31,489 bases of DNA from a virus. The position numbers and the translations under genes were made by a program. The stretch is from the IMG/VR virus record IMGVR_UViG_3300031563_000005, positions 1 to 31,489 of that record, one strand, 5' to 3'. The notes under the pieces were generated by a model that had not been told where the DNA came from, made no database searches, and saw only the letters and a program-made list of their open reading frames with translations. Every line of letters begins with the position of its first letter. The stretch's first letter is position 1. Shown in pieces: positions 1-31,489 of the stretch.

Positions 1-474
1 TCCCATATAATTAGTACCGACTGAAGAAGTACCTATTCCTGTATAGTAAAAAGTTGACGATGATCCATCCGCAGCTTTATCAATAAGTGTGGCAGTAGGT
101 CCGTCTGAGCCCCAAGGCCCTTCACAATAGTCTGTAGTAACAGTTACAGTAGCACCGCCATATACTGACCAGGAAGAAGCACCTGTATCGGTTAGTTGTA
201 ATGCATCTTTTCCAGCAGTTACAAGTGCATTAGTAGTCGCTCTTTCAACAGCAACAGCACCACTATATGTATTAACATTATCCGTATCTAAATAATCCGT
301 ATGTGGACCATCACACCACGGACGTATAGTAGCTCTAATATCCGTTGTTGCATATAGTCCATACTCTACTTCGCTAGCATCAAGCGTACCTGTATAGATA
401 GGAGTTTGCCCATCCTTACTACGAATGCCAGTATTTACAGAAAATGGAAAACATGCTTTTATGCGGCGGTTCAT
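1..474 (-). CDS. Tail-fibre-like structural protein, 5' part only
   Basis: The frame is open from an ATG at 474 to the left edge (158 codons, no stop), so only the N-terminal part is present. The start follows an AAGGAAG ribosome binding site. The visible protein begins MNRRIKACFPFSV and is rich in Thr, Gly, Ser, Asp and Tyr with short hydrophobic stretches, a composition typical of beta-rich phage fibre or baseplate-adjacent proteins. It has Cys residues near 'RPWCDG' and 'DYCEGPWG'. It is the most downstream visible member of the minus-strand tail module, after the tape measure, where tail tip and fibre genes normally lie. I recognise no named domain; structural tail protein is an inference from position and composition. 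Confidence 0.6.
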   Translation of the reverse strand, partial: MNRRIKACFPFSVNTGIRSKDGQTPIYTGTLDASEVEYGLYATTDIRATIRPWCDGPHTDYLDTDNVNTYSGAVAVERATTNALVTAGKDALQLTDTGASSWSVYGGATVTVTTDYCEGPWGSDGPTATLIDKAADGSSSTFYYTGIGTSSVGTNYMG

Positions 475-488
475 ATTTATAGACTTCC

Positions 489-782
489 TTATGGTGTAAC
501 GTTATAATCAGCTAGAAGTTGGGCAAGAAGAGCGTCCCTTCGTTTGGTCAAAGTATTTAGCATATTAGTGTAGAAGAGAGTGCGTATATCAGCTATTTTA
601 TTGATAAACTCAGCTTCTGCAAACTGTGCTAGCCTCTTATCTATAGAACGTAATTGGGTGGAATCCAGAGATATATTTACAATCTGCTCTCCTTGTGCTT
701 CCATTTTTGTGATCGCAGTTTGAAGATCTTGCAACTGATCTACTATGGATATGACTTCTTTAATTTGGGCGATAGTGGGCAT
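489..782 (-). CDS. Small coiled-coil protein of the tail module
   Basis: This 97-aa protein lies between the tape-measure/endonuclease pair and the tail-fibre-like gene. It is almost entirely helical in character, with heptad-like spacing of Leu, Ile and Val (for example 'IVDQLQDLQTAITKMEAQ' and 'MLNTLTKRRDALLAQLL'), so a coiled coil is likely. It has no Cys, signal peptide or membrane segment. It stops 14 bases before the next gene, so the two are probably co-translated. I do not recognise the family. Position suggests a minor tail or tail-tip component, or a small chaperone, but nothing in the sequence proves this. Confidence 0.6.
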   Translation of the reverse strand: MPTIAQIKEVISIVDQLQDLQTAITKMEAQGEQIVNISLDSTQLRSIDKRLAQFAEAEFINKIADIRTLFYTNMLNTLTKRRDALLAQLLADYNVTP

Positions 783-788
783 TATGTG

Positions 789-1544
789 TTATTCCTCTAG
801 TTTGTTCCAACGGGTCCATCCACGATATTGGTTCAATAGTCCACGAGAAACTTTTGACATATAACATCTATCTAAACTGTTTTCTTTGCAAAATTTTTTT
901 AAATTAAAAATTTCTATATTATTGCCATCTGGGTCTGTAAAATACCAAGTTTTTGATTTTTTTAATGCTATTTTCTCTTTGGAATCATTGCTGTGGTGCT
1001 TTCCGTACATAGGGTTATTTTCTTTTTTACTATACAATTCTTTACGTTTTCTTTTAGTTTCTTCTGATTGTGGTATACCTTTTTTTGCTGCACTTAGTTT
1101 TGGATACTTTTTACCTATGCGTGCCTCGCTTATTTTTCTTTTAGTTTCTTCCGAATGACGCTTTCCATACATTGGACAATTTTCTTTTCTACTATACAAT
1201 TTTTTTAGTGTATTAGAAATTCTTTTTCTAGTATCTTCATCTGGCGGGCTATTAGATCCTCCATCTAATAAATTATAACCATTTGGTTTTTTAGAGTCGT
1301 ATAGTTTAATATAGAATTTTTCAGCATCATCTAATAAAGTTTTAGATGTAACTTTACAAATAACTTCTGAGTCAAAATTTTCTATTCCATATTTTAATAA
1401 AGCATTACCAAACAAAAAATTATGTCTTTTAGCATCAGTCATATGACCGCGCAGTCTAGTTTTTAAATCATACACTGTCTGTCCAATATAGCACTTGCCG
1501 TTTATTTTATTTGTTATTTTATAAACTATTCCATACCAATTCAT
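789..1544 (-). CDS. GIY-YIG homing endonuclease with NUMOD repeats (copy 1)
   Basis: This 251-aa protein starts with the GIY-YIG nuclease domain: 'YGIVYKITN' and 'YIGQT' within the first 25 residues, then a conserved Arg (LKTRLRGH) and Glu region. The middle holds repeated NUMOD3-type DNA-binding motifs ('NCPMYGKRHSEETKRKISE', 'NNPMYGKHHSNDSKEKI'). The C-terminus holds a NUMOD1-like helix-turn-helix ('IFNLKKFCKENSL') ending 'GWTRW'. Free-standing phage homing endonucleases of this kind cut an allele lacking them and spread by repair. It sits 10 bases behind the tape measure stop and 6 bases before the next gene, so it interrupts an otherwise compact tail operon. Its RBS is weak. It shares the C-terminal module design with the endonuclease at 10337. 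Confidence 0.93.
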   Translation of the reverse strand: MNWYGIVYKITNKINGKCYIGQTVYDLKTRLRGHMTDAKRHNFLFGNALLKYGIENFDSEVICKVTSKTLLDDAEKFYIKLYDSKKPNGYNLLDGGSNSPPDEDTRKRISNTLKKLYSRKENCPMYGKRHSEETKRKISEARIGKKYPKLSAAKKGIPQSEETKRKRKELYSKKENNPMYGKHHSNDSKEKIALKKSKTWYFTDPDGNNIEIFNLKKFCKENSLDRCYMSKVSRGLLNQYRGWTRWNKLEE

Positions 1545-1554
1545 ATTTTATTAC

Positions 1555-4500
1555 CTATTGTAAAACCGACCGCAACGATTGTATGAGATCAGCGCTGCCG
1601 CTTCGGACAGCAGCTATCATAATATCAACCAAATCTTGCTCGGATAGATTTGACGGAGAAACATTAAAGGAAAACGTTGGCGCGATCGAGACATTCGAGG
1701 GTGTCCCAGACCCTCCAGAAAATACTTCTAATGCTGTATTTGGCCTATTAAACGAGGCTAGCTGCGGCACTTGCGCTGTTCCCACTAAAGCCTGAGCAAT
1801 GAGTGAAGTACTATTGTTGATACCTACGAGTTGTGTTAGTTGATCAGTCGCAGTAGAGATTAACGTATCGTAAGCACTAACTCCTGCATCTCCGATTGCC
1901 TGAAGATCTGTTAGAGTCTGTTGGCGAATTTGTAGAAATTCTGTACCGAAGAAATCTTGAGGCGCACTCTGAACGAAGGAGAAAAGGTTATCAATAGCTG
2001 TTCTAAACTGATCACTAGCATCAAGAATCTGCTTAGCATCGCCACCACCTACAGCATCATTAAATGCTTTTAGTGCTGCTGCTCTATCTTGAGTTAAGCG
2101 CGCTAAAATTTCATGCTCCGTTCCAGGTACGGACGAGATGACTTTATTTATATCCTGATTTACTCCTAGCGCAAAATTCACCTGCTCTACTCTAAGATTT
2201 CGCACACCATCCACCATGCTCTGCATGGTATTCACAAAATCAGTGATATTAGTTTGTGCATCTGAGAAGAGTTGATTGATCGTATCATTTAGCGCAGTAA
2301 CATCTTGTTCATTTAGATTATCACCAAGACTGGCAAGTTTATTTGAGATATCTGTAAAGATAAATCCTAGCGCATCTGAAAAACCTGATTTATCAAGTAT
2401 AGTATTTACATCAATATTAAGATTTCCAACAAGTTGCTCTGTAAACTTTTTAATTAACTGCACACCAAATCCAGCAGACTGCGTATCCTTAATGTTGGCA
2501 GTACCTAAAATAATATTTTTAACAGCAGCAAATATTTCTTTTGCTATTTGATTCTTTTCAGGTAGCTGCGGGCCGTTAAAAACATCTTTAAGAAACTTAC
2601 GAGTTGCAGGTTCTAAAAATTTTGTAAAAGACGGAGCACTAGGACCAGATCCTCCAAATATATTACTAAGTACTTGTAGAATTGATCCGCTCGATGGATG
2701 AAAGATAGAATTGATAGCATCTTCAATTTGTGAAATTGGATTAAATTGGTCTAATAGTGAAGAAGTGTGAACTAGTCCATCACTCACACTATTTAAACCA
2801 TTTGAAGCATCAGCAGCATTTTGTGCTGCATTGGCTGCGGCTAGGGCCATATTCTTAATAGCATCAGTAAACGTAACAATGTTCTGCATTGAGTTGGGAC
2901 CAAACAATCCAGAAGCCTTGAATCCAGCAAAAACAGGATCAAAATTTGTACTCTTGATTAGGCTGAATAATGAAATAGCTCCAGGAATCTTTTGAGAGCT
3001 AAAAAATGCTTTCGCCAAGTTCTCTTGTTCTCTAGCAGCCTGCTCTTGTGCTTTGTTGTTAAAAAATTGTGAAACTAGATTAGTAACCCCTCCTGCAATA
3101 GCACCTATCCATCCACCAGCAGCCGCGCCTGCACCAACACTACCAGCAAAACCAGCAACTCTTTGTGCAGTCGTTTGATTAAGAAGATTGGCAAAAGTCT
3201 GTCCTAGAAATACTCCCTTGATTGCATTGGGAATGATTGTTTTAAGTTCTCCAGTTGCGCCAATGAACTTCTGGCCTACATTAGACTGAGCAAACGCAGA
3301 AAAGCCGCGCTCGATTGCATTACCTTGACGACTTGCTTGTTTTGCAGTAAAATCATCAGAGGAAAGGGTTAGATTTGCATTTTTTACTGCCTCTAGAGAT
3401 TGATTAACAAGAGAGAATCCTTTTTTAGTTTCATCTACTTGTACAAAAGTTGTGCTATTTAGATTAGAAATTGCTCTTGATAAATCTGTTGTATTTAGGC
3501 TCTGTGGAGTAATCGCTTTTCCAGCAATACCACCACTTGTTCCTGCTAGAGCCCCTTGTATACCTTGGAATAGTTGCTTAGAGATGTCATCTGCTACTTT
3601 GTTAGTAAAGTTGCGTAGAACAGACTTTCCAAGATTTTTAAAAGCATCTGCTATTCCATTGATATCTCCAGTAACACCATTATAAACAATGTCTCTAAAG
3701 GAATCACGAATATTCTCAAAGATGTTTCTAGCGACATCTTTCCATTTGGTTAGATTTTCTATAATCGCAGTAAATACATCGTCCGATTGCTTACGCGCTT
3801 TTCGCAAAGCTTCTTGTTGTGCTTTATCAAGTTTGGCTAGACCTTCTGATGCAAGGCGTTTGGTACTATCACTTACATCATTTCCAGCCGCAGCAGCCTC
3901 TTGAAGAACTTTTCTAAATTGCGTAAACCGCTCATTGATTGCAGCAACTTGATTTTCAATATCGCTACGTAGGAAATAATTTAGGGACCTGTTAATACCC
4001 TTTACCCCTACATCTACTGATTTTGAAGTGGACTGAACAACACCTTGTAAATAATTTAGTGCTTTAGTAAATTCTAGAACAGCATCTTTATTTTTTGGAT
4101 CAATAAAGATATCGCTTAGGTTTAGAGTACCTAGAATGTCTTTTAATTTAGATAGTTTTTCTATGTTAGAAAGTTGAGCATCAGAAGTAATTCCACCAAT
4201 AGATGCTTTTAGTTCTCCCAAGCTTTTCTTTAGAACTTCTACTTGTCCGGCAAATATGGTTGCCTGTCTAGCGGCTGGAAGTTTATCTAGAACCTCATTA
4301 GCAGTTTCTAAGCCTATAACGACTTGATCAGTAACATCTTTTATTGTAGAAGCATTTACAATATAGTCTTCCGCTTTTTTCTCTAGCGAATCAAAGAGAT
4401 CTAATAATGCATTTCTTTTTGTCCCCTTAATATTAATTGCTTTATTAATAGCCTCAAGACCTTTTGTTAGATCTGGAATGATAAGCACAAAATCGTGTAC

Positions 4501-6684
4501 AGTTAGTGCAGAATCAGCAGCACTTTTTAAATTTTCAAATCCTGCAATTGTTGCAACTAGAGCAGATTGTAGTTTTTCTAGTTCTAGAAAGGCTGGATTA
4601 GGAATAGCGTGTGAAAATTCCCCAGCAGTTATGATTGTTTTTTCAGTTTTCCTAATCGCTTTATGTACAGCCACTAGGGCATTTTCAGCATCAATAGCAT
4701 TTTTTGCAGCTTGATCTAAAACAGTTTTTGCAGCTTCTGGTTTTAAAGATAAATCCCCAGCTTCCCCAGCCTGTTTTTGTAAACGCTCTAGTCTATTTTG
4801 TAGAGTTTGTAAATCTTCTAGTCCTTTATCAACATCTGTCTTGACAAAAATTTTCCATGTTAGTAATCCGCCAGCGGCTATGAGGGCAGCGACGATTGGA
4901 TTTGCTAGAAGAGCTATAAATCCAGCGGCAAGGCCATCTAATGCAAAAGTACTAGCAACAACTCCTGCTCCCATTACTGAAATAGCTTCTCCTATTGCTG
5001 GAAGTGTAGATAGAAGAGAAGCACCAACCGAAGAGAGTATTTGTAATCCCTTAACAAGACCAAAAATAACAGCAGCACTCTTAGCAGCAGAAGCAATGTC
5101 GCCTAAATGGTTTACAATGGCTTCTAGTCCATTTAAAAGATGATCAATAAGGGGGCCTGTTTTTTCTAATACATTAACTAAAACGTCGTCAATTTTTGTA
5201 CCAATACTAAGAATTCTTTGCTGTACTTGACCAGTTTTAACATCAATAATTTTCGCTGTAAGATCTTCAAGCGCCTTCTTAGCTTGCTCAAATGCCCCCG
5301 CAAAAGCCTGAGCAGAAGATACTTGGAATGCTTCAACTAAGTTTGATTTTATTCCGCTCATTGTGTGTAGAACAAGTTCACCAGTAACACCGAATGCTGC
5401 TAGACGTTTTTCTAAATTATCAACGAGCGTTCCTTGTGCTTTCCAATCACGCACCATTGCTCCAGTGATCCCCAATGTTGCAGCGAGGCGTGAATTTATT
5501 GGATTAATAGCACCCGTTAGTAGTGAGCGAACTTCCTCATTCAACTGGCGCATAGGTACACCAATAGCAGCAGCACCTTGAACGATCTTAACGGTTAAAT
5601 CGCGTAAAGTATCAAAATTGGTAATACCGGCAGCGAGACCAGGGCCGATTGCTTGCTGAAAAGCAGTGACTAGTTCTTGAGTCGTCGCAGTGGTTTTAAG
5701 TCCTGCTACACGTAAAGCATCTAGTTGTTTGATAGCTATTTTTCTAGAATTAATAACTGCATTGATACCTTTTACTTGTGTCTTATCGTTTCTTATTAAT
5801 ATAGCCTCAGATGCGATAATGCTGGCAATACCTACTTGTGATAATTCTACTGTTTCATTGAACTGGAAACCCACCTCTACTAAAGATTTAAATCCAGTGA
5901 CTAGTGATTTTATAGCATCAACAAATGTAAATACAACTCCAGCAGCAATAGAAAATTTAGCAATAAATCTAACGTAATCTGATAGAGATCTTTGTCCTTC
6001 CTTAAATGCTTTAGTGGAATTGTTTACGCCGGTACTAACTCTACCAATAGAACTACGCAATCTGTCAAAAAATCCACCCAACTTCTCTGCAGGTTTAGCC
6101 ACACTATTTAGATTAGTAGCAAACGACTTTAGTATTGTCCCTTGTGATTGTAGAGGAGATTTATAAAGAGGTGATAGTGGGTTATTGGGGTTATTTCCAG
6201 CTTTAATAAATTCCTGAACTGATTTAGGAATTTCTGGAATAGGACCAAGATTTAATGTACCAGAACGCGGTAAAGCAGAAACAGCATTTGAGGATGTGTT
6301 GCTAGCCGTAGTAGGGATAGCATTTGTTGCAGTTTTTGCAACAGTTTGAGGAAGTCCTTTAGATAGATTTCGTGTAAAAGATTTTAGAGCAGAGTTCACA
6401 TCTACTAGGCGTGAGTTAAAAGTCCCTAGACGAGTATTTACTGGCTTGAACGCTGAATTGGCATCGCGTAGTCTTTTGGCTAATCCGCCTGAATCTGCAC
6501 CTAATGCGCTATTGAGACTTTTGAGGCTAGAAGTTAATGTCTTAATAACTTTGATAGCAGAATCAATTGAAACAAGGTTTACTTTTACCCCGGACTCTGA
6601 CAGTTTTTGAAGCTGCTTTTCAAGTTGGGTAGTATCGCCCTGTACAGAAATTTTTAGAGTGGTTTTCTCGTCTTTTCTAGCCAT
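1555..6684 (-). CDS. Tail tape measure protein
   Basis: At 1709 aa this is by far the longest gene and lies just after the tail assembly chaperones, as expected for a siphovirus tape measure. The protein is mostly alpha-helical and rich in Ala, Leu, Ser and Lys. It has a hydrophobic segment around residues 241-260, a long one around 537-614 and a Gly/Ala-rich one near 1190. Such segments are thought to help the tape measure cross or sit in the host membrane. By the usual rule of about 0.15 nm per residue, the tail would be roughly 250 nm long. Its ATG overlaps the chaperone stop codon (TAATG), implying coupled translation. I see no embedded peptidase or lysozyme motif. Confidence 0.93.
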   Translation of the reverse strand: MARKDEKTTLKISVQGDTTQLEKQLQKLSESGVKVNLVSIDSAIKVIKTLTSSLKSLNSALGADSGGLAKRLRDANSAFKPVNTRLGTFNSRLVDVNSALKSFTRNLSKGLPQTVAKTATNAIPTTASNTSSNAVSALPRSGTLNLGPIPEIPKSVQEFIKAGNNPNNPLSPLYKSPLQSQGTILKSFATNLNSVAKPAEKLGGFFDRLRSSIGRVSTGVNNSTKAFKEGQRSLSDYVRFIAKFSIAAGVVFTFVDAIKSLVTGFKSLVEVGFQFNETVELSQVGIASIIASEAILIRNDKTQVKGINAVINSRKIAIKQLDALRVAGLKTTATTQELVTAFQQAIGPGLAAGITNFDTLRDLTVKIVQGAAAIGVPMRQLNEEVRSLLTGAINPINSRLAATLGITGAMVRDWKAQGTLVDNLEKRLAAFGVTGELVLHTMSGIKSNLVEAFQVSSAQAFAGAFEQAKKALEDLTAKIIDVKTGQVQQRILSIGTKIDDVLVNVLEKTGPLIDHLLNGLEAIVNHLGDIASAAKSAAVIFGLVKGLQILSSVGASLLSTLPAIGEAISVMGAGVVASTFALDGLAAGFIALLANPIVAALIAAGGLLTWKIFVKTDVDKGLEDLQTLQNRLERLQKQAGEAGDLSLKPEAAKTVLDQAAKNAIDAENALVAVHKAIRKTEKTIITAGEFSHAIPNPAFLELEKLQSALVATIAGFENLKSAADSALTVHDFVLIIPDLTKGLEAINKAINIKGTKRNALLDLFDSLEKKAEDYIVNASTIKDVTDQVVIGLETANEVLDKLPAARQATIFAGQVEVLKKSLGELKASIGGITSDAQLSNIEKLSKLKDILGTLNLSDIFIDPKNKDAVLEFTKALNYLQGVVQSTSKSVDVGVKGINRSLNYFLRSDIENQVAAINERFTQFRKVLQEAAAAGNDVSDSTKRLASEGLAKLDKAQQEALRKARKQSDDVFTAIIENLTKWKDVARNIFENIRDSFRDIVYNGVTGDINGIADAFKNLGKSVLRNFTNKVADDISKQLFQGIQGALAGTSGGIAGKAITPQSLNTTDLSRAISNLNSTTFVQVDETKKGFSLVNQSLEAVKNANLTLSSDDFTAKQASRQGNAIERGFSAFAQSNVGQKFIGATGELKTIIPNAIKGVFLGQTFANLLNQTTAQRVAGFAGSVGAGAAAGGWIGAIAGGVTNLVSQFFNNKAQEQAAREQENLAKAFFSSQKIPGAISLFSLIKSTNFDPVFAGFKASGLFGPNSMQNIVTFTDAIKNMALAAANAAQNAADASNGLNSVSDGLVHTSSLLDQFNPISQIEDAINSIFHPSSGSILQVLSNIFGGSGPSAPSFTKFLEPATRKFLKDVFNGPQLPEKNQIAKEIFAAVKNIILGTANIKDTQSAGFGVQLIKKFTEQLVGNLNIDVNTILDKSGFSDALGFIFTDISNKLASLGDNLNEQDVTALNDTINQLFSDAQTNITDFVNTMQSMVDGVRNLRVEQVNFALGVNQDINKVISSVPGTEHEILARLTQDRAAALKAFNDAVGGGDAKQILDASDQFRTAIDNLFSFVQSAPQDFFGTEFLQIRQQTLTDLQAIGDAGVSAYDTLISTATDQLTQLVGINNSTSLIAQALVGTAQVPQLASFNRPNTALEVFSGGSGTPSNVSIAPTFSFNVSPSNLSEQDLVDIMIAAVRSGSADLIQSLRSVLQ

Positions 6685-7450
6685 TATCTCTTATTGTTCT
6701 TTCTGTTTGCTCTTTCAGATTCCTCTTTTTCTACTTTAGATTTTACGTTATCTACAATCTCACAAAATTCTATAAATAAATTCTGTTGATCTAAAATTCC
6801 TCCACTTTCAGGTAGAAGTCCGTGTGTAATGAATAAATTATAATACCTCATGTACTGTGAAAATTCTTTTTCTAGAAATGAAAGTGGACATGCATCACAA
6901 GTTTCGTCTTTTGAAAGCTGATACTCTGTTCCCTCTAGCATCTCCTCTGGAAAAAATTTACAAGACCGAATACGATATAATTCTCTTTCCTGACAACTTT
7001 TACAATCCCAATTTTTATATGGATCAGTTAAAATTCCACGGACCCATATTTTTATTTTTTTCCGTCTTCCTCCGTTACGCGAGAACGTGCTAGAATAACA
7101 CCAGAAAGTTCAGAACGAGCGTCAGAAGGTAATAGATCCAAAGTTTCCTCTTTTGGTACTCCCTTTTTATCCGCCTTAAAAGGTACATCTTCTCCATTAA
7201 CATTTTTAAAATTTTTCCAACCGCGTAGTCCGGCTAGGATTGCCTCTAGCGACTGGGTTCCAGAATAAAGACTGATAGTAACTTCATCTTTATTGTCTGG
7301 ATTTTGTGATAGGCGCGTAACTTTATCTTCTATCTTGCAAAGTTCACGCGCAGTAAGAGTTCGCAAAGTAAAGACTGTAGGCTCATCCGATTTGCGATCC
7401 TCTTCTAAAATATACTCAAATGTCTGATTGGGGCTGACTGCGAAAATCAT
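6684..7450 (-). CDS. Tail assembly chaperone, long -1 frameshift product (gpGT-like)
   Basis: The predicted fusion is 255 aa: 132 residues from the upstream frame, then 123 from the -1 frame entered at the A AAA AAA site at 7055-7061. The -1 frame is open without a stop from the slip site to 6684, although its first ATG is only at 6941. That ATG has GAGGAG directly against it, with no spacing, so independent translation is unlikely. The region before this ATG still looks like protein: it includes 'NWDCKSCQE' and 'RSCKFFP', followed by 'TCDACPLSF', a set of CxxC pairs suggesting a zinc-binding fold. In lambda-like phages the gpG/gpGT pair made by frameshifting wraps the tape measure, and here the gene ends at the tape measure start. 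Confidence 0.8.
7052..7450 (-). CDS. Tail assembly chaperone, short form (gpG-like)
   Basis: The in-frame product is 132 aa. I place the start at the ATG at 7450 (MIFAVSPNQTFEYIL), which follows AGGAG at good spacing, rather than at an in-frame ATG 26 codons further upstream. The protein is acidic with mixed helix and strand. It ends in 'DLLPSDARSELSGVILARSRVTEEDGKK', a tail typical of siphoviral tail assembly chaperones with a helical end just before the slip site. It sits between the tail tube and tape measure genes, the conserved position of this chaperone. It would be the major product, and the frameshifted long form the minor one. Confidence 0.85.
   Translation of the reverse strand: MIFAVSPNQTFEYILEEDRKSDEPTVFTLRTLTARELCKIEDKVTRLSQNPDNKDEVTISLYSGTQSLEAILAGLRGWKNFKNVNGEDVPFKADKKGVPKEETLDLLPSDARSELSGVILARSRVTEEDGKK
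7055..7061 (-). promoter_or_regulatory. Programmed -1 frameshift slippery site A AAA AAA
   Basis: On the minus strand the upstream frame reads GAC GGA AAA AAA TAA. The seven A residues form a canonical X XXY YYZ heptamer, and the zero-frame stop follows directly. Shifting back by one base leads into the open frame that continues to 6684. Position and phase match the gpG/gpGT frameshift sites of many siphoviruses. I did not identify a clear stimulatory stem-loop. Confidence 0.82.
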
Positions 7451-7537
7451 TGTGATTCTCCTTTTCATAAAATAAACTAGTTGTAGTATAAAGCGGTCTT
7501 TGATAGGGGAGAACCGCCAAACTCCCATGTACTTATT

Positions 7538-8575
7538 TTATAAGGTTATCCACTCATAAACAATTTCTAGAGCGCCGGAAGATTGTCCTGCCGGATTAGC
7601 AGCAGTAAAGTCTACCTGATTTACCATGAATTCATTATCAAGTGACGGGGTGACGTTTGTGAACTTGATGTATGGTAAATTAAATGTAATTGTATACCCA
7701 GAAGTTCCAGACTGAGCATTGGCATCACCAATTTTTGCTGTAATTGCAGCAGTTGTGCTATTGATAAATTTCTTATAGAAAGCATCAGCAGTAGAATATA
7801 GAACACTAAAAGATCCATTAAAACTATATCCAGTTGCTAGGATATCGGTGAGTCCGGTAGTTTCAATACTTTCTACATTCTGTGAGTCACCTGCAATATT
7901 AATAGTAAGATCGGTCAAACTAAAGCTAGTGCCGCCGATAGTGATTGTCATCAACTTTGGAATAGCTGGCTCGTATGAAGGTGCAGAATCTGTGGGTGTT
8001 GCAACAGCAGAGGTTACTTTTGTAGTTAAACCTCCAAAAGTCCACTGTGGCTCTACAACACTTCCAACAGCAAAGTTCCAAGTTACTCCAGTTACAATAC
8101 CGCTAGTATGTTGATAAATTTCTCCGCTTCCGGTAGAGGGTTGCTCATTATCAAGATAGCGATAAACATTAAGCCACTTACTTGCAAGAGCCGGAGCAGA
8201 TGCTGTATTAGTATAACGATAGGCAGAAGTTACACCAGCAGAAGCAGCGCCTCCCTCGCCGCCATTTCCACCATTAAGTCCCGCTGCAACTAGGAGATAA
8301 TGATCTGGAATACGCGTGCCGGCCAAGGATGAAACAGCTCCAGCAGTTTGAAAATATAACTCTTTTGTAATACTTCCACCCAAAGTTTCTCTAACAGTAA
8401 ATGGAAACTCTTTAACGATACTATTAATAATAACATTTCGGTCAGCAGTATCAAACGAAGAGTTTAGATCCGTATCAACAAATGGAGTACGAAATGTAGC
8501 TGAACCAATAGCTGAACCAGAAGCCAAAGCTGTTGGAGCTACATATAGTTTTTGAGTTCTTTTTAAGACTGGCAT
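7538..8575 (-). CDS. Major tail tube protein
   Basis: This 345-aa protein is rich in Ser, Thr, Ala and Gly with alternating beta-strand patterns, as in tail tube subunits. It begins 'MPVLKRTQKLYVAP' and ends with strand-rich segments such as 'GALEIVYEWITL'. The start follows AGGAG (8587-8591). It lies between the tail terminator and the chaperone pair, the standard position of the tail tube gene. A predicted late promoter lies about 30 bases upstream of the start, fitting a protein needed in hundreds of copies. A Gly-rich stretch near residue 100 may be an exposed loop. The call rests on position and composition; a tail sheath is unlikely given the length and the siphoviral gene order. Confidence 0.82.
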   Translation of the reverse strand: MPVLKRTQKLYVAPTALASGSAIGSATFRTPFVDTDLNSSFDTADRNVIINSIVKEFPFTVRETLGGSITKELYFQTAGAVSSLAGTRIPDHYLLVAAGLNGGNGGEGGAASAGVTSAYRYTNTASAPALASKWLNVYRYLDNEQPSTGSGEIYQHTSGIVTGVTWNFAVGSVVEPQWTFGGLTTKVTSAVATPTDSAPSYEPAIPKLMTITIGGTSFSLTDLTINIAGDSQNVESIETTGLTDILATGYSFNGSFSVLYSTADAFYKKFINSTTAAITAKIGDANAQSGTSGYTITFNLPYIKFTNVTPSLDNEFMVNQVDFTAANPAGQSSGALEIVYEWITL

Positions 8576-8608
8576 GGTTTAATTCTCCTAGTAACTTGTT
8601 ATAACTAA

Positions 8609-8633
8609 TAACGTAATTTGTTTGGATTTTGTT
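8609..8633 (-). promoter_or_regulatory. Predicted phage late promoter, copy 1 (tail tube)
   Basis: On the minus strand this reads AACAAAAT, five variable bases, then CAAATTACGTTA. It is one of five 25-bp elements of the same design, each just upstream of a minus-strand gene. The distance to the tail tube start is about 33 bases, with the RBS between. Confidence 0.62.
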
Positions 8634-8638
8634 TTTTA

Positions 8639-9097
8639 TTACGGATATGTCAATGGTAGTGACGTACCAGACTTAAATCTGTAAGTTAATGATAGAGTTA
8701 ATTCTGCTAGAGCATAAGGATATAGGATTCCTTCATCAGTTCTTACATTGGTTATACGTGCATCGAAAACAGTTCCTGAAATAGTAGAATTTAGTGTAAA
8801 ATCTCCAATAATTCTACTTACCAAGGGAGATAAGTAATCACTATCATCTTGCTCCTTAGCTTTTGTGACAATCCTAATAAGAACATCCATATTTGACTCA
8901 AAATTATCTCCAATATCAACTCTATGGATATCTTCTTGTCCAGCAATGACATAAATAACAGGATAGATATTTTCTTGCATAAAATCTGTTTGCACAGTTT
9001 TATAGGCAGCAACTCCAAAAACACTTGGAAGTGGATTTATAGAAGATAACACACTTGAAAGAATATTTTCTCTGTTATAAGTTCCGATAGTAGACAT
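8639..9097 (-). CDS. Tail terminator / tail completion protein (putative)
   Basis: This 152-aa protein has an early helix followed by alternating strands, and contains 'YPVIYVIAGQEDI', 'DVLIRIVTKAKEQ' and 'AELTLSLTYRF'. Strand-helix-strand proteins of this size directly before the tail tube gene are usually tail terminators (lambda gpU-like), which cap the tail tube. Its stop lies within the tail of the tail tube promoter element. No membrane segment or Cys is present. The RBS is weak. The call depends mainly on gene order and fold impression; a minor tail protein of another type is possible. Confidence 0.62.
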   Translation of the reverse strand: MSTIGTYNRENILSSVLSSINPLPSVFGVAAYKTVQTDFMQENIYPVIYVIAGQEDIHRVDIGDNFESNMDVLIRIVTKAKEQDDSDYLSPLVSRIIGDFTLNSTISGTVFDARITNVRTDEGILYPYALAELTLSLTYRFKSGTSLPLTYP

Positions 9098-9110
9098 AAT
9101 ATTATTCTTA

Positions 9111-9740
9111 TTATATATTTCCTATATTTTTATTTACTTTTAGTTCTATGGCTAGTCCTAGCCAATCCGTACCGGGAGTTTTATAACTAGCATATCGATG
9201 TTGAAATCCTACTGCTTGAATTTCACCATAAGGCTCTCTAGTTCTTGGATGACCACTTTCTACATTGCTTCTAAGATAATATTCAAATTTAAAAGGAGCA
9301 CCTCGTGTAGTGTATTTTACCTGACGGAAAATCTCCTCATCTTGTACTTTTTCAATATCACTTTTGATTGAGCGAAGTGCATTAATATTGTTAGACTCTT
9401 TAGTAGAATATTCATGTTTGTTTGTTCCAAACTTTAGCCCTACTAAAATATGTGCGGCAGATTTCATTAGACCAGTACGTGTATAAACCTTACGAACCGG
9501 AGCGCCACCAACATATGATCCTGGGCCAAATTGTGGGTTTTTTGGCAACTGTCCACGCCAGAAGACATTAGATTGAGCGAACTTTCTAGCGTCTTTTAAT
9601 TCATTGATGAGATTTTCTGCTATCTCGCTAAGAATACGCTTAACTAGATATAATCCACTATCATTAAGTTGAGCAAGCAAAGCCTTTCGATTTTGTACGC
9701 CAACTTTGCCAACTGTTTTACCTGCTGAAATTAGTGCCAT
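9111..9740 (-). CDS. HK97 gp10-like neck / tail completion protein
   Basis: This 209-aa basic protein opens with a helical segment ('RKALLAQLNDSGLYLVKRILSEIAENLINELKDA'-like, residues about 18-52). It then has a Gly-rich linker with 'VFWRGQLPKNPQFGPGSYVGGAPVRKVYTRTGLMKSA'-type sequence, and a strand-rich C-terminal part with 'RTREPYGEIQAVGFQHR'. A phage protein with an N-terminal helix, an 'RTG.L..S' motif and this position fits the HK97 gp10 neck family that joins head and tail. It lies 10 bases after the connector gene and 13 bases before the tail terminator gene. The assignment is by motif impression and synteny. Confidence 0.68.
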   Translation of the reverse strand: MALISAGKTVGKVGVQNRKALLAQLNDSGLYLVKRILSEIAENLINELKDARKFAQSNVFWRGQLPKNPQFGPGSYVGGAPVRKVYTRTGLMKSAAHILVGLKFGTNKHEYSTKESNNINALRSIKSDIEKVQDEEIFRQVKYTTRGAPFKFEYYLRSNVESGHPRTREPYGEIQAVGFQHRYASYKTPGTDWLGLAIELKVNKNIGNI

Positions 9741-9749
9741 AGTATTAGT

Positions 9750-10349
9750 CTATAACTCGAAAGGAATTACTTCATCAAAGGGGTTAGTGTATAAATCAAG
9801 TATTGCTTTTGTAGATGTAGCTAGAAATTCACGGGTGAATATTTCTCTTACTGCGGCCTGTGAATCTAGTGTTTTTGAAAATACTCCGAAACGTCCTTTG
9901 CGGTGATCTTTATAAGCTTTTACTGCAATTTCTATAGTTGCTTGTTTTACTGAGCTGGGAACTGTATTATATCCATAGACATATTCTACATAAATATTTT
10001 GTGCTCCAAAGGGAAATAATGTGCCGGAAGTTAGCTCAATACGTCCAGTTTGTGGATAATAGACATAATCATCTGTTTCTGTTAGAGCAGTAGCTGTAGA
10101 TATTCCTGATTTAGAACCGGCATATTTTACTGTGCTAAGACTAATGATAGGCGCTTTAATATAAAGAAATTCCAATCCGGTTCCATTATAATATGCAGAA
10201 GTATCTGCCGAGGAAAAAGTATGTCCTGTATATTCAGTTACAACATTTTGAGCAGCAGTTGCTAATTCTAAAAGAAAATCGTCTTCCGACGTGACTGAGT
10301 CCGAGATATCTAAGTACTGTTTAACATCTGTTACTGTTATCCAAGCCAT
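9750..10349 (-). CDS. Head-tail connector protein (gp6-like adaptor)
   Basis: This 199-aa protein begins 'MAWITVTDVKQYLDISDSVTSEDDFLLELATAAQNVVTEYTGH', the signature of the phage head-tail connector/adaptor family (HK97 gp6, phiE125 gp8 type): an N-terminal helical bundle that docks under the portal. The middle is beta-rich ('YYPQTGRIELTSGTLFPFGAQNIYVEYVYGY'), and a helical segment with 'VKQATIEIAVKAYKDHRKG' follows, both typical of the family. The RBS (AAAGGA) lies inside the last codons of the upstream endonuclease, and the two genes overlap by 13 bases. In this region it is separated from the capsid gene by a terminator and the endonuclease. Confidence 0.85.
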   Translation of the reverse strand: MAWITVTDVKQYLDISDSVTSEDDFLLELATAAQNVVTEYTGHTFSSADTSAYYNGTGLEFLYIKAPIISLSTVKYAGSKSGISTATALTETDDYVYYPQTGRIELTSGTLFPFGAQNIYVEYVYGYNTVPSSVKQATIEIAVKAYKDHRKGRFGVFSKTLDSQAAVREIFTREFLATSTKAILDLYTNPFDEVIPFEL

Positions 10350-11032
10350 TTAGTGTATCCTTTGTGGGATTTTCTTTTTCCTTGGTGCAATAATACCATA
10401 TTTGAGTGTACTAAATTATTTTCCCTACAAAATCCACGAATGCTATATACTCTTATAAAATTTCCATCTGGATCTGCAAAATCAAAACTTTGTAAAGGAT
10501 TATGAACGTATTTTTCTTTAAAGTACCATTTTGTCCAACCAAAATGATTTGTATATTTTTCTTTATTAACTTGTATCATTGCGGGCCTACTTAATTTATT
10601 ATCTCTACAAAACTTGGACAGATTAAATACTTTTATATTTATGCCATCTGGAGAAGTAAAATAATAAGTTTTAGTATTCCCAGGAATATTCCCTTTTAGT
10701 TTCTTAGAAATTTTCTTTTTTGTTTCTTCGGAAAATTTTCCAGCAGTTGTTCCCCCAAGCTGTATATTGTATCCATTTGGTACGATGCTATTATAAAATC
10801 TAATGTACATCTTTTCTTTTTCGTCTAAATCTTCTCTAGACATTCCATAATCTATAACTTCTGTTTTAAAATTTTCTACCCCATGTTTTTTAATTGCATT
10901 GTGTATTGGGTATTTTCTTTTCTTAGAATAGATTAAATGTTCTTTAAATCTTTTCTCCGCTGTTTTTGTTGTCTGCCCAATATATACTTTTCCATTAACA
11001 ATATTTTCTATTTTGTAAATTATTCCGTACAT
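10337..11032 (-). CDS. GIY-YIG homing endonuclease (copy 2) with two C-terminal NUMOD modules
   Basis: This 231-aa protein has the nuclease domain first: 'YGIIYKIEN', 'YIGQT', the 'EKRFKEHL' Arg region and 'YNIQLGG'. A NUMOD3-like linker follows ('FSEETKKKISKKLKGN'). Two tandem copies of the same DNA-binding module end the protein, one with 'VFNLSKFCRDNKL' and 'GWTKW', the other with 'VYSIRGFCRENNL' and 'GYTKW'. It is inserted between the major capsid terminator and the connector gene and overlaps the latter by 13 bases. It has its own predicted host-type promoter, with the start codon almost at the predicted transcription start. Copy 1 at 789 has only one of the C-terminal modules, so the two proteins differ in target recognition. 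Confidence 0.93.
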   Translation of the reverse strand: MYGIIYKIENIVNGKVYIGQTTKTAEKRFKEHLIYSKKRKYPIHNAIKKHGVENFKTEVIDYGMSREDLDEKEKMYIRFYNSIVPNGYNIQLGGTTAGKFSEETKKKISKKLKGNIPGNTKTYYFTSPDGINIKVFNLSKFCRDNKLSRPAMIQVNKEKYTNHFGWTKWYFKEKYVHNPLQSFDFADPDGNFIRVYSIRGFCRENNLVHSNMVLLHQGKRKSHKGYTKWLG

Positions 11033-11039
11033 AGTGTAT

Positions 11040-11067
11040 ATTATATCATATTCCTATAATATTGCAA
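11040..11067 (-). promoter_or_regulatory. Sigma-70-type promoter for homing endonuclease
   Basis: On the minus strand TTGCAA (11067-11062), a 16-base spacer and TATAAT (11045-11040) lie directly upstream of the endonuclease ATG at 11032. Predicted initiation is within a few bases of the start codon, so the mRNA would be nearly leaderless. The -35 box abuts the T-run of the capsid terminator, so the gene arrived as, or became, a separately expressed unit. Confidence 0.6.
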
Positions 11068-11071
11068 CATT

Positions 11072-11105
11072 AAAAAAGGGGAGGGAGCATGAAGCCCCGC
11101 TCCCC
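11072..11105 (-). terminator. Rho-independent terminator after major capsid gene
   Basis: Read on the minus strand, GGGGAG pairs with CTCCCC around an inner GC-rich loop and is followed directly by TTTTTT. It lies 25 bases beyond the capsid stop codon and would end the abundant capsid transcript before the homing endonuclease. Confidence 0.85.
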
Positions 11106-11129
11106 AAGTTATTGATTATACTACGTTTT

Positions 11130-12443
11130 TTAGACCTTATGGAATCTGTGACTCACCGGTGGGTTGCTGGTAATAGCAACTGGTTGCATTGGTTGGAAGT
11201 CAATACGAGTGCTAGCCACTAGCGACACGACCTGGGTGGTGATGTTCTTATCCTGCTCTACTAGCGTACCGGGGTTGAGTCCTGGGCCGGCGCCTGGTCC
11301 ACCTGGGCGACCTACTATGAAGCCCGAGCGGCTAGCTAGAACCATATCCTTATTGGCCGCTAGACCAGAAGTATTACCCATATTTCCTGAGGTAGTATTC
11401 ACGAACTCAGAAAGAACAATTGGAACACCAAATACATCAGCGACCTGGCCTCGGAGGATTGTAGCTCCGGGGCCAAACTTATCAACAGTCTTCACGTTAG
11501 TATCGGCTAGAAGATCGTTGTATCCATTTACACCAACAAACAAAACTAGATCATCAGTTCGCACTCCGCGAATACCCATATCACCACGCATATTTAGTAC
11601 GTCTGTAGTGGAGAATACAGAAACTTGCGCGGCAGAAGCAACTGAACCATAATCATTTGCTAGCCATTTGAGACCCTGCCAAGTATTATAAACGGCAGTT
11701 TGTCCAGTTGCATTTGTGGTTTTACCATTAATGATATTATCGTCAATCTGGCGTGCTAGAGTATTAATAATATCATTTCGTAGCATGTCTAGTACTGGAA
11801 CGAGTGAGTCTGCTTCAACTTCGTAAGTGAACTCGGTTAGAACGGCTAGTTTCTCAAGATTTAGAGTTACCTGAGAAATTCCTGCACTTGAAGCCGTAGG
11901 AGCAGTCTGACCCTGTGAGACTTTATAGGCAGTAGTACGAGAAGTCTGAACGGGAAGTAGGAAGGGATTCGTTGGCATACGAATCTCTGGGAACTGAGGA
12001 GCAACCAAGAGTCGTAGCTGAATTTCTAGCTCTAGCTGAGGAGAAAGACCTGTAGGAATGAGACCACTTAGAGAAGTTGGGTCCTGTGCCTTAATCTCAA
12101 AATCGATTCCGTGAACGGTAGCTAGAGTCTTCTGAACCCAAGGAGAGACTTTAGCTGCATCAGAACCTAGAATAGTCTTGTAAAGAAATACCTTATCTAG
12201 TTCCTTTTGCTCTTCTGGAGTGAAAGAGGTCTTGGGAGTAAAGCCTTTATTAGTAGGAAGAGTGGTTTCTTTGTCGTCGGTAAAGTGAATACCACGCTCA
12301 CCAGCTTCCACCAATTTTCGCTCTACTAGCTCAGTTGCGACATCTTCAATGTCCTTACGAGTGAGCTGATTTTCCTTAATTGAGCTGATTAAGGAAAGTA
12401 CCTTGTCTAGATCAGTTGCTTTAGTTTCGGTCTTATCGGACAT
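11130..12443 (-). CDS. Major capsid protein, HK97 fold
   Basis: This 437-aa protein has an N-terminal helical, charged region (about residues 1-110, the likely delta/scaffold domain removed by the protease). The capsid core follows, with 'SGLIPTGLSPQLELEIQLRLLVAPQFPEIRMPTNPF', 'TEFTYEVEADSLVPVLDMLRNDIINTLARQIDDNIING' and 'LADTNVKTVDKFGPGATILRGQVADVFGVPIVLSEFV'-type segments, characteristic of HK97-type capsid subunits (E-loop, spine helix, P domain). The start follows AGGAG. It is the last gene of the membrane protein-protease-capsid unit and is followed by a strong terminator. A Gly/Pro-rich loop ('GRPGGPGAGPGLNPG') near residue 385 is probably a surface loop in the A domain. Confidence 0.93.
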   Translation of the reverse strand: MSDKTETKATDLDKVLSLISSIKENQLTRKDIEDVATELVERKLVEAGERGIHFTDDKETTLPTNKGFTPKTSFTPEEQKELDKVFLYKTILGSDAAKVSPWVQKTLATVHGIDFEIKAQDPTSLSGLIPTGLSPQLELEIQLRLLVAPQFPEIRMPTNPFLLPVQTSRTTAYKVSQGQTAPTASSAGISQVTLNLEKLAVLTEFTYEVEADSLVPVLDMLRNDIINTLARQIDDNIINGKTTNATGQTAVYNTWQGLKWLANDYGSVASAAQVSVFSTTDVLNMRGDMGIRGVRTDDLVLFVGVNGYNDLLADTNVKTVDKFGPGATILRGQVADVFGVPIVLSEFVNTTSGNMGNTSGLAANKDMVLASRSGFIVGRPGGPGAGPGLNPGTLVEQDKNITTQVVSLVASTRIDFQPMQPVAITSNPPVSHRFHKV

Positions 12444-12449
12444 TTTGTG

Positions 12450-13667
12450 TTACTCCTTTGAGCGTAAAATCATTTCTTGTAATTCAATGAGGGCTTTTTC
12501 AATATCTTCGTTTGAAACAGAATTATCGTTGTTATCTTCTATAACGGAATTTGTTTCATTTTCATTTTTTTCAAATGCAAATTTTTCAAATACTAAGTCT
12601 TTTAGTTCTAAAGCTTGATCATCTGTAAGAGCTTTGAATAGTGCTACAACATCTTCAAATGCTAGAGACAACTTCTGAGGTGTTTCCGATGTAGCCTTCT
12701 CATCTTCTACAACAACACCCTCTTCTTGTTCCTCCACTGCATCTTCAACTACAACATCCTTTTTATCAATTTCGGAATAAAACGCTTTTGCCATAGAAAC
12801 TTCGGTGTAAGGATTAGCAGCAATAGCAACCAAAGACACCTCAAATAAATCAAGTTTTTTGATGTAGAGGATAACTTGATCTGCCACTTGCTTAAATTCA
12901 TGCTCTAGTACCCTAAATCCGATGGAAGCTTGGCGAAGAATTCCTTCTTTTACAAGTTGTTTAATTTTTGGAGCTGTTTCTGAAATCATAGCCTTTACTT
13001 CTAGACCACGATTTGTAACTCTTGCTTCAACTGGAACACCAATTACTTGGTTTGGATCGTGCTGGTTTAGAATGACACCCACTTTAAGAAACTTGTCAAC
13101 AGTGCCATCAAAAGCGTGTGGGTCTACAATATCTCCCATTCGATCAATGTCTGGAGTACTAGCTAGAATATTGACGTAGAAATTCTGATCGCCTTCGCCA
13201 TCACCTGAAGTGCCGTCTGATGATTTGAATTCCTTAATTTCAGCTAGAAAATGACCTTCTGTATTTAGCCGAACGTCTTTAAGTTTTCCTGTTTCTACAT
13301 CAAAAATTTGTCCAGTAATTTCATCCACGTATTTTTTCCCATCTATTTTAGTAAGGAGCGCACCAGCAGCATTAAAAATTTCAGTATCTTTTTGCTGACC
13401 TGATCGTTGGCGAGCTGCAATTAGAGCCGAGCGGTAGACTTTTCCATTCTTTCCGTGCGGATATTTCCAATATCCCTTTGTTTCTGAATTTCCTTCTGTA
13501 GCATGACCTAAAAACCACTTGCTATATTCTGCCCAATCAGGAGGATCACCAAGAATAGCATTACCATCCGCGCCATTGAACGTCCATGCTGTAGACTTAT
13601 CAACTTTACCTTGATCAATTAGGGAACTTGCGTGAGTTTTCCCTTTTGAGTTAAGTGCATTTGACAT
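12450..13667 (-). CDS. Prohead maturation protease with extra N-terminal domain and acidic C-terminal scaffold-like tail
   Basis: This 405-aa protein has a central protease domain (about 160-300) of the HK97 prohead protease family: catalytic His203 in 'NQHD', Ser248 in 'RQASIGFRV', and an acidic residue in 'DLFEVSLVAIAANPYT'. The first ~110 residues form a separate domain ('PPDWAEYSKWFLGH', 'GYWKYPHGKNGKVYRSAL') not found in short members of the family. The last ~100 are acidic and helical ('VVVEDAVEEQEEGVVVEDE'), like a scaffold segment. The enzyme cleaves the capsid delta domain and itself during maturation. It lies 6 bases before the capsid gene. No strong RBS is visible, so it may depend on coupling to the small upstream gene. 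Confidence 0.92.
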   Translation of the reverse strand: MSNALNSKGKTHASSLIDQGKVDKSTAWTFNGADGNAILGDPPDWAEYSKWFLGHATEGNSETKGYWKYPHGKNGKVYRSALIAARQRSGQQKDTEIFNAAGALLTKIDGKKYVDEITGQIFDVETGKLKDVRLNTEGHFLAEIKEFKSSDGTSGDGEGDQNFYVNILASTPDIDRMGDIVDPHAFDGTVDKFLKVGVILNQHDPNQVIGVPVEARVTNRGLEVKAMISETAPKIKQLVKEGILRQASIGFRVLEHEFKQVADQVILYIKKLDLFEVSLVAIAANPYTEVSMAKAFYSEIDKKDVVVEDAVEEQEEGVVVEDEKATSETPQKLSLAFEDVVALFKALTDDQALELKDLVFEKFAFEKNENETNSVIEDNNDNSVSNEDIEKALIELQEMILRSKE

Positions 13668-13673
13668 AATAAA

Positions 13674-13850
13674 TTAAGCCTTTTTCTTTGGGAACACATT
13701 TGTATTTGTTCCACCAATTACACCAGCTACACCAGATAGAAAACAAATAACCGCAGCTTTATAATCAGGTAAAACTTGTACACAAGCAGTAATAACACCA
13801 AGTACTCCAACCCAAGTAGAAGTTTGTTTAAACCAAGGTTTATTATCCAT
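13674..13850 (-). CDS. 58-aa membrane protein in the head module
   Basis: The frame runs from an ATG at 13850, preceded by AGGAG at 13859-13863, to TAA at 13674. The product begins MDNKPWFKQTS, has two hydrophobic segments ('TWVGVLGVITACVQVL' and 'AAVICFLSGVAGVIGG') separated by 'PDYK', and ends in a basic tail (PKKKA). This is a two-helix hairpin of the size and shape of small class II-like holins. A predicted late promoter lies just upstream, and the gene heads the protease-capsid unit. No endolysin gene is visible nearby, so a holin role is only a possibility. It could instead be a membrane-associated head assembly factor. The RBS and composition make the gene itself convincing. Confidence 0.75.
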   Translation of the reverse strand: MDNKPWFKQTSTWVGVLGVITACVQVLPDYKAAVICFLSGVAGVIGGTNTNVFPKKKA

Positions 13851-13882
13851 TTTTTATTCTCCTAATTTGTTCTAATTTATAC

Positions 13883-13907
13883 TAACGTAATTTGTGACGA
13901 TTTTGTT
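13883..13907 (-). promoter_or_regulatory. Predicted phage late promoter, copy 2 (membrane protein-protease-capsid)
   Basis: The minus strand reads AACAAAAT, CGTCA, CAAATTACGTTA, the closest match to the consensus of the five copies. It ends 33 bases upstream of the start of the 58-aa membrane protein and would drive the protease and major capsid genes, which end at the terminator at 11072-11105. Confidence 0.65.
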
Positions 13908-13915
13908 TTTTATTG

Positions 13916-15274
13916 CTAACTATATGTTGCTAGAAAATCATCTATATCTTTCATGTCAACATCATCTAAAGAATTCGTTGCATTTGGGTTAGGTCGCTCT
14001 GCTCTTGGTGCTTGCGGATCTGCTACTGGACGACCTGTAGACTGAGATGAGCCTCCTTGTTTTGGTTGTGGAATATCAAACTCAGGGCCATCTAACATGG
14101 GAAGATTAAAACGAGAAACCTTGTTGAGTTCTTTTCTAGCCTCATTTGCACTAATAATTCCAGCGTCTTTAATGGAAACCAAAAAGCGTCCAAAATCGGG
14201 TAAATCTTCTACAAGTCCTGGAATTGTATTTAACTGAAATCGTACAAAAAGAGTTTCGTCATTGTAGAAATTTTGAATAAGTTTTGTTAGACGATCTTCA
14301 ATTCGAGAAAGAATGGGGCGGACGGCTAGACGATAGAACATACGAATAACGTTTGAGGAAGTAGAGAAGTTTACATTTTCGCTATTCGCAAAGAATAACA
14401 TAGGAATGCGGAAAGTGGCTGCTACGCGGCGGGCTAGAAGTTGATCTATGTCACCCATTTTTACATCACTAATGCCATCTTGAATTTTCTCGTACTTGAG
14501 GCCATTTGAGAGAATAGCGATATTTCCACTCTTGCCTGCGAATGCACTGTATAGTCGCATCCATTCTGCGCGGATTTTATCTTTTATTGCCGGAGATAAA
14601 TGCATAGCCGTAGAAAGAGTACCATCAGGACGAGCGGAGTTTCTAAAATAATCGTAGAGAAAGTTGTTGGTGAGAAGTAAGCTGTTAGATTCCTTTTGAA
14701 TAGCTTCTAATGGAGACTGGCCCCAATAAGGCCCTTCTAGCGCGCGGTTCTTAATATGAGCAATTTGGAGGGGTTTATAAACTACTTTATTTCCTGACTT
14801 TCCATACTCATAATAATCAATAAATTTACGAGGATGCGGATGAATAATCATTTCTTGAGAATCTAGAAAGTATAACTCAGCGTGACCGTGGTCTACTTCT
14901 AGCGACGTAAAAGCATTTCCGAACAAACAATAATCTTTTATAATATCAGACATCCACTCGTTATAGGTGTGGAATGGATTTGGATTGCTAAAGAGATTCT
15001 TACGGAATGCGGCTTTACGAATATTATATGATTGAGTTAGTTCACCGTTCGCATCTTGTTTAAGAATCTCAATGGGAATCTGAGCAATAGCATCTTGTAA
15101 AAGAGCTACAGCTGTTCGCACATATACAACTGTCTTAAATGTGCCATATACTGTAGTTGGACTAAATTGTTCTGAGAAGTGGGCAGAATAAACCGCCGGA
15201 AAAGATTCTGAGTCTTTTTCTGATTGGGGAACTTCTGGTTCGATTGTTTTCTTTTGCCAAAATTTTAGATTCAT
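13916..15274 (-). CDS. Portal protein, HK97 family
   Basis: This 452-aa protein has the features of HK97-type portals: an early strand-helix region 'TVYGTFKTVVYVRTAVALLQDAIAQIPIEILKQD', 'NPFHTYNEWMSDIIKDYCLFGNAFTSLEVDHG', 'PLEAIQKESNSLLLTNNFLYDYFRNSARPDGTLS', the crown/stem part 'ATFRIPMLFFANSENVNFSTSSNVIRMFYRLAVRPIL', and 'ISANEARKELNKVSRFN'. It forms the dodecameric DNA channel at the capsid vertex and the docking site for terminase. No RBS precedes the ATG. Instead the late-promoter element ends only 8 bases upstream, so this mRNA may be leaderless or have a very short leader. Confidence 0.93.
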   Translation of the reverse strand: MNLKFWQKKTIEPEVPQSEKDSESFPAVYSAHFSEQFSPTTVYGTFKTVVYVRTAVALLQDAIAQIPIEILKQDANGELTQSYNIRKAAFRKNLFSNPNPFHTYNEWMSDIIKDYCLFGNAFTSLEVDHGHAELYFLDSQEMIIHPHPRKFIDYYEYGKSGNKVVYKPLQIAHIKNRALEGPYWGQSPLEAIQKESNSLLLTNNFLYDYFRNSARPDGTLSTAMHLSPAIKDKIRAEWMRLYSAFAGKSGNIAILSNGLKYEKIQDGISDVKMGDIDQLLARRVAATFRIPMLFFANSENVNFSTSSNVIRMFYRLAVRPILSRIEDRLTKLIQNFYNDETLFVRFQLNTIPGLVEDLPDFGRFLVSIKDAGIISANEARKELNKVSRFNLPMLDGPEFDIPQPKQGGSSQSTGRPVADPQAPRAERPNPNATNSLDDVDMKDIDDFLATYS

Positions 15275-15282
15275 GTTTAAAT

Positions 15283-15307
15283 TAACGTAATTTGTGACTA
15301 TTTTGTT
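15283..15307 (-). promoter_or_regulatory. Predicted phage late promoter, copy 3 (portal)
   Basis: The minus strand reads AACAAAAT, AGTCA, CAAATTACGTTA. The element ends only 8 bases before the portal ATG, closer than any other copy. If it is a promoter, transcription would start at or next to the start codon. Confidence 0.6.
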
Positions 15308-15346
15308 ATATACAGACTAAGCAGACTAGATGACTGGTTGTGCAGG

Positions 15347-15994
15347 TCATGTGATCTCCACGTTAGAGAACCAAATCGTTTTGTGATTAAACGGGTTATT
15401 ATAACGCCAGTGATAGCACCCGAATGCTAGCCGCGGCCCGAGCTGGTCGTGATAGCCAATCGGTCCATCATGATGAACGATCTCGTAGCCATCACGATGA
15501 ATCGCCAGACTGCCTATACCATCGGCACGCCAGTCCCAGGTCACCTCGACTTTCCACTGGGTCCAATGACCAAACAGGGTCGAGGCAGGGCATCGATAGA
15601 GCGTCTCTGGATGAGTCGCCTCACGATCCGGTGTGGCAGCGTGTGCATCCCATCGGGTAGTGATCTGTAGTTCACCTGCAATAAGCTGAAATGCAAGTGG
15701 TGCGGAGCGATTCTGGAAGTCCTCTGGATCGGCGTCTTGCGGGAACCAAAGGATTGCCTCACCGTCCTCATCTAATGGGTAGTCCCGTTCCATGAAGGTG
15801 TCAATATGGTAGACCAGAGGCGCTTGGAAAGGCGCGTGGTGTTGGTAGTCCTGTATGAACTCCACGCGCTTGGCCTGGTTGGCAGGGCCGCCGACGAACC
15901 AGTGGTCAACACGAATGCAATCGCGGCCATGTTCGGTGGCGAGTTGCGCGCCTCCGGGGGATAGGGTGCGGAGATGGAAGTTAGATAGATTCAT
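15347..15994 (-). CDS. Concanavalin-like protein resembling heparin lyase I family polysaccharide lyases
   Basis: This 215-aa protein has a jelly-roll pattern. Its C-terminal half matches the layout I know for the heparin lyase I-like polysaccharide lyase family: 'FGHWTQWKVEVTWDWRADG', then a short strand 'SLAIHRDGYEIVHHDGP', then 'LGPRLAFGCYHWRYNNP' and a final strand 'IWFSNVEIT'. The N-terminal half has 'VYHIDTFMERDYPLD'. I cannot confirm catalytic residues, so it may only bind a polysaccharide. It is the last gene of a GC-rich, tightly overlapping cassette; its ATG overlaps the upstream stop (ATATGA). Codon and base use differ sharply from the AT-rich portal and terminase genes on either side, suggesting recent transfer. 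Likely role: virion-attached depolymerase or adhesin. Confidence 0.65.
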   Translation of the reverse strand: MNLSNFHLRTLSPGGAQLATEHGRDCIRVDHWFVGGPANQAKRVEFIQDYQHHAPFQAPLVYHIDTFMERDYPLDEDGEAILWFPQDADPEDFQNRSAPLAFQLIAGELQITTRWDAHAATPDREATHPETLYRCPASTLFGHWTQWKVEVTWDWRADGIGSLAIHRDGYEIVHHDGPIGYHDQLGPRLAFGCYHWRYNNPFNHKTIWFSNVEIT

Positions 15995-16965
15995 ATTGGG
16001 CTATCCTTTTCAGTAGATATCTGCGTTGTTTGCAAAAGCGTAGTATCTATCCCGGGCCAGATCTGCTTATTCCCGAGAAGTGCCTGCTCTTTCATCCAAA
16101 TCATCGCTTGATCAATATAATTGTTCGCACCACTCGGAAACACAAAAAGACGAGCAAAGAGGTAATCCTGTGCCAGATCAAGAACGGCACCAGTGTATGT
16201 ATCATATTGATACCAGCCACCAGGGACTTCGTAGTATCCAGGGAAGGTTGCTGATTCTGAAAGGTGCGGATACCAGATACCCGTAGACCCTGCATCGAAT
16301 CCAACAGGTGGATCGCCGTTTTCGTCATAGCACGTTGGCAATACATCATATGCCGAATGCCCAAAGGAAATAACCTTGCCAAGGGTAAGATCATGCCAGT
16401 TATTATATAGGGATTGTAGTTTTGCGAGTCGTGTAGAGTCCGTCTCTAGAGCGATAGACTGTAGCAGCAAGTTGGTATCTACCGATCCCATCAACACCCC
16501 ATCCACCCAATGCTCCAGAACAGATCCACGCTTTACCGCTGCAATAACGTAGGTTTGACCCTCCGTTCGACGAAGTAGATCAGGAACAATCGGTGTCGCT
16601 ATCTGTGTTTCAGCACTGGCCGTTTGGTCAAAAAATGAAACCACGTAGGGCTGAAGTCTAATATGGCTTAAATAAAAGTTGCCAGATCCATTGTCGTAAG
16701 ACCCTGCTCCTCCCGATACTGAAGTAAACGCCGTCATCATCATCCAATCAAGATCACCGATAGTTGCGACGTTCTCGGCCAATGTGCCGGTCGAATTGTA
16801 CGCTGCAACAGTCACACCTGGAGCCCCACCAGCTGCTAATGTGCAGTCACCCGCCCCGTCCGATAGCGTATTACCTAAAGCACTATCCGTAATTTCAGAA
16901 ATCGGCACCGTTTCCGTCATGCGGAAATCAAGCGACAACGTAGGTGCGTCACTAATGACACTCAT
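15991..16965 (-). CDS. LamG/ConA-like beta-rich protein
   Basis: This 324-aa protein is strand-rich with the spacing of laminin-G-like or concanavalin-like domains ('TYVIAAVKRGSVLEHWVDG', 'MGSVDTNLLLQ', then 'LGKVISFGHSAYDVLP'). It is rich in Tyr, Trp, Gly and Asp, with a C-terminal helical segment 'YIDQAMIWMKEQALLGNKQI'. No signal peptide or membrane segment is present. Its start overlaps the upstream stop by one base (TAATG) and its stop overlaps the next start, so the cassette is translated as a unit. A carbohydrate-binding virion protein is a reasonable inference; I do not recognise a named family. Confidence 0.55.
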   Translation of the reverse strand: MSVISDAPTLSLDFRMTETVPISEITDSALGNTLSDGAGDCTLAAGGAPGVTVAAYNSTGTLAENVATIGDLDWMMMTAFTSVSGGAGSYDNGSGNFYLSHIRLQPYVVSFFDQTASAETQIATPIVPDLLRRTEGQTYVIAAVKRGSVLEHWVDGVLMGSVDTNLLLQSIALETDSTRLAKLQSLYNNWHDLTLGKVISFGHSAYDVLPTCYDENGDPPVGFDAGSTGIWYPHLSESATFPGYYEVPGGWYQYDTYTGAVLDLAQDYLFARLFVFPSGANNYIDQAMIWMKEQALLGNKQIWPGIDTTLLQTTQISTEKDSPI

Positions 16966-17720
16966 TATTCTCTGCCTATAAACCCAGGATAAAGATAACC
17001 AGGATTAGCTATCATCCATCGGGTAGCAGCTTCCATATCATTGAGTGAAGCAGTACATCCAAGAATCGCAAACATCTTAGTGCGACGAGCACCCGTTGAG
17101 CCGGCTGCGCCGGTTAAAATGGCCCCTGCGCCAAGAACGGCATCCGTAGTAGCAACAGTTCCAACTGGAGTATCGTTTGCAACAATTTGTGTGCTTGATC
17201 CATCTGCCTTGCCGATCGCCCACACAAACGTTTGCGCCGTAATATCAACCCCTAGCCCATTGATGGATTGCACCGTTGACCTATCAGAAGCGGGTGCAAC
17301 AGAGACAAGATAGTCATTGTCACCATCAATCCCAGCGAAGGGATAGGCTACTGCATTTTTCGCACGAAGGTTCATATATGGATAGGTAATCACACCAAAG
17401 GTCATGCCATCCATAATTCCAGAATGTATCATTCCAATATTGACGTAGGCTGATAAATCAAGACCAGCACTTAACGTAATAGTTATGTCTGTTGTTGCTC
17501 CAAGCCTAACTCCTCCAGAATCAGACACACTACCCGCAGGCGTCCCAGCTGATATCATAGAGATACCACCAACACGATCTGTGATGGTGTAAGTATCCGC
17601 ATCATAATCATCGGAGTGCCATAGCGCCTTGATGCACGGAAAGTATTTTTCCAGGTTTGCCGCCGTTGGAGTGCATATCGCAAGAAGTGCTGGGTCGTCG
17701 TAGGGCTGTAGAGCAATCAT
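16965..17720 (-). CDS. LamG-like beta-rich protein ending in a short helix motif
   Basis: This 251-aa protein is rich in Gly, Ala, Thr and Asp with alternating strands ('TDITITLSAGLDLSAYVNIGMIHSG', 'NDYLVSVAPASDRSTVQSING'). It ends with 'LNDMEAATRWMIANPGYLYPGF', a short closing helix like those that often end LamG-type domains in phage structural proteins. It overlaps the upstream gene by four bases (ATGA). It is similar in style, though not obviously homologous, to the 324-aa protein that follows, and both may decorate the virion. Function not established. Confidence 0.55.
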   Translation of the reverse strand: MIALQPYDDPALLAICTPTAANLEKYFPCIKALWHSDDYDADTYTITDRVGGISMISAGTPAGSVSDSGGVRLGATTDITITLSAGLDLSAYVNIGMIHSGIMDGMTFGVITYPYMNLRAKNAVAYPFAGIDGDNDYLVSVAPASDRSTVQSINGLGVDITAQTFVWAIGKADGSSTQIVANDTPVGTVATTDAVLGAGAILTGAAGSTGARRTKMFAILGCTASLNDMEAATRWMIANPGYLYPGFIGRE

Positions 17721-18130
17721 GCTGTCACCTCGATAAAGAATTCGCCAAGAGCATTAACGAGCGCAACTACACCAACGGTCATTACTGGTGAGGTAGGTTT
17801 TATCTCTACATCCCCAGGGCTGGGGATTTGGATTCGCGGCCCGGCTAATGTTTTATCCAGCCATAGATCACGAGTGGTTGCGTCTGGCGGGTTGGCGCAA
17901 AGCAATAACGCCTGAGCGGGGTCCCCACCCGATGTCGCAGGAACCATCACCACGCGAAATTTTCGCGCGGCCGCCGGCAGTGTGATCGTGACCTCTGTGG
18001 TAGACATCGAATAAATAGGTGTGGACAAAACTGGCCCGACCACATTACTTGCCACCGGCTTGCCGGTGGGGTCGGTGGCGTGGGGAATTATCTTCGCTCC
18101 CTCATGTTTTAAAACTGTATAAACCGACAT
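17717..18130 (-). CDS. 137-aa beta-rich protein, first gene of the GC-rich cassette
   Basis: The start follows GGGAG at good spacing. The protein is rich in Val, Pro, Ala and Thr, with strand segments such as 'TEVTITLPAAARKFRVVMVPA', 'DVEIKPTSPVMTVGVVALVN' and a terminal 'FFIEVTA', suggesting a compact beta-sandwich. It could be a head decoration or fibre-attachment protein. No late-promoter element of the common type lies directly upstream, so it is probably transcribed with the PEP-CTERM gene 54 bases upstream. I do not recognise the family. Confidence 0.55.
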   Translation of the reverse strand: MSVYTVLKHEGAKIIPHATDPTGKPVASNVVGPVLSTPIYSMSTTEVTITLPAAARKFRVVMVPATSGGDPAQALLLCANPPDATTRDLWLDKTLAGPRIQIPSPGDVEIKPTSPVMTVGVVALVNALGEFFIEVTA

Positions 18131-18184
18131 ATCTCGCTACTCCCTATATGTTCGCACTTCTGATTGTTTTTATTTACTAATAAT

Positions 18185-18601
18185 TCAAACACGTTTGCGT
18201 AAAGCTACTAAACCTACAATAGTGCTTCCGAATAGAAGCATGGAAGTTGGTTCTGGAACTGCTGCGCCTAGAGGGGCTGCTAAACCTGTTACTGTAGCTG
18301 AGAAAACCTGTGGGGGAACAATATTCACAACTTCTTGCCAATCTTGACGACCTGGCACATTTGCTAGAATATCTGGGTAATCTGCGGCTGCATCAGGAAA
18401 TGACATGAACCACGCACCTGTATGAGTTAGCAAGTCGGTATTCCATGGCTGAAAGCCAAATCCGCCTTCACTAATTCCACCTAAAGGAAGAGTCCAAATT
18501 TCAGGTTGCCATGGTGCAATGTCCGCAATATCCGCAGTTGAAACAGTGGGGACGAAAAATAGAGAGGTTAGAAAAATGAGACTGAAAAATAACTTGTTCA
18601 T
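18185..18601 (-). CDS. Phage-encoded PEP-CTERM secreted protein
   Basis: This is a 138-aa protein starting at the ATG at 18601, which follows AAAGGAG; an in-frame ATG nine codons upstream lacks this RBS. The N-terminus is a clear signal peptide: MNKLFF, a hydrophobic core (SLIFLTSLFFV) and a likely cleavage after 'VSTA'. The C-terminus is a full PEP-CTERM tail: 'VPEPTSMLLFG', a hydrophobic helix, then 'RKRV'. In exosortase-bearing Gram-negative bacteria this tail is cut and the protein exported, usually beside exopolysaccharide genes. The middle part is Trp- and Gly-rich ('GGISEGGFGFQPW') and not recognised. It lies in the late region between terminase and the polysaccharide-related cassette, behind its own late-promoter copy. 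Possible roles: altering the host surface, superinfection exclusion, or spread from biofilm. Confidence 0.88.
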   Translation of the reverse strand: MNKLFFSLIFLTSLFFVPTVSTADIADIAPWQPEIWTLPLGGISEGGFGFQPWNTDLLTHTGAWFMSFPDAAADYPDILANVPGRQDWQEVVNIVPPQVFSATVTGLAAPLGAAVPEPTSMLLFGSTIVGLVALRKRV

Positions 18602-18644
18602 TATAACTCCTTTAAAAATAGGATTCAATCCAATGTTACTACCT

Positions 18645-18669
18645 TAACGTAATTTTGTTCAATCTTGTT
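18645..18669 (-). promoter_or_regulatory. Predicted phage late promoter, copy 4 (PEP-CTERM and cassette)
   Basis: The minus strand reads AACAAGAT, TGAAC, AAAATTACGTTA, differing from the consensus at a few positions. It lies 44 bases upstream of the PEP-CTERM start and directly behind the terminase stop codon. Confidence 0.58.
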
Positions 18670-18670
18670 T

Positions 18671-20749
18671 TTATAAAAATGAGAATTCTGAAATATTCTC
18701 TTGTTTTTCTTTTTCAAAATTAGATCCACCTAATACAGAAATTACATAAGAGAAAACACAATAACGAAGTGCGTCTAAACAGTCATCATTTACTTTATCA
18801 ATTCGTATGTCTCCACTTTTTGTTTCTTTGAATGCTAAGTCCATGAATTCCTTGATTAGATCTGGACAATTATCCTCAACTACAAACATCTTTTTATTGG
18901 CTAGAAGTTCCTTGATATAATTTCGTCCAGAGTCTACATGTTTGACTGCTTGATTTGCCCACCACTCAGAATTAGCAGCTTGAAGATCAGCGATAGCTTG
19001 TGGAGCAGCGTAATCGTAGAAAATATGCTCAATTTGGTTAAAATTAATACCTAATTCATCAAGTATCTCAAAAAAGCGGTCGTTGTGGTAGGTAGCCGGT
19101 TTCTTTTGTACTTTGTATGAATATAATACCCACCACTCATCATATACAGGAATGTAAGCAGCTAAAACAAAGGCCCACGGGTGAGTAAATCCTGGGTCGA
19201 TTCCTACTGCATATTCCACATGTAAATCTTTCTTTCGTTCCTCAAAATCTTCCATATTTACTAAATGTGTCTCTACAGAAAACTCTTCATAAACGGTTCC
19301 CTCTGGTGCCGCCCATTCTGCCAAGTATTCTCTAGCAAAGGCATCTTCTGACATTCCACCAGGTTGACCAATAGTGCGTTTAGCTTCATCCATATCTCCT
19401 GATTGAAGAACAATTGGATTAACATCGGAAGGAAATTTCCAACTACGCCAACCCGCTTTTTGCCCCTCTTTTGTAAGTCCTCGATAGTAATATTCTTCTA
19501 GGTAAGAACCATAGACAGGAGTAGAAATAAACACTACACGACCTTTACCACTCCCTAAATCAGAAGTTGCAGTAGAAGTTGCAGGACGAATAATTTCCTC
19601 AAAAATCTTCCTACCGCCTGGAATATTTGCAGCTTCCTCAAAAATAGTTAGGCTAGGCTCAAATCCTAAAATACTCTTTGCATTTTCAGCGGAAACTACA
19701 ATGAGCATAGAACCATTGGAGAGTTTAATTTTTTTCTCTCGCATATTTTTTTCGCTAGGTTCAAGCCCCAACTGATCCCGCAAAAGTGTTACGATGTGAG
19801 TAAAGACAATTTCTGCATTGCGATAGTTTGGAGCGATTACACAAACAGTAGCATCTGGTTGTAACATTTCACAAGTGCCTAAAATTGCACAAGATACTGT
19901 TTTTCCAAATCGTCGCCCCGCTAACAAAACATTGAAACGGGCATAGTTAGAAGGCTCATAATAAATATCAAAAAAGTCTTTCTGACCAGCGTGCGGAGTA
20001 AAATTTAAAGAAGAGAAAACAGCATAATAATTAATTGGAAGTCTGGCTGCTTTCTTTAATGAATTCTTCTCGCTAGCAATGTTTGTAAGAGCAACTTTAT
20101 TCAATCCCTCTACTGAAAGCTTTCTCTCTGTATCGGCTAGAAAAAAGTGCATTAACCAACCAGGAACATTTTCTTCTTCTGAGTCGTAACAAATGGCTAA
20201 ATCTTCAAACGTCTCCACTTTAAAAGCAACACGAGATAACAAAATATCTTTTTCAATATTAATTGGAGGAGTAGACGTAATTGGGGAAACAAATGTGTCA
20301 GGTAGGCCCATTGAAGCAATTTGACTATCAAACATCTTTATGTCAGTTAGGCGAGTTCGAGCAAGGGATATGATTTCTTTATGAGTAATATCATTAATTG
20401 TCCTAATTGCAGAAATCATGTGAGCATTTTTATCCACTGCAGTAGAATTTCTTAATGGTTGGGCTTCATTCCTCCAAATAGTAGCAGAGACAAAACCTTC
20501 TTCTATGAGCGCATTTTCTAACTGATCATCTGTACTTTTAGGATTGGCTAGAAGGTATCTCTCTACAAAAAGTATTGCGTAAGAAATAGATAATTTCCAA
20601 CGAATTTGATCAAGTTTAAGAGAATTGATAAATTTCTTTGCCTCGACCAAACTAATGTCTAAATCTTCATGTCTAGCCACAATCCATTTGGGGAATAGTC
20701 CTTTTATGGATTCTTTAAGTATTTCTTTTTTTTGTTTTCTTGTGAGCAT
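18671..20749 (-). CDS. Terminase large subunit with long N-terminal extension
   Basis: This 692-aa DNA-packaging motor has an ATPase domain with 'TPHAGQKDFFD' (about 251-261), Walker A 'AGRRFGKT' (about 277-284), and Walker B with catalytic Glu 'LTIFEEA' (about 367-373), followed by 'VFISTPVYGS'. The RNase H-like nuclease domain has Asp518 in 'VGIDPGF', Asp579 in 'IFYDYAAP' and the C-terminal Asp cluster 'NDDCLDALRYCV' (about 655-665). It cuts concatemeric DNA and pumps it through the portal. The first ~245 residues precede the ATPase and are helical ('LKESIKGLFPKWIVARHEDLD', 'LENALIEEGFVSATIWRNEAQPLRN'), making it longer than most relatives. It starts directly after the upstream stop. Confidence 0.95.
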   Translation of the reverse strand: MLTRKQKKEILKESIKGLFPKWIVARHEDLDISLVEAKKFINSLKLDQIRWKLSISYAILFVERYLLANPKSTDDQLENALIEEGFVSATIWRNEAQPLRNSTAVDKNAHMISAIRTINDITHKEIISLARTRLTDIKMFDSQIASMGLPDTFVSPITSTPPINIEKDILLSRVAFKVETFEDLAICYDSEEENVPGWLMHFFLADTERKLSVEGLNKVALTNIASEKNSLKKAARLPINYYAVFSSLNFTPHAGQKDFFDIYYEPSNYARFNVLLAGRRFGKTVSCAILGTCEMLQPDATVCVIAPNYRNAEIVFTHIVTLLRDQLGLEPSEKNMREKKIKLSNGSMLIVVSAENAKSILGFEPSLTIFEEAANIPGGRKIFEEIIRPATSTATSDLGSGKGRVVFISTPVYGSYLEEYYYRGLTKEGQKAGWRSWKFPSDVNPIVLQSGDMDEAKRTIGQPGGMSEDAFAREYLAEWAAPEGTVYEEFSVETHLVNMEDFEERKKDLHVEYAVGIDPGFTHPWAFVLAAYIPVYDEWWVLYSYKVQKKPATYHNDRFFEILDELGINFNQIEHIFYDYAAPQAIADLQAANSEWWANQAVKHVDSGRNYIKELLANKKMFVVEDNCPDLIKEFMDLAFKETKSGDIRIDKVNDDCLDALRYCVFSYVISVLGGSNFEKEKQENISEFSFL

Positions 20750-21361
20750 TTAGTGGGAATTATTTTGGGGTGAGTTGACAACACGTTTTAGAATTTTAGT
20801 TAGATTATCTTGTTTTTCGTCTGAGTTACTTTCCATGTACTTACGATACTCAGCTAGAACCTTGTCCATATTCATTCGCTCCACCTGAATCATGCCAAGA
20901 ATTTTTAGTAGAGAGGCGAGATTGGGAGTTTCCTTTTCCTTCTCATCTTTATACAATTTCTCAATTTCTCGAATAAAATTGGCTCTATCTAATAATGAAT
21001 TCTTGTATAAAAAATGCTCATGAATGGCATTAGCTTTAGAATCGTACATCAAATATGAGTATTTTTGTAAGTCTTTATCCCCGAAGAATTTATCACAAGT
21101 TTGAAGGGATTGCGCCCATTGATAAATTATATCTAATTCATCCTCTGTGAATTGTAGATAATATTGCTCAGGTACAGAATGAACAAGGGCTTCAGAAATT
21201 TCTACTGTTTTCTTTACATCAAGACCCATTGCTATAATATTTTCTTTTATTGGATCTAGATGTGGTTCGAGATTTTCCATGTATTCTACGACCTCCTTAA
21301 CAATTTCAAGATCTTTTTCAGGAGTAACAAGTCTTCGTATAAAATCATCATTATTGACCAT
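20750..21361 (-). CDS. Putative terminase small subunit or packaging-associated protein
   Basis: This 203-aa acidic protein is predicted helical throughout ('EIVKEVVEYMENLEPHLDPIKENIIAMGLDV', 'DELDIIYQWAQSLQTCDKFF'), with a basic C-terminal tail. Its stop is immediately followed by the large terminase ATG, so the two are coupled. The place directly before the large subunit is where small terminases normally lie, but I cannot see a convincing helix-turn-helix. The large subunit also has an unusually long N-terminal region that might hold part of that function. The late-promoter copy at 21451-21475 lies about 90 bases upstream. Treat the name as positional. Confidence 0.5.
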   Translation of the reverse strand: MVNNDDFIRRLVTPEKDLEIVKEVVEYMENLEPHLDPIKENIIAMGLDVKKTVEISEALVHSVPEQYYLQFTEDELDIIYQWAQSLQTCDKFFGDKDLQKYSYLMYDSKANAIHEHFLYKNSLLDRANFIREIEKLYKDEKEKETPNLASLLKILGMIQVERMNMDKVLAEYRKYMESNSDEKQDNLTKILKRVVNSPQNNSH

Positions 21362-21450
21362 TTTTTCTGTAATTCTTAATCCTGTCTATTTTAGTCAAGT
21401 TTGCGCCACCCTTGTATTTTTCTTCAATTTGTGGTAACTCTTGTTTATAT

Positions 21451-21475
21451 TAACGTAATTTGGACTAATTTGGAT
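21451..21475 (-). promoter_or_regulatory. Predicted phage late promoter, copy 5 (terminase genes)
   Basis: The minus strand reads ATCCAAAT, TAGTC, CAAATTACGTTA: the right half is fully conserved and the left half is more divergent. It lies 90 bases upstream of the putative small terminase gene, leaving a leader longer than those of the other copies. Confidence 0.55.
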
Positions 21476-21770
21476 TAATTGGCTCTAATTAGTTCTATAA
21501 GACTAATTGGATATAATTACGACCGGAGGGAGTCATATCGACCTGGCTAGAGTCTATCCCTACCTTATGTGAGTTTACTTTGTTTAAATAGTCACAAATT
21601 ATCACAATAGTTACAATTGTCACATTACGACCGAGGGGAGTTATTGTGATAGGCTAGAAAATAAGCCATAGAACATAAAAATAAAAACACAAAAAAAAAT
21701 AAATAAAGAAATTAAAAAATAAAATAAAAATATATACTAATAATAACTATCAATTGAGAATTAATATCAA

Positions 21771-21790
21771 GTGTAGTAAAAACACTACAC
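21771..21790. repeat. Dispersed hairpin GTGTAGT-loop-ACTACAC, copy 1
   Basis: This is a perfect 7-bp stem around the 6-base loop AAAAAC. The reverse complement of exactly this 20-base sequence occurs twice more, at 24262-24281 and 24305-24324, at the other end of the sigma-factor unit. Exact conservation of stem and loop in opposite orientation argues against chance. Confidence 0.75.
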
Positions 21791-22110
21791 TTTATTCCAA
21801 ATATCCCTTTTTCTAGCCAAACACCCCTAATAGTAACAATTATCACTAATTACTTTATTATATTATTATATTATTATATTATTTTATTATATTTATAGTA
21901 ATTAGTTATTATTAGTTATTATAGTATTTATTATATTATTATATTATTAAGTAATTAGTGTTAATAGTAACAATAGTAACAATTGTAGTAATAGTAACAA
22001 TTAGAGTAATTAGCCTAATTAGCCCTATTAGAGTAATTGTAATAACTAGCACCAGTTTTACTCGTTGTACTTTAGTAACGAATTTTCTTCCATTTTCATT
22101 TTTTTGAATC

Positions 22111-22139
22111 TTGACATTTCTCTAAATATTTGATATAAT
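22111..22139 (+). promoter_or_regulatory. Consensus sigma-70 promoter for the sigma-factor operon
   Basis: TTGACA (22111-22116), a 17-base spacer and TATAAT (22134-22139) match the sigma-70 consensus in all 12 positions. It lies about 45 bases upstream of the sigma-like gene, whose RBS is AGGAG. Such a strong host-type promoter suggests expression immediately after infection. Confidence 0.88.
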
Positions 22140-22183
22140 ACAAGAAAATTACAACTTAACGCACACTAAATAGGAGATAATAA

Positions 22184-22927
22184 ATGGCAGACAATTCACT
22201 CTCAACCCAATTTCAACAAAAAATCATTACAATCCTCGCTCTTCCCTCAATTCTCTCGTACATAAAATCCACCTTTCACAGCTATCTTTCTACAGGTTGT
22301 GCAGCAGGAAGATTTGACTATTACGAAGATATTGATTTTATTCAGGATATCCATCTCCACCTCTTTATCGTACTTGAAAAAAGAATAGCAGTAGGCTGGA
22401 ATGAAACCCAATTAGATCAATATTTTACACCTGGCCTAATTAGAATAGTTGTGCGTAATTATGTTATCGATTTACTTCGCACAAAGAGCACAAAAGTAGC
22501 CATTAAAGAATCAGAGAGCATTGATAATGATTATCTATTAGAACTTGCTCGCCATACTGACAACACTCACTTTGAAACTCTCATGGAAGAATATCTAATT
22601 TCCTCCACTTTCGATAATGCAGAGGAATTTGAGTTTCTTGAGGAAGTATTCTCTAGCCTGCCCGATTTACAAAAAGAAATCCTATCATGTATATTACTTC
22701 CTAGGTCAGAATTTATCGATTTTTTCCAATTCTACCTCAGAGAGCTAGGAATCAAGACAGAAAGTGAAATTATCGCTAAGTTCCTTGGTCTCTCACGAAT
22801 CGATTATTTTGTAGAGTTACACCAAATGAAAGAAACTATCGCAGAAAAATTAGGAATAGAACTCAGATCCATGAACGAACAAGATATCTCAGAAGTACTC
22901 AACGCAGGCAAAGGAGATCTAAAATGA
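22184..22927 (+). CDS. Phage RNA polymerase sigma factor, ECF-like (sigma-70 family)
   Basis: This 247-aa protein has a region 2-like part at about residues 48-101: 'DIDFIQDIHLHLFIVLEKRI', then 'FTPGLIRIVVRNYVIDLLRTK', matching the '..a.n..iD.lR' core that binds polymerase and melts the -10. A region 4-like part (about 158-222) has 'SLPDLQKEILSCIL', then 'SEIIAKFLGLSRIDYFVELHQMKETIAEKLG', the helix-turn-helix that reads the -35. The linker is longer than in most ECF factors, and an insertion lies inside region 4 before the helix-turn-helix. It is driven by a consensus host promoter and faces away from the late genes. Its likely job is to redirect host polymerase to the five late-promoter elements. 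Confidence 0.75.
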   Translation: MADNSLSTQFQQKIITILALPSILSYIKSTFHSYLSTGCAAGRFDYYEDIDFIQDIHLHLFIVLEKRIAVGWNETQLDQYFTPGLIRIVVRNYVIDLLRTKSTKVAIKESESIDNDYLLELARHTDNTHFETLMEEYLISSTFDNAEEFEFLEEVFSSLPDLQKEILSCILLPRSEFIDFFQFYLRELGIKTESEIIAKFLGLSRIDYFVELHQMKETIAEKLGIELRSMNEQDISEVLNAGKGDLK

Positions 22928-23106
22928 ACGATACTGGATTTTTATATAATCTAGACATTGAGGTGTATGATCCAAAGACAAATCCGTGGGCTCAAGGACG
23001 GTATCTTGTCCACGGTATTGATGATAGTTTTTGGACGGACAATATAGAGTCAGTTTTAGAGTATTTAAGAGATGACCTAAAAAGAGCCACAGAGAGGCCA
23101 TTTTGA
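22924..23106 (+). CDS. 60-aa protein coupled to the sigma factor
   Basis: The ATG overlaps the sigma gene stop (ATGA), implying translational coupling. The protein (MNDTGFLYNLDIEVYDP...) is acidic and aromatic, with a strand-rich start and a C-terminal helix 'NIESVLEYLRDDLKRA'. It has no Cys, membrane segment or recognised motif. Its place behind a sigma factor makes an anti-sigma or co-regulator role worth considering, but nothing in the sequence shows it. Confidence 0.65.
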   Translation: MNDTGFLYNLDIEVYDPKTNPWAQGRYLVHGIDDSFWTDNIESVLEYLRDDLKRATERPF

Positions 23107-23114
23107 AGATTCTA

Positions 23115-23255
23115 ATGCCTCTACCCATGGCCAGGTATTACTTTTTAAAGTTATGTTCCAAAAACCCTCACTACGCCCACTTTTCAGACATTCCGCGGGC
23201 ATTTTTAAAGGAGTTTCAGTATGAATCCACGAGAAGCTATCAGAATGAGGATTAA
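23115..23255 (+). CDS. Possible 46-aa protein
   Basis: A short frame starting MPLPMARYYFLKLC fills most of the gap between the 60-aa gene and the zinc-binding gene and overlaps the latter by 35 bases. The product is basic and aromatic with one Cys. There is no good RBS, so it may be translated only by reinitiation or not at all. The next gene's AAAGGAG lies inside it. Confidence 0.3.
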   Translation: MPLPMARYYFLKLCSKNPHYAHFSDIPRAFLKEFQYESTRSYQNED

Positions 23256-23580
23256 GCAGTATTGTTTGGACTGTTGTTGTGGCGGTCGTAAAGAGGTAAA
23301 AGAGTGCACTTTGACGAAATGTGTTTTCCATCCATTTAGGCTAGGAAAGATACCAAAAGATGCCTATGAAACATCTGTATTACGAATTGTAAAACTTATG
23401 TGTGGTCAATGTACTGGTTCTACTCGCCCAACTAGTGCTAAAGATTGCTCTATTACAAATTGCTCTCTTCATGATGTTCGGGAGTGTCAAAGTCTTCCTA
23501 AAGAATTACCCCCAATTAAATCTTATTGGGAAGGTAGGAATTTGCCTCTCTATGTAACAAAAGCAACCACAAAAGAGTAA
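23221..23580 (+). CDS. Duplicated Cys-motif zinc-binding protein
   Basis: This 119-aa protein contains two copies of the same module: 'YCLDCCCGGRKEVKECTLTK' running into 'CVFHPFR' (about residues 13-40), and 'MCGQCTGSTRPTSAKDCSIT' running into 'NCSLHDVR' (about 60-87). Each has C-x2-C, a spacer, and C-x4-C followed by a short basic motif. The arrangement is familiar from small phage and bacterial proteins with 'CLDCxxGxxxEV..C....C', presumed zinc-binding, with no established function. The start follows AAAGGAG. It ends the sigma-factor operon, so an early regulatory or host-takeover role is plausible. Confidence 0.75.
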   Translation: MNPREAIRMRIKQYCLDCCCGGRKEVKECTLTKCVFHPFRLGKIPKDAYETSVLRIVKLMCGQCTGSTRPTSAKDCSITNCSLHDVRECQSLPKELPPIKSYWEGRNLPLYVTKATTKE

Positions 23581-23760
23581 AAAATAATCGGCAAACAATT
23601 CGATTAAGTTGCCAATTATTATATTCGATTAAATTTGGGAAAATAATCCCAATATGCTCAATTTGGCCTAATATACTCCAATCGGGCCAAATGGTGCCTT
23701 AACTTGCCAACAATTAATTTGCCCTTATTTTGCCCATCTTGTCTCTAGCCATCAAAAACT

Positions 23761-23789
23761 GTAACCGGCACTTTTCTATTGGAAATTTT
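23761..23789 (+). repeat. Dispersed 29-base repeat starting GTAACCGG, copy 1
   Basis: It begins GTAACCGGCACTTTTC and ends TTGGAAATTTT. It agrees with the copy at 28178-28206 at 27 of 29 positions and with a third copy at 31361-31389 at about 22 of 29. All three are in non-coding DNA at transcription-unit borders (the third running a few bases into a gene end) and all have the same orientation. Confidence 0.7.
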
Positions 23790-23966
23790 GATTTATTTGC
23801 CAATTATTCCGCCAGATTTACATTTACACTGCACGAACATGCCGGAGGCTAGGAAGCATTCCCCGCGTTGCAAATGTCCACAATTTTTACAATCCGCCCC
23901 AACCTGCGCCAATTTGCCCCAATTATCCTAACTAGCGCGAAGCGGCACAATTCGCACCAATTATCC

Positions 23967-24059
23967 TAACTGGCACGATTCTTGCTTGCGTGCCAGTTAT
24001 GTCAATTGCGCCGATTCCTATAACTAGCGCGAGCTGGCATGATTCTTGCTAGCGTGCCA
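23967..24059. repeat. Paired structured repeats with conserved loop
   Basis: The first is a perfect 11-bp inverted repeat (TAACTGGCACG at 23967-23977 with CGTGCCAGTTA at 23989-23999) around the loop ATTCTTGCTTG. The second (24035-24059) has a 7-bp stem with one G-T pair around ATTCTTGCTAG. The loop is conserved as well as the stem, unlike ordinary terminators. More degenerate relatives lie at about 23931-23955 and 24108-24135. Confidence 0.7.
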
Positions 24060-24202
24060 TCGTTCTAAAAATAGGACAATGGCGCCAGTGTAGCAAAAAA
24101 GCGACAGTTAGCGCAAGCTGGTACAATTTGTGTCAATTGTGATAAAGTGTAGTGAAAAAGCGACACTAGGCCTAAAAAGCGTCAATTTTTTGACTATTCG
24201 AG

Positions 24203-24255
24203 CTACATTTTTTGTAGCTTCCTACATTTTTTGTAGCTTCCTACATTTTTTGTAG
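24203..24255. repeat. Tandem 19-base repeat, three units, each a T-loop hairpin
   Basis: The unit CTACATTTTTTGTAGCTTC occurs at 24203-24221 and 24222-24240, and a third unit at 24241-24255 keeps the first 15 bases. Each folds as CTACA-TTTTT-TGTAG. A GTCAATTTTTTGAC hairpin of the same design lies just before. Confidence 0.85.
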
Positions 24256-24261
24256 GTACTA

Positions 24262-24324
24262 GTGTAGTGTTTTTACTACACTTTTCACTAAATCGTCACA
24301 ATTAGTGTAGTGTTTTTACTACAC
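24262..24324. repeat. Dispersed hairpin GTGTAGT-loop-ACTACAC, copies 2 and 3
   Basis: The exact 20-base sequence occurs at 24262-24281 and 24305-24324 and is the reverse complement of the hairpin at 21771-21790. The last copy contains the stop codon (24319-24321) of the minus-strand gene that ends here. Copy 2 is followed by TTTTC on the plus strand. Confidence 0.75.
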
Positions 24325-24513
24325 CTCCCCCATTACATCCGTCACCCACCCCTCAAACAAAAACACCACAGAGTCAAGTATCCCCTCATTTTCTAGCATT
24401 TCTGTTACTCTTTCGTCGACCCTCTTCTCAATCCTTTTCATACGAGTCAACGATTGCCAATGGCTACCACTAAGCCACGATTCAACATAGATTGCCGTAT
24501 ACTTCTTACCCAT
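24319..24513 (-). CDS. 64-aa protein, last gene of the small-gene cluster
   Basis: I choose the ATG at 24513 (MGKKYTAIYVESW), which follows AAGGAG at good spacing. The frame also contains an ATG six codons earlier that overlaps this RBS. The protein has a strand start 'KYTAIYVESWLSGSHWQSLTRMKRIE' and an acidic helix. I recall similar short 'SGSH.Q.LT...RIE' phage proteins, but no function is known to me. The stop lies within a dispersed hairpin that may also end the transcript. Confidence 0.65.
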   Translation of the reverse strand: MGKKYTAIYVESWLSGSHWQSLTRMKRIEKRVDERVTEMLENEGILDSVVFLFEGWVTDVMGEV

Positions 24514-24543
24514 TGTCGTTACTCCTTCCATGTTGCAGTTAGT

Positions 24544-24795
24544 CTAATCGTCACAATCCTCGCCGTCGTCACAAGCAAGCCAGTCCCGCCAATCCTCGCC
24601 GCCCTCGCCATCGTCCATACAAGAACAACGCTCGCCAATTTCCACAGGATACCCGCATTCCAAACAATCGACATAATGTACCCAGTCTCCACGTTCACGA
24701 TCCCACGTTCCGCCACGATTAGGGCAACCGAATTCATGGCACGCGATACCGTTTATAGAGACTAGTTCGCAGCATTGACAAGTAATAGCTTTCAT
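24544..24795 (-). CDS. Cys-rich acidic small protein
   Basis: This 83-aa protein has a good RBS (GGGGGAGA) and overlaps the upstream gene by four bases. It carries ten Cys residues: 'CQCCELV', 'CHEFGC', 'CLECGYP', 'CSCMDD' and a C-terminal 'LACDDGEDCDD'. This suggests one or two zinc-ribbon folds, followed by a strongly acidic tail. The tail resembles that of the 23-aa frame at 25291 ('LACDGCED'), which suggests duplication. A protein with an acidic tail and zinc ribbons may mimic DNA or bind a host protein, but this is speculation. Confidence 0.7.
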   Translation of the reverse strand: MKAITCQCCELVSINGIACHEFGCPNRGGTWDRERGDWVHYVDCLECGYPVEIGERCSCMDDGEGGEDWRDWLACDDGEDCDD

Positions 24796-25040
24796 TGTCT
24801 CCCCCCTTTCTCTTTCGGAATCATCACAAAAACATATCCACCCTTCACACTTCCTCCCACCATATCAACATTCCAGCCCATCCTATCGCATAAAGCTCGC
24901 GCCGCTTTCCGATACACCGCTTCCCCGGATAGTGCATAGGGGTAGGGAATCGTCACTCTGTTACCGTCCCCGTCGCTGGCGACAATCCGACTACCCCTTG
25001 TGTTAGTGGGGCCAAGATATTTGGTCATAATTGCTTTCAT
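24792..25040 (-). CDS. 82-aa conserved-type phage protein
   Basis: The protein begins 'MKAIMTKYLGPTNTRGSRIVASDGDGNRVTIPYP', an opening I recognise from many small uncharacterised proteins in phages and environmental sequences. A helical part 'EAVYRKAARALCDRMGW' and a final strand 'GGYVFVMIPKEKGG' follow. It overlaps genes on both sides by four bases (ATGA), so three genes are translated in a chain. No function is known to me. Confidence 0.78.
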   Translation of the reverse strand: MKAIMTKYLGPTNTRGSRIVASDGDGNRVTIPYPYALSGEAVYRKAARALCDRMGWNVDMVGGSVKGGYVFVMIPKEKGGRQ

Positions 25041-25270
25041 GCTGGCGCACCCTTTCCATACTGTCGCAAGTGAGCTAATCGCTCTGCATCGGAAACAGTC
25101 TGAACGTGGGGATTAGCCTTTCCGCAATCGCGCATAAATTCAGCCCCCTTTCGCGTTCTAAACGGCCCGATAACATAACAATATGATTCCCCATGTGTTG
25201 CACGAGTAGGCTCAGCGGAAGCACTAAAAACTTTCCGATCGGCGTTTTTGTTTATTCCTACATAGATCAC
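25037..25270 (-). CDS. 77-aa protein with GTG start
   Basis: The start is a GTG at 25270, with AAAGGA about 7 bases upstream and no better ATG. The protein reads 'MIYVGINKNADRKVFSA' then 'YCYVIGPFRTRKGAEFMRDCG' and ends in a basic, Gly-rich tail. The 'GPF.T..GA.FM' core looks like a small strand-helix motif seen in short phage proteins of unknown role. Its stop overlaps the next start. Confidence 0.7.
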   Translation of the reverse strand: MIYVGINKNADRKVFSASAEPTRATHGESYCYVIGPFRTRKGAEFMRDCGKANPHVQTVSDAERLAHLRQYGKGAPA

Positions 25271-25290
25271 TGTTTTATCCTTTCATTACC

Positions 25291-25362
25291 CTAATCCTCG
25301 CAACCGTCACAAGCAAGCCAATTGTCGCAAGTTTCCCGGTGGCTCGATCCCCTCGCCACCAT
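25291..25362 (-). CDS. Possible 23-aa Cys-containing peptide
   Basis: ATG at 25362 follows a G-rich stretch that could serve as RBS. The product ends 'CDNWLACDGCED', matching the end of the 83-aa Cys-rich protein at 24544 ('DWLACDDGEDCDD'). The underlying DNA is also similar (GGCTTGCTTGTGACG in both). It is either a truncated duplicate of that gene or a tiny real gene. Confidence 0.4.
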   Translation of the reverse strand: MVARGSSHRETCDNWLACDGCED

Positions 25363-25423
25363 TCGCCCCCGCTTCCCCCCTTGCGACAATTGGCCGATTG
25401 ATCCTGCGTCATCCTACACGCGC

Positions 25424-25630
25424 CTACGCTACCTTTACTACCCTCCCCCCTGCTACCTTGACCCTAGCGTACCATCGATGGGGCTGCGGATAGTGCGGCC
25501 CTTCTACCGTGCATTCTCCGTCAGTAGGAGGTCCACCGAAGGGGCCAGGATTCCACAAGGTTACATGGTCCCCCCGTGTTACCGCTTCTTTCAATGCCTT
25601 TTTGGTCTGGAAGTTTGTGCTGGTATACAT
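25424..25630 (-). CDS. 68-aa conserved-type phage protein
   Basis: The protein begins 'MYTSTNFQTKKALKEAVTRG' and contains 'WNPGPFGGPPTDGECTVEGPHYPQPHRWYA', a pattern I recognise from a widespread family of small uncharacterised proteins in phage genomes. The start has GAAAGGAAAAGG upstream. It is probably a compact beta protein. No function is known to me. Confidence 0.78.
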   Translation of the reverse strand: MYTSTNFQTKKALKEAVTRGDHVTLWNPGPFGGPPTDGECTVEGPHYPQPHRWYARVKVAGGRVVKVA

Positions 25631-25681
25631 GGCCCTTTTCCTTTCGTTTCTAGCAGATTACAAAAAGCGCCGCCGATTGAG

Positions 25682-26026
25682 TCAGCCTACCATCCGAAGA
25701 TCAGAACGGGGGATGACCACAAAATACTCGCTAGTATTCCACCCTTTCCCTGTCTCTTCTGCCGTCCCCCAAGGTCGCAGGATCGGCACAGTAGCAGACA
25801 CTAGCGCCAGGTCACCACGAAACGCTAGGACGGTCACGTTGCGGAGAATGGCGCGGGAGCCGTAGTGTGCCCATTTTCCATCTCGCCGCTTGATTAATTT
25901 GGTGAATCCCGTTCGCGCATCCTGTAGCATTTTTTCCGAGTTATTGAAATGGCTCTCATTTGTGTACCGAGCTGCCTTAACGCCTAGCAATGGAACGGTG
26001 AAGGGTTTACGTTTATCGGTTTTCAT
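25682..26026 (-). CDS. 114-aa protein of unknown function
   Basis: It starts at an ATG preceded by AAAGGGG. The protein is basic in its first half ('KTDKRKPF', 'TKLIKRRDGKW') and strand-rich later ('LRNVTVLAFRGDLALVSATV', 'SEYFVVIPRSD'). There is no Cys, membrane segment or named motif. It is the largest gene of the small-gene cluster and lies 4 bases after the preceding gene. Confidence 0.65.
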   Translation of the reverse strand: MKTDKRKPFTVPLLGVKAARYTNESHFNNSEKMLQDARTGFTKLIKRRDGKWAHYGSRAILRNVTVLAFRGDLALVSATVPILRPWGTAEETGKGWNTSEYFVVIPRSDLRMVG

Positions 26027-26030
26027 TGCT

Positions 26031-26228
26031 CTACCCCTTTACGTTTAAGTGATCGCCTACAATGTTTACTACGCCAAACTTTTCGCTAGCGCAGCGGCGA
26101 CAATAAACCCGATTATCGCTAGGCTCTACCTTATCAATTAATACGGTATCAAGGGGGTACATTAGGCCGCAGAAAATACACTTTACCCTCAATATGCGAT
26201 TATTGGCACCGCGCCATAGAGTTTTCAT
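26031..26228 (-). CDS. Zinc-ribbon protein, 65 aa
   Basis: Two CxxC pairs, 'VKCIFCGLMYP' near residue 16 and 'YCRRCASEKFG' near residue 43, about 26 residues apart, form a classic small zinc ribbon. The N-terminus is basic ('KTLWRGANNRILR'), consistent with nucleic-acid binding. The RBS is GGGGATA-like, and the gene follows its neighbour by 8 bases. It could be a small transcription regulator. Confidence 0.72.
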   Translation of the reverse strand: MKTLWRGANNRILRVKCIFCGLMYPLDTVLIDKVEPSDNRVYCRRCASEKFGVVNIVGDHLNVKG

Positions 26229-26236
26229 TGTATCCC

Positions 26237-26482
26237 CTACCCCTTCTTATTCTTCGACACAAGGTCAATACACTCCGCAAACTTCCCACTATCGTACACA
26301 ATTGCTCTCCGTCCACGCTGACCTTGCGGTTTATCCACCGTTCCGACAGCGGGCACGGCGAACAAGCTAATGATGGCTCGTACGGTCGTAGTATCCAGCC
26401 CGTGCGTGCTTTCCAAATTTTTCACGGTTCCGGGAATTGTCACTAGTTCGGCCGGTACGTAGTCAGTAGTCGTGTTTTCCAT
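26237..26482 (-). CDS. 81-aa protein, possible winged-helix-like
   Basis: It starts at an ATG with GAAAGGG upstream. The sequence 'VPAELVTIPGTVKNLESTHGLDTTTVRAIISLFAVPAVGTV' with 'RAIVYDSGKFAECIDLVSK' has the helix-helix-strand pattern of a small DNA-binding or transcription-regulating fold, but this is only an impression. No Cys pair or membrane segment is present. Basic C-terminus. Confidence 0.6.
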   Translation of the reverse strand: MENTTTDYVPAELVTIPGTVKNLESTHGLDTTTVRAIISLFAVPAVGTVDKPQGQRGRRAIVYDSGKFAECIDLVSKNKKG

Positions 26483-26569
26483 TGTCTTACCCTTTCGTTT
26501 TTGGTTAGGTTATTTTCTAGCGTGGTTATTGAGCCAAGCGCAATCCGTTCCACGAATTAGGCTCAGTTT

Positions 26570-26839
26570 TCACAACGTAGATATGTAGGTGCGCGCATGC
26601 CTCCCGTTCGGTCTATATGGCGCCTGCGGAGAATCATACACAACCCGCACCCTTTTCATATCTCCGCGCCTTTCTACCCAAGCTATCATGTCCCGCTGCA
26701 ATTCGGGAGCGCAAGCCCACGCTGCATAACTCGCCCCGCCTTCTACCTCGCCCCACCCTGACAGAAAAGAGTCTGTACCTATAACAAGGCAGGTTAGACT
26801 CTTTTTTTGCTCTTCGGTCCTATCGTCCTGAATAATCAT
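26570..26839 (-). CDS. 89-aa protein of unknown function
   Basis: I choose the ATG at 26839 (MIIQDDRTEEQ), which overlaps the stop of the 33-aa membrane protein (TGATG) and has AGGGG upstream, rather than longer versions of the frame that run through that gene. The protein has strands 'KSLTCLVIGTDSFLSGWG' and 'KRVRVVYDSPQAPYRPNG', with a helix 'ELQRDMIAWVERRG'. It is not a recognised family. Confidence 0.62.
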   Translation of the reverse strand: MIIQDDRTEEQKKSLTCLVIGTDSFLSGWGEVEGGASYAAWACAPELQRDMIAWVERRGDMKRVRVVYDSPQAPYRPNGRHARTYISTL

Positions 26840-26940
26840 CACAACACCCCTAATGTATAAAGGTTGATTGCTAGCGACATGATCGCAAAGACATACACCC
26901 CAGCTACTAGCGCGCGGGTTATTAGGCTTTCTTCGTCCAT
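26839..26940 (-). CDS. 33-aa single-pass membrane protein
   Basis: The frame starts at an ATG at 26940, with AGGGGAT upstream, and ends in a TGA overlapping the next ATG. The product begins MDEESLITRALVAG and continues as one hydrophobic helix ('VYVFAIMSLAINLYTLGVL'), an acidic N-terminus followed by a membrane span. Small phage membrane peptides like this often act on the host envelope, but its role is unknown. Confidence 0.6.
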   Translation of the reverse strand: MDEESLITRALVAGVYVFAIMSLAINLYTLGVL

Positions 26941-26951
26941 TGCTCATCCCC

Positions 26952-27206
26952 TCATATCCCAAACTGGCGACAAAGATTATCAATATCGTCAAACTCTACC
27001 GCGATGGGCTCCCCTCTCTCCCGTGTGCTCCCCCTCTCCTGCGACCATTGCTCTTCAGATATGGTGCGCTCTTCGTTTCCTGTGCAGATAGCGGCATATT
27101 TCAGATTCACGACAGACGACCGCGGCGCCTTTACCGTATCGTTCATCGTCCAGACTACGCAGTCACCATAAGCTGCCCCTACTGGCGCTTTTACGATTGT
27201 TTTCAT
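26952..27206 (-). CDS. 84-aa protein of unknown function
   Basis: I choose the ATG at 27206 (MKTIVKAPVGAAYG), which has GGGGGAG 8 bases upstream; a GTG three codons earlier is less well placed. The protein has a strand-rich start ('GDCVVWTMNDTVKAPRSSVVNLKYAAIC') and an acidic helical end ('VEFDDIDNLCRQFG'). Its start overlaps the stop of the preceding frame (ATGA). Confidence 0.62.
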   Translation of the reverse strand: MKTIVKAPVGAAYGDCVVWTMNDTVKAPRSSVVNLKYAAICTGNEERTISEEQWSQERGSTRERGEPIAVEFDDIDNLCRQFGI

Positions 27207-27415
27207 CCCCTCCACTCCCCCGCCGGGACGTACTCAAGATTGATCCTAGCGCCGAATGGCAGATAAACGCTCACCTCGTGGCAAACATCGGCCGCTTCAC
27301 CACCGAAAGAACAGGGAACATCCACGATAAACGAAAGGGTGACACAGGAAAACTTTTTTGCCTGATCATCATGGATTGACACGATCTCTGCACCGGCACA
27401 CTCGTGAATAGCCGT
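27203..27415 (-). CDS. Probable ~60-70-aa protein with a non-ATG start
   Basis: An open frame without any ATG runs from a TAG just before 27415 to a TGA overlapping the next gene's ATG. It reads like a real protein ('KKFSCVTLSFIVDVPCSF', 'CHEVSVYLPFGARINLEYVPAGEW'), with four Cys in all. A ribosome-binding leader AAAGGGTAGAGC, the same as the one before the gene at 25682, sits at the 5' end, where an ACG stands in place of ATG. A GTG at 27382 is the alternative. Either a rare start is used or the start codon has mutated. Confidence 0.5.
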   Translation of the reverse strand, partial: TAIHECAGAEIVSIHDDQAKKFSCVTLSFIVDVPCSFGGEAADVCHEVSVYLPFGARINLEYVPAGEWRG

Positions 27416-27429
27416 GCTCTACCCTTTCG

Positions 27430-27513
27430 TTACTTCGCCAACGTGTTGAGAAGGTGCGCCATACCCCACAAAACGGGTGAATAGATAATGGCGATCAAAA
27501 ATAGGTAGCGCAT
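27430..27513 (-). CDS. 27-aa membrane peptide
   Basis: ATG at 27513 follows GAAAGGC. The product is MRYLFLIAIIYSPVLW followed by GMAHLLNTLAK: a basic start and a hydrophobic span. It is of the same kind as the 33-aa peptide at 26839 and lies at the upstream end of the small-gene cluster. Confidence 0.5.
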   Translation of the reverse strand: MRYLFLIAIIYSPVLWGMAHLLNTLAK

Positions 27514-27593
27514 GATGTTAGCCTTTCGTGGTTTGGGTTTTTACCGTGCAATCTTTCCCAGGATATAGCAACCCGCGTGCCAGTCTCCCCCAT
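27495..27593 (-). CDS. Possible 32-aa peptide
   Basis: ATG at 27593 follows a run of G residues that could serve as RBS at rather short spacing. The frame (MGETGTRVAISWERLHG...) overlaps the start of the 27-aa membrane peptide and contains that gene's RBS. It is basic and not recognised. Confidence 0.25.
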   Translation of the reverse strand: MGETGTRVAISWERLHGKNPNHERLTSCATYF

Positions 27594-27865
27594 TCCCCCC
27601 TTTTGCCACAAACTATTGATTTTATTCAATCAATACAAACTAGACCAACTAGTCAGTGTGAGAAAAAATATTCCCAATTGAGCACCTAATAAAAACAAGA
27701 GCTTACAGATTTTTTCTACACTTATGAATTTACGCTACTCTAAGCCATTGTTTTATTTAATGAAAAATTTTTCCCACTCCGCGCCCACTTGAGAAGAAAA
27801 TTTCCCACTATATCCCTCCTGGCCGTTGTTCCCTAAAGAGAAGGAAACGCGCGCACGTAGCAAGA

Positions 27866-27874
27866 ATTATACCA
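27866..27874 (-). promoter_or_regulatory. Extended -10 promoter for the small-gene cluster
   Basis: The minus strand reads TGGTATAAT, a perfect -10 box with the TGn extension; a good -35 is not visible at 17 bases. It points into the small-gene cluster, leaving a leader of about 270-350 bases. Confidence 0.5.
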
Positions 27875-28142
27875 TATCTTTTTCCTATCCTATTTTTTCA
27901 AATTTAACATCGTGAGACTCAAATAATCTGCCACACTAGAATTAAATAAAAACAAATCCTTTAAAAAACAAAGATATAGACACATTACCAATGGTTTAGT
28001 AGAATCAAGCAATCGTTATGCCAGAAAAAGAGCCAAGCAAGAAACATGCCAGAAAAAATTTATGCAATTCGCGTACCAGATAAATACTATAGACTTTAAA
28101 GTTGATAGACTTTACAGGATTTCTGAAAAGAAAAACAGGCTC

Positions 28143-28171
28143 TTGACTCTAGCTCCCCTTTTTGCTAGATT
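28143..28171 (+). promoter_or_regulatory. Sigma-70 promoter for the right-hand operon
   Basis: TTGACT (28143-28148), a 17-base spacer and TAGATT (28166-28171). The predicted start is close to the GTAACCGG repeat at 28178, which would then be the 5' end of the transcript leading to the zinc-ribbon gene at 28302. Confidence 0.6.
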
Positions 28172-28177
28172 AGAACC

Positions 28178-28206
28178 GTAACCGGAACTTTTGTATTGGA
28201 AATTTT
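28178..28206 (+). repeat. Dispersed 29-base repeat starting GTAACCGG, copy 2
   Basis: It agrees with the copy at 23761 at 27 of 29 bases. It lies seven bases downstream of a predicted -10 box, at the expected transcript start. Confidence 0.7.
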
Positions 28207-28301
28207 TTGGCAATCGAAAATCGTTTCAATTGGGGAAATTATGACTACTACCCAGTCGTAATGGAGCGCAAATAAATACCCGGCGCTAATAAGGAGAAGT
28301 T

Positions 28302-28466
28302 ATGAGCCAAAATAAACAAACAATGTATTTTGAATATTGCCCGTCTTGCCGTGGAGATCTCGACACTGGTTGGGAGTGCAATAACTGCGGCCGTGACTGG
28401 CTCCCTTGGGCATATCCACGATGGCGTCGCATAGTGGACGCCATCAAGGCAATTTTTCAGGATTAG
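28302..28466 (+). CDS. 54-aa zinc-ribbon protein
   Basis: ATG at 28302 follows AAGGAGAAG at ideal spacing. The protein (MSQNKQTMYFEYCPSCRG) has CxxC pairs 'CPSC' and 'CNNC' 13 residues apart, then 'GRDWLPWAYPRWRR', a basic aromatic segment, and a short helix. This is a minimal zinc ribbon, probably nucleic-acid or protein binding. It is the first gene behind the plus-strand promoter at 28143. Confidence 0.78.
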   Translation: MSQNKQTMYFEYCPSCRGDLDTGWECNNCGRDWLPWAYPRWRRIVDAIKAIFQD

Positions 28467-28562
28467 GCCCCCTCGGCGGCCAGCGAGTTCTCCTCACTGA
28501 TCTTGGTGCGGTACTGTATCAATATGTTTCTTAATAATTAACCCATAACCGGAGAAATTGTC

Positions 28563-28760
28563 ATGTCCCTCTCTAATAAACACTTTGAGAGAATGGCGAA
28601 AGCTTTTAGGAATAATCGCCCCCCTGATTTGGAGGGGCTCAAGTACATTGAGGCATGGGAGTGTTGGAATGCCTTAATTAGTGAATTCTGTCTAATGGCA
28701 GAGGAAGAAAATCCTCGCTTTGACCGCATTAAGTTTGGTAAAGCTTGTGGTGAGGACTAG
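28563..28760 (+). CDS. 65-aa helical protein
   Basis: GGAGA lies upstream of the ATG. The protein is helical and mixed-charge ('MSLSNKHFERMAKAFRNNRPPDLEG', 'EAWECWNALISEFCLMAEEENPRFD') with three Cys scattered, not paired. Not recognised. The 96 bases before it hold no gene that I can see. Confidence 0.65.
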   Translation: MSLSNKHFERMAKAFRNNRPPDLEGLKYIEAWECWNALISEFCLMAEEENPRFDRIKFGKACGED

Positions 28761-28762
28761 CT

Positions 28763-28788
28763 AACAAATCGTCACAAATTGCGACTAA
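28763..28788 (+). promoter_or_regulatory. Late-promoter-like element on the plus strand (weak copy)
   Basis: AACAAATCGTCACAAATTGC, then GACTAA, closely resembles the minus-strand element at 13883-13907 but has one base fewer in the left half and GCGACTAA in place of ACGTTA. It lies 26 bases upstream of the gene at 28814. Confidence 0.4.
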
Positions 28789-28813
28789 TTCGTCTAACAT
28801 TGCGAGAAGCAAA

Positions 28814-29023
28814 ATGAAAAAGTATACAATTATTCGTCTAGTGTATGGGGGTATTCCAAATTTCTACGTTCCAAAAGTAGAACATCTTGAAACCGTAGAT
28901 ATTAATAAAACTTTGGAATATTATGATTGGGATGTTCAAATTGTTTTAGACGGGCATTGTTCTGAATCACTAGATTGGGGAAATGAAAATGAAAAAAGAA
29001 TTGCTCGAAGATTATCTAATTGA
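28814..29023 (+). CDS. 69-aa protein of unknown function
   Basis: The protein begins 'MKKYTIIRLVYGGIPNFYVPKVEHLETVDINKT' and is strand-rich and acidic, with a basic end ('EKRIARRLSN'). The RBS is AGAAG. Its last 41 bases overlap the next frame. No motif recognised. Confidence 0.65.
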   Translation: MKKYTIIRLVYGGIPNFYVPKVEHLETVDINKTLEYYDWDVQIVLDGHCSESLDWGNENEKRIARRLSN

Positions 29024-29146
29024 TCAAGTAGAAAAACTAAAATCAGAAAATACTTTTTTACTTATGAATTAATGGAAGTAAATAATGACGGTTCTTTCTA
29101 TGGTCATTCTCTAGCTAAACTTGTAAACAAAACTCTAGGGATTTAA
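28983..29146 (+). CDS. Small gene in two frames joined at a T TTT TTA slip site
   Basis: The zero frame (28983-29072) encodes 29 aa starting MKMKKELLEDYLIDQVEK. At 29054-29060 it contains T TTT TTA in the correct phase for -1 slippage, and a -1 shift continues to 29146 through 'TYELMEVNNDGSFYGHSLAKL'. The full product would be about 53 aa. The second frame also has an ATG overlapping the first stop (TAATG at 29070-29074), but without an RBS. It may be a programmed frameshift, two coupled peptides, or a gene broken by loss of one T in the run. Confidence 0.5.
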
Positions 29147-29149
29147 CCA

Positions 29150-29803
29150 ATGTCTCTTTTATCGCGCGGGAACAAAAAGCTGCCCAAAACTACGGCAATT
29201 TTTAATCTGCCTTCCGTAGAGACTTGCCCAGGATCTACGGAGTCTTGCCGAAAGCTTTGTTATGCGAAGCAAGCGGAAGCAATGTATCCCACCGTACTTC
29301 CGGCTCGTAATCGTAACTTGTTGGCTAGCAAAGAGGCATATTTTGTTTATAAAATCGCAGAAGAATTGACCCCACTTGTAAAGCGTCAAAAAATTGACAC
29401 TGTTCGCATTCATGAGTCTGGTGATTTCTATTCGCAAGCCTATGTAAACAAGTGGCTAACCATTGCCAGAATTTTTCCAACAATTCAGTTTTACGCACAT
29501 ACCCGCTCATATATGTTCGACTATTCAAAGGCTCCCAAAAACATTAGATTTATTGCAAGCCTTGATCACGATAGCCTTCCTGCCCAATATGACCTAGCCA
29601 AAACTGTAGGCCATTCCGCATTTATGGGGATTGAAGTAGCTGACAAAATTAGTCATATTGTAACTCGTGGAAATACTGTAACCTGCCCAGGCTCTTGTAA
29701 ATCGTGTAATTATTGCCACAATACTAGTGTGCACAATGTCAGCGTAGCATTTAAGATTCACGGAATTCATGCCAAGGGTCGTAGGGTAAAGAAAGGAAAT
29801 TAA
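29150..29803 (+). CDS. GP88-family protein
   Basis: This 217-aa protein has the marks I associate with the phage 'gene product 88' family: 'TTAIFNLPSVETCPGSTESCRKLCYAKQAE' early (Cys26, Cys33, Cys37), 'RIHESGDFYSQAYVNKW' in the middle (about 91-102), 'RFIASLDHD', and a Cys cluster 'VTCPGSCKSCNYCHN' (Cys179, 183, 186, 189). The conserved Cys groups suggest metal or Fe-S binding. The family is common in phages, but its biochemical role is not established to my knowledge. It sits in the plus-strand right-hand operon three bases after the small frameshifted gene. Confidence 0.82.
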   Translation: MSLLSRGNKKLPKTTAIFNLPSVETCPGSTESCRKLCYAKQAEAMYPTVLPARNRNLLASKEAYFVYKIAEELTPLVKRQKIDTVRIHESGDFYSQAYVNKWLTIARIFPTIQFYAHTRSYMFDYSKAPKNIRFIASLDHDSLPAQYDLAKTVGHSAFMGIEVADKISHIVTRGNTVTCPGSCKSCNYCHNTSVHNVSVAFKIHGIHAKGRRVKKGN

Positions 29804-29816
29804 ATAGGAGAATAAC

Positions 29817-30005
29817 ATGAAAATGAATTTTGTTCGTTTATTTGGTCTTTTTAGAGAAAAGCAACTTCTTGTTTGTTTCGATATAGACGATAAGGGGAGT
29901 AGTTGCAAATTTCTAATGGCGTATGGAAATGGTACGCAAACTTGCCTATGCCCCCATTATAGTGAATGCCCACAAATTAAAACAATTATGGGGTGGCACT
30001 GCTGA
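29817..30005 (+). CDS. 62-aa Cys-containing protein
   Basis: It has a good RBS (AGGAGAATAAC). The protein has 'LVCFDIDDKGSSCKF' and 'TCLCPHYSECPQIKTIMGWHC', six Cys and two His in total, suggesting a small metal-binding fold. It lies 13 bases after the GP88-family gene. Not recognised. Confidence 0.62.
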   Translation: MKMNFVRLFGLFREKQLLVCFDIDDKGSSCKFLMAYGNGTQTCLCPHYSECPQIKTIMGWHC

Positions 30006-30023
30006 TTCAATTGGAGACTAGAA

Positions 30024-30215
30024 ATGTACTTCGTTAAAATCTACATGAAAAGCGGTAACGTCGTTGAGTTTCCCACAGATAACCTAGAGTGGAAGTATGA
30101 AGGCGAAAAAATTATATCCCTATCTTGGAACAAACTGAAAGAGGAATTAGACATCCTTCAATTTATAAGCGTTGATCAAATTGAAGCAATTGTAAGGGTG
30201 GGAGCTAATGACTAG
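30024..30215 (+). CDS. 63-aa protein, small beta-type
   Basis: The protein begins 'MYFVKIYMKSGNVVEFPTDNLEWKYEGEKIISLSW' and ends 'FISVDQIEAIVRVG', a strand-rich pattern like small proteins with an SH3- or Sm-like barrel. It overlaps the next gene by 8 bases. No function recognised. Confidence 0.65.
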   Translation: MYFVKIYMKSGNVVEFPTDNLEWKYEGEKIISLSWNKLKEELDILQFISVDQIEAIVRVGAND

Positions 30216-30399
30216 ATCAGATTTAAGGCTAAAATATACCGTGCTTCCTGTCAATGAGCATACCAAAGACAGTGATATTTTGCTAAAAATTCTTGTAAGA
30301 AAGGTTGATCGAATGTATGGTGTGATTGCAGATCTACGTAAGCACGACGAGTATCGATTCCTAGCAGACACCATTCAACAAATTCTCGAAAAGGATTAG
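30208..30399 (+). CDS. 63-aa helical protein
   Basis: Overlaps the upstream gene by 8 bases, so it is probably coupled. The protein has a charged start, then helices 'DILLKILVRKVDRMYGVIADLRKHDEYRFLADTIQQILE'. There is no Cys or motif. Possibly a small regulatory or adaptor protein. Confidence 0.62.
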   Translation: MTRSDLRLKYTVLPVNEHTKDSDILLKILVRKVDRMYGVIADLRKHDEYRFLADTIQQILEKD

Positions 30400-30408
30400 G
30401 CTACCGCC

Positions 30409-30957
30409 ATGCATAAGATAACCTCTCTATTCTATCTTGAGAAAAATTGGAAGGCTATTGTAAAGGAAGCTGCCAGCACAGTTCGCCTATCCTCTGCTCT
30501 AACCAATTTTCATAACACACAAGGCTCCAAGGAACTCACTCTAAAACTTGTAACGCGCAAGACTACAAATGCTGGCAAAGCAACATGGAATCATCATAAG
30601 AAAGAGTTAGCTATAGAAATAAATAAGCCCCTTTTTGATAAGAAAGAAAACTGTAACGAACTCCACAGTACGGTCATGCACGAACTAGCACACATCTTTA
30701 CATTTATTGTAGACCATTCAATGGATCATGGCCCGAAGTGGCGTCAACTCATGGTGAAATTAGGTGAAGTACCAGAACGTTGTCACAGTATGAACACGAC
30801 AGCATTAGGTAAAAAACGAACCCGCTATGTTGTAACCTGTGAGGAGGGGTGCGAGTTCCGTTTGACAAAATACAAGCTAGAGAATAATCTAGGTAGATAT
30901 TGCTGTACGAAACATCGTAACCGACTTTCTTTTATTGGAAAAATTGTGGAGATCTAG
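30409..30957 (+). CDS. SprT-like zinc metalloprotease-type protein
   Basis: This 182-aa protein has the HExxH motif 'HELAH' at 91-95, a third likely zinc ligand in 'DHGPKW' (His107), and a C-terminal zinc-ribbon-like part 'CEEGC' (144-148) with 'YCCTKH' (165-169). This is the SprT/Spartan-like order: protease core then zinc ribbon. Cellular relatives cut proteins crosslinked to DNA. Phage copies are common and of unknown target. It is preceded by a 62-63-aa gene pair and followed by a very basic peptide. No signal peptide. Confidence 0.88.
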   Translation: MHKITSLFYLEKNWKAIVKEAASTVRLSSALTNFHNTQGSKELTLKLVTRKTTNAGKATWNHHKKELAIEINKPLFDKKENCNELHSTVMHELAHIFTFIVDHSMDHGPKWRQLMVKLGEVPERCHSMNTTALGKKRTRYVVTCEEGCEFRLTKYKLENNLGRYCCTKHRNRLSFIGKIVEI

Positions 30958-30962
30958 GTAGA

Positions 30963-31061
30963 ATGGCTCTATTCTGGCGACACTGGGGAAGATACATTTT
31001 CAGAAAGGTATGGAGAGATCGTTTCCGAAGAATTAGAAAGAATTCTAAGAGAGGAGTATGA
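30963..31061 (+). CDS. 32-aa very basic peptide
   Basis: ATG at 30963, shortly after the SprT-like stop, opens MALFWRHWGRYIFRKVW and continues with many Arg and Lys ('RRIRKNSKRG'). GGAGAT lies upstream. Its 3' end contains the RBS (GAGGAG) of the next gene. It could be a nucleic-acid binding or membrane-active peptide; it is too short to be certain. Confidence 0.45.
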   Translation: MALFWRHWGRYIFRKVWRDRFRRIRKNSKRGV

Positions 31062-31064
31062 GGT

Positions 31065-31286
31065 ATGAATTTAGATCTTAATAATATTCACGATTGGCGA
31101 GCGAACGCTTGGACTACGTATGCCGCAGAATCTATTGCATCGAAAGAAAATGATTGCTTATATAGATTAAAGTTTAAGTGCAATTGCGTTGGGCATTACC
31201 GCGTTACTCTAGCTGGTAATATTCTCTATCAGGGTAGTCAACTAACCACCGCCGTAGCTGCTTGGGAGAGTGCGCACAAATCATAA
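31065..31286 (+). CDS. 73-aa protein, last of the right-hand operon
   Basis: The start follows GAGGAG. The protein has a helical, Ala-rich start ('DWRANAWTTYAAESIA') and a strand pair with Cys ('YRLKFKCNCVGHYRVTLAGNILYQG'), ending in a helix 'TTAVAAWESAHKS'. It resembles small phage proteins that carry a 'YRV...G..LY.G' hairpin, function unknown. A strong terminator follows within 40 bases. Confidence 0.65.
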   Translation: MNLDLNNIHDWRANAWTTYAAESIASKENDCLYRLKFKCNCVGHYRVTLAGNILYQGSQLTTAVAAWESAHKS

Positions 31287-31321
31287 CTAATCACCGCAAT
31301 ATTCACCGCATTCACAAATTA

Positions 31322-31355
31322 ACCCCACTGGCCCAATCGGATCAGTGGGGTTTTT
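31322..31355 (+). terminator. Rho-independent terminator of the right-hand operon
   Basis: ACCCCACTG (31322-31330) pairs perfectly with CAGTGGGGT (31343-31351) and is followed by a T-run (31351-31355). In the other direction the stem is followed by TTAATTTG, so it may weakly end the converging gene too. Confidence 0.9.
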
Positions 31356-31360
31356 GCAAC

Positions 31361-31389
31361 GTAACCGGGATATTTGTGCTGGAATTATT
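31361..31389 (+). repeat. Dispersed 29-base repeat starting GTAACCGG, copy 3 (diverged)
   Basis: It agrees with the copy at 28178 at about 22 of 29 bases. It lies just beyond the terminator and overlaps the last codons of the converging partial gene. Confidence 0.45.
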
Positions 31390-31489
31390 CTAAAATTCCT
31401 AATTCCCTAGACTTCTCCATGTAATATTCTACTCTTTCTTTCTTAGCATCAATCTCTCCACTATTTACCCTAATAGCAACAGTTGTATA
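31385..31489 (-). CDS. C-terminal end of a converging gene
   Basis: The frame is open from the right edge to a TAA at 31385-31387 (34 residues). The end is helical and charged ('GEIDAKKERVEYYMEKSRELGILE'). The 5' part lies outside the window, so no function can be given. Confidence 0.55.
   Translation of the reverse strand, partial: YTTVAIRVNSGEIDAKKERVEYYMEKSRELGILE

Follow-up and report, generated by a model that had tools for sequence, protein, structure and literature searches.

A putative exosortase substrate encoded in the packaging module of a divergent T5-like phage, and PEP-CTERM genes in other uncultured phages

We report a PEP-CTERM gene in the late module of what its structural genes indicate to be a divergent T5-like phage, known from an IMG/VR record that is classed as a linear virus fragment and whose full 31,489 bases are the window of this study. 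We consider it probable that the gene is owned by the phage and encodes an exosortase substrate which the host processes to its surface or exopolysaccharide, and that it represents one case of a recurrent phage strategy whose likeliest benefit is a changed glycan coat. The window gene is no isolated oddity: uncultured phages encode PEP-CTERM proteins repeatedly and conserve them.

The 138-aa product has the features expected of a sorted surface protein. Its ATG is preceded within a few bases by a strong Shine-Dalgarno sequence, AAAGGAG, and its N-terminus, MNKLFFSLIFLTSLFFVPTVSTA, is a predicted Sec signal peptide (residues 1-23), recognised from hydropathy and sequence alone as MNK, a hydrophobic stretch and STA followed by D. 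The mature part (residues ~24-113) starts with DIADIAPW and, over about 90 residues, contains no Cys, 5 Trp and 10 Pro. A tail at residues 114-138 consists of VPEP, a predicted transmembrane helix (TSMLLFGSTIVGLVAL, mean hydropathy 1.93) and a basic RKRV terminus, so that the C-terminal end reads VPEPTSMLLFGSTIVGLVALRKRV; the sequence as a whole runs from MNKLFFSLIFLTSLFFVPTVSTA through DIADIAPW to GAAVPEPTSMLLFGSTIVGLVALRKRV. Hydropathy identifies two hydrophobic segments and no more, at residues ~2-20 and 119-134. The original prediction had described this arrangement of signal peptide, mature part of about 90 residues and VPEP, helix and RKR tail, and both sequence and hydropathy bear it out. 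Searches against PEP-CTERM models agree, since two curated models score above their cut-offs: Pfam PF07589 matches the tail end to end (25.9 bits against a cut-off of 20.7; E 9.9e-6; residues 114-137), and NCBIfam TIGR02595 matches residues 115-137 (20.7 bits against 16). A simple rule for such tails, namely PEP, a hydrophobic stretch and a basic end, is passed by one real ORF in the window and by none of the 2,024 ORFs of 100 simulated windows, and PF07589 at its default threshold had no matches in 14 named control genomes. The assignment of the product as a PEP-CTERM protein is thus supported by two curated models. AlphaFold, run on the window protein alone, gave a pLDDT of 39, which is too low for use.

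PEP-CTERM proteins are exported by Sec and handled by exosortase, and both the retention of exopolysaccharide at the surface and the formation of flocs and biofilms require them (PMC12188702, PMC9850573). The window protein shares with the bacterial system (PF07589/TIGR02595 with EpsH/Xrt, PF09721; for example PepA of floc formers) the signal peptide, the variable mature part and the PEP, helix and basic C-terminus, whereas its gene lies within a phage packaging module with no exosortase or exopolysaccharide locus nearby. Identity with PepA was considered and rejected: the floc_PepA model (NF033554) scores 35.2 bits against a cut-off of 80, the similarity falls mostly in the tail, and unrelated PEP-CTERM proteins receive a comparably weak score. 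Among phage proteins, the closest parallel we considered is Llp of phage T5, together with other superinfection-exclusion lipoproteins; Llp establishes that T5-like phages do produce surface proteins that block reinfection (PMC9586334). Like Llp, the window protein would be a small secreted phage protein destined for the cell surface in a T5-like phage, with a possible block of adsorption. In contrast, Llp is a lipoprotein whose target is the receptor FhuA, while the window protein uses a different sorting tag and, having no cysteine, lacks a lipobox, so we rejected an Llp-type lipoprotein as its identity. In the openly accessible literature searched, we found no paper that describes phage-encoded PEP-CTERM proteins or a phage that makes use of host exosortase, in agreement with the statement made when the gene was first noticed.

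The gene sits in a minus-strand late module with the following order, after which come connectors and tail genes:

20750-21361, minus strand: unknown gene, with its own AAATTACGTTA copy in front
18671-20749, minus strand: terminase large subunit (TerL, T5-like), immediately upstream of the PEP-CTERM gene; phrog_2 E 7.6e-40; PF03237; 27% identity to Demerecviridae TerL
18185-18601, minus strand: PEP-CTERM protein gene, 138 aa; ATG at 18601, TGA at 18185-18187
17717-18130, minus strand: 137-aa gene with no family match, first of a four-gene cassette; GC3 0.52
16965-17720, minus strand: 251-aa cassette gene, no Pfam or PHROG match; GC 0.47
15991-16965, minus strand: 324-aa cassette gene, no match in Pfam, PHROGs, PDB sequences, phages or IMG/VR
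15347-15994, minus strand: polysaccharide lyase PF14099, last cassette gene; 49.3 bits against a cut-off of 29.9; E 7.4e-13; GC3 0.58; no evident signal peptide
13916-15274, minus strand: portal protein; PF04860 E 1.2e-47
13674-13850, minus strand: 58-aa ORF between portal and protease, with two hydrophobic stretches, holin-like by its sequence
12450, minus strand: prohead protease, late module
11130, minus strand: major capsid protein (MCP), late module

Two genes for GIY-YIG type homing endonucleases, at 789-1544 and 10337-11032 (minus strand), lie in the tail and head modules.

In tblastn searches against Demerecviridae, TerL (E 1e-33), portal (7e-18) and MCP (1e-14) all find relatives, and the order of TerL, a variable gene, portal, protease and MCP is the same in that family and in the window. 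The proteins are 22-31% identical and no more, and T5-like genomes measure ~105-125 kb with terminal repeats, whereas the window phage is known as a 31.5-kb linear fragment. On the strength of these three proteins and the gene order, we assign the phage to a divergent T5-like lineage. In the T5-like isolates Kamaji and JSF10, a single variable gene separates TerL from the portal gene; among T5-like isolates this slot is taken by a nicking endonuclease or a hypothetical gene, and in the window it holds the PEP-CTERM gene. The gene had been placed between terminase and portal: TerL and portal do flank it, but the four genes at 15347-18130 separate it from the portal. This cassette, in which one gene is the PF14099 lyase and the other three have no match of any kind, has a GC of 0.47-0.55 within a phage of ~0.38 GC, and base composition shifts sharply at 15.3-18.1 kb. 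The PEP-CTERM gene has a GC3 of 0.29, against 0.26 for TerL, 0.29 for the portal and 0.37-0.58 for the adjoining cassette, and the cassette looks like a more recent acquisition than the PEP-CTERM gene. A second high-GC block (0.47-0.53) occurs at 24500-27500, with strongly negative GC skew and short overlapping ORFs only, none of them identified.

An 11-nt element, AAATTACGTTA, occurs in five exact copies in the window, where 0.04 would be expected. All five are intergenic, on the minus strand and facing late genes:

21451-21461, minus strand: before the unknown gene 20750-21361
18645-18655, minus strand: upstream of the PEP-CTERM gene, a putative late promoter element
15283-15293, minus strand: before the portal gene
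13883-13893, minus strand: before the 58-aa holin-like ORF
8609-8619, minus strand: before the minor tail gene 7538-8575

Likeness around the copies extends over ~33-37 nt, and we regard the element as a likely regulatory element of the phage. The original prediction had spoken of a phage-type late promoter, and the five intergenic copies before late genes lend this support; the promoter nature itself we infer. Calling the element a promoter is uncertain because its distance to the start codon varies, from only about 8 nt at the portal gene up to about 43 nt. A scan for sigma-70-type promoters gave no signal above shuffles. A plus-strand gene at 22184-22927 weakly matches an RNA polymerase sigma factor PHROG (E 1.5e-4), and its product might be the factor that reads AAATTACGTTA. 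Elsewhere between genes, a terminator-like 21-nt hairpin rich in AGTGTAGT lies at 21771-21791, 24261-24281 and 24304-24324, in opposite orientation across divergent gene blocks, and a 45-nt AT-rich inverted repeat lies at 21830-21974, in the non-coding stretch that separates the divergent late genes from those on the right-hand side. The phage-like codon composition of the PEP-CTERM gene and the AAATTACGTTA copy facing a late gene support that the gene is phage-owned and ameliorated to the phage, and not a chimeric join. Together with its place in the packaging module, the phage-like GC3 and the phage-specific element show that the earlier claim of phage ownership was largely right.

The mature domain of the window protein stands alone. 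It has no homologues in IMG/VR, in 50,697 isolate phage records or in 72,556 plasmids, and the phage has no close relative among GenBank phages or IMG/VR; sister phages sought through TerL, AAATTACGTTA and a cassette gene gave none that is close. As to whether related phages keep the gene in the same place, 24 related records were tested, and none has a PEP-CTERM match that exceeds the cut-off. A search for PEP-CTERM tails in isolate phages gave no match, with a tail-only query that is weak owing to BLAST low-complexity masking. In bacterial genomes, tail-only matches to the window protein came from six loci, five of them in Omnitrophota and the sixth in a deltaproteobacterium, and three of the six genomes carry a clear exosortase; these matches are weak host evidence because EPTSMLLF, an exact peptide of the tail, served as the search seed. 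It seems reasonable that a PEP-CTERM gene narrows the host to an exosortase-bearing group.

Tail probes run against IMG/VR revealed about 42 further contigs with PEP-CTERM genes. Two of the probe sets (A4 and A6) include hand-written, consensus-like rows and were used for finding candidates alone, which were then confirmed with PF07589: all 39 further records tested exceed its cut-off, and 16 of them hold at least two PEP-CTERM genes. Neighbouring genes attest the phage nature of records in this set, with a PF03237 terminase in nine and a T7-type portal (PF12236) in three others, and some of the remainder may be host or plasmid DNA. Phages of unrelated types carry these genes, and endolysin, terminase or portal genes are frequent neighbours, as in these contigs:

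L103: TerL, PEP-CTERM gene, T7-type portal, in an unrelated podovirus-like contig
L096: PEP-CTERM gene directly before a P22-type portal (E 1.6e-169)
L110: PEP-CTERM gene before TerL and portal
L101: PEP-CTERM gene before TerL
L102: major head protein, then PEP-CTERM gene
L116: PEP-CTERM gene near protease and portal
L075, L087, L115: GH25 endolysin, two PEP-CTERM genes, virion protein

Exosortase was found in none of the 40 PEP-CTERM phage records (the window and the 39 others), so these phages would depend on the enzyme of the host. In four contigs, genes for proline-rich phage proteins adjoin the PEP-CTERM genes (L074:4598-5152, L095:4683-5132, L101:2457-2807 and L102:4941-5426); several of these proteins carry repeats of the PDQGLPG/PDNSLPGG type, and the one in L101 has no family match.

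Sequence conservation could be followed in one set of these proteins, family A, which comprises 144 IMG/VR loci (L075, L087, L096, L115 and 140 others). Eighty of the 144 were kept, and 53 non-redundant members were aligned over the whole mature domain. Pfam PEP-CTERM matches 50 of the 53, and none matches any PHROG. Close pairs have dN/dS values of 0.10-0.30, which indicates that the family evolves under purifying selection. In the tail, E216 and P217 are invariant in all 53 members and P215 is present in 50. One search seed contained VPEPAS, so that the family counts partly depend on a seed with PEP, and we restrict the claim of conservation to the 55 loci that do not fit the seed pattern; PEP is kept in 50 of these, and four of the other five are xEP variants. 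Among the genes that adjoin family members are endolysins upstream and TerL or a P22-type portal downstream, and also polymerase or helicase genes; late timing is not universal in the family because some members adjoin these early genes. The mature domain is a predicted jelly-roll of ~190 aa with two conserved Cys, modelled by AlphaFold from the 53-row alignment as an all-beta sandwich followed by a C-terminal helix (pLDDT 90.8). Its nearest solved folds in VIA-align are Bd1399 (Z 9.4), the surface glycan-binding protein SGBP-B (8.6) and CBM61 (8.0), a set that includes glycan-binding proteins; several domains of phage tailspikes rank lower. The model may suggest a glycan-binding-like sandwich, and Z values of 8-9 may reflect a common fold alone.

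Family A resembles the window protein in being phage-encoded, with a signal peptide, a PEP-CTERM tail and a frequent position near packaging or lysis genes, whereas its ~190-aa mature domain has no detectable relation to the 90-residue domain of the window protein. We rejected the window protein as a member, since the two align in the tail alone and tblastn gave the window protein no match. Because the window protein lies outside the family, the arguments from fold and conservation reach it at the level of the class only. In 247 genomes of one bacterial phylum, matches to family A are nearly all confined to the tail, with one weak match of near-full length. A second, unrelated PEP-CTERM gene often stands directly after the family A gene (in L078, L111, L115, L118 and others), which suggests that the two encode paired surface proteins.

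These observations suggest the following course of events. The phage-specific element would drive transcription of the PEP-CTERM gene alongside the genes for packaging and structure, presumably late in infection. The PEP-CTERM product would pass the inner membrane by Sec and be retained by the C-terminal helix, and the tail, together with the known PEP-CTERM pathway, suggests that host exosortase would process it near VPEP. The mature part of ~90 residues would then be displayed on, or released into, the outer surface or exopolysaccharide of the infected cell. In many unrelated phages this sorting tail is joined to mature domains that are themselves unrelated, and lysis or packaging genes are often close by. 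The likeliest benefit would be that a glycan coat altered late in infection keeps further virions, those of the phage's own progeny among them, from attaching to the cell or its debris. This glycan layer is probably also the target of the PF14099 lyase encoded in the gene block. The precise role of the window protein we infer from this setting. Masking is the likeliest, and loosening of the matrix is a close rival that fits the present data equally. Here an exosortase substrate would loosen or restructure the matrix for the escape of progeny and would not block adsorption. The lyase in the gene block, the lysis-gene neighbours of PEP-CTERM genes in other phages and the role of PEP-CTERM proteins in holding exopolysaccharide and flocs together, which a decoy could disturb (PMC9850573, PMC12188702), are all in keeping with it, but no enzymatic domain was found in the window protein, and we hold this reading only tentatively.

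Other explanations dispense with exosortase or with a function for the phage. A signal peptide and a single C-terminal helix also fit a simple anchored protein, in which case the tail would be a membrane anchor alone and the product a periplasm-facing lysis protein of the inner membrane, for example a spanin- or holin-modulating one; the 58-aa holin-like ORF shares AAATTACGTTA, and PEP-CTERM genes often follow endolysins in other phages. Yet anchoring does not need VPEP, while PEP persists in 50 of the 55 unselected family A members and EP in 53 of 53; moreover, the PEP-CTERM model covers the window tail end to end, and the modelled family A domain resembles an ordinary folded beta-sandwich, not a spanin. 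We therefore find the anchor unlikely. It is somewhat less likely still that the gene is recently captured host cargo of little or no use to the phage. Host PEP-CTERM proteins are very diverse, the window protein has no relatives and its gene adjoins a high-GC acquired cassette, but its GC3 is already that of the phage core, it has the phage's own AAATTACGTTA, and PEP-CTERM genes in other phages are kept under purifying selection. As for an assembly chimera or bacterial contamination within the contig, which the sharp change in composition at 15.3-18.1 kb and the lack of closest records for comparison might suggest, the element stands on both sides of that change, with one copy preceding the PEP-CTERM gene and another the portal gene, the composition of the gene is phage-like, and a PEP-CTERM tail recurs between TerL and portal in the unrelated L103, all of which makes such an artefact highly improbable.

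Exosortase sorting has previously been described as a bacterial surface system tied to exopolysaccharide. Phages repeatedly encode substrates for it whose tail is maintained by selection, and carry no exosortase themselves, which suggests that an interface between phage and host has been overlooked. With our confidence evenly divided, we propose more broadly that phages of exosortase-bearing bacteria routinely rely on the host enzyme to place glycan-binding or masking proteins of their own on infected cells. Phage PEP-CTERM proteins would then be a large class, as yet without a name, whose several mature domains are unrelated and whose members are produced close to lysis or packaging and block readsorption or remodel the exopolysaccharide coat. 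The tail offers a concrete host marker for many uncultured phages, and the proteins are candidate factors for superinfection or matrix control in floc- and biofilm-forming bacteria. Family A, absent from PHROGs, is one that annotation pipelines may wrongly discard as host contamination. The recurrence of phage PEP-CTERM genes suggests that phages have a means, so far largely overlooked, of changing the surface of infected cells.
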